DNA from: Flavobacterium amnicola
GTDB lineage: Bacteria > Bacteroidota > Bacteroidia > Flavobacteriales > Flavobacteriaceae
NCBI RefSeq assembly: GCF_004122165.1
Contig: NZ_SBKO01000004.1
Span: 62,001 to 126,000, forward strand
DNA length: 64,000 nucleotides
Direction: 5' to 3'
In this document: positions 1 to 64,000 of the stretch, one piece after another
How the letters are laid out: the number at the start of each line of letters is the position of its first letter
Position numbering within the stretch: the first letter of the stretch is position 1
Notes under the pieces: model-generated
What the model was told of the DNA's origin: nothing
The model's database searches: none
Seen by the model: the letters and a program-made list of their open reading frames with translations, nothing else
Translations under genes and position numbers: made by a program

Positions 1-1
1 A

Positions 2-406
2 GATTTACCTGAAAGTAGCGAGATAACCTTACCAAAAGCACAACTGGGAGTGGCAAGAAAATTTAATTTTCACAATGAGATGAGTTTATTGGCCGCTGCC
101 AATTTGAATATGGAATTCCAACAAACCAACGACATAATTTCTACCAAAGCGGTAAGTATCACTCCGGCGTTTGGTTTTGAAGGCGGCTATAACAATTTAG
201 CTTTTTTACGCCTTGGAGTGGGCAATTTCCAAAAAAACCTGCAACTTGACGGAAGCGAAAAAACTACTTTTCAACCCAATTTAGGCGTTGGATTTCATTA
301 CAAAGGAATTTTTGTCGATTATGCCTTGACCGATTTAGGGAACCAGTCGGCAGCATTATATTCGAATGTATTTTCCGTAAAAGTGGATTTGTCTATTTTT
401 AGATAA
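2..406 (+). CDS. PorV/PorQ-family outer-membrane protein, C-terminal part
   Basis: The frame is open from base 2, so only about the last 134 residues are present and the start lies outside the window. The visible part alternates polar and aromatic/hydrophobic residues in strands (for example GGYNNLAFLRLGVGNF, and a last strand ending SVKVDLSIFR), as in an outer-membrane beta-barrel. It resembles the PorV/PorQ proteins that work with the Bacteroidota type IX secretion system; that call rests on the C-terminal pattern alone. The DUF4105 gene follows after 45 bases on the same strand, so the two may be co-transcribed. The GTG at base 50 is internal and not a credible start. Confidence 0.6.
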   Translation, partial: DLPESSEITLPKAQLGVARKFNFHNEMSLLAAANLNMEFQQTNDIISTKAVSITPAFGFEGGYNNLAFLRLGVGNFQKNLQLDGSEKTTFQPNLGVGFHYKGIFVDYALTDLGNQSAALYSNVFSVKVDLSIFR

Positions 407-451
407 AAATTCAAGCGAAGAGAAAATTGAACAAAGAAAAAAGACAATAAA

Positions 452-1561
452 ATGATCAAAAAGATATTTATCCTTTCATTACTTCTTCAATCATTGTTTA
501 GTTTTTCTCAAATTCCGAATCTATCCGACAAGGCTATTTTTAGCGTTTTAACTGTTGATGTGGCGAATGCATCACACACCTTATATGGTCACACTGCACT
601 TCGTGTTAACGATTCCATTGCTGGTTTTGATGTCGTTTACAATTACGGAATGTTCGATTTTAGTACGTCAAATTTTCTTTTAAAATTTACCAAAGGTGAT
701 TTACAATATTACGCAGCCGTATATCCGTATGCTGATTTTGAATACAGTTATCGTGAAGAAAACAGATCCATATACGAACAAAAACTACATCTTTCCTTAT
801 CTGAAAAACAAGCTTTATTTCAGAAATTAAATCAATCCGTTTTTTCGGAAGAGAAATTTTATACCTATAAGTTTATTGACAGAAACTGTACTACCAAAGT
901 AATTGATGTCATCAATTCGGTTTTGAAAGACAAGCCAATTCAAAATAACTTGCATAAAGACGAAAATTATCGCGAAGTCTTGTACGGCTACCAACAAGGT
1001 CAATTTTGGCTTAATTTCGGGATCAATATCATTTTTGGACATCGTCCTGACGAGCAAGCGGCGGTTTTATTTCTTCCTATTGATTTGTTGGAAGTTTTAA
1101 AAACAGCACAACACGACGGAAAAGCATTAGCCGAAAAACCAACCGATTTATTTATCGCCACTCCTTTGGATTCGAAATTTTCTTTTTGGAATAGTATTTA
1201 TCCATTAATTGTATTTCTTTCGATTATAGTGCTTGTCAATAAAAAAGGACTGAACCTCTTTTATTTTTCTATTCTAGGACTTATAGGATTGTTTTTTGTG
1301 GCCGTCAATTTATATTCGCTACATCGCGAAGTACTGTGGAATTACAATATGTTATTATTTAATCCTCTTTATTTAGTGCTGGCTTATTTTTTAATCAAAA
1401 ACAATACGATTTGGATTAAGAAAATAGCGCTAATTTGTCTCTTATGTTTGGGAGCTTATCTTATTTACCTACTGAATAAGGCCCATTTACTAATGATGTT
1501 GCCGTTGATTATTGCCACAGGAATTGTAACAGGAAGGTTGTATTTAAAAAAAGAGCAATAA
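452..1561 (+). CDS. DUF4105 / Lnb-type membrane protein (probable lipoprotein N-acyltransferase)
   Basis: This 369-residue protein starts with a signal peptide (about residues 1-20). A periplasmic DUF4105 domain follows (about 28-190), with the conserved YGHTALRV (His47) and RNCTTKV (Cys146) segments. Four or five membrane helices fill residues 245-366. DUF4105 is the N-terminal domain of Lnb, described in Bacteroides as a lipoprotein N-acyltransferase; the His and Cys fit a thiol acyl-transfer mechanism, but the role here is inferred. It lies 45 bases after the PorV-like gene and is convergent with the sugar transferase at 1614. It is probably a flanking housekeeping gene, not part of the glycan locus. 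Confidence 0.75.
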   Translation: MIKKIFILSLLLQSLFSFSQIPNLSDKAIFSVLTVDVANASHTLYGHTALRVNDSIAGFDVVYNYGMFDFSTSNFLLKFTKGDLQYYAAVYPYADFEYSYREENRSIYEQKLHLSLSEKQALFQKLNQSVFSEEKFYTYKFIDRNCTTKVIDVINSVLKDKPIQNNLHKDENYREVLYGYQQGQFWLNFGINIIFGHRPDEQAAVLFLPIDLLEVLKTAQHDGKALAEKPTDLFIATPLDSKFSFWNSIYPLIVFLSIIVLVNKKGLNLFYFSILGLIGLFFVAVNLYSLHREVLWNYNMLLFNPLYLVLAYFLIKNNTIWIKKIALICLLCLGAYLIYLLNKAHLLMMLPLIIATGIVTGRLYLKKEQ

Positions 1562-1613
1562 GTATAAAGGGATAAGAGAAAAGGAGAATGTTTATAATTA
1601 TACTAAAAACAAA

Positions 1614-3008
1614 TTATTGTCCTCTATAAAAAAGTACGGTACTGATCGTTTTCACCACGATACTCAAATCGAGAAAAACACTTCGATGCTTGATATAATA
1701 CAAATCGTATTGCAGTTTAATTAAGCTATCTTGTAAGGTTTCTCCATAAGAATAATTTACTTGCGCCCAACCTGTTAAACCCGGTTTAATTACATGGCGT
1801 GTTTGGTAAAAAGGCATCATTTTAGCAATTTCATTTACAAAAACGGGACGCTCTGGTCTTGGACCAATAATAGCCATTTCGCCTTTAAGCACATTAATGA
1901 ATTGTGGTACCTCATCCAATCGAGATTTACGCAAAAACCTTCCAAAAGCTGTAATTCTTGTATCGTTAGCAGTGGCGAAAACAGCTCCATCACTTTCTGC
2001 ATTTATAATCATGGAACGTAATTTGTAAATTTTAAATACGGCGCCGTTTTTACCGACTCTATCTTGGGTGTAAAACAAAGGACCTCTGTTGGCCATTACA
2101 TTTCCTAATAAAATAAAAGGCAATAAACACAACCCAATAGTTAATCCAATTAAGGCAGTCACAATTTCAATCAAACGAACGTAAATTAAATACAACTGAT
2201 TTTGATTACTTCTGGAAAAAGGGAAAAACTTATAAAAATCACGAGCTACATATTGAACTGGAATACGTTGGGTTATACTTTCATACACCTGAGTATATTC
2301 GCGAACAGGAAATCCATTTTCAAGAAACAACAATAATTTATTGTATAATTCAACAGTAATTCCTTCGGTTTTATGAGGAGCCATTACTATTTCAGAAATA
2401 TGATTTTTACTGATAAATGTATCCAGATTTTCTATTGTCAAAACCTTAATTGCATTTGATTTCAGAAGAACACTATTCGTAGTATTTAGATTTAAAAAAC
2501 CATCAATTTTATAATGTGGATCATTCTTTTGAAGTCCATTAACCAATTCCTCTAACTCTTCATCTTGACAAACGATAATGGCTCGTTTCACAAAACGAGT
2601 AGATGCTAAAAATTTAACATAAAGCAAACGCCATGTCAACAAAGCCACTACTACGGCAATGTAAAACAAAAGAATTTGCAATCGATTATCTGGTAATGAA
2701 GGTGTAAAAAACGGAGTAAGCAAATAGGTTAAAACAGTTGCCGAACTGGTTAACACAATACTTTTAATAATAGAAAACTGATTACTTGCAATTTGCAAAT
2801 TATACATTTCAAAAACGGATCCAAAAAAAAGCAAATAGACTGATAAGAAAATAGTCCAATAGTAATTTTCTTTTGCAATTTTAAAGTAATGGAAATCGAA
2901 AAAAGTCCCGATTAGGTGCAACAATAATAACACAAACAAAACATCGAAAACCCTAAGAAGAATTTTTCTTTCCGATATCTCAAAATGGATTTGTTTGTTT
3001 TTCGTCAT
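1614..3008 (-). CDS. WcaJ/WbaP-type undecaprenyl-phosphate sugar phosphotransferase
   Basis: A 464-residue polyprenyl glycosylphosphotransferase that would start glycan synthesis by moving a hexose-1-phosphate from a nucleotide sugar onto undecaprenyl phosphate at the inner membrane. Four or five N-terminal membrane helices (about residues 14-125) and a CoA-binding-like middle region are followed by a membrane helix near 275-300 and the bacterial sugar transferase domain. That domain shows KLRSM, RKSRLDEVPQ, GPRPER and PGLTGWAQVNY. The length matches WcaJ-like enzymes. It is the last gene of the leftward locus, 62 bases after a polymerase-like gene. The sugar moved (glucose, galactose or a derivative) cannot be read from the sequence. 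Confidence 0.9.
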   Translation of the reverse strand: MTKNKQIHFEISERKILLRVFDVLFVLLLLHLIGTFFDFHYFKIAKENYYWTIFLSVYLLFFGSVFEMYNLQIASNQFSIIKSIVLTSSATVLTYLLTPFFTPSLPDNRLQILLFYIAVVVALLTWRLLYVKFLASTRFVKRAIIVCQDEELEELVNGLQKNDPHYKIDGFLNLNTTNSVLLKSNAIKVLTIENLDTFISKNHISEIVMAPHKTEGITVELYNKLLLFLENGFPVREYTQVYESITQRIPVQYVARDFYKFFPFSRSNQNQLYLIYVRLIEIVTALIGLTIGLCLLPFILLGNVMANRGPLFYTQDRVGKNGAVFKIYKLRSMIINAESDGAVFATANDTRITAFGRFLRKSRLDEVPQFINVLKGEMAIIGPRPERPVFVNEIAKMMPFYQTRHVIKPGLTGWAQVNYSYGETLQDSLIKLQYDLYYIKHRSVFLDLSIVVKTISTVLFYRGQ

Positions 3009-3070
3009 AATTACGTGAACCTACCGCAAAATAACAATTTTTTGAAATATAGTAAAGGATATTCCGAATT

Positions 3071-4435
3071 TTATTCTAACTCTTCAATTACTGGATTATC
3101 TTTTGCTTTTTCGACAATATAGACTTGCACCAAAGAAAGTGCATAAACAAAGGCTGGTGCGGCTAAACGCATGGCAGCATGATTAATGGTGAGTATCCAA
3201 AAAGTGAAGAAAGAAAGCAAGTAAATATGTTGCCTATTATTAATATACAAAGTCAGAGGCGTCATGATTAAAATTAGAAGTGCTAAAACACCAAAAGCAC
3301 CATGTTCTGCCATCATTCTAGTGATTTCGTTATGGGAGGCAATTACTTCACCAAAGGTATCCAATCGATACTCTTTGGCTTTACCAATTCCAATTCCCAT
3401 TATTGGATTTTGGAGAAACATTTCAAATTCTCCTTCCATAATTACTTCTCTACCCGTTAGTATACTCTCCTTTACTCTCCCTCCTTTATCTTGATTGGCA
3501 TAGCGTTTATCAATCAATCCATTGGTTTGCTCAGAACTATACATCCAAATAGCGGTCAATGCAATTAACGAAAATACAATTGACCATATAATTTTTATTT
3601 TTGCCTTTCTTTTTGTTACAAAAAATAAAACTAGAATTAATAACGCTACCATAATTGCACTACAGATCATTCCTCCTCTCGAAAATGTGACCAAGCCTCT
3701 GAAAGTTAGTATCATAAGCAATGTAATATTCAACACAATTACCCATCTTTCTTTTGAATAAAAAATTACTCTTGTAAACATTAGAAAGATTGCCAAACCT
3801 ATCATGGTTGACACTTGATTTGGACCAAATCCACCTGAAGTTTCGAAATTAGATTCGGTACTCGTAATCACGTTTTTTATACTCGGGTTATACAAATACA
3901 TATACGTTACTGCAGTAAGTAATGGAAGCAACATAGTTAACATTAAATGATCTAAATCCTTTAGCGTAATTCTACGTTGGTAACAATACATTGAGCAAAT
4001 CCCTAAACATAAAGGTCCTGAAAGATTAAAAGAAAGCGATTTAATAATGTTAGCATTCAAATTTAAAGTAACGGAAGCTACCAAAACACCTGGAATTAAT
4101 GATAAAAGAAATACCCAGTATAAAAATGAATTCTTTGAAAACCCAGAAAAATAAATACCCATTAACATAAAAAACACTATTGAGTACTTTGCAATTTCAT
4201 AAAACAAAAAACCACCTGCCATTCTTAAAACAATTTCACTACCTACAGCATAAGCGGCAACGAATAACACTTCATTTTTTTTGTTTTGTGTTTTTAATAA
4301 AATTAAAAAGCTGAGTGATAAAATTGCAATACTATAAATAACAGATATTTTCGTATTCAAAAAGATTACTATTCCAAGTAAAATATGAATTAGCACTAGC
4401 GAAGTATAGGTTAATGTTTTTTTGGATACTTCCAT
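3071..4435 (-). CDS. O-antigen ligase/polymerase family protein (Wzy or WaaL-like)
   Basis: This 454-residue protein is almost entirely hydrophobic, with about 11-12 predicted membrane helices. A large external loop near residues 310-375 contains the family-typical pattern NPIMGIGIGKAKEY followed by ASHNEITRMMAEHGAFG. Wzy polymerizes lipid-linked repeat units in the periplasm, while WaaL moves finished chains to lipid A; sequence alone does not separate them. It ends the glycosyltransferase run and precedes the WcaJ-like gene. It is less like the two other family members at 41327 and 52400 than those are like each other. One base separates it from the glycosyltransferase at 4437-5504. Confidence 0.8.
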   Translation of the reverse strand: MEVSKKTLTYTSLVLIHILLGIVIFLNTKISVIYSIAILSLSFLILLKTQNKKNEVLFVAAYAVGSEIVLRMAGGFLFYEIAKYSIVFFMLMGIYFSGFSKNSFLYWVFLLSLIPGVLVASVTLNLNANIIKSLSFNLSGPLCLGICSMYCYQRRITLKDLDHLMLTMLLPLLTAVTYMYLYNPSIKNVITSTESNFETSGGFGPNQVSTMIGLAIFLMFTRVIFYSKERWVIVLNITLLMILTFRGLVTFSRGGMICSAIMVALLILVLFFVTKRKAKIKIIWSIVFSLIALTAIWMYSSEQTNGLIDKRYANQDKGGRVKESILTGREVIMEGEFEMFLQNPIMGIGIGKAKEYRLDTFGEVIASHNEITRMMAEHGAFGVLALLILIMTPLTLYINNRQHIYLLSFFTFWILTINHAAMRLAAPAFVYALSLVQVYIVEKAKDNPVIEELE

Positions 4436-4436
4436 C

Positions 4437-5504
4437 TTATTTATTGTAGCAATCGAGTAATTGATTAATTATAGCAACCTTTCCGTATTTAGTATGTACT
4501 AAATAATTTAATTTTTTGGCATAATTGGTCCTTTTTTCAAAATCATTTATCATAAGACTCAAACAATTCGTTAATCCATTCAAATCATTAGAATTAAACA
4601 ATAAACCAGTTTCATTATCAATAATAATTTTAGGACAATACCCTACATTAGAACTAATAACAGGCAATTTTGCTAATCCATACTCAAGTAATGTCACTGG
4701 AAAACCTTCATAAGTGGAACATAACACTCCAATTGTACTTTGAGTCAAAATAAATTCAATATCTGATTTTGCATCATACAAAAAAACAGAATCAATGATA
4801 TCTAATTCCTTAATTAGCTTACTAATTTTTTCAGAATAGTCATCATGATAATTTTTACCTACAAAATGCAAAGTCCAATCTTCATTTTTTAAGTTTAATT
4901 CATGAAATGCCCTTACTAAAATTTCATGATTTTTAGGATCTCTAAGATTCGCCAAACAAATAATTCTTTTATTTTCAACACCATTTAACAAAGTATTCTT
5001 GGCGTTATCGGTTTCGAAAGAAGCAAAATTTGGAAAATAATTAACTTTTTTAAATCCAACTTTTTTAAACCAACTTTCAATTTGTTGATTAACCACCAAA
5101 ATTCTATGGAAAAATAAATTACAAAAAAGTAAAGGTATGTTTTTATAATAGCTTTGATTTGATCTATTACCATTATGTTCATGAAAAATAACCTTAACAT
5201 TCCAACAAAATAACTTCACCAGAAAAGCCAAGAAAAAAGAGGTCCCATGCGCATGAATTACATCTATTTTATTCTTCCTGATTTGTGTGATTATTTTCTT
5301 TAAAGCTTTAGTATCAAAAAAAGTCTTCCGATTAATAAATGAATAATAAACGTTTGTTTTTAACTGCTGTTTTAAAATTCCTTCTTTTCTAGTCACAATA
5401 ATTCCACTAAAATCAACAACATCAGCTAAAGCATTTGCATAATTAACTGACATCTTCTCGGCACCGCCTGCATTTAGGGAATCTATTATTTGTAGTACTC
5501 TCAT
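4437..5504 (-). CDS. Glycosyltransferase family 4
   Basis: A 355-residue GT-B fold glycosyltransferase. The N-terminal acceptor domain begins with the glycine-rich loop SLNAGGAEKMSVNYANAL (about residues 9-26). The C-terminal nucleotide-sugar domain has the E-x7-E type motif STYEGFPVTLLEYGLAK (about 260-276). It has no signal peptide and would act at the cytoplasmic membrane face. It is packed between two genes at 1-2 base spacings, so it is clearly co-transcribed. Donor and acceptor are unknown. The DNA is very AT-rich even for this locus. Confidence 0.85.
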   Translation of the reverse strand: MRVLQIIDSLNAGGAEKMSVNYANALADVVDFSGIIVTRKEGILKQQLKTNVYYSFINRKTFFDTKALKKIITQIRKNKIDVIHAHGTSFFLAFLVKLFCWNVKVIFHEHNGNRSNQSYYKNIPLLFCNLFFHRILVVNQQIESWFKKVGFKKVNYFPNFASFETDNAKNTLLNGVENKRIICLANLRDPKNHEILVRAFHELNLKNEDWTLHFVGKNYHDDYSEKISKLIKELDIIDSVFLYDAKSDIEFILTQSTIGVLCSTYEGFPVTLLEYGLAKLPVISSNVGYCPKIIIDNETGLLFNSNDLNGLTNCLSLMINDFEKRTNYAKKLNYLVHTKYGKVAIINQLLDCYNK

Positions 5505-5506
5505 AA

Positions 5507-6622
5507 CTATTGCAAAAATAGTTTTATTTCTGCTTCAAATTTTTCTAAAGTAAATTCTCTTGACCAATTAATACTTTCCTGAGCCATTTTTTGGTACATG
5601 ACATTCTGATTGAGAATGTTTTTAATTTCTATAATGTCCTTTTCAAAATTTAAATCTAACAAAACACCACGTTTCCCTTCATCTAGCATATATGGAACGC
5701 AAGAAACCTTAGAAACAATTGGTACGCAACCCCAAAACATTCCTTCTGCAATCACTTTAGGCCAACCTTCACTTTGAGATGGTAATAAAACAAAATGACT
5801 CCTTTTATACGCTTCTACTAATTCTTCACTATTTCTATTACCAAACAGTTGAATTTGCTCATTTAAATCGTTTTTTGTTATATAATTTTCTATTTCTGCT
5901 CGTTGATTACCTTCCCCATAAATTGACAATTTTACATTACAATTTTCAATATGTAGTCTTTGAATTAATTGAATCGCATATAATGCTCCTTTTCCTTTTA
6001 GTAAAGCACCAACAAATATCATTCTCACATCACCATTAAGTGATCTAATAACATTATTTTCCTTCTGTAATTCAGAATAAGTAGCTGTAAAAAATGGGTA
6101 AATATTCTGGGTACTATTTTTCCATTTCCCATATACCAAAACTTTTATGTTCTTTGTTAAAAAAGTATTGCTTAAAATAAACTGTTGTATTTTATAACTT
6201 AAAGGCTGTCTACTTTTAGGATCCCAATTACCAGCATATTTTGCTGTTTTCTTTTTTTTGGGAAATAAAATTTGTACAAACAACCCTAACAACCCTATAT
6301 TACCAGGGCAACGCAGATGAATATGATCTGCTTTTTTAAAATAATTGAATAGTGTAAAAAGTATAATTGGAACTTTAACTATTGTTTGAAGAATTGAGAA
6401 AAAGGATAATAGATTAATACTCGGGATACTTACAAATTCTATATTCTCATGTTCATATTTTAAATGAATTGCAGATTTATTAACCGATTCGGTTGGAGCT
6501 AAAACAATTACTTTTTCAACATTTTTTATCCATACATTCATTTCTCGAACATATGGGGAATATGAATAAAATTTATTTTCTTCTATAATATGTGGTACAC
6601 TTGTAACTATTAAAAAAATCAT
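5507..6622 (-). CDS. Glycosyltransferase family 4
   Basis: A 371-residue GT-B glycosyltransferase. The N-terminal domain is divergent (starts MIFLIVTSVPHI). The C-terminal donor domain is clear, with MIFVGALLKGKGALYAIQLI (about residues 200-219), SIYGEGNQRAEIE, and the E-x7-E motif SEGWPKVIAEGMFWGCVPIVS shortly before residue 310. The start overlaps the previous gene by four bases (6619-6622), suggesting translational coupling. The specific linkage cannot be predicted. Its base composition is as AT-rich as its neighbours from 4.4 to 12 kb, which suggests that this stretch came in as a block. Confidence 0.85.
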   Translation of the reverse strand: MIFLIVTSVPHIIEENKFYSYSPYVREMNVWIKNVEKVIVLAPTESVNKSAIHLKYEHENIEFVSIPSINLLSFFSILQTIVKVPIILFTLFNYFKKADHIHLRCPGNIGLLGLFVQILFPKKKKTAKYAGNWDPKSRQPLSYKIQQFILSNTFLTKNIKVLVYGKWKNSTQNIYPFFTATYSELQKENNVIRSLNGDVRMIFVGALLKGKGALYAIQLIQRLHIENCNVKLSIYGEGNQRAEIENYITKNDLNEQIQLFGNRNSEELVEAYKRSHFVLLPSQSEGWPKVIAEGMFWGCVPIVSKVSCVPYMLDEGKRGVLLDLNFEKDIIEIKNILNQNVMYQKMAQESINWSREFTLEKFEAEIKLFLQ

Positions 6623-7719
6623 TTTATAATTTTATAAATTGATTCACAGTATTCATTCATACTAAATTTTTCTAAATAGAATTCTCTTGCGTTTAGAGAC
6701 ATTTCAGAATATTTTTCCATGCTTAATTCTACTTTAGAAAATACCTCCATGATCTCTTTTACGTTTGGATTAAATGTAAAACAATTAATAGAATCTTGCA
6801 AATATGGCGTTAATCCAGTGTTTGTAGATAACAAAACTGGTATTGCATTCATTAATGATTCCAAACCAACGGTAGGTAAATTATCAAATTTAGAAGGAAT
6901 AATTGTAAAATAACTTTTTCTTATATATTCGTCTATATCTGCATAGGGTATTTTCCCAAAAAATGTGATATCCTCATTTTTAACAATTAAATCTTTAATC
7001 AATTTTTCTTGAGATCCGTTTCCAGCGATTTGCAGTCTAATTTTTGTATTGGGATTACTCACTACAAATTCATTAAAAGCAGTTATAAGATCAACTATCC
7101 CTTTAGTAGGCTCAAATCTTCCTAAATATGAAATTATAATGTTATTTGTATTCTTAACCGCTTTTGATTCCTCATATCTATCCAACATTGGATTTACAAC
7201 CACTACTCCATTTGTATAATTATAGAAGTTTTTTAAATCACTTTTGGATATTTCAGAAGGACAAATTATATGGTTGCAAAACAAATGGTAAAACATTTTT
7301 TTTCTAAAAATAAACCATCTATATTTTACCTGTTTTAGATTTAAATCTTCATTATGTGCTCCAGTAATAGTATGATAATAATCAAATGTTTGGGTTTTTC
7401 CAAAAGAGAATAACTTTGAGGTCATAATGGGAATATTTCCTCCGACAAAATGACCAATAACTGTTTTAGGCTTGTATTTAAAATGCAATTTTAGATACCA
7501 AAAAAAATCTTTTAACGTAGTTGGTCGATTTTTAGAGACCCATGAGTACACAATTATTTCACCAGTTCCTACTTTAAAAAATAGTCTTTCATCAAACTTT
7601 GGTACATGTGAAATAAAAACAACTCTATAGCCTTTATTTGCTAAATAATTTGCCAAAGTGTAACTCATGGCAGAAAAGTTATTTAGTGTGTAATTATGTG
7701 CGATTAGAATTGTTTGCAA
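6619..7719 (-). CDS. Glycosyltransferase family 4 (TTG start)
   Basis: A 366-residue GT-B glycosyltransferase with IISYLGRFEPTKGIVDLITA (about residues 187-206), QIAGNGSQEKLIKDL, and the donor-site motif PSKFDNLPTVGLESLMNAIP. The only start that keeps the first beta strand (QTILIAHNY) is TTG at 7719: an in-frame stop lies a few codons upstream and the next ATG would delete about 17 residues of the Rossmann fold. It follows the methyltransferase stop by six bases and overlaps the next gene by four. The substrate is unknown. Confidence 0.82.
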   Translation of the reverse strand: MQTILIAHNYTLNNFSAMSYTLANYLANKGYRVVFISHVPKFDERLFFKVGTGEIIVYSWVSKNRPTTLKDFFWYLKLHFKYKPKTVIGHFVGGNIPIMTSKLFSFGKTQTFDYYHTITGAHNEDLNLKQVKYRWFIFRKKMFYHLFCNHIICPSEISKSDLKNFYNYTNGVVVVNPMLDRYEESKAVKNTNNIIISYLGRFEPTKGIVDLITAFNEFVVSNPNTKIRLQIAGNGSQEKLIKDLIVKNEDITFFGKIPYADIDEYIRKSYFTIIPSKFDNLPTVGLESLMNAIPVLLSTNTGLTPYLQDSINCFTFNPNVKEIMEVFSKVELSMEKYSEMSLNAREFYLEKFSMNEYCESIYKIIK

Positions 7720-7725
7720 CCTTTC

Positions 7726-8565
7726 TTATTTTTTTGTGGCAACAAAATATATTGTTGTTCCTTGAAATTTACCGATTAAAGACTTGAATATATCTTTATA
7801 AAAAGAAATACTTTTAATTTCAAGATACGGCCATTTTTTTAGTACCGCTTTACAGTCAGAAAAATTATTCAATTCGAAGATATTTTTGATGTTTTGGAGT
7901 GTAAAAAAATTGAGATGAATTGGCGGCGAGTTTTGAAATAATTGATCTTTTGCTCTATTAGGATAATTATATATTTTGTTATAGTTAGGAGTTGATAAGA
8001 CAATTTTTCCACCAACATTTAACTTTTGATGTGCTAGTTCAAGAAATAATTTTAAATCTTGCAAATGTTCAATAACTTCCCATAGTGTGATAACATCATA
8101 AGTCTCCGTTAAATTAGCCATTTCTTTAAAATCGGCATTAACGGTATTTAAACCGAGTGTTTGAGATTTATCAAAGGCCTCTTTATCCAATTCAATTCCT
8201 TTGTAAAATATTTTATCATTATTCTGTCTGATATAGGCGCCTATTAAGCCTATTCCACTTCCTATTTCTAAAACAGAATTGCATTTACCATTTAAAATGT
8301 GTTTTTTAATTAGCTTGGATCTATTAAAACCAACATTGATCTTTTTATTTTCTTTTAGAGCATTATATTGTGTAACAGAATGCATCTTATATAATGCATC
8401 TTGATCGTTATACAACTGATTGTATACTTGAATAAATTCTTCTTGACTAAAGATAGTAACACAAAAAATAAAATTACATTTTTCGCATTGCCCTAGATTA
8501 TATGTAGTATTTATAATAGAAACATTTCCGCTACAAATTTTGCAATTATGGTATTCGTTTTTCAT
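7726..8565 (-). CDS. SAM-dependent methyltransferase with N-terminal zinc-ribbon
   Basis: A 279-residue class I methyltransferase. The N-terminus carries paired cysteines (CKIC at about 8-11 and CEKC at about 27-30), probably binding zinc as in sugar C-methyltransferases and related enzymes. The SAM-binding glycine motif VLEIGSGIGLIGAYI lies near residues 100-115, followed by VITLWEVIEHL near 160. It sits between a glycosyltransferase and a second methyltransferase, so it probably modifies a sugar or a nascent chain. It could instead be a non-sugar methyltransferase; the acceptor is not visible in the sequence. Confidence 0.8.
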   Translation of the reverse strand: MKNEYHNCKICSGNVSIINTTYNLGQCEKCNFIFCVTIFSQEEFIQVYNQLYNDQDALYKMHSVTQYNALKENKKINVGFNRSKLIKKHILNGKCNSVLEIGSGIGLIGAYIRQNNDKIFYKGIELDKEAFDKSQTLGLNTVNADFKEMANLTETYDVITLWEVIEHLQDLKLFLELAHQKLNVGGKIVLSTPNYNKIYNYPNRAKDQLFQNSPPIHLNFFTLQNIKNIFELNNFSDCKAVLKKWPYLEIKSISFYKDIFKSLIGKFQGTTIYFVATKK

Positions 8566-8590
8566 AAATTTAATGTATCAATACTATTTT

Positions 8591-9397
8591 TTATTTCTTT
8601 TTCATCAACATTGTAAGATGCATGCATTTGTATAATGCATAATCTGAAACTGCCGATTTCTCCCAATCTTGTTGGTGCCATTTTTGACCAATTTTCTTTT
8701 TTCGCTCTTCTGAAATTGGAAGAAAATTAACAACAAAAACCCATTTTGATTTCCCTAAAATCCCTCTTCTTTCAATCACATCAAAGGCATTATGGTATTT
8801 TTGAATGGTTTCTTTCGTAAAAGGCCATTCCCAATCGGCATCGGATTGAAAGGGTCTGTATAAAATTCTAACCAATTTAACTGGCCAACTGGTTTCTAAT
8901 GGATCATAACTTATGATACTTGCATTATCAGACATGATTTCATTTAACCTATTAATTAGAATGTCTGTACTAGGAAAATGATGTAAAACACCATAGGCAT
9001 ACACCAAATCGAAATTTCTTTCTGTAAATTCATCCGATAAGAAATCAATGGCTTCCGCTTTGGCATTTGGATATGGTTTCAATCGATCGCTTAATTTTGA
9101 AATAGCCACGTCACTCAAATCTATTCCTAAATAACTTTTGGAATTTTCAGCCAAATACATCGACAAAGCATTGCCAGAAAAACAACCTAAATCAAGTACT
9201 TTTTTATCTTTCAAGTCTCCAAACCAAACTCTGTGTAAATCATAGGTTTGATTACTAACACCAATATTTTTACGCGTTTTATTTAAAATTCCATTTCTAA
9301 ATTTCGCCCACAATTTTGTGAAAAAATTTTGCTTAAAATTATTATAAAACTCCTTTTGCTTCTTGTTTGTTTCAAGTATTTCTTGAGTTGTCTTCAT
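8591..9397 (-). CDS. Class I SAM-dependent methyltransferase
   Basis: A 268-residue methyltransferase of the Methyltransf_11/25 type, with the SAM motif KVLDLGCFSGNALSMYLA (about residues 65-82), the acidic strand end YLGIDLSD (about 90-97), and DLVYAYGVLHHF (about 130-141). There is no signal peptide or membrane segment. Its first codons overlap the 3' end of the glycosyltransferase gene at 9372 by 26 bases, so the pair is probably coupled. The likely role is O-methylation of a sugar in the glycan, inferred from context. Confidence 0.82.
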   Translation of the reverse strand: MKTTQEILETNKKQKEFYNNFKQNFFTKLWAKFRNGILNKTRKNIGVSNQTYDLHRVWFGDLKDKKVLDLGCFSGNALSMYLAENSKSYLGIDLSDVAISKLSDRLKPYPNAKAEAIDFLSDEFTERNFDLVYAYGVLHHFPSTDILINRLNEIMSDNASIISYDPLETSWPVKLVRILYRPFQSDADWEWPFTKETIQKYHNAFDVIERRGILGKSKWVFVVNFLPISEERKKKIGQKWHQQDWEKSAVSDYALYKCMHLTMLMKKK

Positions 9398-10535
9398 TTA
9401 ATATGGATTTATAACAATCTAAATTTTTAGTGACGATACTATTAATATCAAATTTTTCAAGTATACTCGTTCGTGCGTTTTTACCAATTTGTATTGCTTG
9501 CTTATAATTTTCAAATATATATTTTATTTTATTAGCAATTGCTTTCGGATTATGAGGATTTACTAAAAAACCAGTTACATTATCCTGAACCGCTTCTGGA
9601 CCCGGTCCAGTTTCACTTCCAATGAATATTTTACCCATTGCTAAGACTTCCAACCATGCTAATGGCATTGCTTCCATATGACTTGGATAACAACAAATTT
9701 GTGCCTTTTCAATATAATTTGGAATTTCAAAATTCGGAACAGCACCAAGAAATTCAATATTGTTTTTTATTGTGTTCGTTATGGATTTTTCTAAAATTGG
9801 CCGATACGGTTTATTTGTTCCAGGTACAGTAGCATCTCTTCCAGCTATTTTCAATTTAATATCTGGAAAATCATCAACTAAGTACTCCAAAGATTCTACT
9901 AGTTGACGTATTCCTTTTTTTTCGATAATACTCCCTGCAAAAAATATCGTATGCAGTTCCACTTTATTTTCATCAGCTTGATAAAAACGTTGGGTATCAA
10001 TAGGATTATAAATTACTTTTATTTTTTCTTCATCAAGCTTAAGCAATTGACACGTTGTTTGCGCAACATATTTTGAAACTGCAATTATAGAATCGGCTTT
10101 TTTAAAGGATCTTTTTTCTTGCCACACTTTTTTTCTTTCTGTTTTTCTCTTTTCGGCTTTAGCGAAAAAATGGTGGCCACCATGCATTCTAATTACATAC
10201 TTTATCCCTTTTATTTTTTTTAAAAATGCAAGTCCTAATTCAGGAGTTTCAATAATTGAAATCGATTGTTGAGAATGGATTTCTTTTATTTTTTTATGTA
10301 TTCGATATGAATTCCAAACAAACTTAAATGGTTTTTTGCTTTCTTCTGGAACAAGATAAACCTTTATTCCATTATCATTTATAAGCATTTCTTTATTGAC
10401 TTTTGCTAATCTTATAACTGAAACCTCAACGCCTTCATTGACTAATTTATATCCTAAACTTCTGGTAAAAGTTCCTACACCTCCATGCGGTAAATTTTCT
10501 ATTGGATATTCTCCAGTTATATAGCAAATATGCAT
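9372..10535 (-). CDS. Glycosyltransferase family 4
   Basis: A 387-residue GT-B enzyme. The N-terminal acceptor loop is PHGGVGTFTRSLGYKL (about residues 16-31). The hinge sequence TIFFAGSIIEKKGIRQLVES is near residues 195-215, and the donor-site motif PSHMEAMPLAWLEVLAMG near 285-302. The GPGPEAV sequence just after it is common in capsule glycosyltransferases. The start codon overlaps the stop of the preceding gene by one base. It lies directly after the candidate nonulosonate transferase and may add the next sugar; this is inference from order only. Confidence 0.86.
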   Translation of the reverse strand: MHICYITGEYPIENLPHGGVGTFTRSLGYKLVNEGVEVSVIRLAKVNKEMLINDNGIKVYLVPEESKKPFKFVWNSYRIHKKIKEIHSQQSISIIETPELGLAFLKKIKGIKYVIRMHGGHHFFAKAEKRKTERKKVWQEKRSFKKADSIIAVSKYVAQTTCQLLKLDEEKIKVIYNPIDTQRFYQADENKVELHTIFFAGSIIEKKGIRQLVESLEYLVDDFPDIKLKIAGRDATVPGTNKPYRPILEKSITNTIKNNIEFLGAVPNFEIPNYIEKAQICCYPSHMEAMPLAWLEVLAMGKIFIGSETGPGPEAVQDNVTGFLVNPHNPKAIANKIKYIFENYKQAIQIGKNARTSILEKFDINSIVTKNLDCYKSILNEDNSRNT

Positions 10536-11914
10536 TAATTCAATTCTTTTTTAATAGTTGATGAAGCTTCCTTATAGTCTCCCAAAACAATATTTTTCCA
10601 TAATTTCATGCCGTCAGTATTTTTATGCAACTTCTCATTATTTAAAATTGAAATCAAATCTGATTTATTGTTTAACCAATAAACAGCTTCTGGAGAAGGC
10701 ATACTTTTAAAATGTTGAAATTCATAAATCTTTTTGGTAGACCAATTTGGATTTAATTTTTCGTTTTGATCATAGTTTATAAAAATACACGGTTTATCAT
10801 ACATAGCAAAATCAAAAGCCATTGTTGAACCAACATTTACTACAATATCTGAATAATATACCGTACTTACTAATAGTTTTACATCATCGATTGAAGGATA
10901 AATACTTGCAAAACCAGCATTAGATTTACGATTCCAAATTGGAGAGACTTTCTTAATTAAAGTAGGATTGGCAGTACAAATTTCATCATATCGCCCAGTA
11001 ATATCGACAGGACATCTTCTAAATAAAATTTGATAATTCTCATCCAATCCATTTTGAACCAAAACAGTTACAATATCTTCTAAATATTTAGGGTCATCAG
11101 GAGAAGTATGGGCATCATCACCTGAAAAACAAATAATTTTTTTATTGAAATCTAAATTATATTGTTTGTAAAAGGTTTCTTTTTCAATAATATTACTTTC
11201 ATCACTATAAAATTCAAACTGTGGAGTTCCGGTTACAACAATATTTTCTTTTGATATTTCAGGATAATACAATTTAATTTCATCTTTCATATAATTCGAC
11301 CAAACAAAATACTTTTTTGCCTTCAATGCCATTCGAGCTTTTGGCAAATTATCCCATGAAAAAATAACTGTTACCGTTTCAATATTTAAGTCCTGAGCAG
11401 CAGCAAAAACTGGAGCACATTGAATTCCTCTTTGATGAGAACAGAACAAATGAGTTGGATTGATTTCACATAATAAAGCTCTAACCTGATGATAAAAAGA
11501 ATGCTTCCTAATTTCTTTTTGATATAAATCTTCTAGTTTTAGAATGTAGTTATAGTTTGAAATTAAAGATGAAATACTTTCGATAAGAAAGTAAAACATT
11601 TTCTTCAGGAAAGTATTTTTAAGCGGATTCCAGTTTGATAGTATGGTTTTATTTTGAGTTATTTTGGCGTTATGTTGCAATCTCAAATAACATATTAATT
11701 CTCTTAAAAATTTTTCTTTAAAGGATTCCTTATAAACAGGAATGGTATAATCTTTCTCAAAATTTACGTTTCTACAAATATCATTTATAGTCGTATCATC
11801 AAAATTATGAAACAAGATTAAATCTTTTTCAAAACCTTTAAAGACGTCTGAATACAGGTAATTACGAATTCCTACACCATCAGGAAATAATAAAACTATT
11901 TTATCTCTTGCCAT
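10535..11914 (-). CDS. GT-B-like transferase of uncertain family; candidate nonulosonic-acid transferase
   Basis: A 459-residue protein I do not assign to a named family. The C-terminal half has a GT-B-like donor domain: KIICFSGDDAHTSPDDPKY, a middle acidic segment, and VVNVGSTMAFDFAMYDKP (about residues 370-388). The last resembles the helix motif of CDP-glycerol glycerophosphotransferases, capsular Kdo transferases and some sialyltransferases. There is no signal peptide. It sits directly after NeuC and shares one base with it, so it is the best candidate for using the CMP-sugar made by the Neu block. A glycerophosphotransferase-like role is the main alternative. Confidence 0.6.
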   Translation of the reverse strand: MARDKIVLLFPDGVGIRNYLYSDVFKGFEKDLILFHNFDDTTINDICRNVNFEKDYTIPVYKESFKEKFLRELICYLRLQHNAKITQNKTILSNWNPLKNTFLKKMFYFLIESISSLISNYNYILKLEDLYQKEIRKHSFYHQVRALLCEINPTHLFCSHQRGIQCAPVFAAAQDLNIETVTVIFSWDNLPKARMALKAKKYFVWSNYMKDEIKLYYPEISKENIVVTGTPQFEFYSDESNIIEKETFYKQYNLDFNKKIICFSGDDAHTSPDDPKYLEDIVTVLVQNGLDENYQILFRRCPVDITGRYDEICTANPTLIKKVSPIWNRKSNAGFASIYPSIDDVKLLVSTVYYSDIVVNVGSTMAFDFAMYDKPCIFINYDQNEKLNPNWSTKKIYEFQHFKSMPSPEAVYWLNNKSDLISILNNEKLHKNTDGMKLWKNIVLGDYKEASSTIKKELN

Positions 11915-13035
11915 TAAATATCTCTAAATTGTTTTTGATGATTGAGTTTCCAAATATCATTTTTCTCTAATGACTCAAGAAATAGTTCCGCGCTATTTCC
12001 AATACCAAAATCTGTTTTAGAACTGGTCTTTTTATACGAATCAATACTTTTTAACGCTTTTAAAATATTTTCTTTTGAATAATCAGCATTGATAATTTCT
12101 GCATCCAACACTCGATTTTGTTGTCTTGTCCCAATATTTAATACTGGCAATCCATAATAGGGTGCCTCTCTTACTCCTGCACTACTGTTCCCAATTATGA
12201 ATTGAGCGTTTTTCAATAAGGTAAGAAAATATTCGAACCGTAACGATGGAAAAATGCGAAAACGAGAATTTCCTTTCAATTTTTCATACGCTTTTAAAAT
12301 TGCATTACTTCCCAAATCATTATTAGGAAAAATGACCACATAATTGTGAGAATCTTCTAATAATGATTCCACAAAATTTTCAGCATATTCCTGCATAAAT
12401 TTTGCTTCCGTTGTGACTGGATGGAACATTACAATGGCATAGTTTTCGAAAGAAATTTCGTAGTATTCTTTTACGTTTATCAATTCTGGTAAATTATCCG
12501 AAAACATGATATCTACATCTGGAGAACCTATAATAAATATCGATTCCGATAATTCTCCCATTTGAATTAAACGATTTTTTGCTTGTTGATTAGACACAAA
12601 ATGAATGTGACTCATTTTACTAGTAGAGTGGCGAATTAATTCGTCAATTGTTCCTGAAACTTCACCACCTTCAATATGCGCAACTAATATATTATTAAGC
12701 GAACCAACAATTGCTCCGGCTAAGGCTTCTACTCTATCACCGTGTATTACAATCATATCAGGTTGACATTCTTTAACATAAGCAGACAATCCTTCGATGG
12801 TTTTTGCCAAAGTCAAATCCATCGTAGTTTCATGAGTATGATTTTCAAAAGTATACACATTTGAAAAAGCACAACGTTCAATTTCTAAAAGTGTATACCC
12901 ATATTCCTGTTGCAGGTGCATACCCGTTACAAAAACAAATACTTCAAAATCATTATGACTTTCAAGAACTTGTATGAGTGATTTAATTTTACCAAAATCG
13001 GCTCGAGTACCTGTTAAGAATAGAATTTTTCTCAT
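11914..13035 (-). CDS. neuC: Hydrolysing UDP-sugar 2-epimerase, NeuC/LegG family
   Basis: A 373-residue enzyme that would convert UDP-GlcNAc to ManNAc plus UDP, or UDP-diacetylbacillosamine to the 2,4-diacetamido-mannose analogue for legionaminic acid. Motifs include FLTGTRADFGKIKSL at the N-terminus, HGDRVEALAGA (about 100), AHIEGGEVSGTIDE (about 120), and the uridine-pocket sequence IGNSSAGVREAPYYGLPVLN (about 277-296). Length and order fit the family. It overlaps the TylF-like gene by four bases and belongs with NeuB (13684) and NeuA (14727). Which substrate is used cannot be settled by eye, because PglF/PglE/PglD-like genes for the legionaminate route are also present. Confidence 0.88.
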   Translation of the reverse strand: MRKILFLTGTRADFGKIKSLIQVLESHNDFEVFVFVTGMHLQQEYGYTLLEIERCAFSNVYTFENHTHETTMDLTLAKTIEGLSAYVKECQPDMIVIHGDRVEALAGAIVGSLNNILVAHIEGGEVSGTIDELIRHSTSKMSHIHFVSNQQAKNRLIQMGELSESIFIIGSPDVDIMFSDNLPELINVKEYYEISFENYAIVMFHPVTTEAKFMQEYAENFVESLLEDSHNYVVIFPNNDLGSNAILKAYEKLKGNSRFRIFPSLRFEYFLTLLKNAQFIIGNSSAGVREAPYYGLPVLNIGTRQQNRVLDAEIINADYSKENILKALKSIDSYKKTSSKTDFGIGNSAELFLESLEKNDIWKLNHQKQFRDI

Positions 13036-13703
13036 TTAACAATATACGAAATTGCATTAGAGAATGGAAGTTTTTTAATCTCAGCCTTATTCTTAAAAAA
13101 ATCATCAACCGCTTTATTCGTTCCAGCAAAAGCACCATAATCGTCAAAGATAATTATACCTCCAGTAGTAACTTTATCGTATAGTTTTTCTAAAACATGT
13201 TTTGTTGGTTCATATAAATCTACATCAATATGAAGAAGCGATATTTTCAAATGGGGGTTATTGATTAAGTACTCATCTAAAGTTTTTAAAATATCTCCTT
13301 TGATAATTTCTACGTTCTTATTTAATCCTTGTTTTTCTAACAAAAGATTTATTTCTTCAAAAGAAATACTCTTTCCTCCATTTGTTTCCGCTACAAAAGC
13401 ATCTCTCTTAGCTTTATCCTCATCAAAATTGGCTTCTGGGAAATCACCAAAAATATCAAATCCAATTACTTTTCTGCTCCCTGTTTGTTCTAATAAATCA
13501 CGGAATTTTATCCATCTAAAAAAAGAATTACCTTTAAAAATACCAAATTCAACAATCTCACCTCTAACCGTTGATGTTTGTTTAAAAAATTCTAAATGAG
13601 AAATAAATTTACTAAATCTTGTAGGATCAGCTGTTGCATAAAACCCGTTTTCATACTCAAATTTTCTATTTATATCATACAAATTATCCATTATCAATAT
13701 CAT
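13032..13703 (-). CDS. TylF/MycF-family sugar O-methyltransferase
   Basis: A 223-residue methyltransferase of the metal-dependent TylF/MycF/NovP group. It shows [20 protein letters not shown] (about 51-70), [12 protein letters not shown] (about 79-90), and an aspartate-rich metal site in [20 protein letters not shown] followed by IIIFDDYG. Relatives methylate hydroxyls of deoxysugars. It lies between neuB and neuC, so it may methylate the nonulosonic acid or an attached sugar. Two ATG starts exist: 13703 overlaps neuB by 20 bases, 13691 by eight. The shorter one is equally possible. Confidence 0.82.
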
Positions 13704-14730
13704 TAAAAGTTAATTGTTCATCATTTTCAATATCTCTAGTTGCCTTTTTTCCTAATACATTTTCAAAATGTTCCGCTAGTATTTTTCCAGTTCCAGGACG
13801 TTTGACCCAAATGTTTTCTTTCGTAAATAGTTCCCCTTTTTTAATATTAGCAATTGAGCAAACGGTAGCAAAAGCGAAGTCAATTGTTACTTGTTCTTCA
13901 TCTGCTGGTTTTTTTGTGCCACCTCGCATTAAAGCGATTTCTGCACTATTTTGAATTAACTCTTTACAAGTATTTTCATCCATACTACACACAATATCAG
14001 GACCAGTACGATTCATATGGTCGGTAAAATGTCGCTCCAAAATAGAAGCACCGAGCGCAACAGCTCCTAAACAGGCATTATTATTTAATGTATGGTCACT
14101 TAATCCAAAAACTTTTGTAGGAAATGCTTGATGCATTTCCATCATTGCCCCAAAACGTACCAGATGAATAGGCGTTGGGTATAAGTTTGTAGTATGCAAT
14201 AATGCTACCGGCACATTATGTTTATCAAAAATAGCTACTGCTTTTTGAATACTTTCGATAGTATTCATACCTGTGCTTAAAATAATTGGTTTCCCAAAAG
14301 AAGCAATATGTTCCAATAGAGGATAATTATTACATTCACCAGAACCGATTTTATAAGCAGGGATATCAAACTTTTTTAATCTTTCGGCGGCGGCTCGTGA
14401 AAAAGGTGTTGAAATAAAAATCATACCCTTACTTTCAACATATTTTTTAAGTTCAAGTTCTTCCGTTTCATTTAATGCACAACGTTCCATAATTTCATAG
14501 ATAGAAACATCGGCATTTCCGGGAATTACTTTTTTAGCAGCACCACTCATTTCATCTTCTACAATATGCGTTTGATGTTTAACAACCTCAACACCTGCTC
14601 TATAAGCTGCATCTACCATTTCTTTGGCTACTTGCAAAGAACCTTCGTGATTTATTCCGATTTCTGCAATAATTAAAGGTGGAAAATCTTGCCCAATTTT
14701 TCTACCTGATATTTCTATGTATGGGTTCAT
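13684..14730 (-). CDS. neuB: N-acetylneuraminate/legionaminate synthase, NeuB family
   Basis: A 348-residue synthase that condenses a 6-carbon amino sugar (ManNAc or its 2,4-diacetamido analogue) with phosphoenolpyruvate. The TIM-barrel part begins [19 protein letters not shown] (about 19-37) and contains [27 protein letters not shown], and [11 protein letters not shown]. The antifreeze-like SAF domain is at the C-terminus (about 285-345, with [15 protein letters not shown]). Length and domain order are standard. It overlaps neuA by four bases. Active-site residues do not separate sialic from legionaminic acid by inspection. Confidence 0.92.
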
Positions 14731-15392
14731 TTTTTTATATTTATAAGATATTCAGCATAATTAAAATCTTCTTGCGTATCAATATCTACATTCACAAAAG
14801 GATGATCTACGATTAATGGAAAAGCATTTTCTGAAGTAATAGTATCCTTGTTTAAAATCAATTTAGCTTTACTAATATACAATAATCCATTTTCAAAATA
14901 CAATGGATCTAAATCTTGACTTCTTTGTCCAATTTTATAATTAAAAGGGATAAACCGATTGGCTTCAATTTTACCGAATTTTTGATGGTTTCTAGAAACA
15001 GTAAACAAACTATCACAATCATTTTTAAGAAATACTTCAAAGGCTTCTTGTAATAAATTTGCAGGGCGAAGTGGATTTGTAGGCTGTAATAAAATTACGT
15101 TGTTAACTTCATTAATATTTTGTAAGACATGCTTCAGCGCAGAGGCTGTTGGTTCTAAATCACCCGATAATTCGGCAGGTCTATCTATAATTTTCGCACC
15201 ATACAGCAGCGCAATTTCTTTAATTTTTTCATCATTAGTAGAAACATAAACTTCCTCTATGATTTCACTATTTGCTTTGGCATACAAAATACTGTGCGCA
15301 ACAAGAGGGATACCATTGAGTAGTTTAATGTTTTTTTCTGGCAATCTTTTGGATCCACCTCTTGCTGGTATTATGACTATAGTTTTATTCAT
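14727..15392 (-). CDS. neuA: CMP-nonulosonic acid cytidylyltransferase, NeuA/LegF family
   Basis: This enzyme activates a nonulosonic acid with CTP to give the CMP-sugar donor. The nucleotide-binding P-loop [19 protein letters not shown] lies at the very N-terminus, with [14 protein letters not shown] near residue 98 and [16 protein letters not shown] near the end. The start is taken at ATG 15392 ([13 protein letters not shown], 221 residues). An extension to TTG 15413 would add seven residues before the first beta strand and a longer overlap with the acetyltransferase gene. It is the first gene of the NeuA-NeuB-methyltransferase-NeuC block. The specific sugar remains open. Confidence 0.9.
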
Positions 15393-16032
15393 AAATACTT
15401 TCTTTGTTAACAAAATCTTTAAAAAATAAAGGCTTTATCTCTTCCAATTCAGCTTCAGATTTATCCCACCATTTTAAAGCTTCAATCTCTGATATAACTT
15501 GCATTGAAAAGCGCTTTCTTAAAGGTTTTGCAGGAACCCCTGCAACAATGGTATAAGGAGAAACATCTTTAGTTACAACAGATCCAGCTGCCAAAATAGC
15601 TCCATTACCAATACTAACATCACCAACAATTATGACATTATGACCAATCCAAACATCATTTCCTATGATAACTGTATTGGTTTGTTTGAGTTGTTGCAAT
15701 TCCCCTTTAAACAAATTAGTATTAATATAAGTTGACATATAACTCACGGGATGATTTGTAGTATGAATGGCTACATCTGCTCCTATCTGACAATATTTCC
15801 CAATCGTAATGTTTCCAGCAAAGAAATTATTATAACCAAGTGTCGTGGCATAGCCTAGTTTTATAGTTCCGAAAAAATTGCATCTATCTGGGATCGAATT
15901 TTTTCCTTCAAAAGTAACGTTATGAATACCTCTTGATTTTCCTGAAAATAAAACACCCTTTCTAATTTCGGCTGTATCAAGAAAGTAATATAAACACTTT
16001 TTTATAAAATTTCTAAACTTTCTCATTACCAT
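15385..16032 (-). CDS. CatB-related hexapeptide O-acetyltransferase
   Basis: A 215-residue left-handed beta-helix acetyltransferase of the xenobiotic/CatB type. Hexapeptide repeats run from about residue 35 to 175. The catalytic-type His segment is HTTNHPVSYMSTY (about 90-102) and the C-terminal coil is GNDVWIGHNVIIVGDVSIGN followed by VAGVPAKPLRKRF. The probable role is O-acetylation of a sugar, perhaps the nonulosonic acid whose genes follow. It overlaps neuA by eight bases. A second in-frame ATG (MRKFRNF) at 16026 is also possible. Confidence 0.85.
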   Translation of the reverse strand: MVMRKFRNFIKKCLYYFLDTAEIRKGVLFSGKSRGIHNVTFEGKNSIPDRCNFFGTIKLGYATTLGYNNFFAGNITIGKYCQIGADVAIHTTNHPVSYMSTYINTNLFKGELQQLKQTNTVIIGNDVWIGHNVIIVGDVSIGNGAILAAGSVVTKDVSPYTIVAGVPAKPLRKRFSMQVISEIEALKWWDKSEAELEEIKPLFFKDFVNKESIYE

Positions 16033-16035
16033 ATC

Positions 16036-17055
16036 CTAATAATTTTTTGCCTCTTTTTTACTTAATCCCTTGTATTGCAAAAATAAGTTCCAAATGGGTT
16101 TTCTACATAGTATTTTTAAAAAAAAGATTTTTTTTAAGCTATTAAAAAGTTTTATACTATTATTTGTTTTTAATTTTGGACAAACCTGCTCTATATAGCT
16201 GTCATCTTTTAATGACAATATACATTCTTTCATCCAAGGTTCAAAAACATTTCCCATATGATATGCATAGTTATCTTCGGTTGACAATCTCCAATATCCC
16301 ATATCAGCAACAGGAGCATCTAAAAAAACATTTTCAGTATCACCGCCTAAACTAAAATTAGAAAATCTATCTTGTAATTTATTAAAAATTGAACCACGAT
16401 ATGTAGTAACAAAATGTCCAGCACCTACAACAGCCTTGGTATTTTTATTTGAAATTGTTAAATTACTAGATAATTGATATTCATTATAAAAATTAGGATT
16501 TCCTATACTTTTTGCGAAATTTAACAATGCATCTCTATTAAATGTTGGCGTAAACTTCATTTTTTTAGAGAACATGTTTTCAACGATAATATTTGAGGTA
16601 TTTTGCTTTAAAACTTTGGAAGATGGAGTAGGACAAACAGCTCCTGCTTTTGGATAAACCTCAAATATTTCATAGGTTTTTTTTTGCCAATTATTTAAAA
16701 ACAATACATCCGCGTCAGTAATAGTTACTATTTGAAATTTATGTCCGGATACTCCTTTTAAAATAGCATTTAGTTTACCAATATTATTGGTATGTACCAA
16801 TTCGTGAATTTTTTCCTCTTCTAATAAATCATTCAGATAATCTACAATCTCTTTACAACTTCCGTTATTAATAACACTAAAATAAGTTTTTTTATGTGAT
16901 GTTTTAAACAACGTATCCAAACAATATTTCAAAATAACAAAGCTGTGCTTAAAATAGCCTTCCTGATTTGGTATATATACTGGGATAATAACCTGATGAA
17001 AAAAATCAGATATAGGTAATTCTTTATCTTTATTAGGATTAAAACCTATTCTCAT
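16036..17055 (-). CDS. Glycosyltransferase family 2 (GT-A)
   Basis: A 339-residue inverting GT-A type transferase. It has an N-terminal nucleotide-binding strand (HQVIIPVYIPNQEG, about 20-33) and the metal-binding DxD-like motif VTITDADVLFLNNW (about 112-125). Following segments, including VCPTPSSKVL and a GGDTENVFLDAPVADMGYW stretch, are probably acceptor-side. There is no membrane helix. Spacing to neighbours is two to three bases. The 3' part of the gene and its surroundings are notably AT-rich. The donor sugar is unknown. Confidence 0.75.
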   Translation of the reverse strand: MRIGFNPNKDKELPISDFFHQVIIPVYIPNQEGYFKHSFVILKYCLDTLFKTSHKKTYFSVINNGSCKEIVDYLNDLLEEEKIHELVHTNNIGKLNAILKGVSGHKFQIVTITDADVLFLNNWQKKTYEIFEVYPKAGAVCPTPSSKVLKQNTSNIIVENMFSKKMKFTPTFNRDALLNFAKSIGNPNFYNEYQLSSNLTISNKNTKAVVGAGHFVTTYRGSIFNKLQDRFSNFSLGGDTENVFLDAPVADMGYWRLSTEDNYAYHMGNVFEPWMKECILSLKDDSYIEQVCPKLKTNNSIKLFNSLKKIFFLKILCRKPIWNLFLQYKGLSKKEAKNY

Positions 17056-17057
17056 AG

Positions 17058-17951
17058 CTACTTTTTAAAAAACAAAACATAAATTAACATTTTGCAATTG
17101 TTCGTTTTAAACAACCAAAAAAAATCTAACAAATATAGACTTTTAATAGTCTTTAAAATACTCATTTTCACAGTGCTTATTTGCATTTGGCACAAATTAT
17201 TTAAAAGTTGTGCATATTGCTTTTTAGTGATTTTATTATTTACAAACTGTTGTTGTAAAACTTTTTTCAAACATAATGGCAACTGTAAGTACTTTAAAGT
17301 ATCATTTGACATATTTTGATCATGGACACGATATAGCACTAATGGTTCATCGATGTAGTAAAATTGAGTATAAAATGATGTTTTAACCCAATATTCAACA
17401 TCGGCAAATGTCCCAGGTATTGTTTCATTAAACCCACCCACTTTATCAATAATCTCTTTTCGGACTATAGGTGTCGGCATCATGATAGTCCAATTCCCCA
17501 TCATTCGCATAAAAACATCTCCATGTTTTACGTTAGGAGATCCAGGTTTTCCAACAAATTCATCTTTTAACATGCCAGCTGCATCGATGACTTGACAATA
17601 GGTATGAACCAAACCAAAATCAGGATTTTCATCCAAAATATCAACTTGTTTTTGTAATTTTTCAGGAGTCCATAAATCATCATCATCAACAAATGCAATG
17701 TATTTCCCTTTTGCATTTTCAATTCCAACATTTCTTGGTTTTGCTGGACCTCCGGTATTGTCTATTTTGATGTAATATACTTTATCTAAAGAACTACAAA
17801 GCATCAAATTATCATCATTAGGAGTACCGTCATCCACCACAATAATTTCAAAATCTTGAAAGGATTGATTCAGAATACTTTCCAAAGTTAATTTTAAGTA
17901 ATCCGTTCTTTTGTATGTTGGTATAACAACTGTAACTAATGGATTTTGCAT
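17058..17951 (-). CDS. Glycosyltransferase family 2 (GT-A)
   Basis: A 297-residue GT2 enzyme with the canonical start VTVVIPTYKRTDYLKLTLES (about 6-25), the UDP-binding strand EIIVVDDGTPN (about 35-45), GGPAKPRNVGIENAKGKYIA, and the DxD motif VDDDDLWTPEKL (about 88-99). A catalytic-base type segment GTFADVEYWVKTSFY follows near 180. The last 40 residues are hydrophobic and basic and may sit at the membrane. It is one of several GT2 genes placed after an acyltransferase. It resembles the GT2 at 19057 in its first 100 residues. Confidence 0.88.
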   Translation of the reverse strand: MQNPLVTVVIPTYKRTDYLKLTLESILNQSFQDFEIIVVDDGTPNDDNLMLCSSLDKVYYIKIDNTGGPAKPRNVGIENAKGKYIAFVDDDDLWTPEKLQKQVDILDENPDFGLVHTYCQVIDAAGMLKDEFVGKPGSPNVKHGDVFMRMMGNWTIMMPTPIVRKEIIDKVGGFNETIPGTFADVEYWVKTSFYTQFYYIDEPLVLYRVHDQNMSNDTLKYLQLPLCLKKVLQQQFVNNKITKKQYAQLLNNLCQMQISTVKMSILKTIKSLYLLDFFWLFKTNNCKMLIYVLFFKK

Positions 17952-17974
17952 AATAGTAATTTATTTAATACAGT

Positions 17975-19015
17975 TTAAAAACTCTTTTTAAATTTTAAAA
18001 TCGGTTTTTCGACTATAATCCATGAAAGGTAAGATATAAATAGCAACAGTAAAAATTGTGCAGACAATTCATAATAATTGATTCCTGAATTATCAAAAGG
18101 AGATTCTACTTTAAACATTCTAAAAAATCTTCTCCAATAAGACGGCAAAGGGCAATGGTATAAATAAACACCGTAACTTATCATCCCAATAAAATTCAAA
18201 ACTCGCGTATTTAGAATAGCAAATAGCAAGTTTTTTGGATTATTCTCTAGACAAATTCTGATGCAATTCAGAGTAATAACGGCAACAATTAATCGAATAG
18301 GAAATACTTTTATATACAACACCGTATACTGTAATAGCACAAATAGGATTAATGGTAAAAATGTGTATTTGATTGTTTTTTTAAACTGATTCGAAAATTC
18401 AGGTTTATACACCTCAACATAGGCAAAGAAAGCTCCTAATCCGAAGGCGTTTATACACGAAAGCGTTAAAATGTATGACATGTAATTGCTACAAAAAAAT
18501 GGAAATATTGTTCCAATCAGAATACTAAATAAAAATAATTTGACAAAATGTTTTCTTAAAATAAACAGCAATAATAAAGGCCAAACGAGATAAAACTGTT
18601 CTTCCACTGCAAGCGACCATAAATGAGCCATCATGCCATGCCACTCTTGGGTATCATAAAAGAAATAATTGGAAGTATAGGTTAAATAGTAAACAAAACC
18701 TTGTTTAATTTCAGGTCCGTTGGTAAAATACAAGACCAACAATAGCAAATAATAAATTGGAAATATTCGCAAGGTTCTTCGAATGATAAATCCTTTAATG
18801 GCTCCTATTTTTTCTTTGAAAGTTTCTCCAATGCTTTCCCTTTTATTCAATAATATTCTTGAAATCAAGAAACCACTTAAAACGAAAAAGATATCAACTC
18901 CAATTCCGCCTAACGGAAAACTTTTTAAAATATGATTTGCCGGAAACCAATGCTCAATTATTACTAAAATTACTGCTATTGCTCTTAAACCATTTAGTCC
19001 ATTTATATGATTCAT
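17975..19015 (-). CDS. Acyltransferase 3 family membrane protein (OafA-like)
   Basis: About 346 residues with ten predicted membrane helices. The family start motif is LNGLRAIAVILVIIEHWF (about 6-23), then GGIGVDIFFVLSGFLISRIL (about 36-55), and AVEEQFYLVWPL (about 136-147). Such proteins O-acetylate (sometimes succinylate) sugars of surface glycans, moving acyl groups across the inner membrane. ATG 19015 is chosen; the TTG one codon upstream is not needed. It is flanked by GT2 genes on the same strand. The acyl group and acceptor are not known. Confidence 0.9.
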   Translation of the reverse strand: MNHINGLNGLRAIAVILVIIEHWFPANHILKSFPLGGIGVDIFFVLSGFLISRILLNKRESIGETFKEKIGAIKGFIIRRTLRIFPIYYLLLLVLYFTNGPEIKQGFVYYLTYTSNYFFYDTQEWHGMMAHLWSLAVEEQFYLVWPLLLLFILRKHFVKLFLFSILIGTIFPFFCSNYMSYILTLSCINAFGLGAFFAYVEVYKPEFSNQFKKTIKYTFLPLILFVLLQYTVLYIKVFPIRLIVAVITLNCIRICLENNPKNLLFAILNTRVLNFIGMISYGVYLYHCPLPSYWRRFFRMFKVESPFDNSGINYYELSAQFLLLLFISYLSWIIVEKPILKFKKSF

Positions 19016-19056
19016 CAACTTACTTTGTTATTATATTCAAACTTCAAAAAACCAAA

Positions 19057-19911
19057 TTATGATTTAAAACAATTTTTAATATATCTAAATGGCTGCAATA
19101 TTAGCTTTCCTATTTTAAATTCAATAGCATTTTTATATTTTAATTCGTTTTTTTTGTTGCGATCGGCGAGATCTGTGAGATAAGTAACCGTTTCAGTAAA
19201 ATGCTTTTGATATAGCTCCTGATGCTTGAGATAAATATATTTCAGGTTTGCTTCTCTATGATATATTTTAGAAGCTTTATCTAGTGATAGTTGTGCTTCT
19301 TTTTGTCTGTAATTGAAAAGAAACTCAGGAATAGTAAAAATAGTCCATCCACTTTTGGTTAAAGCAATCCAAAATTCCCAATCTTCAAAACCGTTTTTCA
19401 TTTTCTCATCATATCCACCAATGGTTTCCCAACATTTTTTTCGAATTAGTGCGAAGGAAACGCTGTTGTTGTCAAACAAAAAATCATCAACACTTCCGCC
19501 TTTTGGGGAATGTTGATGAATTATCTGATGGTTATTAACGAATATATTACAGTAACAAGAAACAGCACCTATACGTTGGTTTTCATCTAAAATGGGAACT
19601 GCTTTTTCTAAAAAACGTGTATCGAAAGTATCGTCTCCGTCTAATGTTAAAATGTATTCTGCTTTTGCGACTTTAAAACCATTATTTCTGGCAATACTTG
19701 ACCCTTGATTTAATTGAGTAATAATCTGAAGTTTTTCGTTTTTAAACCCAGAAAGCACTCTTTTTGTGGCTTCATCTGAACCATCATCCACAATAATAAT
19801 TTCAAAATCCTGAAACGTCTGGTTTAAAACCGACTGCACCGTTTCCTGAATATAATCTTTATCATTATAACACGGAATTACTACCGAAACTTTAGGATTG
19901 TTGTGAATCAT
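19057..19911 (-). CDS. Glycosyltransferase family 2 (GT-A)
   Basis: A 284-residue GT2 enzyme. It shows VSVVIPCYNDKDYIQETVQS (about 8-27), FEIIIVDDGSDEATKRVL (about 35-52), GSSIARNNGFKVAKAEYIL, and the metal motif TLDGDDTFDTRF (about 89-100). A NGFEDWEFWIALTKSGW segment near 172-188 is the usual acceptor/base region of this family. The C-terminal 50 residues are basic. It begins 19 bases after the GT4 at 19931. The linkage it makes is unknown. Confidence 0.9.
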   Translation of the reverse strand: MIHNNPKVSVVIPCYNDKDYIQETVQSVLNQTFQDFEIIIVDDGSDEATKRVLSGFKNEKLQIITQLNQGSSIARNNGFKVAKAEYILTLDGDDTFDTRFLEKAVPILDENQRIGAVSCYCNIFVNNHQIIHQHSPKGGSVDDFLFDNNSVSFALIRKKCWETIGGYDEKMKNGFEDWEFWIALTKSGWTIFTIPEFLFNYRQKEAQLSLDKASKIYHREANLKYIYLKHQELYQKHFTETVTYLTDLADRNKKNELKYKNAIEFKIGKLILQPFRYIKNCFKS

Positions 19912-19930
19912 TTTTAAGTTATAAATGCAA

Positions 19931-21124
19931 TTAATTTTTGTTCAACAATAACCCTTTGTAGTTCTTATTGAAGTTATCAATTCCAAATTCTTTTTGAGCA
20001 TACATATAAGCATTACTCGATACTTGATTAAAAGTAGAATTATCTTGGTAAAGTTCTATTATTTTTTGAACAAATTTTTCAATTATCACTGTATCATCTT
20101 TATCATTTTCAATTAAAAAACCGTTATGACCGTCGACTATATGCTCGCAAATTCCTCCCACGTTTGTAGAAATAGGGACAACTCCATTGCTCATGGCTTC
20201 CATAATAACTACTGGAAATCCTTCGCGATACGAGGTAATTAGAATTATATTGGCTTTTTGATACAATTCGTTTAAAACCTTCTCGTTGGTAATTTCACCT
20301 TTATTATGGATTCCAGCCGAAATAATTACATCATTATTCAAATCCAAATCGGTTCCAGCCATAGCAAAATCTATATTTGAATGTATTCCTTTGACTTTTT
20401 TAGCAATTTCTATAAACAATTCTGGTCTTTTCTCTTTGGCCCATCTTCCAACGTATATCACTGAAAAATTATCCGAAGGCTTTTCAACAAATGACGTATT
20501 CATGGCAATCAAACCATTAGGAATGATTTTAACTTGATTAAAATACTGAGTCAGTTTATTTTCAGCATACAATTCTTTAAAATCGTCAGCCGTTTTATGA
20601 TTAATCACCACTCTAGTATTCAAAAGAGGGACGCAGGGTAAACTATAAATTTCTAATCCGTAATCCGGTTTAGAAAACGCATGTATTAAGTCAACTTTTT
20701 TAATGGAAGGAGAAAGCAATGGCAAAAAATCATAATAATACATCGAATTACAGCCAAAAACTGAAATCAGCTTATTATTTTCGTTTAAATGATTGGCTAC
20801 AACTTTACTAAAAAACTTTCTGATGGTTAAATTTCTGTTCAAAAACTCAAAAACTTCGTAGGTATTTGCCAACGTTTCAAATTGCTTTTTGAAATGATTT
20901 GACTCCGATTTGTTTGTAAAAAAGATATAGGCATTAGGGTTTTCAATAGCTTTAACAATATTCAAATGTACTTTTTCGGCGCCACCGGTATGATAAAATG
21001 GAAAAAAAAAGACAACTTCAGCCTTCTTTATCTTTTTTAATTCTGTGATAAGAAAAGGAACCAATTTCAACAAAGCGACAACTTTGAGAGGGAAAAATTT
21101 TATATGAATTAGTAATGCTTTCAT
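19931..21124 (-). CDS. Glycosyltransferase family 4
   Basis: A 397-residue GT-B enzyme. It has a hydrophobic or basic N-terminus, the acceptor loop FYHTGGAEKVHLNIVKAI (about 43-60), IYVGRWAKEKRPELFIEIA (about 222-240), and the donor motif TSYREGFPVVIMEAMSNG (about 300-317) followed by STNVGGICEHI. It overlaps the upstream glycosyltransferase gene by four bases. Residues 10-28 may form a short membrane-associated helix, which is not unusual for this family. Donor and acceptor cannot be predicted. Confidence 0.87.
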   Translation of the reverse strand: MKALLIHIKFFPLKVVALLKLVPFLITELKKIKKAEVVFFFPFYHTGGAEKVHLNIVKAIENPNAYIFFTNKSESNHFKKQFETLANTYEVFEFLNRNLTIRKFFSKVVANHLNENNKLISVFGCNSMYYYDFLPLLSPSIKKVDLIHAFSKPDYGLEIYSLPCVPLLNTRVVINHKTADDFKELYAENKLTQYFNQVKIIPNGLIAMNTSFVEKPSDNFSVIYVGRWAKEKRPELFIEIAKKVKGIHSNIDFAMAGTDLDLNNDVIISAGIHNKGEITNEKVLNELYQKANIILITSYREGFPVVIMEAMSNGVVPISTNVGGICEHIVDGHNGFLIENDKDDTVIIEKFVQKIIELYQDNSTFNQVSSNAYMYAQKEFGIDNFNKNYKGLLLNKN

Positions 21125-22272
21125 TTTTGCGCCAATACATCTTTGTAAACGTTATCCAAAACAACAATAATTTTTTTGACATCCCTATTTTGGACTACAT
21201 CTTCAAACTGAAGCGTTGACAGTTCATTTGCCTGTTCGGCATCCGTTAATATTTTCACACTTCTATCCACAAATTTTGTCAGGTTTTTATAGTGAGGATA
21301 TATTTTATTTTCAGATGTTATTGGTTTCTCAAAAAAGTCCCAACATAACAATGGCAACCCAGTAGAACAAATATCAAAACCTGCATAACCTGCAGGACGG
21401 TCATTATTATAGCCCTGAAACCAAGACAAGTCAATGTGTTCTGCCAGAACCGTTTTTACAATATCCTCTTGATGCCCTCTGAAAAAAACTTTTTCGGATA
21501 ATTCCAGGTTTCTCAAATAATGATTTACACCTTCAATTTCTGGATCGCCTGTTCCAAAAATATGCAACTCCGTATTGGGTAATTTTTCCAACAATAACTG
21601 AAAAGAATAGAAAAAGGGATCTAAGGGTTTGTATTTATCTAATCGGGTGAAAATTCCGATTTTTTTAACTTTACTATCAATATATGTCCAATCTTTCTGC
21701 TCTTTTTCAATTTTTAAAACCAATGGAAAAAACCAGTGGTTTATTTTTTTGAACTGACTGTATTCAAATTCAAACTCATTTTCAGAAAAACCAGACATGA
21801 AATTGTAAGGATAGTCAAAATCAAATTTTTTATACAAATCGGGATTTTGAAACTTAGCGGACATCGAATTAATTAAGCTTTTTCGAACGATACTTTCCGG
21901 TAAATTGGGGATAAAAGTATATTCGCCCATCCAATGAATTAAGTCAAAAGAGGATAAAAAGGCCGCTAATTTTTCCATTTTAAAATTAGAAGTCTTTTTA
22001 ACTTTAAAAATTTTCCTATAAACTCTAGAGAATAAATCGCTTTTTACTTTGGCAAGAAAATCGTCGATATAATAAATTTTTGTCCCGAGTTCTAAATGTT
22101 TTTGATCATAATAGCGTTGCCACTTGCTGTTTTTATTGTCTTTGGACTCAATGCATAAAATGAAAATCTCATATTTGTTTTTATCTAAGGCACAATCCAT
22201 TTCATAGGCTAAGCGCTCGGCTCCACCTTTAAAAAATTCCGCAACAACAAATAATACTTTTACTTTATTCAT
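21121..22272 (-). CDS. Glycosyltransferase, GT-B type (divergent)
   Basis: A 383-residue protein with GT4-like architecture. The N-terminal loop is FFKGGAERLAYEMDCAL (about 13-29). A central KKIGIFTRLDKYKPLDPF segment (about 193-212), ELHIFGTGDPEIEGVNHYL and VFFRGHQED belong to a donor domain. The usual E-x7-E motif is weak: the matching place reads NNDRPAGYAGFDICSTGLP. It overlaps the WecE-like gene by eight bases and the next transferase by four. It could transfer the 4-amino-4,6-dideoxy sugar whose aminotransferase is the next gene upstream; this is inferred from position only. Confidence 0.7.
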   Translation of the reverse strand: MNKVKVLFVVAEFFKGGAERLAYEMDCALDKNKYEIFILCIESKDNKNSKWQRYYDQKHLELGTKIYYIDDFLAKVKSDLFSRVYRKIFKVKKTSNFKMEKLAAFLSSFDLIHWMGEYTFIPNLPESIVRKSLINSMSAKFQNPDLYKKFDFDYPYNFMSGFSENEFEFEYSQFKKINHWFFPLVLKIEKEQKDWTYIDSKVKKIGIFTRLDKYKPLDPFFYSFQLLLEKLPNTELHIFGTGDPEIEGVNHYLRNLELSEKVFFRGHQEDIVKTVLAEHIDLSWFQGYNNDRPAGYAGFDICSTGLPLLCWDFFEKPITSENKIYPHYKNLTKFVDRSVKILTDAEQANELSTLQFEDVVQNRDVKKIIVVLDNVYKDVLAQK

Positions 22273-23413
22273 TTTTCAATGTACTAATAATGGTCGCCAC
22301 ATCTTCATTTGACAATTCGTAATACATTGGCAAACGTAATAATGCATTGGAATAATGATCACTCCAAGACAACTCTCCTCCTTTGTGTTTATCTTGGTAA
22401 AAAGGACTTTTATGCAGACTCAAATAATGAAAAACAGCATAAATACTTTTGCTTTTTAATCTTTCAATGGCTTCCATTCTTTTTTCCAAAGATTCAAAAA
22501 CCAAATAAAACATATGCGCATTGTTTGTGGCATTGTCTGGTATTTGCGGAAGTTTGAAATTTTTATCTGCTGCTAATTGCTGCAAGCCTGCATAATATTG
22601 ATTCCAAATACTTTTTCTTTTAATTTGTATGTCTTCCAACTGTTCAATTTGCGCCCATAAAAATGCGGCGATAACTTCTGAAGGTAAAAATGAAGACCCT
22701 ATATCAACCCAACCATATTTATCCACTTCGCCTCTAAAAAAAGCAGAACGATTAGTTCCTTTTTCCCAGATTATCTCGGCTCGATTTGAAAACTGAGTAT
22801 CGTTAATTACCAACATGCCACCTTCACCGGAAATAATATTTTTGGTTTCATGAAAAGAAAATGCGGCCAAGTGTCCTATAGAGCCCAATGCCTTTTTTAC
22901 ACCATCTTTACCTATGTGATAACTATCAATAGCTTGGGCTGCATCTTCTATAACAAACAAATTATATCGGTTAGCAATTTCCATAATGGCATCCATATCA
23001 CAAGCAATTCCGGCATAGTGTACGGGAACAATGGCTTTTGTTTTTGACGTAATTAAACTTTCAATTTTACTAGCGTCAATGTTAGGATTGTCGGGACTAG
23101 AATCGGCAAAAATAATATTAGCACCTCTTAACACAAAAGCATTGGAAGTAGAAACAAAGGTATAAGAAGGCATAATCACTTCGTCTCCAGGCTGAATATC
23201 GATTAAAATAGCAGCCATTTCAAGAGCATCAGTACATGATGTCGTTAATAAACATTTTTCAAAGCCATATTTATTTTCAAAATACTCCTGGCAAAGCTGG
23301 GTGTATTTACCATTTCCAGAAATTTTACCTGAAGCAACAGCATCTGTGATATAAATCGTTTCTTTTCCTGTAAGGTAAGGTTTATTGAAACCTATATGTT
23401 TATAATTTGCCAT
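22265..23413 (-). CDS. rffA: dTDP-4-amino-4,6-dideoxygalactose transaminase (RffA/WecE family)
   Basis: A 382-residue PLP-dependent DegT/DnrJ/EryC1 aminotransferase. It matches WecE/RffA in the start GFNKPYLTGKE, TTSCTDALEMAAIL (about 57-70), MPSYTFVSTSNAFVLRG (81-97), EDAAQAIDS (156-164) and FHETKNIISGEGG, where Lys191 should bind PLP. The known reaction is amination of dTDP-4-keto-6-deoxy-D-glucose to dTDP-Fuc4N. RmlA and RmlB, which make that substrate, are at 54.9-56.9 kb, and no RmlC or RmlD is present. It leads the glycosyltransferase run at 21-22 kb and follows the methyltransferase at 23471 by a 57-base gap. Confidence 0.88.
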   Translation of the reverse strand: MANYKHIGFNKPYLTGKETIYITDAVASGKISGNGKYTQLCQEYFENKYGFEKCLLTTSCTDALEMAAILIDIQPGDEVIMPSYTFVSTSNAFVLRGANIIFADSSPDNPNIDASKIESLITSKTKAIVPVHYAGIACDMDAIMEIANRYNLFVIEDAAQAIDSYHIGKDGVKKALGSIGHLAAFSFHETKNIISGEGGMLVINDTQFSNRAEIIWEKGTNRSAFFRGEVDKYGWVDIGSSFLPSEVIAAFLWAQIEQLEDIQIKRKSIWNQYYAGLQQLAADKNFKLPQIPDNATNNAHMFYLVFESLEKRMEAIERLKSKSIYAVFHYLSLHKSPFYQDKHKGGELSWSDHYSNALLRLPMYYELSNEDVATIISTLKNE

Positions 23414-23470
23414 TTGTAATCGTTATAATCTCAAAAACTAATTCATTTTTTTACTCAAAGAAATATAATA

Positions 23471-24586
23471 TTAACTAATTTTATTTGAAAATGGTGAATA
23501 AAATTTCAATCCCGAAACTGTTTTAAATTTTTCTTTTAAAAACTCATGGTAATGAGGATTGGCTAATAAAATTAAAAAGCTGTCTTTTACTATATTCTTG
23601 TTAATTGCTTCTTCAACACTTATCACATTTTCTTCAGATTTTGCTTTTACATCATCAATAAAACAATTGACTACCGAATTTAATTGGGTATACGATTGAT
23701 AGAAAAAAGAAGTTTCGCCATAACCAAAAGCCACTAAATTTTCGCTTGTGTTTTGTTTTAAAAAAGTATTCAGATTTTCAATCCAAACGTTAGAAGCATA
23801 AAAATTATGGTTTTTCTCGTATTTGATTTCACTCAAGGTAGTAGCATTTTTTCGTAAAACAAAATACCCCATAGTCGTCATGCATTTGTATCCTACTTCA
23901 TAGTTTTCTACTGTGAAACCATTTTTTTGACACAAATAAACAAACTGATTTACTGTAAAATGATGTAAATGATCCAGAAAATACACATCGAAACTTTCAG
24001 TATCCTGAATTGGAAGCCCTATGACAATTATGCTGTTATCGTTTGCAATATGCCAATTCTTTTGCAAGAAATCGTTGGGATCAATAGTGTGTTCAATAAC
24101 GCAGCTCGAAAAAATAAAGTCGTATTTTTCTTTTTCCGAAATTTCTTCGTAACCAATATTCCTGATCTTTGCAATTGCGCTAGCATATTTGGCCGCTTTT
24201 TCACTTGGTTCAACACCATATTTGTCTTTGATCTCAAACAAGTTTAACAAATTACCACTACCGCATCCAATTTCGATAATGCTCTTACAATCTTCAATTC
24301 GATTGCCAACCAATTTGGTTATCCATTCCAAATGCATTTCACTTTTAAGCATTTTTTCGCCTTGGAAAATATATACAGGATCGTTATTTACAACATTTAG
24401 TTTGTAATAATTTTTATAAAAATCATTTAAAAAAGAAATATCCGACGATCTTACTGTACCGCAATTTGAACATTCTTGTTTACTAATTGTTAAATCTACA
24501 ATTTGCCCGTCAGATGACATGGAAGGATTATTATCAAGCACTTCTGAAAACGAAGATGCTCCACAAACATAACAAGGAATATTCAT
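23471..24586 (-). CDS. SAM-dependent methyltransferase of the sugar C-methyltransferase type
   Basis: About 371 residues from ATG 24586, chosen because it removes a 38-base overlap with the PhyH gene and starts directly at the zinc-ribbon. The N-terminus has CYVC and CSNC cysteine pairs. The SAM motif is IIEIGCGSGNLLNLFE, followed by FIFSSCVIEHT. A C-terminal Rossmann-like part (VAFGYGETSFFYQSY, then FIDD and LILLANPHYHE) matches the layout of C-methyltransferases acting on keto-deoxysugars. It lies next to the WecE-like gene, so a dTDP-keto sugar is a plausible substrate, but an acyl-side methylation is also possible. Confidence 0.72.
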   Translation of the reverse strand: MNIPCYVCGASSFSEVLDNNPSMSSDGQIVDLTISKQECSNCGTVRSSDISFLNDFYKNYYKLNVVNNDPVYIFQGEKMLKSEMHLEWITKLVGNRIEDCKSIIEIGCGSGNLLNLFEIKDKYGVEPSEKAAKYASAIAKIRNIGYEEISEKEKYDFIFSSCVIEHTIDPNDFLQKNWHIANDNSIIVIGLPIQDTESFDVYFLDHLHHFTVNQFVYLCQKNGFTVENYEVGYKCMTTMGYFVLRKNATTLSEIKYEKNHNFYASNVWIENLNTFLKQNTSENLVAFGYGETSFFYQSYTQLNSVVNCFIDDVKAKSEENVISVEEAINKNIVKDSFLILLANPHYHEFLKEKFKTVSGLKFYSPFSNKIS

Positions 24587-24590
24587 GTTT

Positions 24591-25391
24591 TTATCTATTA
24601 AGTTTGTTGGTTCTCCATTCGACATCACTAGAAGGAGTATTAGAATGGTATCCTAAGAATTTTGCTAAAAAAGGATTGTCGGAATACTTTCCGTTTAAAG
24701 CGGAATGCAAATCGATTTGTTGTTTTAAGATGGGCACAACATATACGTTGTTGATAGCTCTTCGAGTAAAATTAGCTGAATTGTAACCTGCTTTATGAAA
24801 AAGCATCGAATCGAATAAAATTACCGAACCTGCTTTTGCCACGACTTGTTTGCTGTATTTTTCTACAAATTGAGAAGAAGGAATCGACTCCACTCTGTGA
24901 GAATGTGGTAATACAAATGTTGCTCCAGACTCGTTGGTAAAATCATCAATACAAAATAAGGCTCCGATGGCCAATGGCTTTGAAATTACAAAGTTTTGAT
25001 ATGGCAAATCACGATGCCAAGAACTCTGATGATGTTCTTCGTTTGGTTTGTTAATTATTCCATTTTGAAGATGAAGTATAAAATAATTTCCAATAATTTT
25101 TTCAACAACTTCAAGAACACTAGCTTTAGTAGCTATGTTCAAAAAGAATTCGTCATAAACCAATGGACATCTTACAGTATTATTTTCACTTATTTTTTTT
25201 AGATTTTCTTCTCCAAAGTTTTCTTTTTGGATTTCGTAAATACTGTCAAGCTTAACTCTACAATCTTCTAATTCTTGAGTATTAAGCACATCATTCAATA
25301 TTGAAAATCCATTAATTTGTAATTCTTCAATATGAGAATCGACCAAATCATTAAGTTTAGTTTGTTGATTGACACCGTATGATTTTTCCAT
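24591..25391 (-). CDS. Phytanoyl-CoA dioxygenase (PhyH) family protein
   Basis: A 266-residue Fe(II)/2-oxoglutarate oxygenase. The iron-binding facial triad is visible as SSWHRDLPYQ (His126, Asp128) and MLFHKAGYN (His199), with FTRRAINNVY supplying the arginine that binds 2-oxoglutarate. There is no signal peptide, so it acts in the cytoplasm. PhyH enzymes hydroxylate many small molecules. In this operon the target may be a nucleotide sugar or its N-acyl group; this is inferred. It precedes the methyltransferase by four bases and follows the beta-propeller gene by 27 bases. Confidence 0.82.
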   Translation of the reverse strand: MEKSYGVNQQTKLNDLVDSHIEELQINGFSILNDVLNTQELEDCRVKLDSIYEIQKENFGEENLKKISENNTVRCPLVYDEFFLNIATKASVLEVVEKIIGNYFILHLQNGIINKPNEEHHQSSWHRDLPYQNFVISKPLAIGALFCIDDFTNESGATFVLPHSHRVESIPSSQFVEKYSKQVVAKAGSVILFDSMLFHKAGYNSANFTRRAINNVYVVPILKQQIDLHSALNGKYSDNPFLAKFLGYHSNTPSSDVEWRTNKLNR

Positions 25392-25418
25392 AACTTAATT
25401 AATCTTTTTACTGAATTA

Positions 25419-26318
25419 TTATTCTAGAATAGCAATACCAAAACCAGCTTTACCAAATTCATTTCCGTTGTATAGCATATACCATTTGTTTTTATGTTCA
25501 AAAACAAAGGGATAGCAAATCATTTCGCTGTCCCATCCTTTTTCTGAAACATCTATACCTACTTCATTATGTTTGCGCTGCCATACGATTCCATCTGTAC
25601 TATGTGAATATCCAATTCTGTATTTCGTTCCGTCTCCACTTCTATAGGAATACCACATGTGATATCCATTTTGATCAATCATAACGGTTGGTCTTGAAAA
25701 AGCTTGTGCTTCTCCAAGTTCATAAGGTATGGCGATTCCGTGTTTTTTCCAATTTTCTCCATCGAGCGATGTGGCATATTTGATAACATGAATCATTTCC
25801 CCATTCTCGGTATTCCATGTGACTGTTGACCCGTACCACATTTTATAAATTCCCTCATGATAGACAACATACGGATATGATAAACTTACCTCATCTTCTG
25901 CATCAACCGTCATAAATGGTGAATTGGGAACCAATGTAAATTCGGCATTGTTTTTTAATTCCAATCTTCCGACGTCACCTCTCCAATGTTCATTGTTTCG
26001 TATGTTCCAACCCATGAAAAGTATGTAATTTTTCTCATTTTGAGCATATAAATTACCAATACTTACACCATGCGAATAAAATGAATTGGGTTCACCATAA
26101 ACAAAAACGGGCTCAGAACATTCGTTTAAAATCGCTAAAGTTTCAATGTCCAAATCTACATAACCAACGGATGATTTATTGTCTTTGTCTCTTCCGCTGA
26201 AAAAAACCCTGTAATTATTTCCATCCAGATGTACTGCCAAAGGGTTTGAAGCATGAGACTGTAAAAGTGGATGCTTAATTTTATAATAGTAAACCTGTCC
26301 TAATTTTTTCCAATTCAT
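25419..26318 (-). CDS. Cytoplasmic five-bladed beta-propeller protein, glycosidase-like
   Basis: A 299-residue protein with repeated strand patterns typical of GH43/GH32/GH130-like propellers: YRVFFSGRDKDNKSSVGYVD (about 33-52), ILFMGWN, YKMWYGSTVTWNTENG, GYHMWYSYRSGDGTKYRIGY and KWYMLYNGNEFGKAGFG. It has no signal peptide or lipobox, unlike most secreted glycosidases. Acidic residues suited to catalysis are present (SRPT and WDSEMICYP blades) but none is assigned. It is embedded with 2-base spacing between PglD-like and PhyH genes. It may hydrolyse or phosphorolyse a sugar intermediate, or only bind it. Confidence 0.65.
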   Translation of the reverse strand: MNWKKLGQVYYYKIKHPLLQSHASNPLAVHLDGNNYRVFFSGRDKDNKSSVGYVDLDIETLAILNECSEPVFVYGEPNSFYSHGVSIGNLYAQNEKNYILFMGWNIRNNEHWRGDVGRLELKNNAEFTLVPNSPFMTVDAEDEVSLSYPYVVYHEGIYKMWYGSTVTWNTENGEMIHVIKYATSLDGENWKKHGIAIPYELGEAQAFSRPTVMIDQNGYHMWYSYRSGDGTKYRIGYSHSTDGIVWQRKHNEVGIDVSEKGWDSEMICYPFVFEHKNKWYMLYNGNEFGKAGFGIAILE

Positions 26319-26320
26319 TA

Positions 26321-26989
26321 TTATGAGATCTTTATTTCATCACTTTTTTTGTCATAAAGAATCGTTTTGGCTGGAAGGTATACATCGGCTTCGTTTGTAT
26401 CTTTAACAACAATAGCTCCGGCAGCAATTAGCGTTTTACTTGCAATTTTGATTCCATCGCGCAATGTGGCATTAACACCTAAAAAACAATTGTTTTTTAT
26501 TTCAGTAAATCCGGAAATGACTACGTGTGATGTTATAAAATTATGATCTCCAATAACCACATCGTGACCAATATGATTCCCAGACCACAAAACGTTATTG
26601 CTTCCAATTTTCACAAAAGGCTGAATGGTGTTATCTTCTAAAATTAAATTATTATCTCCAATGTTTTCTTCTGTTAAAAAGGAACACTTTGGACTGATAT
26701 AATTTGGCAGCAAATAGCCTAAACTTTTCACTTTATTGTATAATTTTTCCCTTATGGTGTTCATTTCATTATATCCGACTGCGATAAAAGCATCGCATTG
26801 ATTTGGCGGGAATAATTCGACCAAAGATTCCAATTCAAAAACAGGAAAGTTATAAAACTGCTCAACATTTTTATATTGCTTGTCAACAGCAAAACCAACT
26901 ACTTCGTAGTTTGTATCTTTATTAAAATAAAATGCCGCCAATTTTGCGTTGTTAGATAAGCCAATAATTACTACTTTTTTATTCTTCAT
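26321..26989 (-). CDS. PglD/NeuD-type sugar N-acyltransferase
   Basis: A 222-residue enzyme. The N-terminal Rossmann-like domain (KKVVIIGLSNNAKLAAFYF, about 4-22) binds nucleotide sugar, and a left-handed beta-helix (about 95-205) binds acyl-CoA. The basic His of this family is probably in WSGNHIGHDVVIGDHNF (about 134-150). PglD, NeuD and VioB/PerB-like enzymes acylate a 4-amino group on a 6-deoxy sugar or O-acetylate sialic acid. Position favours N-acylation of the dTDP-4-amino sugar from the WecE-like enzyme. A role in making UDP-diacetylbacillosamine with the PglF/PglE-like genes is the alternative. Confidence 0.82.
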   Translation of the reverse strand: MKNKKVVIIGLSNNAKLAAFYFNKDTNYEVVGFAVDKQYKNVEQFYNFPVFELESLVELFPPNQCDAFIAVGYNEMNTIREKLYNKVKSLGYLLPNYISPKCSFLTEENIGDNNLILEDNTIQPFVKIGSNNVLWSGNHIGHDVVIGDHNFITSHVVISGFTEIKNNCFLGVNATLRDGIKIASKTLIAAGAIVVKDTNEADVYLPAKTILYDKKSDEIKIS

Positions 26990-26998
26990 TATCTAAAA

Positions 26999-27697
26999 CT
27001 ATTTTTCATTTAGAAATTTAAACATTTTTTTTGCATCTGAGCCTGTATTGAATAGTAAATCTACAATAGACACACCATGCTCAAATGGTTCGTGCATTTG
27101 TTTATAGACCGGATAACCTGAATAATCAAAGTAATGAATTCCAATATTTGCATCCTTAAAAACTCTTTCATTCATATAGGCTTTCGCAGCTGGTCCTGAA
27201 TAATAATCAGTACCCTCAAGTTGAAGGCAAATGTCTAATAATCGTTCTGAGCGTTCTTCTTTTAAATCAAATTCGGAAGAAAAGCGAATATCTGTTTTTA
27301 TGTCTAAAATTTCACAAATAGCATTTATGAATTGGTAATTTATTTCGGTTAAATAAACAGACTTTGAGTTCAAATACAATTCCTCAAAAAAGTCTTTGTA
27401 CTCTTTAAAATGGTTCGCTTTACTATAATTCTGCTTTATTACGTTCCAATGATCTTTGTTCCAATTGGCATCGGAAATTTTAGTTTCGTTAATTTTCTGA
27501 AAAAACTTTCCTTTTACTTCTACAGGAATAGTCAACCATTTACTGCCAGCTGGAGTTTTAATCACATTTCTATTTCTCCAATCTCTACGGGTAAACTGCA
27601 TATCATCGTATATCACAAACTCATCTGCCAAGGCAATTGCATCAAAATATCCTTTCCATGGAATATAGTTAGACTGAGTGATTACAATTTTTTTCAT
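26999..27697 (-). CDS. WbqC-like protein
   Basis: A 232-residue member of the WbqC family, recognised by the N-terminus TQSNYIPWKGYFDAIALAD (about 7-25), YDDMQFTRRDWRNRN (about 31-45), and SGPAAKAYM plus FDYSGYPVYKQ toward the end. The family is common in O-antigen and amino-sugar clusters; I know of no firm reaction for it. A transferase or ligase role on an amino-sugar is a guess from context. It begins one base inside the stop of Wzt and is nine bases from the PglD-like gene, so all three are in one transcript. Confidence 0.82.
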   Translation of the reverse strand: MKKIVITQSNYIPWKGYFDAIALADEFVIYDDMQFTRRDWRNRNVIKTPAGSKWLTIPVEVKGKFFQKINETKISDANWNKDHWNVIKQNYSKANHFKEYKDFFEELYLNSKSVYLTEINYQFINAICEILDIKTDIRFSSEFDLKEERSERLLDICLQLEGTDYYSGPAAKAYMNERVFKDANIGIHYFDYSGYPVYKQMHEPFEHGVSIVDLLFNTGSDAKKMFKFLNEK

Positions 27698-28974
27698 TAT
27701 ACTTTTTTGCCATTAAGAAACCATGGCAACTGTGGTCTGATAATTCCGTTTATTTTTCCTAAGTATCCTGATTCTCTTTTTATGTCTTTAACTTCAAAAG
27801 TCAACAATTCAGTATTGCTGTATAAATCAGCCATATCGTTGGTATGGAAATAAACAAATATTTGATAGATATCGTCATTTAAAAAATTGGATGGTATTTG
27901 GCAAGATACCTCAGTTACGCCACCAATTGTACAATTAAATTTGTTACCAGAGCCAAAAACCACATCTCCTTTAATTGTAAGCAAATCATAGCCAATAGAG
28001 ATTGTTTCTTTATTGGTTAAATTAACAATTTTCATTCTAAAATCGATCGTAGAAGTTACATCAATAACCGAATCTTTATCGGTTGCAGAAGCGTTTTCGA
28101 TACTGGCATACATGATGCGGATATTTGCATTACCAATGGCGTCTGAAATCGATTCAAATTTAACTTTTCTTTCTGAAAAAGAACTGTCTTGTAAATATTC
28201 TGAAATAATTTTTGTAGGATTTCCACTAGACAAAACTGTTCCATTTCTCATACTTATGACACGAGTACACAGTGACTCAACTGCAGCCATGTTATGACTT
28301 ACAAACAAAACAGTTCTACCGGATTGCTTTGAAATATCTTTCATTTTACCGATGGCTTTCTTTTGAAACTCGGCATCACCGACAGCCAATACCTCATCGA
28401 CCACTAAAATTTCAGGGTCTAAGTGAGCCGCTACAGCAAACGCCAATCGGACCATCATTCCGCTACTGTACCTTTTAACTGGTGTATCAATATACCGTTC
28501 ACAACCTGAAAATTCAATGATTTCATCAATTTTAGAAGTGATTTCTTTTTTGGTCATTCCCAGAATAGCGCCATTCAAATAAATATTTTCGCGTCCTGTC
28601 ATTTCAGGATGGAAACCCGTTCCAACTTCCAAAAGAGAAGCAATTCTACCTTTGGTTTTTATGCTACCTGTGGTTGGGGATGTTACTCTGGATAATATTT
28701 TTAGCAATGTTGATTTACCTGCTCCGTTTTTTCCAATGATTCCAAGTACTTCTCCTCTATCGACTTCAAAATTAATATTTTGTAATGCCCACACATACTC
28801 TGAATCCCCTTTTTTACTACGATCATTGGTTTCACCAATTTTAAGAAAAGGATCCTCTTTGCCTCTTATTTTTGCCCACCAACGATTTAAGTCATGAGAA
28901 ATAGTCCCGGTACCTACTTGTCCAAGTCTGTACTGTTTCGATACATTTTCTATTTTTAAAATTACTTCACTCAT
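27697..28974 (-). CDS. wzt: Polysaccharide ABC exporter ATPase with C-terminal glycan-binding domain (Wzt)
   Basis: A 425-residue ATP-binding subunit. Walker A is GKNGAGKST (81-89), the signature is YSSGMMVRL (168-176), Walker B is EILVVDE (187-193) and the switch His is in VLFVSHNMAAVESLC. Past residue 255 is a beta-rich extension of about 160 residues, like the Wzt C-terminal domain that recognises a capped O-antigen in E. coli O8/O9a. With Wzm (28977) it would export a finished undecaprenyl-linked chain across the inner membrane. The extension suggests that the exported glycan has a specific end modification, perhaps made by nearby methyltransferases. Confidence 0.93.
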   Translation of the reverse strand: MSEVILKIENVSKQYRLGQVGTGTISHDLNRWWAKIRGKEDPFLKIGETNDRSKKGDSEYVWALQNINFEVDRGEVLGIIGKNGAGKSTLLKILSRVTSPTTGSIKTKGRIASLLEVGTGFHPEMTGRENIYLNGAILGMTKKEITSKIDEIIEFSGCERYIDTPVKRYSSGMMVRLAFAVAAHLDPEILVVDEVLAVGDAEFQKKAIGKMKDISKQSGRTVLFVSHNMAAVESLCTRVISMRNGTVLSSGNPTKIISEYLQDSSFSERKVKFESISDAIGNANIRIMYASIENASATDKDSVIDVTSTIDFRMKIVNLTNKETISIGYDLLTIKGDVVFGSGNKFNCTIGGVTEVSCQIPSNFLNDDIYQIFVYFHTNDMADLYSNTELLTFEVKDIKRESGYLGKINGIIRPQLPWFLNGKKV

Positions 28975-28976
28975 GA

Positions 28977-29843
28977 TTAAATAACGTCTATAAAGTTCTT
29001 CTCTGTTCTATTAAATACAAAAACACCAGCAAAAAATATCACAACTGAAAAAATAAAAGAATACAATACTCCGAAAAAATCTAACTTACCACTACCCAAA
29101 TATGCATATTTAAAAAAATCAAAAATACTGGTTAATGGATTTAAATATACTAAATAATGAAGTGATTCAGGCAACTTTTCTAAGGCTAATGATGTTGGGT
29201 AAACGATTGGAGTAATATACATATAAAGGGAAATACCAAAAGAGATAACAAATGTCAAATCTCTGTATTTTGTTGTCATTGATGTAATAATCATTCCTAG
29301 TCCCAAAGCCAGTAATATCATTACGAATAGTAATATTGGCGTATAAAGAGTATATAAATTAGGGCTTACATTATAACCGTTGTACATACAATAAAAAAGT
29401 ACACCTAGAAAGAAAACAAATTGAATTCCAAATTTTACCAAATTAGAAAATACAATTGCCAAGGGCATTATTAATCGAGGAAAATAGACTTTTCCAAATA
29501 AATTCTGATTAGCTTTAAATACTTCAGAAGTAGATTTAAAACAATCCGAAAAGTAAAACCATAAAACATTTCCAGCTAGCACAAACAAAAAATAAGGAAC
29601 TCCATCCGAAGGAATATTTGATATTCTGCTGAAAATTACAAACTGAATAAAAGAAGTTATTAACGGCTGAATAATGAACCAAATTGGACCTAGAATAGTT
29701 TGCTTATAAAAAGTAACAATATCTCTTTTCACAAAAAGGAACAACAAATCTTTATAATGCCATAATTCTTTATAATCTAGTTCAAACAATCCTTTTTTAG
29801 ACGAAATTTCAAATAACCATTCATCATCGTTATTTCCTTGCAT
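28977..29843 (-). CDS. wzm: Polysaccharide ABC exporter permease (Wzm)
   Basis: A permease of about 288 residues with six membrane helices, typical of ABC-2 polysaccharide exporters. The family entry segment is FLFVKRDIVTFYKQTILGP (about 34-52), followed by WFIIQPLITSFIQFVIF. ATG 29843 (MQGNNDDEW) is preferred over a GTG two codons upstream. It is the first gene of the leftward operon and is two bases from wzt. Its leader, shared with the divergent cpsB gene, has a near-match to the TAnnTTTG box (TACTTTTA, 29911-29918 on this strand), too weak to list as a promoter. Confidence 0.92.
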   Translation of the reverse strand: MQGNNDDEWLFEISSKKGLFELDYKELWHYKDLLFLFVKRDIVTFYKQTILGPIWFIIQPLITSFIQFVIFSRISNIPSDGVPYFLFVLAGNVLWFYFSDCFKSTSEVFKANQNLFGKVYFPRLIMPLAIVFSNLVKFGIQFVFFLGVLFYCMYNGYNVSPNLYTLYTPILLFVMILLALGLGMIITSMTTKYRDLTFVISFGISLYMYITPIVYPTSLALEKLPESLHYLVYLNPLTSIFDFFKYAYLGSGKLDFFGVLYSFIFSVVIFFAGVFVFNRTEKNFIDVI

Positions 29844-29952
29844 TCTCACGTATTATTATATGTTTTTGTAAATCTATAAATTTAATTTTATTAGTAAAAT
29901 AAAAAAGGTCTAAAAGTACGTTAATTCATAACATTAGAATAAATATTAATCT

Positions 29953-29960
29953 TACTTTTG
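29953..29960 (+). promoter_or_regulatory. Candidate Bacteroidota -7 promoter box for cpsB
   Basis: The sequence TACTTTTG matches the Flavobacterium -7 consensus TAnnTTTG exactly and lies 25 bases before the TTG start at 29986. No convincing TTG -33 element is seen at the usual distance upstream. It is the only exact match in the cpsB-wzm intergenic region on this strand. Confidence 0.55.
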
Positions 29961-29985
29961 TACCCCAAATTAAAATGTCTTAAAA

Positions 29986-30720
29986 TTGATCTTTTTCAAC
30001 AAAAACAAAACCCTACTCAAGGACATAATTCCACAAGGATTTACAGATATCCATTCTCATATCATGTTTGGGATAGATGATGGCGCGCAAACGGAGGAAG
30101 ATTCGGTGTTTTTAATAAACAGTCTAATTGATTTTGGAGTTGAAAATTTCATTACTACTCCACATACTTTTAGTGGTTTTTGGGACAATTCCTCTGAAAA
30201 AATTTTGAAAAAAGAAAACGAAGTCAAAGCCTTATTTCAAAAAAACAACATCACTAATTCGTTCAAAACCGCTTCGGAATATTTAATGGATGATCACTTT
30301 GTCGAATTATTTAAAAACAAAGACATTCTAACTCTAAAAGACAATTATGTTTTAGTAGAAATGTCTTATTTAAACCCTCCGATTCAGTTGTATTCCATCA
30401 TTTTTGACATGCAAGTGGCTGGTTATAAACCTGTACTAGCTCATCCAGAACGGTATACGTTTTACCATAAAAATTTTGATGAGTATAAAAAACTTAAAAA
30501 CCAAGGTTGTTTGTTCCAATTAAACCTACTTTCTACTGTTGGTTATTATGGAAAAGAGGTTCAAGAAACTGCCTTTAAACTATTAAAAATGGGCATGATT
30601 GATTTTGTAGGGAGTGATGTGCATCATAAAAAACACATCAAAGCTTTTGACATTAAAATAAATTTAAGAGATTTAACTCCATTAAAAGAAGCCATCCAAA
30701 ACAATACTTTTTTTAAATAG
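29986..30720 (+). CDS. cpsB: PHP-type tyrosine-protein phosphatase (CpsB/Wzb-like), TTG start
   Basis: A 244-residue metal-dependent phosphatase of the CpsB/YwqE type, which removes phosphate from the tyrosine tail of Wzc-like kinases. Metal-site motifs are FTDIHSHIMFGIDDGAQ (about 19-35), TPHTFSGF, HPERYTFYH and FVGSDVHHKKH. The start is TTG at 29986: an in-frame stop lies 15 bases upstream and the first ATG would remove the HSH metal ligands. It is the only plus-strand gene in the glycan locus and faces the Wzc-like gene at 30799 across a palindromic terminator. Separate transcription may set kinase/phosphatase balance independently. Confidence 0.88.
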   Translation: MIFFNKNKTLLKDIIPQGFTDIHSHIMFGIDDGAQTEEDSVFLINSLIDFGVENFITTPHTFSGFWDNSSEKILKKENEVKALFQKNNITNSFKTASEYLMDDHFVELFKNKDILTLKDNYVLVEMSYLNPPIQLYSIIFDMQVAGYKPVLAHPERYTFYHKNFDEYKKLKNQGCLFQLNLLSTVGYYGKEVQETAFKLLKMGMIDFVGSDVHHKKHIKAFDIKINLRDLTPLKEAIQNNTFFK

Positions 30721-30760
30721 ATAATAAACCTAATGTGATATAACACGTTTACAATAAAAC

Positions 30761-30794
30761 AAAAAAGCGAGAAATTTAAATTTCTCGCTTTTTT
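30761..30794. terminator. Perfect palindromic bidirectional terminator
   Basis: A 34-base perfect inverted repeat, each arm AAAAAAGCGAGAAATTT and its complement. It lies between the convergent stops of cpsB (30720) and the Wzc-like gene (30799). The GC-containing core GCGAG flanked by A and T runs gives a hairpin with a U-tract on either strand, so it can end both transcripts. Confidence 0.88.
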
Positions 30795-30798
30795 GTTA

Positions 30799-33180
30799 TT
30801 AATTCAAAAATGGTAATTGACTCAACATTTTTCTATACCATGGTTTTTTATTTTTAGTAGATTCTACATAGCCGTAGCCGTAGCCGTAACCTTTGCTAAC
30901 ATCTGTATCATTTAACAAGAGTGACATGTTAGGTAGTTTCTTTTCTCTATAAAGTGTTTCCGGAACTTTCAACAATGTTTTGTCGAGGTAATTGGCGCGA
31001 ACTACATAAATAAAAGCATCAGCAAATTGAGAAATCAATAAGGTATCGGTAACCAAGCTAACTGGGGCAGTATCTACAATGATATAATCGTATAAATTTT
31101 TTAATTCGGCAAACATGTCTCCTACTTTTTTACCCATTAAAAGTTCGGCTGGATTTGGTGGGATAATACCTGCTGGTAAAATATCAAAATGCTCGTATCC
31201 TTTTTGATTGATAATATAATCTTCAATTGATTTATCATTATTTGATAAAAAATTGGTAACACCATGACTCGGTAACTTTATATATTCATCTAATTTAGGA
31301 TTTCGAATATCCATCCCAATCAATAATACTTTTCTTCCAGAAATAGCAATGGTAGCCGCTAAGTTTACCGCAATAAAAGTCTTGCCCTCTGCCGGTAAAG
31401 TAGAAGTCATAAAAATAGTTTTTGCCTGATTTTGAATGGAATTATTCAAGATAAATTCAAGGTTGGTTCTCACAATTCGAATGGCTTCGGCTGAACTAGT
31501 ACGACTATCTGGTTTGATTAATTCATTATTAGAATCTGAATGGGGAACATCTCCAATAAACGGAATACCTAATTTATCAACATCTTGTCTGTTTTTCACT
31601 TTAGTATCAAGCAAATTCAATACATAAATAATAGCAACTGGAATTAGTATTCCCAACAATAATGATATTAAATAAACCAAACTATTTTTTGGTGAAACCG
31701 GAATAGGAGAACTAAAAGCTTTATCAACTACTTTTGAGTGAGGAGCGGTTGCTGCTAAGGAAATAGCTGTTTCTTCGCGTTTTTTAAACAAGTACAAATA
31801 CAACTCTTCTTTTATTTGCTGTTGACGAAAAATCCCTCTATATTCTCTTTCTATTTGAGGCAATTGAGATATTTTTCCTTGAATGGATCCTTTTTGTGAA
31901 TTGATACCATAGCTTTTTGCTTGTAAAGAAGATCGTAATTTGTATAAACTCTCATTAACATTCCCACGAAGTGCATTAATTTTATCGCTCAATCGCACTA
32001 CAATGGGGTTATCTGGCATAGAACTCTTTAAAATTCTATTACGTTCAATGACTAAATTATTGTATTCCCCAATTAATGTTGCCGAACCTGTATCGTCAGG
32101 AATAATATTAGATGGAATGATATCATTGGTGCTATTTTTTAAATGACCAATCATCATATCAACTACAGTTAACTGAGTAGTGATAGAAATTCCTTCGGCA
32201 ATATATTTTTCATTCGAACGAAGGTTTAATTCTGCCTCGGTAGGAATATCGGTTATGTTTTTGCTCTTTTTATAATTTTCGGCTTGGCGCTCCACTCCAT
32301 CTAATTCGGTAGTAATAATACTTAATCGATCGTTGATAAATTTCGCCGTTTTCTCTGAAATTAAATTTTTATCATTTATTGCACCTTCATTATAAATTTC
32401 GACCATCTTATCAAGATAATCTTTTGCTTTAGTAGGTACCTCATCATTAATGTTCAATTCTACTACATTTGAAAATTTAGACAAAGTCGCAACCCCAAGT
32501 TTGGCTTTAAATCCTTCCGCACAATTTTGCAAATTTGTTAATTTAACAATTGTTCTACCATTGGTAAAAGGAACAATTTTACTCTTTTTATTTATAACAA
32601 CATTTTTGACCACTTGAATCGGTCCTAAATCTTCAGAATTTATAATTTGATTAAATGCAAACTCACCATGACTCGTGTTTTCTTTGTCTAGTATTTCAAA
32701 ACGTGAAGGTGACTTTACATCAATTGTGAATACAGTATCTATTTTATAAAATCGATCGTCTTTGTTTAAGAAATTGACTTTAATCGGGTTAGACCCATAG
32801 GCATCGGATGATTTAATTCTTCCTTCAGAAATATAGGTGATATTAAATTCACCAGATTTAACAGTTTTTTCAGCTATAGATCTTGATTTTAAAATCTCAA
32901 TTTCATCATCAATTACATTTTTCTTTCCCGAAAACAAACCTAAGTCTTCAAATGCAGAAAGCTCGGAAGCCAAATTACCCGATTGTTCGTCTTTAATTAA
33001 TAACGATGTAGAAGCTTTATATACTGGAACAGCATATCGTAAGTATAATTTTGCTAAAATTAAACATAAAATAACGCTCAGCAAAAACCACTTCCAATGA
33101 ATGAGGTATTTGGAAAGAGCTTCCTTAAAATTAATATTTGATTCTTCAATAACAGAATCTGAAGTGTAACTATTTTGCAT
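30799..33180 (-). CDS. wzc: Polysaccharide co-polymerase / BY-kinase (Wzc-like), copy 1
   Basis: A 793-residue inner-membrane protein. It has a Wzz domain with membrane helices at about 33-50 and 500-522, a large periplasmic coiled region between them, and a cytoplasmic tyrosine autokinase. The kinase has Walker A TSTLPAEGKTFIAVN, Walker A' LLIGMDIRNPKL and Walker B YDYIIVDTAP. The tail has four Tyr-Gly units followed by a basic end. It would control chain length and link synthesis to export through the Wza-like lipoprotein at 33186, whose gene is five bases upstream. A second Wzc-like gene lies at 60557. Confidence 0.94.
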   Translation of the reverse strand: MQNSYTSDSVIEESNINFKEALSKYLIHWKWFLLSVILCLILAKLYLRYAVPVYKASTSLLIKDEQSGNLASELSAFEDLGLFSGKKNVIDDEIEILKSRSIAEKTVKSGEFNITYISEGRIKSSDAYGSNPIKVNFLNKDDRFYKIDTVFTIDVKSPSRFEILDKENTSHGEFAFNQIINSEDLGPIQVVKNVVINKKSKIVPFTNGRTIVKLTNLQNCAEGFKAKLGVATLSKFSNVVELNINDEVPTKAKDYLDKMVEIYNEGAINDKNLISEKTAKFINDRLSIITTELDGVERQAENYKKSKNITDIPTEAELNLRSNEKYIAEGISITTQLTVVDMMIGHLKNSTNDIIPSNIIPDDTGSATLIGEYNNLVIERNRILKSSMPDNPIVVRLSDKINALRGNVNESLYKLRSSLQAKSYGINSQKGSIQGKISQLPQIEREYRGIFRQQQIKEELYLYLFKKREETAISLAATAPHSKVVDKAFSSPIPVSPKNSLVYLISLLLGILIPVAIIYVLNLLDTKVKNRQDVDKLGIPFIGDVPHSDSNNELIKPDSRTSSAEAIRIVRTNLEFILNNSIQNQAKTIFMTSTLPAEGKTFIAVNLAATIAISGRKVLLIGMDIRNPKLDEYIKLPSHGVTNFLSNNDKSIEDYIINQKGYEHFDILPAGIIPPNPAELLMGKKVGDMFAELKNLYDYIIVDTAPVSLVTDTLLISQFADAFIYVVRANYLDKTLLKVPETLYREKKLPNMSLLLNDTDVSKGYGYGYGYVESTKNKKPWYRKMLSQLPFLN
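30868..30891 (-). repeat. Hexanucleotide repeat encoding Gly-Tyr units in the Wzc-1 tail
   Basis: Twenty-four bases made of four six-base units (GCCGTA type on the plus strand) encode four Gly-Tyr pairs in the kinase tail, the expected autophosphorylation site. Unit gain or loss stays in frame and would only change the tyrosine number. Confidence 0.75.
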
Positions 33181-33185
33181 TAATT

Positions 33186-33968
33186 TTATTTTTTAAATAA
33201 CAGTACTAAAGAAATTAATACCGATGATAATGAAATCCAAACTGGAATATTTTGATTAAAGGTAGAGGAATTGGCTTTTGCCGCATTAGGTTCTACATAT
33301 ATTAAATCATTTTGTTTCAAATAATACGCTGGTGAGTTAATAAAATCAGATTTTGACATATCGACCTTAAGTATTGCTTTTTTATTATCTACTTCGCGAA
33401 TTACTGTAACATTATTTCTTTTTCCATAAATTGTCATATCGCCCGCCATACTTAACGCTTCAGGCAATGTAATACGTTCTGAATTGATAGGATAACTTCC
33501 TGGACGCGCCACTTCTCCTTGAACCGAAACCTTAAAGTTCATAATACGAAGGTTAACAATAGGATTTTTGATATATTTTGAAGACAATCGGTTTCTTAAA
33601 TCTTTTACCACTTCCGATTTTGTTTTATCTATAACATTCAGAGTTCCTAATACTGGGAATTCTATAGTCCCGTTTTTATCTACCAAATACATTTGATGCT
33701 GTCTTTGTGCGGAAATATTTTGACCTATCATGGAGGGAACAATTGTCGATTCTAAATTGAATGGAGCCGCAGCCTCTGCGTCTTCAGCAGAAACTATAAT
33801 CAATAACAAATCATCGGGTTGAATTGTCGCGTCATACGTGTTAGAAAACGAATTTGATGTTTGTCCATCAATACTTTGATAGTAAGCAATATTTTTTTGT
33901 TGCTTACAACTAACAAGGGTAAGAACAGCAATAATAACCAGGCTTTTATATATCGTATTTAGTTTCAT
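33186..33968 (-). CDS. wza: Polysaccharide export lipoprotein (Wza-like), copy 1
   Basis: A 260-residue outer-membrane exporter component. A lipoprotein signal ends at LTLVSC (Cys21). The polysaccharide export domain begins near residue 45 (TIQPDDLLLIIVSAEDAEAA), followed by SLBB-type beta-grasp regions (SVQGEVARPGSYPINSERI, about 150-168). A C-terminal membrane helix (about 238-257) is typical of the Bacteroidota form. It overlaps the dehydratase gene by four bases and precedes the Wzc-like gene by five, so export and co-polymerase proteins come from one transcript. Confidence 0.92.
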   Translation of the reverse strand: MKLNTIYKSLVIIAVLTLVSCKQQKNIAYYQSIDGQTSNSFSNTYDATIQPDDLLLIIVSAEDAEAAAPFNLESTIVPSMIGQNISAQRQHQMYLVDKNGTIEFPVLGTLNVIDKTKSEVVKDLRNRLSSKYIKNPIVNLRIMNFKVSVQGEVARPGSYPINSERITLPEALSMAGDMTIYGKRNNVTVIREVDNKKAILKVDMSKSDFINSPAYYLKQNDLIYVEPNAAKANSSTFNQNIPVWISLSSVLISLVLLFKK

Positions 33969-35935
33969 TTGGTATCTAATATTTCAAAAGAGGAATTTAA
34001 ACTTATGTATTCTGGAACAATTTGTTTCATTTTAGCAACAATTAAATTGGCTTCATAATTTTGAGCCAATTGCATTACTTCTGAAACATCTTGATCAATA
34101 TTCTCAAATTTTTCAATCACTTCCTGTGCAATCATTATTTTTTCATGATGGGTAGGTAAGGTTTTGGATTGATCGGTCAATAATTCTTCGTACAATTTTT
34201 CACCCGGACGCAAACCTACTACTTTAATTTTGATTTCTTTCTCGGGCACATACCCTGCCAATCGAATCATTTTTTTGGCTAAATCATAAATTTTGACCGG
34301 TTTCCCCATGTCAAAAATATAAATTTCACCTCCATTTCCCATACCTCCAGCTTCCAGTACCAATTGACAAGCCTCTGGAATCGTCATGAAATAGCGTATA
34401 ATTTCTTCGTGTGTTATGGTCACAGGACCTCCCTCGGCGATTTGTTTCGAAAACAAAGGCACGACAGAACCATTGGAACCTAAAACATTTCCAAAACGCG
34501 TAGTTATAAATTTTGTTGTATCGGAATTGGATTTTAATTCGTTAAAAAATAACGATTGGACATATTTTTCGGCAATTCGCTTACTAGCCCCCATTACATT
34601 ACTAGGATTCACCGCTTTATCGGTAGAAACCATCACAAATTTTTCAACTCCAAATTCAACCGCTAAATCGGCTAAATTTTTAGTCCCCATCACATTCGCA
34701 AAAATGGCTTGAGAAGGATTCTCCTCCATTAATGGGACGTGTTTATAGGCTGCCGCATGATAAATTAAATGCGGCTTATACATCTCCAGAATTCTAGCAA
34801 TTCCGTTTTTATCGCGTATATCTGCAATAAGCGATATGATTTCAATTTTATTATTTAATTTTTGAATTTCAAGCGTTAAATCATGAAGTGGCGATTCTGC
34901 TTGATCTAGAATTAGAAGTTTCTCTGGTTCAAAATTCAATAACTGACGAACAATTTCACTTCCAATAGAACCAGCTGCACCTGTTACTAAAATCGTTTTG
35001 TTCTGGATCTGATTTGAAATCAATTTATTATCCAAAACGATTGGCTTTCGGTCTAATAAATCTTCAATTTGGAAACTCTTAATTTTTTTAGAAATTTCTT
35101 GTTGATTCTCCCAGTCCGTAATTAAAGGAACGGTGTACACTTTTAAATTGTACTCTAAACAATCGTCAACAATAATCATTTGTTCTTCTTTTGACAAACT
35201 TTTGTCGGCAACAATTAATGCTTCTGCCCCCATAGAACGCATAATAACGGAAATTTTTTTCTTCTGACTAACAATCGGCAGATTCAAAATACGCTTTGTA
35301 TCGTTCAAATTGTATTTATCTATGAAACCTAAAATTTTAAATCGGGAAGGAATTTCAGCATTTAAAGCATTGGTAATTGAAATGGCATTCGCATCGGCTC
35401 CATAAATTAAAGCATTTACTAATTTTCCTCCTTGAATAGGCTTAACTATGTTCTCGAAAACTTGTTTCACTAAAACACGATAAGAAAACAATAAAAAAAA
35501 GGAAAATAGTGGATTTAAAATTAAAGCAATGGTGATGTACAAATCGTACTTAAAAACATACTTACTTACAACATCAATAAACACCAAAACTGCTGTTGAA
35601 AAAGCTAAGGAAAAAAATATTTTTATGGCATCAATAAAAGACGAGTGTCTGATAATCCCAGCATAGGTTTTAAACCACCAAAAAAAGAAAATATTTACCC
35701 CGAAATATAAAACGAGTTTTAAAGAATAATTTTCACCCTTAAAAAAATCGAGACTTAACCAAAGAAACACAAAATAAGTAAACGCACATGACATTGCTAT
35801 AGCCGCAATATCAAGCAGTAAAATAACCCATCTAGGAAGGTATCCTAAATTTTTTATGTTAAAATTTGAACCAGCTGTTGACTGTAAAATTTGTCGAATA
35901 ACCGATTTAAAATTTGCCTTATCTTTAATTTCCAA
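33965..35935 (-). CDS. Membrane UDP-GlcNAc 4,6-dehydratase (PglF/WbpM/CapD family), TTG start
   Basis: A 656-residue enzyme. Four membrane helices (about 35-150) and a CoA-binding-like middle domain are followed by an SDR domain (about 310-620) with VTGAAGSIGSEIVRQL and VSTDKAVNPSNVMGASKR. Methionine takes the place of the usual SDR tyrosine, as in PglF/WbpM. It makes UDP-2-acetamido-2,6-dideoxy-hexos-4-ulose. No ATG lies between the upstream in-frame stop and the first helix, so TTG 35935 is taken as the start. Its product could go to the PglE-like aminotransferase (36005) or the reductase at 38082. Confidence 0.9.
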   Translation of the reverse strand: MEIKDKANFKSVIRQILQSTAGSNFNIKNLGYLPRWVILLLDIAAIAMSCAFTYFVFLWLSLDFFKGENYSLKLVLYFGVNIFFFWWFKTYAGIIRHSSFIDAIKIFFSLAFSTAVLVFIDVVSKYVFKYDLYITIALILNPLFSFFLLFSYRVLVKQVFENIVKPIQGGKLVNALIYGADANAISITNALNAEIPSRFKILGFIDKYNLNDTKRILNLPIVSQKKKISVIMRSMGAEALIVADKSLSKEEQMIIVDDCLEYNLKVYTVPLITDWENQQEISKKIKSFQIEDLLDRKPIVLDNKLISNQIQNKTILVTGAAGSIGSEIVRQLLNFEPEKLLILDQAESPLHDLTLEIQKLNNKIEIISLIADIRDKNGIARILEMYKPHLIYHAAAYKHVPLMEENPSQAIFANVMGTKNLADLAVEFGVEKFVMVSTDKAVNPSNVMGASKRIAEKYVQSLFFNELKSNSDTTKFITTRFGNVLGSNGSVVPLFSKQIAEGGPVTITHEEIIRYFMTIPEACQLVLEAGGMGNGGEIYIFDMGKPVKIYDLAKKMIRLAGYVPEKEIKIKVVGLRPGEKLYEELLTDQSKTLPTHHEKIMIAQEVIEKFENIDQDVSEVMQLAQNYEANLIVAKMKQIVPEYISLNSSFEILDTK

Positions 35936-36004
35936 GTGTTCTAGTATTGAATAAGATAGTTCCCCAATGGCAAATTAAGTAAATTCCGTATGGAATACCG
36001 CATA

Positions 36005-37126
36005 TTATGCGAAAAATTTTCGCATAACTTCAAGAATTTTTTCTTTTTCAAGTGCAGTAGTATTCGAACTGGAAGGCAAACACAATCCGTTATTAAATAA
36101 ATTTTCCGCCACCTGCTGTCCATAATACGGTGCATCTGAAAAAATGGGTTGCAAATGCATTGGTTTCCAAAGTGGTCTGGTTTCGATATTTTCGGCTTCA
36201 AATGCCAAACGCAAGGCCTCTCTTTTTTTGTACGAATCTAGCAAAATCGCACTTAACCAATGGTTTGAAAAATAATCATTTGTGGGCTCGTGCAATACTT
36301 TTACTTGGTCAATATTTTGAAAAAAATCAAAATACAGTTGATGCATATCGCGACGCAAACCAACATACTCCGTTAATACTTCCATTTGACCGCGACCAAT
36401 ACCCGCACAAATATTATTCATTCTGTAGTTATACCCAATCTGGCTGTGTTGGTAATGAGGAGCAGTTTCACGGGCTTGGGTAGCTAAAAAAATAGCTCTT
36501 TCTTTAATTTTTACATCTGAAGTAACCAAAGCGCCACCTCCGGAAGTCGTAATAACTTTATTGCCATTAAAAGACAAAATACTGATATCGCCTAACGTCC
36601 CACATTTTTGATTTTTATAGGTACTGCCGAGTGCTTCTGCACTATCTTCCACTAACGGAATAGCATACTTTTGAGCTATTGTGCTTATTTCATCGTGTTT
36701 GTAAGGCATTCCGTATAAATGCACTGCAATTATTGCTTTTGGTTTCTTCCCTTTTGAAATACGATCAACAATCGCTTCTTCTAGTGCAATTGGACACATA
36801 TTCCAGGTATCCAGTTCACTATCTACAAAAACAGGGGACGCACCTAAATACACAATAGGGTTAGCTGATGCCGAAAAAGTCATACTTTGGCAAATCACCT
36901 CATCATCTTTTTGAACTCCTAACACCACCAAAGCCAGATGTAAGGCCGCTGTTCCAGAACTTAAAGCGGCAACATAAGAATCCGCTTTTAAATATTGTTC
37001 CAAATCAGCTTCAAAACCGGCAATATTTTCCCCTTTCACATCAATCCAATTTGGCGATTGAAAAATATATTTTTCTTCCTTCCCAGATAAGTGTGATTGC
37101 GATAAATGGATTCGGTTATTGTGCAT
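36005..37126 (-). CDS. DegT/DnrJ/EryC1 aminotransferase, PglE-like
   Basis: A 373-residue PLP enzyme with ALSSGTAALHLALVVLG (about 54-70), VEDSAEALGS (159-168) and SFNGNKVITTSGGGAL, where Lys190 should hold PLP. It resembles PglE and related enzymes that aminate C4 of the keto sugar made by PglF. It lies immediately upstream of the PglF/WbpM gene, separated by 69 bases with no clear signal. Its start lies 11 bases inside the 3' end of the WbpL-like gene. The likely product is a UDP-4-amino-4,6-dideoxy-GlcNAc (bacillosamine precursor). A reading as UDP-AltNAc aminotransferase (PseC) is less likely. Confidence 0.85.
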   Translation of the reverse strand: MHNNRIHLSQSHLSGKEEKYIFQSPNWIDVKGENIAGFEADLEQYLKADSYVAALSSGTAALHLALVVLGVQKDDEVICQSMTFSASANPIVYLGASPVFVDSELDTWNMCPIALEEAIVDRISKGKKPKAIIAVHLYGMPYKHDEISTIAQKYAIPLVEDSAEALGSTYKNQKCGTLGDISILSFNGNKVITTSGGGALVTSDVKIKERAIFLATQARETAPHYQHSQIGYNYRMNNICAGIGRGQMEVLTEYVGLRRDMHQLYFDFFQNIDQVKVLHEPTNDYFSNHWLSAILLDSYKKREALRLAFEAENIETRPLWKPMHLQPIFSDAPYYGQQVAENLFNNGLCLPSSSNTTALEKEKILEVMRKFFA

Positions 37127-38072
37127 CGTTCAATCGTTTAATAAGATAAAATTTGGTCCCATAAATGGCTACTAAGGGCAATACAATCAGTAAAAACAAA
37201 TACACTGGGTTTATTTGGTGGTACCAAATTATTAAAAAAGAGCACAACAACTGGAGTACCCCATAAAAAAGAGCAACCAAACGATGCTGAATTTTGTAAT
37301 CATTACTTAGAATCTGGTAGAAATGGTGACGGTGTGCTTCAAATATATTTTCTCTTAAATACAAACGGTGAATAATTGTACAAACAGTATCTACTCCATA
37401 AACCGCCAAAAACAATAACCAAATTATAGTATTCGTCGCAATAATCAACTGAATTAAAACATAGATTATCCAAAAAGCAATTCCGATACTTCCAATATCA
37501 CCTGCGAAACATTTTGCCCTTTTTCTGAAATTAAAAAAAAGAAAAACCAAACTGGCAATCATCGGATAAATTAAAAAAGAAGATGACAGAAAAGGATGAA
37601 TCATCTCATTAACATACCAAAGCGAAGCAAACACTACAGTAGTATATACCCCAGTAATTCCGTTGATTCCATCCATGAAATTATAGGCATTTATAATTCC
37701 GATAAATAACACATAGGCTAGTAATACAATCCAAAAAGGAAGTACTTGAAATAAATTTAAACTATAAAACACGGTTGTTATGGCAATGAAATGTGCCAGC
37801 AATCGTACTTTATTCGGTAAACTTTGAATATCGTCCCAAAAACTAACCAAACTCATAATCGAAATCCCTACAAAAAACCATTTGGCTTCTTGAAAATGCT
37901 GCATTGTGTAGAGTAAGGCTGCTAACCAAAAAATGACACCTCCCCCTCTCAAAGTGATTTCGGTATGGGCACTGCGGTGGTTGGGTTTGTCAATAATATT
38001 GTACTTGTCGGCCACTTTAAAGTAGACCAACTCTAAAACAAAAAGTACGACTAAAATTAATAAATATTCCAT
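37116..38072 (-). CDS. wbpL: Polyprenyl-phosphate N-acetylhexosamine-1-phosphate transferase (WbpL/WecA/MraY family)
   Basis: A 318-residue integral membrane protein with ten or so helices. It carries TLRGGGVIFWLAA (about 44-56), the Mg-binding SFWDDIQSLPNKVRLLAH (about 77-94), NAYNFMDGINGITGVY (about 128-143), and a basic loop with HRHHFYQIL. It would start chain synthesis by moving a UDP-linked 2-acetamido-6-deoxyhexose or GlcNAc phosphate to undecaprenyl phosphate. Its place after the WbuB-like transferase and reductase, before WbpM, matches P. aeruginosa O-antigen loci where WbpL has this job. Confidence 0.88.
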   Translation of the reverse strand: MEYLLILVVLFVLELVYFKVADKYNIIDKPNHRSAHTEITLRGGGVIFWLAALLYTMQHFQEAKWFFVGISIMSLVSFWDDIQSLPNKVRLLAHFIAITTVFYSLNLFQVLPFWIVLLAYVLFIGIINAYNFMDGINGITGVYTTVVFASLWYVNEMIHPFLSSSFLIYPMIASLVFLFFNFRKRAKCFAGDIGSIGIAFWIIYVLIQLIIATNTIIWLLFLAVYGVDTVCTIIHRLYLRENIFEAHRHHFYQILSNDYKIQHRLVALFYGVLQLLCSFLIIWYHQINPVYLFLLIVLPLVAIYGTKFYLIKRLNDAQ

Positions 38073-38081
38073 TTTTATATG

Positions 38082-38975
38082 TTAACGAAAAGATGTAAAC
38101 GTAATCATCAAACCTTCTCTCGACGAAACGGGCATTGGTTTTTGAATGGCTTTCACAATTTTATGATTACTAACTACATAATTTTCAGTTAATTTATGTA
38201 ATCTTTCTGTGTTTAAAGGCAAATGCAAATAATCCCCCGATTTTGCTATCGTTTTTATCCAATGGGCAGGTACTTTCCATATCCTACTCTTCTTACCTAG
38301 GCTTTCTCCTAATAATTCGATTACATTATTGGTCGACAATGAAACATCATCGGCTACATTATACACCCCAGAAGGAATTGTTTTTTGATGCAATAATTCT
38401 TGAATCACAAAGCACAGATTTTCGATACTTAAAAACGAACGTTGGTTTTGAAAACTTCCTAACGGCCATGGAAATCCTTTGGAAACCAATTGAAACAATA
38501 AATTTAAATTGCCTTTGTTTCCGGGACCATGAATCATACATGGACGTAAAATATAGACCCGTTTGTTAGGCGGTATATTGTTTAAAATATAGTGTTCTGC
38601 TTTTAATTTTGATTGGCCATACGCGGTTACGGGAGTAGGCACATCTTCTTCTGTTAAAACACCTTCCACGATATCTTTTACTGCTTTTACAGAGCTCATA
38701 TACACAAAAACTTCCGATTCTGATTTCAGAAAACAATCATAGATTTTTTTGGTCAGCTCATAATTCACTTCAAAATAGGCCTCCGCATTGCTCGTCTTTT
38801 TTAAATCGTGAGCTTTACCTGCCAAATGAATTACCGCATCTGCTTTCAAATCTATAGTCTCTTTCCAATTGTCATTTCGTAACGACAAGGATTGTATCTC
38901 ACAATTTGCTTGCTCCAAATAGTGGGAAAGGTTCGTTCCGACAAATCCTGAAAAACCGGTGATTACCACTTTCAT
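38082..38975 (-). CDS. SDR-family UDP-4-keto-6-deoxy-HexNAc reductase/epimerase (WbjF/WbpV/WbpK-like)
   Basis: About 297 residues from ATG 38975; TTG 38990 would add five residues before the Rossmann motif and overlap the previous gene. The cofactor motif is VITGFSGFVGTNLSHYLE (about 4-21) and the catalytic segment is TAYGQSKLKAEHYIL with Ser about 20 residues before. It probably reduces the 4-keto sugar from the WbpM-type enzyme to UDP-D-QuiNAc or UDP-D-FucNAc as substrate for the next gene, WbpL. The stereochemistry cannot be read by eye. Confidence 0.8.
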   Translation of the reverse strand: MKVVITGFSGFVGTNLSHYLEQANCEIQSLSLRNDNWKETIDLKADAVIHLAGKAHDLKKTSNAEAYFEVNYELTKKIYDCFLKSESEVFVYMSSVKAVKDIVEGVLTEEDVPTPVTAYGQSKLKAEHYILNNIPPNKRVYILRPCMIHGPGNKGNLNLLFQLVSKGFPWPLGSFQNQRSFLSIENLCFVIQELLHQKTIPSGVYNVADDVSLSTNNVIELLGESLGKKSRIWKVPAHWIKTIAKSGDYLHLPLNTERLHKLTENYVVSNHKIVKAIQKPMPVSSREGLMITFTSFR

Positions 38976-38976
38976 T

Positions 38977-40185
38977 TTATCTTCCTTCAATTATCTCGTT
39001 CAAATTATTAATACATTTTTCCATCTTGAAATGCTTTTCGTAATAGGCTGCTCCCGATTTCCCCATCGCAGTTCGCTCTTCAGCGTTCAGATAATATAAC
39101 TTAAGCACGATTTGAGCCAATTCTTTATAATCGCCAGCTCCAGCACTAAAACCACATTTTGCTTCATTTACAAGTGAAGCCCCTTCTCCATTCATCATCG
39201 CCAATATGGGCTTTGAAGCACTCATATACGCTTGAACTTTGGCTGGAACTGTTACATTAAATATCAATTCGTCTTTTAAAGACACTAACAATCCGTCGGC
39301 TTTATTAAAAAACGACGACATCGCTTCGATTGGATGTTTTCCCATCAGGTAAATAGTATCTTCTAAATGATGTTCTTTGATAAACTCTTCTACGAAAGAT
39401 TTACTTCTTCCATCGCCAACTAAAATAAATTTTATATCCGAATATTGCTTCAATTCCAAAGCAGCCAAAGCCACATTTTCCATGTCTTGAGACGTTCCAA
39501 TATTTCCAGCAAAAAGTATTTTAAATCCTTCGGGTAAATTTGGAATAGGAAAATTAGCATCTCCTTTCGATATGGTATCTTCCGACCAATTAGGGAAATA
39601 AATTAACTTATCGGCATAATTCCCTTTCTCCAAAATTGACTTTTGAAACCCTTTGGAACTAATTAATATTTTATCAGAATTATTATAAATGTACTTCACA
39701 ATTTTATCAAAAAAACCGAGAACGAATTTATTTTTTATTCCACCCGCCGAAGTCAAACTTTCAGGCCATAAATCAAGCACCCAAAAATAAATCGGAATTT
39801 TACATATTTTTTTGACCACAATAGCCGGAAAACCTTGTGTGATAGGTGATGGCTCGTGAACAATTATAGCATCGTATTTATTGCTGAAGGTTAAAAAAAG
39901 TGCTTTTATTGAGGCAAAAAAGGCCCAACTGAAATAGTTCAAAAACAATTTAACGCCTCCGCCTTTTCCGCGAGGAATCAGCAAGGCTCGAACCACCTCA
40001 ACACCGTTTATGGTTTCTTTTCTTTTCTTAAAAAAACCATACCCTTTGTAAATATTACCTTCTGGATAATTGGGCAATCCCGTTAACACTGTCACTTGAT
40101 GCCCTTTCTTTTGAAGTTCAAAAGCAATATCATTACTTTTAAAATTTTCGGGATAAAAGTATTGTGTTACTAAAAGTATCCTCAT
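38977..40185 (-). CDS. wbuB: WbuB/WbjE-like glycosyltransferase (probable L-FucNAc transferase)
   Basis: A 402-residue GT4 enzyme with the WbuB signature start LLVTQYFYPENFKSNDIAFE (about 4-23), VLTGLPNYPEGNIYKGYG (about 34-51), and YFWVLDLWPESL (about 132-143). The donor domain shows ILFAGNIGTSQDMENV and a weak E-x7-E end. WbuB homologues in E. coli O26/O145 and P. aeruginosa O11 lie beside fnlABC and are assigned the L-FucNAc transfer step. The same neighbours are present here: fnlC five bases upstream and WbpL downstream. Confidence 0.85.
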   Translation of the reverse strand: MRILLVTQYFYPENFKSNDIAFELQKKGHQVTVLTGLPNYPEGNIYKGYGFFKKRKETINGVEVVRALLIPRGKGGGVKLFLNYFSWAFFASIKALFLTFSNKYDAIIVHEPSPITQGFPAIVVKKICKIPIYFWVLDLWPESLTSAGGIKNKFVLGFFDKIVKYIYNNSDKILISSKGFQKSILEKGNYADKLIYFPNWSEDTISKGDANFPIPNLPEGFKILFAGNIGTSQDMENVALAALELKQYSDIKFILVGDGRSKSFVEEFIKEHHLEDTIYLMGKHPIEAMSSFFNKADGLLVSLKDELIFNVTVPAKVQAYMSASKPILAMMNGEGASLVNEAKCGFSAGAGDYKELAQIVLKLYYLNAEERTAMGKSGAAYYEKHFKMEKCINNLNEIIEGR

Positions 40186-40190
40186 CTACA

Positions 40191-41330
40191 TTATTTTTTA
40201 CTCCAAACTACTCTATTGATATAATCGGTATAACTCAAAATAATTCGAACCATTTTTTCCGACACATTCGGCATGGAATAATCGGCTACTGGTCGATAAT
40301 TTCTCGTATCTTTTCCTACTTTTTGTTGTTGCAGTTGCACCAATCCTTGTAATATTCTTTCCGGTGACATTCCAACCATCATCACAGAAGCTTCTTCCAT
40401 GGCTTCCGGTCTTTCATGCGCATCACGAATATTTAAGGCACGAAAATTAAGAATGGAACTTTCTTCAGAAATGGTTCCTGAATCCGACAAAACAGCATAA
40501 GAACGCATTTGTAATGCATTATAATCATGAAAACCTAGCGGCTTCAAAAACTGAATTTCTGGTCGAACTTCCACTTGTTTTTTATCAATCATATTTCGAG
40601 TTCGCGGATGCGTAGAAACAATAATTGGGTATCCAAATTTTTCGGCAATGGCATTTAAACTTTCCATTAAACCATTAAAATTTTTATCCGAATTGATATT
40701 TTCTTCTCGATGTGAGGAAACAACAAAGTATTTACCTTCTTCTAAATTTAATCGGGATAACACATCCGATTTTTCAATTTGAGGCAGATAATGATGCAGC
40801 ACTTCAAACATAGGCGAACCCGTTTTGATGATTCTATCGGCTGACAACCCTTCTCGTAATAAATACTCTCTAGCTATATCACTGTAAGTCAAGTTAATAT
40901 CCGAAATATGATCTACAATTTTTCTATTGGTTTCCTCTGGAACTCTTTGGTCAAAACATCTATTTCCCGCTTCCATATGAAAGATTGGAATTTGTCGTTT
41001 CTTGGCCGGAATAGCACACAAACAACTATTGGTATCTCCCAACACCAAAAAAGCATCAGGTTGCAATTGTTCTAACAAAGGATCTATTTTAATTAGAATA
41101 TTTCCAACTGTTTCTGTGGCTGTAGCCCCAGCCGCTTCAAGAAAATAATCGGGTTTACGCAATCCTAAATCTTCAAAGAAAATTTGATTTAATTCATAAT
41201 CATAGTTTTGACCCGTATGTACAATAATATGTTCAATTGCTTCCGAAGCATCTAAGGCGCATAAAACTCTTGACAATCTTATGATTTCAGGTCGTGTTCC
41301 TACGACCGTCATTACTTTTAATTTCTTCAT
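40191..41330 (-). CDS. fnlC: UDP-sugar 2-epimerase, FnlC/CapG/WbjD type
   Basis: A 379-residue non-hydrolysing 2-epimerase with TVVGTRPEIIRLSRVL (about 8-23), VHTGQNYDYELNQIFFEDL (about 37-55), FLVLGDTNSC (about 93-102), HMEAGNRCFDQRVPEETNRK and SDSGTISEESSILNFRALN. Arg-Cys-Phe in EAGNRCFD fits the FnlC/CapG branch better than WecB, where Arg-Thr-Gly is usual. The reaction is conversion of UDP-2-acetamido-2,6-dideoxy-L-talose to UDP-L-FucNAc. FnlA and FnlB are at 44080 and 42537, so the three-enzyme set is complete. Confidence 0.9.
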   Translation of the reverse strand: MKKLKVMTVVGTRPEIIRLSRVLCALDASEAIEHIIVHTGQNYDYELNQIFFEDLGLRKPDYFLEAAGATATETVGNILIKIDPLLEQLQPDAFLVLGDTNSCLCAIPAKKRQIPIFHMEAGNRCFDQRVPEETNRKIVDHISDINLTYSDIAREYLLREGLSADRIIKTGSPMFEVLHHYLPQIEKSDVLSRLNLEEGKYFVVSSHREENINSDKNFNGLMESLNAIAEKFGYPIIVSTHPRTRNMIDKKQVEVRPEIQFLKPLGFHDYNALQMRSYAVLSDSGTISEESSILNFRALNIRDAHERPEAMEEASVMMVGMSPERILQGLVQLQQQKVGKDTRNYRPVADYSMPNVSEKMVRIILSYTDYINRVVWSKK

Positions 41331-42526
41331 TCTGATTCTTTATTTAAAATCAAGACCAATGCCGATAAATACCATATCTCAGGGCTTGAATGCAAGTTAT
41401 AGGAAAATAACGAAAGTGTAAAATATTGCACCCACAAAACTAAAACCCAAATGATTTCAGGGTATTTTTCACTTACGCTTTTACCATTATAAATATACTG
41501 TATACATTTTTTAAAAAACAAAAAGTAGAGTACAAATCCGACGATACCCGTTGCCATTAATACTTCTAAAAATATATTGTGTGGATACATCCCGTCTTCG
41601 TATAGAATTCTTCCTCCTAAAATTGGATGCTCCGTAAAAATTTGAATTCCTTGTTGGTATAGACTACCACGTCCAGAACTATCTCCTGTAGTAATTGATT
41701 TTGTTATTCTTGAAAAAAAGCTACTTTCATTTTCGCCTGAAAATTGCGGTTTCAAAATAACTAAAGAGACGACTCCAATAAAAAGTAAGGCCAGAAATCC
41801 AAATAAAATTTTTCGTTTGTTTTTCACCCATAATAAAAACAAAACTCCTAATACCAATGCTACAAATGGGCTTCTGGTCCCCGATGCATACATGATATAC
41901 AGTCCAATAAAAAATCCTAAAACGGCACTTATTTGGAAATATTTATTGGTGATAAACTTATACAATAATTGATACAAGGACAGTACTACCAAACTTACTC
42001 CCCAATGTCCAAATGAAATCGAATACATTCCCATAATTCCAGATGTCCTGCCTTGGTGATCGTGTTGAATTCCGATTAAGATATTCGATACCAATACTAT
42101 TAAAATTATATAATAGATGATAATATAGGAAAGTTTAAAATCTATATCTGATTTTTTAAAATTCAAGACTGCAAAGGCTGGAATAAAAGTGATTCCGACA
42201 ATTCGAAGATAGGTCTCCATCTCTTTTAATTGTATATCGGGTAAAAAAGTGAAATTTTGAAATGAATAAATCGCTTTACTAAAATACAATAACCAAAAAA
42301 GTAGAAATGCAATTTCAGTTATTTGATAGTTTTTGAATGATTGCTGATAAAATTTTCTAAGAATTATAATACTTGATAGCAACAAAACAATCGTTCGAAA
42401 CGGAATCGTGATGACTTGACTATCGATTTGAAAAGTGCCAGGAAATATACTTACGACAAAAAACCCTACTAAAAGTAAAATCCAAAAATAGGTCGTAAAT
42501 AATTTTTCTTTATGTTCTAAATTCAT
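41327..42526 (-). CDS. O-antigen polymerase/ligase family protein (Wzy-like), copy 2
   Basis: A 399-residue protein with about 11 helices. The large loop (about residues 275-320) contains SGRGSLYQQGIQIFTEHPIL and MYPHNIFLEVLMATGIVG. Residues YASGTRSPFVALVLGVL precede it. It is clearly related to the protein at 52400: both begin with FPxxFxI and xVPFR or IPFR segments and share GxR and YPHN motifs. It sits inside the fnl block, between fnlB and fnlC, overlapping fnlC by four bases, so it probably polymerizes the FucNAc-containing unit. WaaL-type ligase is the alternative. Confidence 0.82.
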   Translation of the reverse strand: MNLEHKEKLFTTYFWILLLVGFFVVSIFPGTFQIDSQVITIPFRTIVLLLSSIIILRKFYQQSFKNYQITEIAFLLFWLLYFSKAIYSFQNFTFLPDIQLKEMETYLRIVGITFIPAFAVLNFKKSDIDFKLSYIIIYYIILIVLVSNILIGIQHDHQGRTSGIMGMYSISFGHWGVSLVVLSLYQLLYKFITNKYFQISAVLGFFIGLYIMYASGTRSPFVALVLGVLFLLWVKNKRKILFGFLALLFIGVVSLVILKPQFSGENESSFFSRITKSITTGDSSGRGSLYQQGIQIFTEHPILGGRILYEDGMYPHNIFLEVLMATGIVGFVLYFLFFKKCIQYIYNGKSVSEKYPEIIWVLVLWVQYFTLSLFSYNLHSSPEIWYLSALVLILNKESE

Positions 42527-42536
42527 TTAATAAGAA

Positions 42537-43655
42537 TTATACTTCTTCAAAATAAGTATCCGCATCTAGTGGATTGTAAGGCTCATTGATCCAAAAATTG
42601 GTATACAAATCTTCTTCTCCTATATTTTTGATATTATGTGTGTACCAAATTGGCATATCTACATAGGCGGGTTCCTTTCCATCCAAATAAAAATCCAACA
42701 CTTCATGGGTTCCTATTTTTCGCAATTGAATTAACGCTTTCCCTTTAATAACGGCAAATCGCTCAATTTTACGTGTGTGATAGTGATTACCTCTGGTAAT
42801 TCCAGGAACTGTTGTTGAAAAAGAACATTGCCCCCCAATTCCCAATCGGATTATTTCTACAAAGGCACCACGATCATCAGTATGTTGAGTGAATTTTACC
42901 GGATAATGTGTCGCAATATCAAAATACGACCGAAAGGTATTGAATAAATTTAAATCAAATGTAGAATGAATTTGCGGAACTTCACCCGTTTCAAAATAGG
43001 TGGTTTTATAATACTGCAACGTTTCCAAAACCTCGGAAACTTTATGTGTGTATGTAGGCTGTATTTCGAGAATTGCTTCCGATTTACCAGCTCTTATATT
43101 TTCAATAATGGCTGCCACTAATTCGCCAACATAAATCAGTTTTACTTCTCCATCCGTATCGATTACAGGGGTTTCGTTGTGCGTCAGTTTATAACAAAAG
43201 GTAGCCACAAACGAGTTGTAATTTGGTTTCCCAAAAGGACCAAATACATTAGGAATAATCATCCCGGTAAATTTGCCTTCACATTTATCAGCCCAATCGG
43301 CTAATAATTCGCGGCCTTCTTTTTTGGATTTTCCATATAAATTATCTCGCTCTTCTTGTGATGAAGACGAAAAGAGAACGTGTGCTTTGGATTGGGTTCG
43401 ATCTAAAGAATTGATCAATTTTTGGGCTAAATCGACATTGGTTTGATAAATAAATTCTTGACTTTCGTGACGATTCATTGCCGCTAAATGCACGATAACA
43501 TCACATTGCGAAACAAAGTCATCTAACAAAGAAGTATCTTCGAAATATTCTTTTTTAAAAGGAATGCGTTCAAACTCATCGGCATACAAACCTAAAGTAT
43601 TGAATAGATGATTGCCTACAAATCCGTTTTGTCCTGTTATACCAACTTTTAGCAT
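42537..43655 (-). CDS. fnlB: Bifunctional FnlB/CapF/WbjC: SDR reductase with C-terminal cupin
   Basis: A 372-residue two-domain enzyme. The N-terminal SDR (1-245) has GITGQNGFVGNHLFNTLG and YGKSKKEGRELLADWA. The C-terminal cupin (about 250-372) holds a metal site in GITRGNHYHTRKIERFAVI and is followed by YVDMPIWYTHNIKNIG. In CapF the cupin epimerizes C3 of the 4-keto sugar from FnlA/CapE and the SDR reduces C4, giving UDP-6-deoxy-L-talNAc. Length matches CapF closely. The neighbouring FnlA and FnlC complete UDP-L-FucNAc synthesis. Confidence 0.93.
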   Translation of the reverse strand: MLKVGITGQNGFVGNHLFNTLGLYADEFERIPFKKEYFEDTSLLDDFVSQCDVIVHLAAMNRHESQEFIYQTNVDLAQKLINSLDRTQSKAHVLFSSSSQEERDNLYGKSKKEGRELLADWADKCEGKFTGMIIPNVFGPFGKPNYNSFVATFCYKLTHNETPVIDTDGEVKLIYVGELVAAIIENIRAGKSEAILEIQPTYTHKVSEVLETLQYYKTTYFETGEVPQIHSTFDLNLFNTFRSYFDIATHYPVKFTQHTDDRGAFVEIIRLGIGGQCSFSTTVPGITRGNHYHTRKIERFAVIKGKALIQLRKIGTHEVLDFYLDGKEPAYVDMPIWYTHNIKNIGEEDLYTNFWINEPYNPLDADTYFEEV

Positions 43656-43656
43656 A

Positions 43657-44079
43657 TTATTTCGTACAATTAAATTGATCTAGAGTATACCTAAACTCAT
43701 CACTGATTTGACCTAGTAAATAATCAGCCATTACTAATAATTTTGAATTTTCTTCCATCGCTTGAATACAGGAAATATAACCCGCTGGTATATGAAGTAC
43801 ATCCAATGTTTCGGATTCCAGTTGAAACACAAACGGTTCCAAAGTACCACTTGGATGCTCCCAATCGTCTACTTTAATCAGTTGAATTTGAAAACTTCCT
43901 GATAGCGCAGAAAACCATCGTTGTTCAACTTTATGACCTTGCCATCCACGTTTAAAGACAGTCGATTTATTTTCAATAATGTAGGTACGTTTGACTTCAG
44001 AAGCATCAAAGTCATTATTATACTTTAAATTCCCTCTATCATCGGAATGACAATTTCCTTTTAATAAAATAGGATTCAT
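43657..44079 (-). CDS. WxcM/FdtA-like cupin protein (putative sugar isomerase)
   Basis: A 140-residue single-domain cupin of the WxcM-like group, with GNCHSDDRGNLKYNND (about 8-23), FKRGWQGHKVEQRWFSALSG (about 42-61) and LHIPAGYISCIQAMEENS (about 95-112). Such proteins act as 3,4-ketoisomerases (FdtA) or epimerases on keto-deoxysugars. It is inserted with one-base spacings between fnlA and fnlB. It may act on the UDP-4-keto-6-deoxy-L-HexNAc made by FnlA, but FnlA/B/C need no such enzyme in known pathways, so its step is unclear. Confidence 0.75.
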   Translation of the reverse strand: MNPILLKGNCHSDDRGNLKYNNDFDASEVKRTYIIENKSTVFKRGWQGHKVEQRWFSALSGSFQIQLIKVDDWEHPSGTLEPFVFQLESETLDVLHIPAGYISCIQAMEENSKLLVMADYLLGQISDEFRYTLDQFNCTK

Positions 44080-45117
44080 TTAGTCGGGATATTGTCTGGC
44101 ATCCACCTCACCTAAAACTTCTTTACGAATGAGAGGCAGTTTCATTAATAAATTTTTCATTCCCGCTACATCTTGTTGCGTGGTATTATGAGAGTGATAG
44201 TCTTCTATTTTAGAAATATCCACTTCCCCTTCCGAGAAATATTGAGCATAATTTAAATCGCGATTATCCGCAGGGATTCTGTAAAAATCGCCCATATCTT
44301 CCGCTTTTATCATTTCTTCACGCGTGCACAATGTTTCATATAATTTTTCACCGTGACGCGTACCAATAACTTTTATAGGGTTATCGGATTTAAAGAGTTC
44401 TTTTAAGGCTTGGGCCAAATCGCCGATAGTACCCGCCGGTGCTTTATTGACAAATAAATCCCCCGAATTTCCGTGTTCAAAAGCAAATAAAACAAGTTCT
44501 ACCGCCTCTTCCAAAGACATTAAAAAACGAGTCATGGAAGGATCTGTTATCGTAATTGGCTCGTTATTTTTAATTTGTTTGACAAACAAAGGAATCACAG
44601 AACCTCTTGAAGCCATTACATTTCCGTATCGGGTCAAACAAACCGTTGTTTTTTCTAAATTCCTAGAAGCAGCCACAGCCACTTTTTCCATCATTGCTTT
44701 GGAAATTCCCATAGCGTTAATAGGATAAGCTGCTTTATCGGTACTCAAACAAATTACTTTTTTGACATCATTTTTTACAGCGGCATCAATAACATTTTGA
44801 GTTCCGGTTACATTGGTTTTAACCGCTTCCATTGGAAAAAACTCACACGATGGCACTTGCTTTAGCGCTGCGGCATGAAACACATAATCCACACCACGCA
44901 TGGCATAATCTACGCTTTGTGCATTTCGTACATCGCCAATATAAAATTTTAACTTGTCATTTTTATACAGATTACGCATATCATCTTGTTTTTTCTCATC
45001 ACGAGAAAAAATTCGAATTTCTTTAAAATGATTGGTATCTAAAAAACGGTTAAGTACTGCTGTTCCGAAGGAACCTGTACCACCTGTGATCAAAAGCGTT
45101 TTGTTTGTAAATTCCAT
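44080..45117 (-). CDS. fnlA: UDP-GlcNAc 4,6-dehydratase/5-epimerase, FnlA/CapE/WbjB
   Basis: A 345-residue soluble SDR enzyme that begins UDP-L-FucNAc synthesis by dehydrating and inverting C5 of UDP-GlcNAc. The cofactor loop is LLITGGTGSFGTAVLNRF (about 8-25), with IRIFSRDEKKQDDMRN (about 34-49), STDKAAYPINAMGISKAMME (about 125-144), and the C-terminal RHGEKLYETLCTREEM. It lacks the membrane domain of the PglF-like protein at 33965. It follows the HisF-like gene by three bases and is directly upstream of the WxcM-like cupin and fnlB. Confidence 0.93.
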   Translation of the reverse strand: MEFTNKTLLITGGTGSFGTAVLNRFLDTNHFKEIRIFSRDEKKQDDMRNLYKNDKLKFYIGDVRNAQSVDYAMRGVDYVFHAAALKQVPSCEFFPMEAVKTNVTGTQNVIDAAVKNDVKKVICLSTDKAAYPINAMGISKAMMEKVAVAASRNLEKTTVCLTRYGNVMASRGSVIPLFVKQIKNNEPITITDPSMTRFLMSLEEAVELVLFAFEHGNSGDLFVNKAPAGTIGDLAQALKELFKSDNPIKVIGTRHGEKLYETLCTREEMIKAEDMGDFYRIPADNRDLNYAQYFSEGEVDISKIEDYHSHNTTQQDVAGMKNLLMKLPLIRKEVLGEVDARQYPD

Positions 45118-45120
45118 TTC

Positions 45121-45882
45121 TTAACTGTATAGCTTTTCTTTTTCTTCTTTGTTGGGATAATTGATCAGTACGGCTTTATAAACCCCTTTAAACACAAATA
45201 AACTTCCAGCCGCAACACCGATAATTTTATGTTTATCAATCACTTTTTTAATATCTTGTAAAGTGCCTGCACCTCCCAAAACGGTCACAGGAATGGTTAA
45301 GTTCTCGACCATTTTATCAATTAAATTCATATCATAGCCTTTCATTACGCCATCTTGATCAATGGAGTTGATGATAATTTCACCTGCTCCCAATCGTTGC
45401 GCTTCTTCGGCAAATTTAACTGGGTTGACACCTGTTGCTTTTTTTCCGTTATGAATGTATACTTCATAGCCTCCTAAGAGTTTTTTCTTCACATCAATCA
45501 CTACGATAACACTTTGTGAACCTACTCGATTGGCAATTTCCGTAATTAAAGATGGATTTTGAATTACTGCAGAACTTAAAGCGATTTTTTCAATCCCTAA
45601 TCCGAATATTTTTTGTGCTTGTTCTACGGTTTTTACGCCTCCTCCATAACACAAAGGCATTCTGGATTGGTTGGCTAACTTTTCAATTAAGGCATAGTTT
45701 GGTTCATTTCCTTGAACACTTGCATCAATATCAAACACAGCCAATTCATCTACTTCCTTTTCATTAAATATTTTAACGGCATTTATGGGATCGCCGACAT
45801 ATTTTGGATTTTTGAAGTTCACTGTTTTTACCAAACCATTATCGTGAACTAAAAGACTGGGAATTATTCTTGGTCTAAGCAT
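45121..45882 (-). CDS. wbuZ: HisF-like cyclase-fold subunit for acetamidino sugar (WbuZ/HisF2)
   Basis: A 253-residue TIM-barrel protein homologous to HisF, with RIIPSLLVHDNGLVKTVNF (about 4-22), VDELAVFDIDAS (about 43-54), VVIDVKKKLLGGYEVYIHNG and GAGEIIINSIDQDG. The catalytic aspartate of true HisF (LDV in the first strand) is replaced by leucine here, as in the WbuZ/HisF2 branch. It should receive ammonia from the HisH-like partner (45885) and pass it to the WbuX-like amidotransferase (46493), instead of making histidine. Spacing to neighbours is 2-3 bases. Confidence 0.88.
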   Translation of the reverse strand: MLRPRIIPSLLVHDNGLVKTVNFKNPKYVGDPINAVKIFNEKEVDELAVFDIDASVQGNEPNYALIEKLANQSRMPLCYGGGVKTVEQAQKIFGLGIEKIALSSAVIQNPSLITEIANRVGSQSVIVVIDVKKKLLGGYEVYIHNGKKATGVNPVKFAEEAQRLGAGEIIINSIDQDGVMKGYDMNLIDKMVENLTIPVTVLGGAGTLQDIKKVIDKHKIIGVAAGSLFVFKGVYKAVLINYPNKEEKEKLYS

Positions 45883-45884
45883 AC

Positions 45885-46496
45885 TTATAATTTAGCAAAG
45901 TTATGTAACAATTCTTCTCCGTAATGGTGGCTTTTTTCTGGATGAAATTGAATTCCGTATACATTTTCATGATTGGCAGCAGAAGTAAACGAAATACCAT
46001 AATTGGAAGTCGCTAAAATATCTTTAGGATCATTGCATTCAAAATAAAAACTATGCAAAAAATAAAAAATTGCATCCTTTTCTAATCCTTTGAATAACGG
46101 ATGTTCAGAAGGATGTACGTCATTCCAACCCATATGTGGCAATTTGGTTCGCTGATGGATGGTTGATTCATCAAATTTTCTAATATTAGCGTCAATCCAC
46201 TTCAAACCTTCCAACTGACCTTCGTCGCTTTTATTGCCCATCATTTGCATTCCGACACAAATACCAATTACAGGAATCTTTTTTTCCAATACAAGTTCAT
46301 CCAATTTTGCTCGCATTCCTGAATTGTTCAACTGTGACATGGCATAATCAAAATGACCTACCCCGGGCAAAATCAACTTTTGCGCGTCTTCTAAATCCTG
46401 AGGTGTTTTTGCAATTTTTGTAGGGATATCTAATCTTTTGTATACATTTTGAAACGCATAGATATTTCCAACCCCATAATCTATAATAGTAATCAT
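45885..46496 (-). CDS. wbuY: HisH-like glutaminase subunit (WbuY/HisH2)
   Basis: A 203-residue class I glutamine amidotransferase. The nucleophile is Cys80 in VIGICVGMQMMG, and the remaining triad residues are His185 and Glu187 in GIQFHPEKSHH. The oxyanion-type loop ILPGVGHFDYAMSQL is at about 42-56. It releases ammonia from glutamine for the paired HisF-like protein. Location between wbuX and wbuZ, and overlap of four bases with the former, show a dedicated role in amidino-sugar formation, not in histidine synthesis. Confidence 0.92.
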   Translation of the reverse strand: MITIIDYGVGNIYAFQNVYKRLDIPTKIAKTPQDLEDAQKLILPGVGHFDYAMSQLNNSGMRAKLDELVLEKKIPVIGICVGMQMMGNKSDEGQLEGLKWIDANIRKFDESTIHQRTKLPHMGWNDVHPSEHPLFKGLEKDAIFYFLHSFYFECNDPKDILATSNYGISFTSAANHENVYGIQFHPEKSHHYGEELLHNFAKL

Positions 46497-47638
46497 CTAA
46501 ACAATCTTTTTTCTAACCCTAATTTCATCATTACTTTAGAGCCTAATTTAATGATTCCCATCTTATTCTTATAGTCTTTATAGGTTTTATTTGGACCTTC
46601 GAATATTTTTTGAAGTTCCTCTACCGTTAAATCCAATTTATGCGCTACGTATTCAAATTCTTTTTGTAAAAATTCTTCCGACAATTCAGGTCTTGAAATT
46701 CTATCCAACGCTTCTTCTCTTGTCATTTGCCCCGTAAGAATTAAGCTTGAAAAGTGCGCTCTTCTTTTTTCGAAACCAAATTTTCTTGGCAACCAAAAAT
46801 CTTCATAAAAACGAGTAAATCTAGACTCGTGGTGTTTGTGTTGAAAGCTTTCCCATCCGAATTTATCGAACAACAATTGCTCCACATCTTTTTTGATATA
46901 AGGCACTAGATTTAAAGGTTTGAAAACTTTCATTCCCAAAACATATCGATAATAAATTTTATAACTCAAAATATCCACTAACGGAAAAGTCTTGAGTGGT
47001 TTTTTCCCAAATTTAGAGTGGATATCATTGACCAAAACGGTGTCAATTCCCGGAAAACCACCCCATTCTTCTGGCTCTCTACAACATTCTGTAGAAAAAT
47101 TTCCGCCAGTTAGGACGTATTTAATTTTATTCTGTTTGGCGAATTTATACAGTCCGGAGAAAAAAGCATAATCCTGAGGCAAGTCTTGATCGGCAATTTG
47201 CGATTTTAGAAAGGCAACCTGAAGGTCTTTCATTTCTTGCCAATTAATAACATCAGTATATAAATCTAAGCCTAATCCGTTGATTAATTTTTCAATGTTT
47301 CCTACTGCTTTATCGGTATTCCAACCCGCATCGACATGAAATATCAAAGGTCTTAAACCCATAATTTCTTTGGCAACGTAAGCGGCATAAGAACTATCCA
47401 ATCCACCGCTAAGACCGATGATACAATCAAAATCCCTGTTTTTTCCGTCTTTTTTGATTTTTTCGGCAACACTCATCAGTTCCTTATAACCTCTTTCGTC
47501 GATATGCCAATTGGGTTCAATATTTTGTTTAAAGTTAACGTAATAATCGCTTTCCCCTTTTTCATTAAAAACAATGTTTGGATCGGATGTATCCATAATT
47601 GTTTTGGTACACATTTGGTAAGGTTTATTCGTATTCAT
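46493..47638 (-). CDS. wbuX: N-acetyl sugar amidotransferase (WbuX/WbpG/LfnA/PseA family)
   Basis: A 381-residue PP-loop ATP pyrophosphatase. The PP-loop is IIGLSGGLDSSYAAYVA with SGGLDSS at residues 77-83, and family cysteines include YQMCTKTIMDTSDP near the N-terminus and STECCREPEEWGG (about 205-217). It activates the N-acetyl carbonyl of a sugar with ATP and replaces oxygen with ammonia delivered by HisH/HisF-like partners, giving an acetamidino group. The order wbuX-wbuY-wbuZ-fnlA strongly suggests L-FucNAm as product. A promoter box lies 19 bases upstream. Confidence 0.92.
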   Translation of the reverse strand: MNTNKPYQMCTKTIMDTSDPNIVFNEKGESDYYVNFKQNIEPNWHIDERGYKELMSVAEKIKKDGKNRDFDCIIGLSGGLDSSYAAYVAKEIMGLRPLIFHVDAGWNTDKAVGNIEKLINGLGLDLYTDVINWQEMKDLQVAFLKSQIADQDLPQDYAFFSGLYKFAKQNKIKYVLTGGNFSTECCREPEEWGGFPGIDTVLVNDIHSKFGKKPLKTFPLVDILSYKIYYRYVLGMKVFKPLNLVPYIKKDVEQLLFDKFGWESFQHKHHESRFTRFYEDFWLPRKFGFEKRRAHFSSLILTGQMTREEALDRISRPELSEEFLQKEFEYVAHKLDLTVEELQKIFEGPNKTYKDYKNKMGIIKLGSKVMMKLGLEKRLFR

Positions 47639-47657
47639 GTATTATAATTATTTTATG

Positions 47658-47665
47658 CAAATGTA
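47658..47665 (-). promoter_or_regulatory. Candidate -7 promoter box for the wbuX-fnl operon
   Basis: On the minus strand the sequence reads TACATTTG, an exact TAnnTTTG match, 19 bases before the wbuX ATG (47638). The TTG upstream is only 12 bases away, shorter than the usual spacing, so the -33 element is uncertain. The 66-base gap after the lipoprotein gene supports a fresh promoter here. Confidence 0.55.
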
Positions 47666-47704
47666 AAATTTTAAAGACAACTTAACTTATTGTTTTGATA
47701 ACTT

Positions 47705-48643
47705 TTAATGAATTAAAAGCGGTTTGACAATTTTTGCCTTTTCTATATAATTTTTATCGTTATACTTGATATAAACGGTTTTTGTTCCTTTGAATTCCTT
47801 GTTGATATTCATTCCGTCTTTTCTACCGTAAAAATAAGTATCGGCGGCCCACCAAACAATTCCGTCAACATTATGTCTGTTATACTCACAACTTACAATT
47901 TTATTGATATAATCTTCCCAAAAAGAATTTTCCATTAGTGACCAACCTAGTTTTTCGTTGCTGGGATGAAATCGATGCAACACAAATGGATAAACGGGTT
48001 TGTGATATTTTCTACCTAATTCAATAGATTTTTCAACATTAGAAGAAATGTATTCGGAATTTTTTAGAGTCCCTACAATACCATCATCGTAAAACATGTA
48101 CATAGAAGGAAAAAACACATCAACTTCTTTCAACAACTTATCAATTTTATCATTTCGGTCTAAAAATCCCGTCATGGTTTCCCAATAGGTAGTAAATGGA
48201 ATAGCATAAAACCCCCATTTTACATTTGGCCTTGTTTTTTTTGCAAATTGAACGATGCCTATAAATAATTGTTGCGCTTTAATAAAATCTTCATCCGTTG
48301 TTTCGTTGTTACAAATTTTTTCTAAATAGGGACTTTCAAGATCAATAAAGCAATATCCGTTTTGATTTTTATTTGGAAATTTTTCAGAAATAAATTTTTT
48401 AAATTTTAGCGTATCTATTTTATATTCTTCAGTTGATAAGAACATTTTCTCGTCGACATAATTAACATATTCCATCTCATTTTTTTGGGCGAATTGTTTC
48501 ATTTCATCACCATAATCAAGAATTGAATATAAAAATTTTTGCTCAATATTTGCATCAACATCATTTCGATTGTTATGCTTTGTTTTGGGCAAACAAGAAA
48601 TAGCCAAAACAAAAAGCAATAGGATAGTTAAATTCTTATTCAT
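47705..48643 (-). CDS. Lipoprotein with GH56 hyaluronidase-like features
   Basis: A 312-residue lipoprotein (lipobox LAISC, Cys17). Its central part lines up by eye with GH56 hyaluronidases: CFIDLESP (Asp101, Glu103) against VIDWExW; a run to RPNVKWGFYAIPF (139-150) against RPxGLWGFYGFPDCYN; VDVFFPSMYMF (174-184) against SRALYPSIYMP; PVYPFVLHRFH (216-226); and DGIVWWAADT (260-269) against GVVLWVSW. The GH56 catalytic pair Asp-x-Glu, a Tyr and a Trp are thus conserved. I infer a periplasmic or surface hexosaminidase acting on a HexNAc-uronic acid glycan. It has its own leader and sits between a decayed gene and wbuX. Confidence 0.65.
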   Translation of the reverse strand: MNKNLTILLLFVLAISCLPKTKHNNRNDVDANIEQKFLYSILDYGDEMKQFAQKNEMEYVNYVDEKMFLSTEEYKIDTLKFKKFISEKFPNKNQNGYCFIDLESPYLEKICNNETTDEDFIKAQQLFIGIVQFAKKTRPNVKWGFYAIPFTTYWETMTGFLDRNDKIDKLLKEVDVFFPSMYMFYDDGIVGTLKNSEYISSNVEKSIELGRKYHKPVYPFVLHRFHPSNEKLGWSLMENSFWEDYINKIVSCEYNRHNVDGIVWWAADTYFYGRKDGMNINKEFKGTKTVYIKYNDKNYIEKAKIVKPLLIH

Positions 48644-48725
48644 AGCACAATTGATTAACCTTTAACACAGTTAATTTACATATTTTATATTTACCAATTT
48701 TAATAAAATTTAGCCATTAAATCGC

Positions 48726-49016
48726 TTACAACCTTCTCTTTTTCAAAAACTCTGCTACAACCGCTTTTACAGTTTTATTAAAAAACTAATTATCAGACTC
48801 CTAAATTTCTAATCTGTCAATATTGTGGTCTTTAAAAGTAGTTCAAATTTTAGTTTTATACGTGTTAAAAGCATTTTTTGGAGTAATGTAATCGGCTTTT
48901 AGGTCGCATAAATTTATACAAGTGCTTTCCAAATTTACATAATCAACAACTGTATCATTAAGATTCGTTACGAAATAGTTTGAAATTTGAATCCATCTTG
49001 ATTTTGGCGAAGTATT
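48726..49016 (-). pseudogene. Decayed coding remnant of unknown family
   Basis: This lies in the 407-base gap between the GH56-like gene and the acyltransferase gene. One minus-strand frame from 49016 gives 57 open codons (start NTSPKSRWIQISNYFVT, later LCDLKADYITPKNAFNTY) ended by TGA at 48843. The same frame then continues with coding-like sequence (TTFKDHNIDRLEI, later FFNKTVKAVVAEFLKKRRL) past TAG codons at 48801 and 48786 to TAA at 48726. No start codon is seen, and a TAA at 49017 precedes it. The residue mix looks like real protein, so I read it as the 3' end of a dead gene. The rest of the gap shows no feature. Confidence 0.5.
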
Positions 49017-49050
49017 TTAATCTGTAACTTAAAAAAAGAACACTATTAGT

Positions 49051-50193
49051 TTAGGAAAATAAAATCTTCTTCTTGCATTTTTTTACCCAATCTTTGTCCA
49101 TACACGGTCTTTCAACTAATAAGAAAAACAGGGAAGACAACATGATTATAAGAATTAGCAATAAAATGGAATAAATTGAAACGTTTACAAAAGCATTATT
49201 AGAAAAAGAAAACTTGACAAGCGGATTTCCAAACATACTAATAATTGGGTAGTGAAGTAAGTAGATGGTATAACACATCCCGCCAATATTGGTAATTACG
49301 TTTAAAGTTAAAAATTTAAATATTTTATGAAATAGTACATAGTAATACAAAAAGAAAATACTGATGAGTTGAATGCCTTCCCAAACAAATTTTAGCTGAT
49401 TTGAATTAAAATCGGACTCATCAAATATCCAAATAATTGCGAAACAGCATAAACCGATTAAATAGTCCCATTTTGTTTTTGAAAACAATTCGGTTTTTGA
49501 AACGTTTAAATCTGCCAATATAAAACCGATAAGAAAATACTGCATGTAATTCATTACACTTATGTATTTAAAAGTAATAGTATGATTTACAATCAGAAAT
49601 AATAAAGTCAGTAGGGTTAACAATAAACGTCTTGTTTTGACTGGTTTTACAAAAAACAAATACCCCATTAAAGGAGCCAAGATATAAAACTGAATTTCCA
49701 CTTCTAAACTCCAAGTAACTGCATTTAATTTAGGCAACATACCCGGATAGAAGAAATTATGGGTATAGGTTATAGAAGCAAGATAACTCATAAACCCCTC
49801 CTGAAACGAATATTTATGTACAACAAAACAAGCTGCAAAAAACAACAAGGTCATTACCAATATGTAGGGTGGTTCTAACCTACTTAATCGTCTTGCGAAG
49901 TAGTTTTTTAAATTTATTGGCTTGGAATTAGCGATATGAAATTTTGCAAAAGGTAAGCCCAATATATATCCACTGATGACAAAAAACAATGGCACCCCAA
50001 GATGACCGTGTGATAATAGATTCTTTAAAAAAGAATAAAAAGTAGTATTCTGTTGAATGGCATCTAAATATTTTTCATTTAAAAAACCATTCAAATGATA
50101 CAATACAACACTGATTATTGCAATAAACCTTAAACCGTCAATTTCAGGAATAAAGCTTCCAGAAGAAGTAATTCTTTTAAAAGAAATTCTCAT
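49051..50193 (-). CDS. Acyltransferase 3 family membrane protein (OafA-like)
   Basis: A 380-residue protein with about ten helices. It has the family motif EIDGLRFIAIISVVLYHLNG (about 17-36), LSHGHLGVPLFFVISGYILG (about 60-79), LEPPYILVMTLLFFA and TWSLEVEIQFYILAPLMG (about 160-177). It probably O-acetylates a sugar of the Wzx/Wzy-assembled glycan. It overlaps the preceding glycosyltransferase by one base. It is only distantly similar to the other acyltransferase at 17975. The acyl acceptor is unknown. Confidence 0.9.
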   Translation of the reverse strand: MRISFKRITSSGSFIPEIDGLRFIAIISVVLYHLNGFLNEKYLDAIQQNTTFYSFLKNLLSHGHLGVPLFFVISGYILGLPFAKFHIANSKPINLKNYFARRLSRLEPPYILVMTLLFFAACFVVHKYSFQEGFMSYLASITYTHNFFYPGMLPKLNAVTWSLEVEIQFYILAPLMGYLFFVKPVKTRRLLLTLLTLLFLIVNHTITFKYISVMNYMQYFLIGFILADLNVSKTELFSKTKWDYLIGLCCFAIIWIFDESDFNSNQLKFVWEGIQLISIFFLYYYVLFHKIFKFLTLNVITNIGGMCYTIYLLHYPIISMFGNPLVKFSFSNNAFVNVSIYSILLLILIIMLSSLFFLLVERPCMDKDWVKKCKKKILFS

Positions 50194-51296
50194 TATTTGT
50201 TACGATAAAATTGGTCAAAAAGGTCTAAAAACGATTTTCTAAAAATAGAAACTCTGTATTTTTCATCCGCTTCTTTTCTATTGTTTAATGCTATATCAAT
50301 CAGACTTTCCTTTTGTGTAATTAAATTCTCAATGGCTTTCTGAATAGACGGAACGGATTTCTTTTCTACCACAAATCCATTTCGATTGTCAGCAAACACA
50401 TAAGGTATTCCACTGTGGTAACTTGTAATCACAACACAACCTGCTGCATACGCTTCAAAAATACTAAAAGGCTGACCTTCAAACGGATAATAGGTTGGTA
50501 AACAAAACACTTGCGACTGACTCAACAATTCTCTTTTTTTATCACCATCAATATAACCTAAGAAGCTAATTCGGCTTTCGTCTTTTATTTTATCTAAAAA
50601 TACTTTTTCGCTCTCTTCCGATTCGAAACCACCAACATAAACTATGTTAACCTTACTTTTTATCTCTTCTGGCAAACTTATAAATGCATCTGCCAGTTCC
50701 TCATAGCCTTTACCTGGTATTAAATTGCTTAAAAACAAAATTTGTATGGAATCGTAATTTTTAAATTTTGCTTCTATTTCTTTACTATCTACAAATAAAT
50801 AATCTTCGGCAAAATTGGGAATGATGTGTATTTTGTCTTCAGAAATAACTCTTTTGAAAGCTTCTAAATTCATTTCTCCTTCAATAACAACGCCACCAAT
50901 TTTACTTAAGAAGAATTTATTAATTTTTTGCTGTATTCCATTACCACTCAATATCGTTCTCATACCCGTTCCACCTAACATGTGTACAAAAATTTTGTGA
51001 CGACTATTAAAACACAAGGCGCAAATGGCTAGATCTCTCATATTTCCGAAGAAAGATTCTGCTAACGACAAATAAATAATATCGTTGTTCCTTCTTTTCT
51101 TCCATACTTGAAATAGCACTTTTATAATCGTAATAAGTCGGCTGTACGAATCGACTCCATGTTTCAAACTTTCTTTCCCAAGATTAATCAATTCCACTTC
51201 GTGTTTTTCTTCCCGAAGGGCATCCATCAATGTTTTACTGGCTCTTGCTTGACCACTAATTACAGGATAAACTGCTGCTATATATAATATTCTCAT
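50193..51296 (-). CDS. Glycosyltransferase family 4
   Basis: A 367-residue GT-B enzyme with ILYIAAVYPVISGQARASKT at the N-terminus (about 3-22), a central ILFLSNLIPGKGYEELADAF (about 185-204), VYVGGFESEESEKVFLDKI, and the donor motif EGQPFSIFEAYAAGCVVITS (about 274-293). There is no membrane segment. It is one base from the preceding glycosyltransferase gene and belongs to the Wzx/Wzy block. Substrates are unknown. Confidence 0.87.
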   Translation of the reverse strand: MRILYIAAVYPVISGQARASKTLMDALREEKHEVELINLGKESLKHGVDSYSRLITIIKVLFQVWKKRRNNDIIYLSLAESFFGNMRDLAICALCFNSRHKIFVHMLGGTGMRTILSGNGIQQKINKFFLSKIGGVVIEGEMNLEAFKRVISEDKIHIIPNFAEDYLFVDSKEIEAKFKNYDSIQILFLSNLIPGKGYEELADAFISLPEEIKSKVNIVYVGGFESEESEKVFLDKIKDESRISFLGYIDGDKKRELLSQSQVFCLPTYYPFEGQPFSIFEAYAAGCVVITSYHSGIPYVFADNRNGFVVEKKSVPSIQKAIENLITQKESLIDIALNNRKEADEKYRVSIFRKSFLDLFDQFYRNK

Positions 51297-51297
51297 A

Positions 51298-52422
51298 CTA
51301 CTTTAAAGTATTAATCATTTTAAAAAATTGTTGAGACATAATCTCAGTATTGTTTTTATGTCGGACAACATTATAAACATTCTGTTTCATTGCTTCCATT
51401 TTGCTTTCATTTTTCAATGCAAATATGATTTTATTTGCCAAATCTACAGGATCATTTTCTTTGAACAATAAACCTGTTTTATTTTCCTCAAACAAAAAGA
51501 CTTCAGGAGAATGATTCATAATGTTATCATGTATGATTACCGGAAGCGAATAACCGAATGAATTGAATATGGTTAACCCCATAAAGCCTGGATGAATTAA
51601 TACTTTTGAAAGTAAAAACCAAGGGCTTTTTTTATCTTCTTCGTAGATTTCACCTAAAAAAAGAATATTATTTTGTAGTCCTTCTGTTTGGGCAGCCGTC
51701 TTCAACACTTCTATTTCTGTACCATTACCGATGATTACCCATAAAACATCAGGAATAGTGGTTACCACTTTTTGCAAAGCTTCTAAAGCAAGAGCGTGAT
51801 TGTTTGCTTTATTAACTCTACCAGAAGAAATAATGATATTTTGCGACTCAATATTGTGTTGCTTCTTAAACGCTTCCAATTTGTCCTTGTTCCAATTACT
51901 TCGAGTATTGTCAATTTCATCTTGATTGAGTCCGTTGTTTATGGCAATTATATTCTTACGTTCAAATTTTTTATCATTAAGAATTTCGACATCCTTTTCG
52001 GTGTACATTAAAAAATTATCAAAAATGCGCCACCAAGTCCTTCTCACCCATTGCAAAGCAGAATTTCCGTGTGCGCTGTACACATTACTCCAAATGACTA
52101 TTTTTTTTCCAAACAATCGAAATAATGTAGAAAGCAATGCCATAGTAACATGTCTCACATTTCCATCTACAACCAAAATATCATATTTCCATAAGGTAAA
52201 TATTGGTAGAAAATGAAAAACAAGACTGTCGTTTTGAAATGGCGACCAATACTTTAATAAAACAACACGCTCTCCATACTGTTCATGTATAGGTTTAAGA
52301 TTAGATCCAGGTACAGATTTCTGGCAAAAAACAGTTACTTCGTGGCTTTCATTAGTAAAAACACGGTTGTAAAAATCCTTGCGATAGGTAGGAATGACAT
52401 TAGTAAGTACGGCTACTTTCAT
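51298..52422 (-). CDS. Glycosyltransferase family 4-like
   Basis: A 374-residue GT-B enzyme starting VAVLTNVIPTYRKDFYNRVF (about 3-22). The central IIISSGRVNKANNHALALEA (about 201-220) and VLWVIIGNGTEIEVLKTAA begin the donor domain. The usual glutamate motif is modified (HPGFMGLTIFNSFGYSLPVI), as in some capsule transferases where one Glu is missing. Its start overlaps the polymerase gene at 52400 by 23 bases. It probably adds one sugar of the repeat unit polymerized by that neighbour. Confidence 0.8.
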   Translation of the reverse strand: MKVAVLTNVIPTYRKDFYNRVFTNESHEVTVFCQKSVPGSNLKPIHEQYGERVVLLKYWSPFQNDSLVFHFLPIFTLWKYDILVVDGNVRHVTMALLSTLFRLFGKKIVIWSNVYSAHGNSALQWVRRTWWRIFDNFLMYTEKDVEILNDKKFERKNIIAINNGLNQDEIDNTRSNWNKDKLEAFKKQHNIESQNIIISSGRVNKANNHALALEALQKVVTTIPDVLWVIIGNGTEIEVLKTAAQTEGLQNNILFLGEIYEEDKKSPWFLLSKVLIHPGFMGLTIFNSFGYSLPVIIHDNIMNHSPEVFLFEENKTGLLFKENDPVDLANKIIFALKNESKMEAMKQNVYNVVRHKNNTEIMSQQFFKMINTLK

Positions 52423-53602
52423 TTCGTACTATGTATTTAGTAGATTGGTATGTGAGAATTATCGCGGCTAAATTCCAAAATTTAAAATTATTAGCTATGG
52501 ATCCGGATGTAAAAGTTACAATCAAATTGGATAAAAATATTAAAACCAACCAAATTATTTCTTCCTTTTTAAGTTGGACCAAAGCTTTTTTAAACGAAAC
52601 ATACAAAATGACCAAACAAAGAATACCTCCGAAAATACCCAAGGACATAAAGGATTCTACTAGCATATTATGTGGGTATACTCCATAGGGTTTCACTTCA
52701 ATAGAATCCCCTACAAATGGGCTATTGAGAAATTGCTCCCAACCTCCCTTTAAATACATAAATCTACTATAATCACTACCTCCTTCATTTGTTTGAGATT
52801 CTGTAAATCGAGCCGTAAGCATTTTAAATGCATCGTACTTGGTACTAAAATAATAAATAATTCCAATGAGAGAAATAAGAATTGGAATGACAAATTTGAG
52901 TTTTATCTTTTCGTGATTTTTATACCCAAAGAAAATCGCAATCAATATCATTTGCAATATAGGTCCTCTAGAACCCGCAATTCCCATATTAACAACGGCA
53001 AGTCCGATAGGGATTAAAAAGAAAATTTTATATCTCGATTTAGACATAATTAACAAACTGGCGATGATTAAATTCAAGGCCATATTTGAAAATACAATTG
53101 TATTTAATCCTGAATTGGCATCGGCTCTTACCCTTTCTTCTCCATTGGCATCCAAGATATATTCTTGATTATTCATCATTCCCATGATATTGATGAACAA
53201 TAGTAAGATAAAAATGATTTTCAATGATTTTCGTAATGTTTTCTCATCAATTTTAGTCAAAAGAGCTAACATAGGTAAGATACATCCCAATATTAAATAG
53301 CCCCAATAATCCAAGATTGGTAGCATAATAAGATGTCCATTCACAACTGTTTCATATAAAAAACGAAGAATGTACAAAAACATGTATAGGAACAGAAAAT
53401 TCACATTTTTATTGATCTGCATTTTTTCTTTCAGAATTATAAGCAGACAGACCAAACCAACAATTATTCTAAAGGGTACACTAATGGTTCTATTTTCAAT
53501 CTCGAAGATATCCGGAAAAAACGACAAAAACTCATACCCACATATCACGGATACTATCAGAAAAATTTTGAGTCCTTGATTTTTTACTGTACTAACTTCC
53601 AT
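52400..53602 (-). CDS. wzy: O-antigen polymerase/ligase family protein (Wzy-like), copy 1
   Basis: A 400-residue protein with about 11 helices. The external loop includes GGSDYSRFMYLKGGWEQFLN and PYGVYPHNMLVESFMSLGIF (about 300-335), and GIAGSRGPILQMILIAIF precedes it. It sits directly after the flippase gene (11-base overlap) and before two glycosyltransferases, the usual Wzx-Wzy order, so polymerase is more likely than ligase. It shares several motifs with the protein at 41327, suggesting a common origin. Confidence 0.83.
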   Translation of the reverse strand: MEVSTVKNQGLKIFLIVSVICGYEFLSFFPDIFEIENRTISVPFRIIVGLVCLLIILKEKMQINKNVNFLFLYMFLYILRFLYETVVNGHLIMLPILDYWGYLILGCILPMLALLTKIDEKTLRKSLKIIFILLLFINIMGMMNNQEYILDANGEERVRADANSGLNTIVFSNMALNLIIASLLIMSKSRYKIFFLIPIGLAVVNMGIAGSRGPILQMILIAIFFGYKNHEKIKLKFVIPILISLIGIIYYFSTKYDAFKMLTARFTESQTNEGGSDYSRFMYLKGGWEQFLNSPFVGDSIEVKPYGVYPHNMLVESFMSLGIFGGILCLVILYVSFKKALVQLKKEEIIWLVLIFLSNLIVTFTSGSIANNFKFWNLAAIILTYQSTKYIVRNESSRTY

Positions 53603-54872
53603 TTTGGACTTGTGATAATTTAAAAGTAAAATACAAATTCGTAAAACTAAACATAATCGAAATAAAACTGTAGGTTTTAAGAATTATTAAAACATCTTTT
53701 TTTAATACTGAAAGCACTACAACAATTCCAATGCTGAAAAAAGTTTGTAGACTTTGTAATTTCAAAAATGTTTTTTGATTGTTACAAACGTAATATAAAG
53801 AATTAAATGGTTGTGTAAAAAACTCAACAAACAACATTACACACAAAATCTGTGCATAAATTGCGGAAGTTTCCCATTGTGCGCCAAAGAAAAAAACAAA
53901 CAAATAAGGGGAAAGTATAAAAATGGAGGAATAGACTATTAATCCTATAAAAACCAATTTTTTAAACGTAGCCTTAAATAAAACTTGACAATTTCCTTTA
54001 ACTCGTATATGATCTATGGCTTCATTTCTGAATATATTAGCGATCGCCGTGGTAAAAACTATATTTGGCAAGCGCAACATTCTATTGGCTAATGAAAATA
54101 ACCCCACGATATGATTGGAATAAAAAACGGTAAAAACGAGAGGCAAAAATTGCTGATTCAGATTGAAGGCTAAATCTGAAAAAAGGGTATATTTTGGAAA
54201 AAATATATATTCTTTGGCGACTAAATTAATTTCTGTGGTGGATGCTTTCTCTTTGGGAATTTGTTTTAAATAGTGTACATAAAAATAAACTACCGAAGCA
54301 AACATTCCTGCTACCAATCCCAAAACCAATCCAAAACTATTAACCCCTAAAAACCCAAGCAATACACTTATCAGAATATTAAAAATTGCCGAAAACAGTG
54401 AGGAAAGACTAACTTTTCCGTATTCTTTATGACGATTGACCCAGTAAATTAGCGCTGAATTATTGATTACCAAAAAATTGTAAACAGGAAGCAACAAATA
54501 GGAAAAACTAAACAAATCCTGACGTATATAGCCTAGATAATGGCAACCCAAAAAAATAAAAACGGCAATAAAAAGAAGAACCGACGAAATAACTGATAGT
54601 TTCCTTACCAATTGCATAATTGCGACTGCTTTCGCTTCGCTTTCTGGTAGTCCAACAGCCAATTCGTATCGTCCCGAAAAAACAATCGAGCAAATCACGG
54701 CAATGCTTGTGAATGCTGAAAGCACACCAAAATCCTGAGGTGTAAAAAGTCGGGTAAGTAAAGGTGAAACCGCTACAAGAAGTATCTGACTAGAGACGGT
54801 TCCGACGGCAAGTGTAGAAAAACTTTTAAAATGTTTATTGCGCAATAATCCCTCTATCCTTTTCATTTTCAT
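53592..54872 (-). CDS. wzx: Wzx-type oligosaccharide flippase (MOP superfamily)
   Basis: A 426-residue membrane protein with 12 or so helices in the Polysacc_synt pattern. The N-terminal FSTLAVGTVSSQILLVAVSP (about 18-37), LLTRLFTPQDFGVLSAFTSI (about 38-57) and ELAVGLPESEAKAVAIM (about 70-86) are the conserved signature. It moves undecaprenyl-linked repeat units to the periplasm. It is the only flippase in the window, although three polymerase/ligase-like proteins are present. It lies 39 bases after rmlA. Confidence 0.92.
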   Translation of the reverse strand: MKMKRIEGLLRNKHFKSFSTLAVGTVSSQILLVAVSPLLTRLFTPQDFGVLSAFTSIAVICSIVFSGRYELAVGLPESEAKAVAIMQLVRKLSVISSVLLFIAVFIFLGCHYLGYIRQDLFSFSYLLLPVYNFLVINNSALIYWVNRHKEYGKVSLSSLFSAIFNILISVLLGFLGVNSFGLVLGLVAGMFASVVYFYVHYLKQIPKEKASTTEINLVAKEYIFFPKYTLFSDLAFNLNQQFLPLVFTVFYSNHIVGLFSLANRMLRLPNIVFTTAIANIFRNEAIDHIRVKGNCQVLFKATFKKLVFIGLIVYSSIFILSPYLFVFFFGAQWETSAIYAQILCVMLFVEFFTQPFNSLYYVCNNQKTFLKLQSLQTFFSIGIVVVLSVLKKDVLIILKTYSFISIMFSFTNLYFTFKLSQVQNGS

Positions 54873-54911
54873 TCTAAATCCGATTATTACAGCGAAAATA
54901 AACTTCCTAAA

Positions 54912-55784
54912 TTATTTTACAATTTTTCTCAAATACTCAGCATAGGTACTTTTACCTAAAACGCCAGCACAATTTTGAAACTGTTCTTTATTGATAAACC
55001 CTTTTCTGTAAGCCACTTCTTCGATACATGCAATTTTTAGTCCGGTACGTTTTTCTACCGCTTTTACAAACTCGGTAGCTTCTGTTAACGATTCGTGCGT
55101 TCCGGTATCTAACCAAGCAAATCCACGTCCCATTAATTGAAGATTTAATTTACCTTGTTCTAAATATTCTTGGTTTACAGTCGTAATTTCAAGTTCGCCT
55201 CTGTGTGATGGTTTTACATTTTTAGCAATTTTCACTACTGAATTTGGATAAAAATACAGCCCTACTACCGCAAAACTAGATTTTGGATCTTCGGGTTTTT
55301 CTTCGATAGAAAGTACTTTCCCATCCGCATCAAATTCGGCCACACCATAACGTTCTGGATCATCAACATAATAGCCAAAAACAGTGGCTTCGTTCTTTTC
55401 TGTCACTATATTTACAGCATTTGACAACAAGTTTTGTAATCCGGCGCCGTAGAAAATATTATCCCCTAAAACCAAACAAACATCATCGTCGCCAATAAAT
55501 TCTTCTCCAAGAATAAACGCTTGGGCTAATCCATCTGGTGAAGGTTGTTCCACATAAGATATTTTTAATCCGATCTGACTTCCATCTCCAAATAATTTTT
55601 TGAAGTTTGGCAAATCGTGAGGTGTTGAAATAATTAATATTTCTTGTATACCCGCTAGCATCAATACTGATAACGGATAATAAATCATTGGCTTGTCGTA
55701 TATTGGCAACAATTGTTTAGACACCACTTGTGTAAGTGGATGCAAACGCGTACCTGAACCTCCTGCTAATATTATTCCTTTCAT
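54912..55784 (-). CDS. rmlA: Glucose-1-phosphate thymidylyltransferase
   Basis: A 290-residue enzyme of standard RmlA length that makes dTDP-glucose from dTTP and glucose-1-phosphate. It shows [20 protein letters not shown] (about 3-22), [17 protein letters not shown] (about 29-45), [11 protein letters not shown] (about 108-118), [16 protein letters not shown] and [14 protein letters not shown]. It lies 91 bases after rmlB, with a small repeat array in the gap. rmlC and rmlD are not present nearby, so dTDP-rhamnose synthesis is not complete within the window. Confidence 0.96.
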
Positions 55785-55787
55785 AAT

Positions 55788-55836
55788 TTAGATTTTTAGG
55801 CTTCTTAGATTTTTAGACTCTCAGATTTTTAAACTC
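55788..55836 (-). repeat. Short direct repeats in the rmlB-rmlA gap
   Basis: Three imperfect 16-base copies on the plus strand read TTAGATTTTTAGGCTT, TTAGATTTTTAGACTC and TCAGATTTTTAAACTC with a 16-17 base period. Related GGTCTAA words follow at 55848-55870. The role is unknown. Confidence 0.7.
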
Positions 55837-55875
55837 ATTACTAAATGGTCTAAAATTCAAAAAGGTCTAAGTTGT

Positions 55876-56922
55876 CTAACTATATTGTTTTTCGTAGTAT
55901 TTTGAATATTCTCCTGAAGTGACATTATTTAACCACTCTGTATTCTCTAAATACCAATTGATCGTTTCTTGTAGGCCTTCTTCGAAGGTAACCGATGGTT
56001 TCCAACCCAATTCTTTGTTGATTTTTGAAGCGTCAATTGCATATCGTAAATCGTGTCCTGGTCTGTCCTTTACATAAGTAATCAGCTTTGCCGATTCCCC
56101 TTCAGCTCTTCCTAATTTTTCATCCATTTTAGCGCAAAGTAATTTCACTAAATCGATGTTTTTCCATTCGTTAAAACCACCAATATTATACGTTTCATGG
56201 TTTTTTCCTTCATGGAAAACCAAATCGATCGCTACTGCATGATCTTTTACATACAGCCAATCGCGGGTATAATTTCCGTCACCATATACTGGTAAAGGCT
56301 TATTATTAATAATATTATTGATAAATAACGGAATTAATTTTTCTGGAAAGTGAAACGAACCATAATTATTAGAACAATTGGTTAGTACATAAGGTAAACC
56401 ATATGTTTCCCCATACGCACGAACAAAATGATCGGAACTGGCTTTTGAAGCAGAATAAGGAGAATTAGGATCGTAAGCGGTTGTCTCTGTAAAAAGACCT
56501 TCTGCTCCTAATGAACCATACACCTCATCTGTAGAAATATGATAAAAACGTTTTCCATCAAAATTGTCTTTCCAAAGATTTTTGGCAGCATTTAATAAAT
56601 TCATTGTCCCAATCACATTGGTTCTCACAAATGCTAACGGATCGGTAATTGATCGGTCTACGTGTGATTCAGCAGCAAGATGTAAAACACCTTCAAATTG
56701 ATATTTTGAAAAAATCTCATTTATGAATTGCTCATCAACAATATCTCCCTTTAAGAAAGTGTAATTTGGAGCATCTTGAATATCCTTAATATTTTCTAGA
56801 TTTCCAGCATAGGTCAGTGCATCTAAATTATAGATATGGTATTGCGGATAACGCGTTACAAAACGTCTTACTACGTGTGATCCTATAAAACCTGCACCTC
56901 CAGTAATTAAAATATTTTTCAT
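55876..56922 (-). CDS. rmlB: dTDP-glucose 4,6-dehydratase
   Basis: A 348-residue SDR enzyme that converts dTDP-glucose to dTDP-4-keto-6-deoxyglucose. It shows ILITGGAGFIGSHVVRRF (about 4-21), HLAAESHVDRSI (about 81-92), STDEVYGSLG (about 132-141), YSASKASSDHF (about 161-171) and NCSNNYGSFHFPEKLIP. The Tyr-x3-Lys pair is in YSASK. It is seven bases after the Ugd gene in the transcript. Its product could serve the WecE/RffA-like enzyme at 22265. Confidence 0.96.
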   Translation of the reverse strand: MKNILITGGAGFIGSHVVRRFVTRYPQYHIYNLDALTYAGNLENIKDIQDAPNYTFLKGDIVDEQFINEIFSKYQFEGVLHLAAESHVDRSITDPLAFVRTNVIGTMNLLNAAKNLWKDNFDGKRFYHISTDEVYGSLGAEGLFTETTAYDPNSPYSASKASSDHFVRAYGETYGLPYVLTNCSNNYGSFHFPEKLIPLFINNIINNKPLPVYGDGNYTRDWLYVKDHAVAIDLVFHEGKNHETYNIGGFNEWKNIDLVKLLCAKMDEKLGRAEGESAKLITYVKDRPGHDLRYAIDASKINKELGWKPSVTFEEGLQETINWYLENTEWLNNVTSGEYSKYYEKQYS

Positions 56923-56928
56923 TTTTAT

Positions 56929-58290
56929 CTAATTTGAGCTTCCAATAGCGGTATAAACAAATCCAATTTTTTTCAAGGCTTCTTTATCTAAAATATTACG
57001 ACCATCAAAAACGAAAGCTGGTTTTAACATCGAATCGTATATTTTTTTCCAATCGTATTCTTTGAACTCATCCCATTCGGTTACCACGGCAATCGCGTGA
57101 GCATCTTTACAAGCTTGATAAGGATCTGCCGTTACTTTAATGTTATTTTCGATATTATTCACATCGTTTTTAATTTGATTTTCCGAAACTTTAGGATCAT
57201 AGACCATAACATTCGCTTCTTCGGCAATTAAATCCAAAGCAATATCGATAGCCGCTGATTCCCGAGTATCATTGGTATCCTTTTTGAAGGCCCAGCCTAA
57301 CATGGCAATCTTTTTACCCGAAACGGTATTGTACAATTTTTTGACTATTTTTTTAGCAAAACGATGTTTTTGATGGTCATTCATAATCACCACTTGTTGC
57401 CAATAATCAGCAACTTCATCCAAACCATACGATTTAGCAATATAGACTAAATTCAAGATATCTTTTTGAAAACACGATCCTCCAAAACCAACAGAAGCTT
57501 TTAAAAATTTGGGACCAATACGAGAATCCATCCCAATAGCTTTGGCCACTTCATTCACATCGGCTCCTGTTTTTTCACACAATTCTGATATGGCATTAAT
57601 AGAAGAAACTCTTTGTGCTAAAAAGGCATTGGCTGTTAATTTTGACAATTCTGACGACCATAGATTAGCCGTCAAGATTCTTTCTTTTGGCACCCATTGT
57701 CCATAAACTTCTACCAAAGATTGAATGGCTTCTTGTTCATTTCCTCCAATCAAAACGCGATCGGGACGATGTAAATCTTCTACCGCAGTTCCTTCCGCTA
57801 AAAATTCTGGGTTGGATAAAATTTGAAATTTCACTCCATTCCCAGTATTATCTAAAATACTTTTGATTGCTTCGGCAGTACGAACTGGCAAAGTTGATTT
57901 TTCTACCACAATTTTATCTGAAGTAGCTACTCTGGCAATTTGACGAGCACATAATTCGATATATTTTAAATCGGCCGCCATCCCTTTTCCAGCACCATAC
58001 ATCTTCGTTGGTGTATTTACTGAAATAAATATCATTTGGGCTTCATCTATGGCTTTATCCACTTCGGTAGAAAAAAATAAATTTCTTCCACGTGCTTCTT
58101 TAACAACAGCATCTAAACCCGGTTCATATACGGGCAATTTAGTAAAATCAGAATCATTCCAAGCGGCGATTCTTGATTCGTTTAAGTCAACAACAGTTAC
58201 TTTTATATCCGGACATTTTTGTGCGATTACAGCCATTGTAGGTCCTCCTACATAACCAGCTCCAATACAACAAATGCTATTTATTTTCAT
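56929..58290 (-). CDS. ugd: UDP-glucose 6-dehydrogenase
   Basis: A 453-residue enzyme, the longer eukaryote-like Ugd form, making UDP-glucuronic acid. It has [20 protein letters not shown] (about 8-27), [20 protein letters not shown] (about 93-112), [32 protein letters not shown] and the catalytic Cys in [16 protein letters not shown] (about 268-283), with the second dinucleotide motif [16 protein letters not shown]. It is 28 bases after the WbpO-like dehydrogenase gene. The pair of dehydrogenases indicates two uronic acids. Confidence 0.96.
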
Positions 58291-58318
58291 TTAATATTAT
58301 TTTTAACGAATTGCAAAT

Positions 58319-59590
58319 TTACAATTTTCCATCGACTTGGCTTCCTAAAACTCCTTTTACGTCGTATAAAATTGCATTTTTTTTCTTTAATGATTCAAAA
58401 TCCAAATTGATAAATTCCTTGTGAGCAACTCCTAAAACAATAGCATCGAATTTAGCATTTGGTATTTTATTTACAGCTTCAAGATCGTATTCATGTTTCA
58501 CTTCTGCTACATTTACCCAAGGATCGTAAATAGTAACAGTTACACCATATTCTTTTAGTGAAGCAATTACATCTACTATTTTGGTATTACGAACATCTGG
58601 GCAATTTTCTTTAAAAGCAATGCCAAGCATTAAAATTTCGGCGTTATTAACCGTAATACCCTTTTTTATCATCAATTTAACCACTTGAGAAGCAACATAC
58701 TCTCCCATACTATCATTGAGGCGTCTGCCTGCTAATATTATTTCAGGATGATACCCCATTTCTTGCGCTTTTTGCGCCAAATAATAAGGATCAACCCCAA
58801 TACAATGTCCGCCAACAAGACCGGGTTTGAACGGTAAAAAATTCCATTTAGTCCCCGCCGCCTCTAGTACATCACTAGTATCGATATCAAGTACATTGAA
58901 AATTTTAGCCAATTCATTCACAAAAGCGATATTAATATCTCGCTGCGAATTTTCAATCACTTTTGCGGCTTCAGCCACCTTAATTGTGGGAGCAAGATGT
59001 GTTCCTGCCGTAATCACCGATTTATATAAATCGTCTACTTTTCTTCCTATTTCAGGAGTGGAACCGGAGGTTACTTTAAGAATTTTTTCAACTGTGTGCT
59101 CTTTATCTCCAGGATTAATTCGTTCAGGCGAATATCCAGCAAAGAAATCCACATTAAATTTTAGTCCACTTATTTTTTCTAAAACAGGCACACATTCTTC
59201 TTCAGTCACACCAGGATAAACGGTTGATTCATAGATTACAATATCTCCTTTTTTCAACACTTTCCCTACGGTTTCACTCGATTTGTATAAAGGATTTAAA
59301 TCGGGTTTATTATTTTTATCAACAGGAGTTGGCACCGTAACTACATAATAGTTACAATCTTTGATATCATCTAAAGAAGTCGAGCAAAACAATCCCGTTT
59401 CCTTCGAATGAGAAGATTTCAAAACGGATTTCAATAACTCTTCGCTGATTTCTAATGTAAAATCTTTACCTTGATTTAGTTCGTTTACTCGATTTTGATT
59501 AATATCAAACCCAACCACATTATATTTGGTTGCAAACAATCTAGCTAGAGGCAAACCCACATAACCCAATCCTATAACTCCTATTTTCAT
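58319..59590 (-). CDS. tviB: UDP-HexNAc 6-dehydrogenase (WbpO/TviB type)
   Basis: About 423 residues from ATG 59590, which overlaps the epimerase stop as ATGA. A TTG start upstream at 59620 would only add ten residues before the Rossmann motif IGVIGLGYVGLPLARLFATK. Other motifs are VTVPTPVDKNNKPDLNPLY, YESTVYPGVTEEECVPVLE, FFAGYSPERINPGDKEHTVE and the catalytic Cys in LVGGHCIGVDPYYLAQKA. WbpO and TviB oxidise UDP-GalNAc to UDP-GalNAcA, and the WbpP/TviC-like epimerase next to it supplies the substrate. Confidence 0.9.
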   Translation of the reverse strand: MKIGVIGLGYVGLPLARLFATKYNVVGFDINQNRVNELNQGKDFTLEISEELLKSVLKSSHSKETGLFCSTSLDDIKDCNYYVVTVPTPVDKNNKPDLNPLYKSSETVGKVLKKGDIVIYESTVYPGVTEEECVPVLEKISGLKFNVDFFAGYSPERINPGDKEHTVEKILKVTSGSTPEIGRKVDDLYKSVITAGTHLAPTIKVAEAAKVIENSQRDINIAFVNELAKIFNVLDIDTSDVLEAAGTKWNFLPFKPGLVGGHCIGVDPYYLAQKAQEMGYHPEIILAGRRLNDSMGEYVASQVVKLMIKKGITVNNAEILMLGIAFKENCPDVRNTKIVDVIASLKEYGVTVTIYDPWVNVAEVKHEYDLEAVNKIPNAKFDAIVLGVAHKEFINLDFESLKKKNAILYDVKGVLGSQVDGKL

Positions 59591-60573
59591 TTTTCTTTTT
59601 CCAAATTTTCCCAATACCACTTAACTGCTTCTTTCAAACCTTCTTGAAGTGAAAATTGAGGAGTATAACCCAATATTTTTTTACCTTTTTCTATACTAGC
59701 CAAAGAATGCGGGATATCTCCTGCTCTGTTTGGGCCATACATTATTTTTACCTCTGCAATTTTAGCATTATAATTTGATAATTCGGATTGCAAACAATGA
59801 ATTAGTTGATTTAATGTTGTTCTATCTCCATAAGCCGTATTAAAAACTGTATTTATAGCTTCAGGATTTTGAGTCAACATAGCCAACTCGTTCATTTGAA
59901 TGACATTATCAATATAAGTAAAATCCCTTGAATAATTACCGTCACCGTTAATCACGGGACTTTCATATTTCATTAACTGCATCACAAACTTTGGAATTAC
60001 GGCAGCATAGGCACCATTTGGATCTTGATTTCTTCCAAACACATTAAAATAACGCAATCCAATTGTTTCTATTCCATAAGTTCTACCAAATATTTCAGCA
60101 TACAACTCATTTACATATTTAGTAATAGCGTAGGGTGATAAAGGTTTCCCTATTTTATCTTCCACTTTAGGTAGTGCTTCCGAATCGCCATAAGTAGACG
60201 AACTGGCAGCATACACAAAACGTTTTACGCCAGCTTCTTTAGAGGCCTGCAACATATTCAAAAATCCGGTAACGTTAACTTCATTAGAAGTAATGGGATC
60301 TTTAATAGATCTTGGAACCGAACCTAAAGCTGCTTGATGCAATACATAATCAATTCCAACAAGGGCACTGACACAGGTATCGTAATGACGAATATCTCCT
60401 TCTATTAATTTAAAATTTGGATTAGAAAGATTATGTTCTATATTTTTTCTATGGCCTGTTGCAAAATTATCCAAACAAACCACTTCATACTCTTTTGATA
60501 AAAAATAGTCACAGAGATTAGAACCTATAAATCCTGCACCTCCTGTAATTAATATTTTATTTTTTTCGACCAT
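59587..60573 (-). CDS. tviC: UDP-GlcNAc 4-epimerase (WbpP/TviC type)
   Basis: About 328 residues from ATG 60573 (MVEKNKILITGG); ATG 60585 and TTG 60612 would extend it further into the kinase gene. The SDR cofactor loop is ILITGGAGFIGSNLCDYFLS and the WbpP-like VCLDNFATGHRKNIEHNL follows. The catalytic region is AASSSTYGDS plus SPYAITKYVNELYA. The reaction is UDP-GlcNAc to UDP-GalNAc. It overlaps the Wzc-like gene by 17 bases and the dehydrogenase gene by four, so the two sugar enzymes form a TviB/TviC pair. Confidence 0.9.
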   Translation of the reverse strand: MVEKNKILITGGAGFIGSNLCDYFLSKEYEVVCLDNFATGHRKNIEHNLSNPNFKLIEGDIRHYDTCVSALVGIDYVLHQAALGSVPRSIKDPITSNEVNVTGFLNMLQASKEAGVKRFVYAASSSTYGDSEALPKVEDKIGKPLSPYAITKYVNELYAEIFGRTYGIETIGLRYFNVFGRNQDPNGAYAAVIPKFVMQLMKYESPVINGDGNYSRDFTYIDNVIQMNELAMLTQNPEAINTVFNTAYGDRTTLNQLIHCLQSELSNYNAKIAEVKIMYGPNRAGDIPHSLASIEKGKKILGYTPQFSLQEGLKEAVKWYWENLEKEK

Positions 60574-63031
60574 CTCTAATACCATTCCAGATTTTTTTAA
60601 TAAATCTTCCAATTGTCATTCCCGAATCGTCTACATCATGATAGCCGTTGGCATAACTACCATAACCATAGCCATAACCATAACCGTAGCCGTAACCATA
60701 TTTTGCTTTATTTTCAAATCCGTTAAAAAGAATACTAATATTATTTAATTCGCCTCTTTTGTGCTTATTATTTACTAGAGAAAGCATTTCTTTTTTAGTT
60801 ACATTTTGGCGTACCACATAAATGGTCGCGTCACAATATGGAGTAAGCTCGAGTGCATCGGCCACTAATCCTACTGGAGGTGTATCCAAAATGATGTAAT
60901 CGTATTTGGTCTTTAATTCTTCAATCATTTCCTTCATACTATCTCCCATAATTAATTCGGCAGGGTTTGGCGGAATGGGTCCTGACGGAATAACATCTAA
61001 AAACGGAATATGAGTTTTTGAAATAATTTCATCCAATGACTTTTGACCAATCAGGTAATTTACCACTCCTACTTCATTATTAATTTCAAAATCTTGAAAT
61101 ATCTTAGGTTTTCGTAAATCCAAACCAACAATAACAGTTCTTTTTTCACTTAATGCAAAAACCGTTGCAATATTCATCGAACAGAATGTTTTACCTTCTC
61201 CACTGATTGACGAGGTAAGCATAAGCGTTTTTGTCCCAGTTTGTTTTTGTTGTTTGTATAAAAATTGCAATGAAGAACGAACGGCTCTGAAACTTTCAGC
61301 CAAAGCCGATTTAGGTTTTTCAAATACAGCTAGGTTATTTTTAGTATTCTTTTTACCAACTACTCCTAAAATTGGAATTTTGGTCATTTTTACGATATCG
61401 TCTGTATTTTTAATGGTACTATCAACAATTGTTACCGCAAAAACCATTGCAAGAGGAATTAACAATCCTAAAAACAATGCTAACACATAATTTACGTTTG
61501 TTTTTGGACCTAACAATCCGCCACCAGTATCTTTTGCTGGATCTATAAATTGTATATCAGAAAGGTTGGCTGCTTTAACAATATCAGCTTCACTTCTTTT
61601 TTCAAGAAAACTATTATAGATACTTTTATTTAAATCGTACTTTCGATTGATTTTCACTAATTCCTGCTGTTGTTCAGGAAGCCTCCTAATATTACCTTCT
61701 ATTTGTGCAATTTTTCTGTTTACGACCCCTAAATCATTTTGAATAACTGCTTTTGCAGAAGCAATATTTTCAATTAAGACTTTTTTCAACGCATCCATTT
61801 GTGCGTCAAAATCTTTAAATTTTTTATCGTTTTTCAAGGTGTAGGCTAATTCCGAACGTTCGGTAGACAAAGCGGTCAGTTTCCCTACATTCGTGAGGAT
61901 ATTGGGATCGTCTATTCCCGCCACTGATGGAGCAGGAAGCTTCGAAAAATCGACACTATTTACTAAATAAGATCGTAGCGTATTGTAATAGGAAATTTTT
62001 CGGTTCAATAAATCCTTTTCTAAATCGAGATTGGAAACTTGGTCCGTATATTTCCCACCCCCCATTTCAACTTCAAAAATATTTTTACCCTTGCTAAAAT
62101 CTTTTAATTCGTCTTCGGTATTTTTCAATTGCCCTTCCATAGCAATCAAGGTGCTATCTATAAATGCAATGGTATTGGTTGCAAATTGATTTTTAGCCTG
62201 CAGTTGCCTCTTAATTAAATAATTAACTGTTCCATTAAGGTAATCAACCATTCTAGCCTTGTTGGTACCTTCCAATTTTAAATCAAGAATTGCAGAGGCT
62301 CTGGCATCGTTTACGATATCTAAATTTTTAAAAGTATTAACTATTCCATTGAAATTAGCAAAGCGAATAAGATGAGAGGAACCTTCATAATAACCAGGGT
62401 TTTTTGTCAATTGCAATTTGAAATGCAAAAATGGCAAAGCCACTTGTTGACCAATTCTATATTGCTTTTTAAACAACCCAATTGGTACTAGACAAGTACT
62501 GGCAGTTTCAGTTTGATAATTATACAATGGCGCCGATTCACTTTCGAAATCGATACTCATTTCATAAACGGTTGGACTAATAAATTTGATAGTAATCAAA
62601 TAGCCTTCCAATTGCGGCATATTGGTATTGGGATGTATCACAAAAGGAACTGCACCATATGCATCCTCAATATTATATTTCCCTTGACGCAAATATTCAA
62701 TATAAAATTTTAAATCTTTAACCACCATTTCGTTATGCGAACGTGATTTTATTGTAGTCATTAAGGTTTGTACTTGATCGGAAGTTCCACCCCAATTAAA
62801 AACCAAACTAGTATTGGAAGTAAAAAAAGGATTATTTTCCTCTTTAAAAGCAATTGTAGTATTAACTCCCCAAATTTTTTGCTTACGAACATTGACCTGA
62901 TAAGCAATTGTAAATGCAATAATTAAGCTTATTAAAAACCATGGCCAATGACCCAAAATTTTTGTAAAAAAAGCTTTAAAGTCGAAGTTATTTTGGGCTT
63001 CGAAAAATGAAAAATCTTTTGTATCAAGCAT
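60557..63031 (-). CDS. wzc: Polysaccharide co-polymerase / BY-kinase (Wzc-like), copy 2
   Basis: An 824-residue inner-membrane kinase with a Wzz domain, membrane helices at about 30-46 and 505-527, and a C-terminal BY-kinase domain. The kinase has Walker A TSSISGEGKTFCSMNIA, Walker A' VIVGLDLRKPKIF and Walker B YDYIILDTPPVGLV. The tail holds seven Tyr-Gly units, then further tyrosines and a basic end (RDGRKK). It pairs with the Wza-like lipoprotein eight bases upstream. Compared with copy 1 (30799) it has a longer tail and a diverged periplasmic part. Confidence 0.94.
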   Translation of the reverse strand: MLDTKDFSFFEAQNNFDFKAFFTKILGHWPWFLISLIIAFTIAYQVNVRKQKIWGVNTTIAFKEENNPFFTSNTSLVFNWGGTSDQVQTLMTTIKSRSHNEMVVKDLKFYIEYLRQGKYNIEDAYGAVPFVIHPNTNMPQLEGYLITIKFISPTVYEMSIDFESESAPLYNYQTETASTCLVPIGLFKKQYRIGQQVALPFLHFKLQLTKNPGYYEGSSHLIRFANFNGIVNTFKNLDIVNDARASAILDLKLEGTNKARMVDYLNGTVNYLIKRQLQAKNQFATNTIAFIDSTLIAMEGQLKNTEDELKDFSKGKNIFEVEMGGGKYTDQVSNLDLEKDLLNRKISYYNTLRSYLVNSVDFSKLPAPSVAGIDDPNILTNVGKLTALSTERSELAYTLKNDKKFKDFDAQMDALKKVLIENIASAKAVIQNDLGVVNRKIAQIEGNIRRLPEQQQELVKINRKYDLNKSIYNSFLEKRSEADIVKAANLSDIQFIDPAKDTGGGLLGPKTNVNYVLALFLGLLIPLAMVFAVTIVDSTIKNTDDIVKMTKIPILGVVGKKNTKNNLAVFEKPKSALAESFRAVRSSLQFLYKQQKQTGTKTLMLTSSISGEGKTFCSMNIATVFALSEKRTVIVGLDLRKPKIFQDFEINNEVGVVNYLIGQKSLDEIISKTHIPFLDVIPSGPIPPNPAELIMGDSMKEMIEELKTKYDYIILDTPPVGLVADALELTPYCDATIYVVRQNVTKKEMLSLVNNKHKRGELNNISILFNGFENKAKYGYGYGYGYGYGYGSYANGYHDVDDSGMTIGRFIKKIWNGIRDGRKK
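60659..60700 (-). repeat. Hexanucleotide repeat encoding Tyr-Gly units in the Wzc-2 tail
   Basis: Forty-two bases contain seven six-base units (ACCATA, GCCATA, ACCGTA or GCCGTA on the plus strand), giving seven Tyr-Gly pairs in the autophosphorylated tail. The variants GGT/GGC and TAT/TAC show mutation among the units. Slippage by whole units would keep the frame. Confidence 0.85.
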
Positions 63032-63039
63032 TTAATTGA

Positions 63040-63825
63040 TTATCTATTGATTAACAAATAAGTTGTAATCACCAAAGTTAATGCACTCAATATGGTGGTA
63101 AACGATTGCAGGCCATTGGTTCCAAACCCCCAAGTCTTCTGTTTTATGGGTTTTACATAAATGTAATCGTTGGGTTGAATATAATAGTAAGGCGATTTTA
63201 AAATTGCCGCGCTGGTTAAATCTACCGAATACATTTCGGTACCGTGTGGCAGTTGCCTAACAATGACAACATCTTTTCGATCGCCAGTAATTGTTACATC
63301 ACCACTATTGGCTATAGCTTCTAATATCGTTACTTTTTCTTGTAATATTGATTTTGTCCCTGGCGAAACAATCTCACCGTTTATGGTATATCGTAATCCT
63401 GCCAATTTTGCAATAACAAAAATATCAGCCTCTTTATTAAAATAGTCTGACAATAATTGCTTTTCAATTTTAACCCTAATTTCATCAAGTGTAAGTCCTA
63501 AAACAGCAACTTCTCCCAAAACAGGGATTCTAACATTCCCATGATCATCAACAGTGTATCCATCAAAATACAAACCATCTGCCGAAGTTGGACTTGCACC
63601 CGTTGTGGAAACATTAAACATTTCGACTAACTTTTGATCTAAGGCTTTTATCTTAATAGAAATAACATCATTCGACTGAACTCTATAGGGTTTTTGACTG
63701 GTTTGTTCTACTGAGCCTTGCTCTTTTTTTGAATCTCCTTGCAGATAAACGATATCTTTATGACTAATGCACGATGTCATTAACATCAAATAAAGAACAC
63801 ACAAGAAACTATATATTTTATACAT
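63040..63825 (-). CDS. wza: Polysaccharide export lipoprotein (Wza-like), copy 2
   Basis: About 261 residues from ATG 63825; a TTG at 63849 would add eight residues ahead of the signal peptide and overlap the promoter box. The lipobox is LMLMTSC. The export domain begins near YRVQSNDVISIKIKALD (about 45-61), with SLBB-type repeats (YTINGEIVSPGTKSILQEKV, about 153-172) and a C-terminal membrane helix (about 238-258). It leads the whole leftward glycan locus and is eight bases from the Wzc-like gene. recR lies just upstream. Confidence 0.92.
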   Translation of the reverse strand: MYKIYSFLCVLYLMLMTSCISHKDIVYLQGDSKKEQGSVEQTSQKPYRVQSNDVISIKIKALDQKLVEMFNVSTTGASPTSADGLYFDGYTVDDHGNVRIPVLGEVAVLGLTLDEIRVKIEKQLLSDYFNKEADIFVIAKLAGLRYTINGEIVSPGTKSILQEKVTILEAIANSGDVTITGDRKDVVIVRQLPHGTEMYSVDLTSAAILKSPYYYIQPNDYIYVKPIKQKTWGFGTNGLQSFTTILSALTLVITTYLLINR

Positions 63826-63846
63826 TTTTAAGACTAATTTGGGAAA

Positions 63847-63854
63847 CAAATATA
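63847..63854 (-). promoter_or_regulatory. Candidate -7 promoter box for the leading wza gene
   Basis: On the minus strand the bases read TATATTTG, an exact match to TAnnTTTG, 21 bases before the ATG at 63825. No clear TTG -33 element was found. It would drive the first operon of the locus and supports the ATG over the upstream TTG start. Confidence 0.6.
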
Positions 63855-63898
63855 GTTTTTCATTTTTAATTATAAAACCTTAAACCTAATAAATTCAA

Positions 63899-64000
63899 TC
63901 AATTGCTTTTTAAAGAATTCTCAAATGGAATTCGGTTTACAATACTTCTTCCTAAAGTAACTTCATCAGCATATTCTAATTCGTCACCAACTGAAATTCC
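63899..64000 (-). CDS. recR: Recombination mediator RecR, C-terminal part
   Basis: The last 33 codons and TGA of a minus-strand gene whose start is beyond the window. The peptide [19 protein letters not shown] and the following IVNRIPF match the conserved C-terminus of RecR, which with RecF and RecO loads RecA at gaps. About 44 bases separate its stop from the promoter box of the wza gene. It marks the right-hand chromosomal flank of the polysaccharide locus. Confidence 0.88.

Follow-up and report, generated by a model that had tools for sequence, protein, structure and literature searches.

Which sugar is made by the polysaccharide genes in a 64,000-nucleotide stretch of the Flavobacterium amnicola genome (the window, numbered here from its first base), and is it the rare amidino surface sugar L-FucNAm (2-acetamidino-2,6-dideoxy-L-galactose)? 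A preliminary description had read a contiguous wbuX-wbuY-wbuZ-fnlA-fnlB-fnlC-wbuB block at 40191-47638. The first six genes are indeed present, in that order and all on the minus strand, but two genes among them had been overlooked, encoding an FdtA-type cupin and a Wzy_C-family protein; a family 4 glycosyltransferase gene does adjoin fnlC, although it lies outside that interval, at 38977-40185 (Table 1). From wbuX to wzc, adjacent genes overlap by 4-14 bases or are 0-69 bases apart, so this set looks like one operon. Our reading, to which we give a probability of roughly 85%, is that the block would make L-FucNAm for a Wzx/Wzy-type surface polysaccharide.

Table 1. Predicted genes of the wbuX-fnlC block and its surroundings, in window coordinates.
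Feature	Position	Strand	Evidence
GH56-fold protein, lipoprotein-like N-terminus	47705-48643	-	PF01630 38 bits, cut-off 23.2
wbuX/lfnA-type PP-loop N-acetyl sugar amidotransferase	46493-47638	-	TIGR03573 271 bits, cut-off 203.2; 71% to O145 WbuX
wbuY, HisH-like glutaminase	45885-46496	-	TIGR01855 225.2 bits, cut-off 105.4
wbuZ, AglZ/HisF2 family barrel	45121-45882	-	NF038364 385.1 bits, cut-off 310
fnlA/wbjB/capE, UDP-GlcNAc 4,6-dehydratase/5-epimerase	44080-45117	-	70% to O145 FnlA
FdtA/WxcM-like cupin, 140 aa	43657-44079	-	PF05523 29.7 bits, cut-off 23
fnlB/wbjC/capF, reductase with C-terminal cupin	42537-43655	-	PF01370 and PF14667
Wzy_C-family membrane protein (polymerase or ligase)	41327-42526	-	PF04932 62.2 bits, cut-off 31.7
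fnlC/wbjD, WecB-type 2-epimerase	40191-41330	-	TIGR00236 238.8 bits, cut-off 210.15; 69% to O145 FnlC
Family 4 glycosyltransferase in wbuB position	38977-40185	-	PF13692/PF00534; 22% to O145 protein
SDR reductase in wbpV position	38082-38990	-	PF01370 79.6 bits
WecA/WbpL-like initiating phosphosugar transferase	37116-38072	-	PF00953 78.8 bits
LegC/PglE-like aminotransferase	36005-37126	-	TIGR04181 370.7 bits, under cut-off 420
WbpM/PglF-like membrane 4,6-dehydratase	33965-35935	-	PseB model 203.2 bits, residues 310-614, under cut-off 407.75

King (2008; cited in PMC11637443) reportedly found that E. coli O145 needs wbuX for L-FucNAm, and a crystal-structure paper on the amidotransferase family states the same (PMC10607449). 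As in the window, the O145 cluster (NZ_CP027105.1, L033) runs from wbuX to fnlC in the same order and includes a family 4 transferase. The six block proteins share 33-71% identity with their O145 counterparts (52-71% for WbuX, WbuY, WbuZ, FnlA and FnlC). The O145 gene order claimed earlier thus holds for the core but not throughout, as the window has two insertions and no wbuC adjoining wbuB. In O145, by contrast, the fnlA-fnlB slot occupied here by the FdtA-type cupin is empty, a wbuC cupin gene follows wbuB, WbuX has four cysteines at its zinc site, neuB and neuC lie in the same cluster, and FnlB is only 33% identical to ours (186 bits, BLASTP). The E. coli O118/O151 cluster (L032, L034 and L035) shares the core block and differs from the window as O145 does, except that neuB and neuC are absent.

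Conservation was assessed in the best 80 of 328 loci by similarity to the window, a choice that over-represents its type, with genes labelled by using BLAST to compare mechanically called ORFs with the proteins of the window and of O145. The order X-Y-Z-A-B-C is kept in 70 of these 80, and is therefore more than chance; of the 73 loci that extend 8 kb or more downstream, 68 keep it. In the other five, three loci carry no fnl gene (L058, L060, L110), one has neither fnlB nor fnlC (L079) and one has no separate fnlB (L087). An ORF of about 600 aa separates wbuZ from fnlA in 10 of the best 80 of 328; the one scanned, in L038, is an asparagine-synthase-type amidotransferase.

WbuX exceeds the curated cut-off for N-acetyl sugar amidotransferases, and its PP-loop, SGGLDS, is intact in the window and in 84 of 84 aligned rows. 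It shares a clade with O145 and O118 WbuX, with SH-aLRT 100 in a quick tree that has long outgroup branches and was used for topology alone, and 100/99 in a careful tree of 61 rows. The earlier prediction of L-FucNAm is thereby supported: it is the best prediction because WbuX, 71% identical to its O145 counterpart, belongs to this well-supported clade and because the order recurs in 70 of the best 80 of 328 loci; in the window, fnlA, fnlB and fnlC are linked to wbuX. The partner genes wbuY and wbuZ accompany wbuX in 79 of the same best 80, the remaining locus stopping at a contig end. Aligned with O145 WbuY and a portion of E. coli HisH, WbuY shows the GICVG Cys and QFHPE His/Glu, which we take to be its glutaminase motifs. 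WbuZ lacks the first HisF Asp, that of CLDV in the E. coli protein, and has Leu instead, as does O145 WbuZ in the alignment; an older WbuZ model gives 297.4 bits, just under its cut-off of 299.7, and the genome has a genuine hisF at another locus (G000:C22, 354.7 bits, cut-off 294.55).

Every reaction, and the glycan itself, is read from these protein families. FnlA, FnlB and FnlC would convert UDP-GlcNAc to UDP-L-FucNAc, after which WbuY would free ammonia from glutamine for WbuZ to relay, and WbuX would spend ATP at the PP-loop to replace the acetamido oxygen with nitrogen. UDP-linked, lipid-linked and polymeric FucNAc are all candidate substrates of WbuX. The transferase beside fnlC probably adds the sugar onto a QuiNAc-type first sugar, which the WbpM-, WbpV- and WbpL-like genes may make.

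Counting against L-FucNAm are the absence of three of four zinc cysteines from WbuX, FnlA and FnlB scores under curated cut-offs, the low identity of FnlB to its O145 counterpart, the extra cupin, the five loci that lack the full order, and a wbuB-position protein not close to E. coli WbuB. FnlA, though 70% identical to O145 FnlA, scores 560.5 bits against the 730 of TIGR04130. The tetracysteine CxxC...[GN]xCxxC is given as the conserved zinc site of the amidotransferase family (PMC10607449). In the window it reads C-T-S-Y, with C10 kept and the others replaced by T, S and Y, so that WbuX is a family variant by score and fold, not by its zinc motif. The best PDB match of the WbuX model is a solved amidotransferase, Legionella pneumophila NASAT (8wex; Z 24.7, rmsd 3.8, 324 aligned residues; next other chain 12.7). 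The best model has a pLDDT of 80.3 and the other four 61.5-72.1. The two proteins share fold and PP-loop at 18% identity over the structural alignment, although 8wex has the tetracysteine; the predicted fold is thus kept without three of the four cysteines.

These losses invite the reading that the pathway ends at L-FucNAc, with a zinc-less WbuX that is inactive or acts otherwise and adds no amidino group. We regard this as unlikely, even though three of four residues presented as a conserved zinc site (PMC10607449) are gone. Among the 60 Bacteroidota loci within the best 80 of 328, 59 likewise keep one of the four cysteines, and 58 have C-T-S-Y with an intact PP-loop in WbuX proteins 75-87% identical to ours. 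In the careful tree, built without the motif region and thinned to 61 rows, the site is incomplete in 31 rows and its intact or lost state changes at least four times, counts that do not separate gain from loss. Gene decay is unlikely given so widespread a C-T-S-Y, the intact PP-loop, the retention of wbuY and wbuZ and these repeated changes. A further 39 Bacteroidota family members, partly from species also among the best-80 loci, comprise 21 with all four cysteines, 11 with C-T-S-Y, none of them below 78% identity, and 7 with other losses. Enzymes for the same predicted sugar thus occur with and without the zinc site, which suggests that a site said to mark the family is dispensable or replaceable; such pairs offer a direct test of the role of zinc.

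The fnl genes raise a different doubt, namely that a divergent FnlB and a second cupin yield another amidinated stereoisomer, of L-QuiNAc or L-RhaNAc type. FnlB reaches 249.9 bits against a cut-off of 500 for the WbjC/FnlB equivalog NF047837, and the cupin gene is located in fnl operons: it occupies the fnlA-fnlB slot in 46 of 53 loci whose FnlB is of Bacteroidota type, in none of 20 proteobacterial loci, and in 17 of 30 loci from the phylum scan, the window's own counted. Against this, FnlB matches S. aureus Cap5F (2zkl) from end to end, including the cupin (235.1 bits, phmmer), FnlC is 69% identical to O145 FnlC, and F. psychrophilum, likened by gene name, has L-FucNAc in its O-polysaccharide and a cluster with three 'fln' genes (PMC6519341). 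On this evidence another stereoisomer is improbable, slightly more so than a pathway ending at L-FucNAc.

The extra cupin gave no match in a sequence search of the PDB at E 0.1. Equating it with E. coli WbuC was not supported (BLASTP gives 16.9 bits across 21 residues; WbuC matches PF19480, the cupin PF05523). Nor does it serve as a partner of zinc loss, as in one genome (G567, L220) a four-cysteine WbuX goes together with the cupin and an FnlB of the same type. A gene similar to that of the Wzy_C protein fills the fnlB-fnlC slot in 19 of 70 loci with both flanks found.

A 2,3-diamino uronic acid, as for WbpG, or pseudaminic or legionaminic acid, as for PseA, is a very improbable target of WbuX: such relatives belong to the same family, often with HisH/HisF partners, but WbuX is only 22% identical (60.5 bits, pairwise) to the amidotransferase encoded in a pseudaminic cluster whose PseB, PseC and PseI exceed their cut-offs (L164), its clade excludes relatives with what we take to be wbpB/wbpE-like neighbours (L155, L161) in a tree without a named WbpG, and the neu cluster is separate.

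The wbuB-position transferase falls short of every curated NCBIfam cut-off and has 22% identity to its positional counterpart in O145; it is 63-67% identical to proteins in several Chryseobacterium and Kaistella loci. The wbpV position is named after what we assume to be its P. aeruginosa counterpart, and the WecA model gives 72.5 bits, under cut-off, on the initiating transferase. The cluster has its own Wzy_C gene and a Wzx-like gene at 53592-54872 (PF13440). The neu block noted earlier exists (neuB, neuC and a neuA/pseF-like gene, 11914-15413), but in another cluster that begins with its own ABC-exporter genes and is divided from this one by a plus-strand CpsB-like gene. The suggested sialic-acid echo of O145 is accordingly rejected; the core block does not imply sialic acid, since O118/O151 has it without neuB and neuC.

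Three features set the window's lineage apart from O145: its FnlB is closer to Cap5F, it has the additional cupin, and its WbuX is missing three zinc cysteines. Blocks of Chryseobacterium and Flavobacterium (for example L036, L038, L054 and L055) share all three; WbuX of L055 reads C-T-S-F and the others C-T-S-Y. Whole-phylum scans covered samples of 395, 296 and 296 genomes. The block has a patchy distribution, in species of Chryseobacterium, Flavobacterium, Pseudomonas and others; in the Bacteroidota that carry it, it lets L-FucNAm be predicted from sequence. Two Bacteroidota genomes (G175 and G347) have blocks nearer O145 (WbuX 75 and 73%, FnlB 56 and 55%, no cupin). The window is not near O145, and export of its block from E. 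coli was rejected. The kind of operon is already known, and the novelty first seen in a distant phylum falls away: L-FucNAm was already known from the O-polysaccharide of F. columnare ATCC 43622, likened to the window by sugar alone (PMC3210612), and scattered Bacteroidota carry the block.

Directly upstream of wbuX lies a gene whose product, with an N-terminus judged lipoprotein-like by eye, passes the PF01630 gathering score and adopts a predicted GH56 fold (pLDDT 89.2; Z 22.9, rmsd 2.6 and 246 aligned residues against bee venom hyaluronidase, with Z 14.1 for the next different fold). Reviews describe this fold from animal and venom hyaluronidases, and it is rare in Bacteroidota; the gene is a bacterial case with a ready substrate hypothesis. 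It occupies the same place in 14 of the best 80 of 328 loci besides the window, and some Chryseobacterium and Flavobacterium loci share both it and the Wzy_C gene. Across 71 rows including the window, 14 have both genes (Wzy_C in the fnlB-fnlC slot), 6 only Wzy_C, 1 only GH56 and 50 neither (Fisher p 2e-9); well-supported branches supply just 2 independent pairs, and all branches together 6, so that linkage beyond shared ancestry was not borne out.

Catalysis by GH56 enzymes relies on a carbonyl oxygen that the substrate itself provides from its acetamido group; an acetamidino group lacks this oxygen, and FucNAm would therefore be spared. It is a long shot, a speculation from adjacency, fold and chemistry, that the lipoprotein is a hydrolase serving quality control of this glycan by cutting chains with unmodified FucNAc; if so, amidination by a zinc-site-less amidotransferase would shield the polymer against the very enzyme that trims it. 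The catalytic motif of GH56 is Asp-x-Glu. We infer that E103, invariant in 16 rows, is the equivalent of the hyaluronidase Glu; two positions earlier, L055 and L057 have Asn.

The block is predicted to be an ordinary L-FucNAm operon, a well-founded assignment for a sugar already known in the phylum, with two unexpected traits: a zinc site that has changed repeatedly and a GH56-fold neighbour. The minus-strand series comprises wbuX, wbuY, wbuZ, fnlA, a cupin gene, fnlB, a Wzy_C membrane protein gene, fnlC, and a family 4 glycosyltransferase gene, followed by genes at what we take to be the wbpV, wbpL, aminotransferase, and wbpM positions and then by Wza- and Wzc-like genes. From wbuX to wzc, the junctions are overlaps of 4–14 bases or gaps of 0–69 bases, and wbuX is the only one in the genome. 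The preliminary description named its genes correctly, but overlooked two and set a range that leaves out the transferase. The scores of WbuX and of the AglZ/HisF2 protein exceed curated cut-offs, while FnlA and FnlB miss theirs and were assigned from 70% identity to O145 FnlA and a full-length match to S. aureus Cap5F, respectively. The two Wzy_C-type proteins, found in one cluster, are related (24% identity) and may comprise one polymerase and one ligase.

Features of the window that accompany the predicted L-FucNAm genes
Feature	Position	Strand	Remark
NeuC, TylF-like methyltransferase, NeuB, PseF/NeuA-like cytidylyltransferase	11914-15413	-	in ABC-exporter cluster
Wzt/Wzm-type ABC-exporter genes	27697-29849		start of neu cluster
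CpsB-like gene	29986-30720	+	between neu cluster and the block's cluster
Wzy_C-type protein	41327-42526	-	
FdtA-type cupin	43657-44079	-	fnlA-fnlB slot; recurs in Bacteroidota fnl operons
GH56-fold protein, lipoprotein-like N-terminus	47705-48643	-	PF01630 match; just upstream of wbuX
Wzy_C-type protein	52400-53602	-	
Wzx-like gene	53592-54872		in the block's cluster

Phylogenetic analysis grouped the window's WbuX with O145 and O118 in a clade of 83 rows (SH-aLRT 100), and a second tree that excluded the motif region recovered the equivalent clade with support of 100/99. Relatives with wbpB/wbpE-like neighbours (a Gfo/Idh/MocA-type oxidoreductase and an aminotransferase, neither above an NCBIfam cut-off) fall outside this clade, and the amidotransferase of a pseudaminic cluster, in which PseB, PseC, and PseI exceed their cut-offs, shares 22% identity with the window protein. 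A 2008 title by King, cited in PMC11637443, reportedly ties O145 to L-FucNAm. PMC10607449 likewise links E. coli O145 to this sugar. L-FucNAm is attributed to the O-polysaccharide of F. columnare ATCC 43622 in a review (PMC3210612). F. psychrophilum has an O-polysaccharide with L-FucNAc, and its cluster includes a WbuB homologue along with three ‘fln’ genes (PMC6519341).

A DNA search of 5426 E. coli genomes detected wbuX-Y-Z in 48 of them, with identities of 60–80%. Four were inspected (one O145-type and three O118/O151-type, by annotated wzx and wzy), and all carry wbuX-Y-Z-fnlA-fnlB-fnlC with a transferase and wbuC; among the four, the O145 genome alone has neuB and neuC. Protein identities between the window and O145 are 71% for WbuX, 52% for WbuY, 60% for WbuZ, 70% for FnlA, 33% for FnlB, 69% for FnlC, and 22% for WbuB. 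The earlier suggestion that the glycan may echo the sialic acid-containing O145 structure is not supported by the gene layout: the neu genes, whose NeuB and NeuC meet curated N-acetylneuraminate pathway cut-offs, lie in a separate cluster with its own ABC exporter, and the block's cluster has its own Wzx-like and Wzy_C genes. Two separate glycans would be a simpler reading than one. Two Bacteroidota loci from another family (L215 and L216, in genomes G175 and G347) carry a block that resembles the O145 type more than it resembles the window's. This suggests that the block has been exchanged between phyla.

A pattern scan of a species genome collection yielded 328 relatives. The best 80 of them were retained, of which 60 are Bacteroidota and the other 20 belong to Achromobacter, Pseudomonas, Paucimonas, and Paralcaligenes. 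The full X-Y-Z-A-B-C order is present in 70 of these 80 loci (50/60 in Bacteroidota, 20/20 in the others); for loci with 8 kb or more downstream, the figure is 68 of 73. Counting the window's own genome, WbuX matches at E 1e-60 or better occur in 31 of 395 sampled phylum genomes (12 at ≥66% identity) and in 11 of 249 sampled genus genomes (6 at ≥79%). The highest identity is 84–85% in the genus sample versus 87% in Chryseobacterium, Pelobium, and Tenacibaculum among the best 80 of 328, indicating a patchy spread of the module. One locus (L038, 12540-14345) encodes an asparagine-synthase-type amidotransferase (Asn_synthase and GATase_7) between wbuZ and fnlA; it was the only such ORF subjected to a domain scan, and ORFs of similar length occur in L037, L041, L042, L046, L052, L064, L068, L069, and L077. 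In six loci (L145, L148, L149, L219, L221, and L222), wbuX-Y-Z is followed by an ORF of ~700 aa with no fnlA seen, perhaps for another amidino sugar.

The cupin is associated with the L-FucNAc pathway, not with amidination. Among the best 80 of 328 loci, it occupies the fnlA-fnlB slot in 46 of 53 with window-type FnlB and in none of the 20 proteobacterial ones. Homologues occur in 35 of 296 sampled phylum genomes, the window's own included; among 30 loci returned, 17 have the gene in this slot and 13 elsewhere, 8 of the latter adjoining an aminotransferase gene. Two genomes (G203 and G285) have the cupin in the slot with no wbuX match in the 395-genome sample.

A zinc-binding tetracysteine has been described for the NASAT (N-acetyl sugar amidotransferase) family in PMC10607449, the only paper on this family among the matches listed. 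At these four places the window's WbuX reads C-T-S-Y, retaining only the first Cys. Among the best 80 of 328 loci, the 60 from Bacteroidota comprise 58 C-T-S-Y, one C-T-S-F, and one C-C-S-Y, and the 20 proteobacterial loci comprise 16 with four Cys and four C-T-S-C (Achromobacter); all three E. coli rows keep four Cys. A further 39 Bacteroidota family members, which overlap in some species with the 80-locus set, include 21 intact motifs, 11 C-T-S-Y, and 7 changed otherwise; in five of the 7, position two is Thr or Ser and position four is Tyr. On a carefully built 61-row tree that left out the motif region, the intact and lost states require five changes, at least four of them on well-supported branches. 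The best of five structure models (pLDDT 80.3; others 61.5–72.1) matches 8wex, the L. pneumophila NASAT structure, over residues 3–348 (Z 24.7, rmsd 3.8, 324 aligned), so the lobe seems to be kept. We infer that the zinc of the amidotransferase is structural and replaceable.

The GH56-fold gene lies immediately upstream of wbuX in 14 of the best 80 of 328 loci and elsewhere within the locus in one more. It was found in 3 of 296 phylum-sample genomes including the window's own; of the other two, G419 has it adjoining wbuX, and G369 has no wbuX match in the 395-genome sample. Literature searches combining GH56 with Bacteroidetes and lipopolysaccharide, or with bacterial hyaluronidase, gave nothing on such genes among the matches listed. 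Mammalian, animal, and venom enzymes are assigned to GH56 in two reviews. The top six Foldseek matches of the predicted structure (pLDDT 89.2) are all animal hyaluronidases, with Z 22.9 to bee venom hyaluronidase versus 14.1 for the next other fold. Substrate-assisted catalysis is described in one of the GH56 reviews. Glu103 of the GH56-fold protein is invariant across 16 rows.
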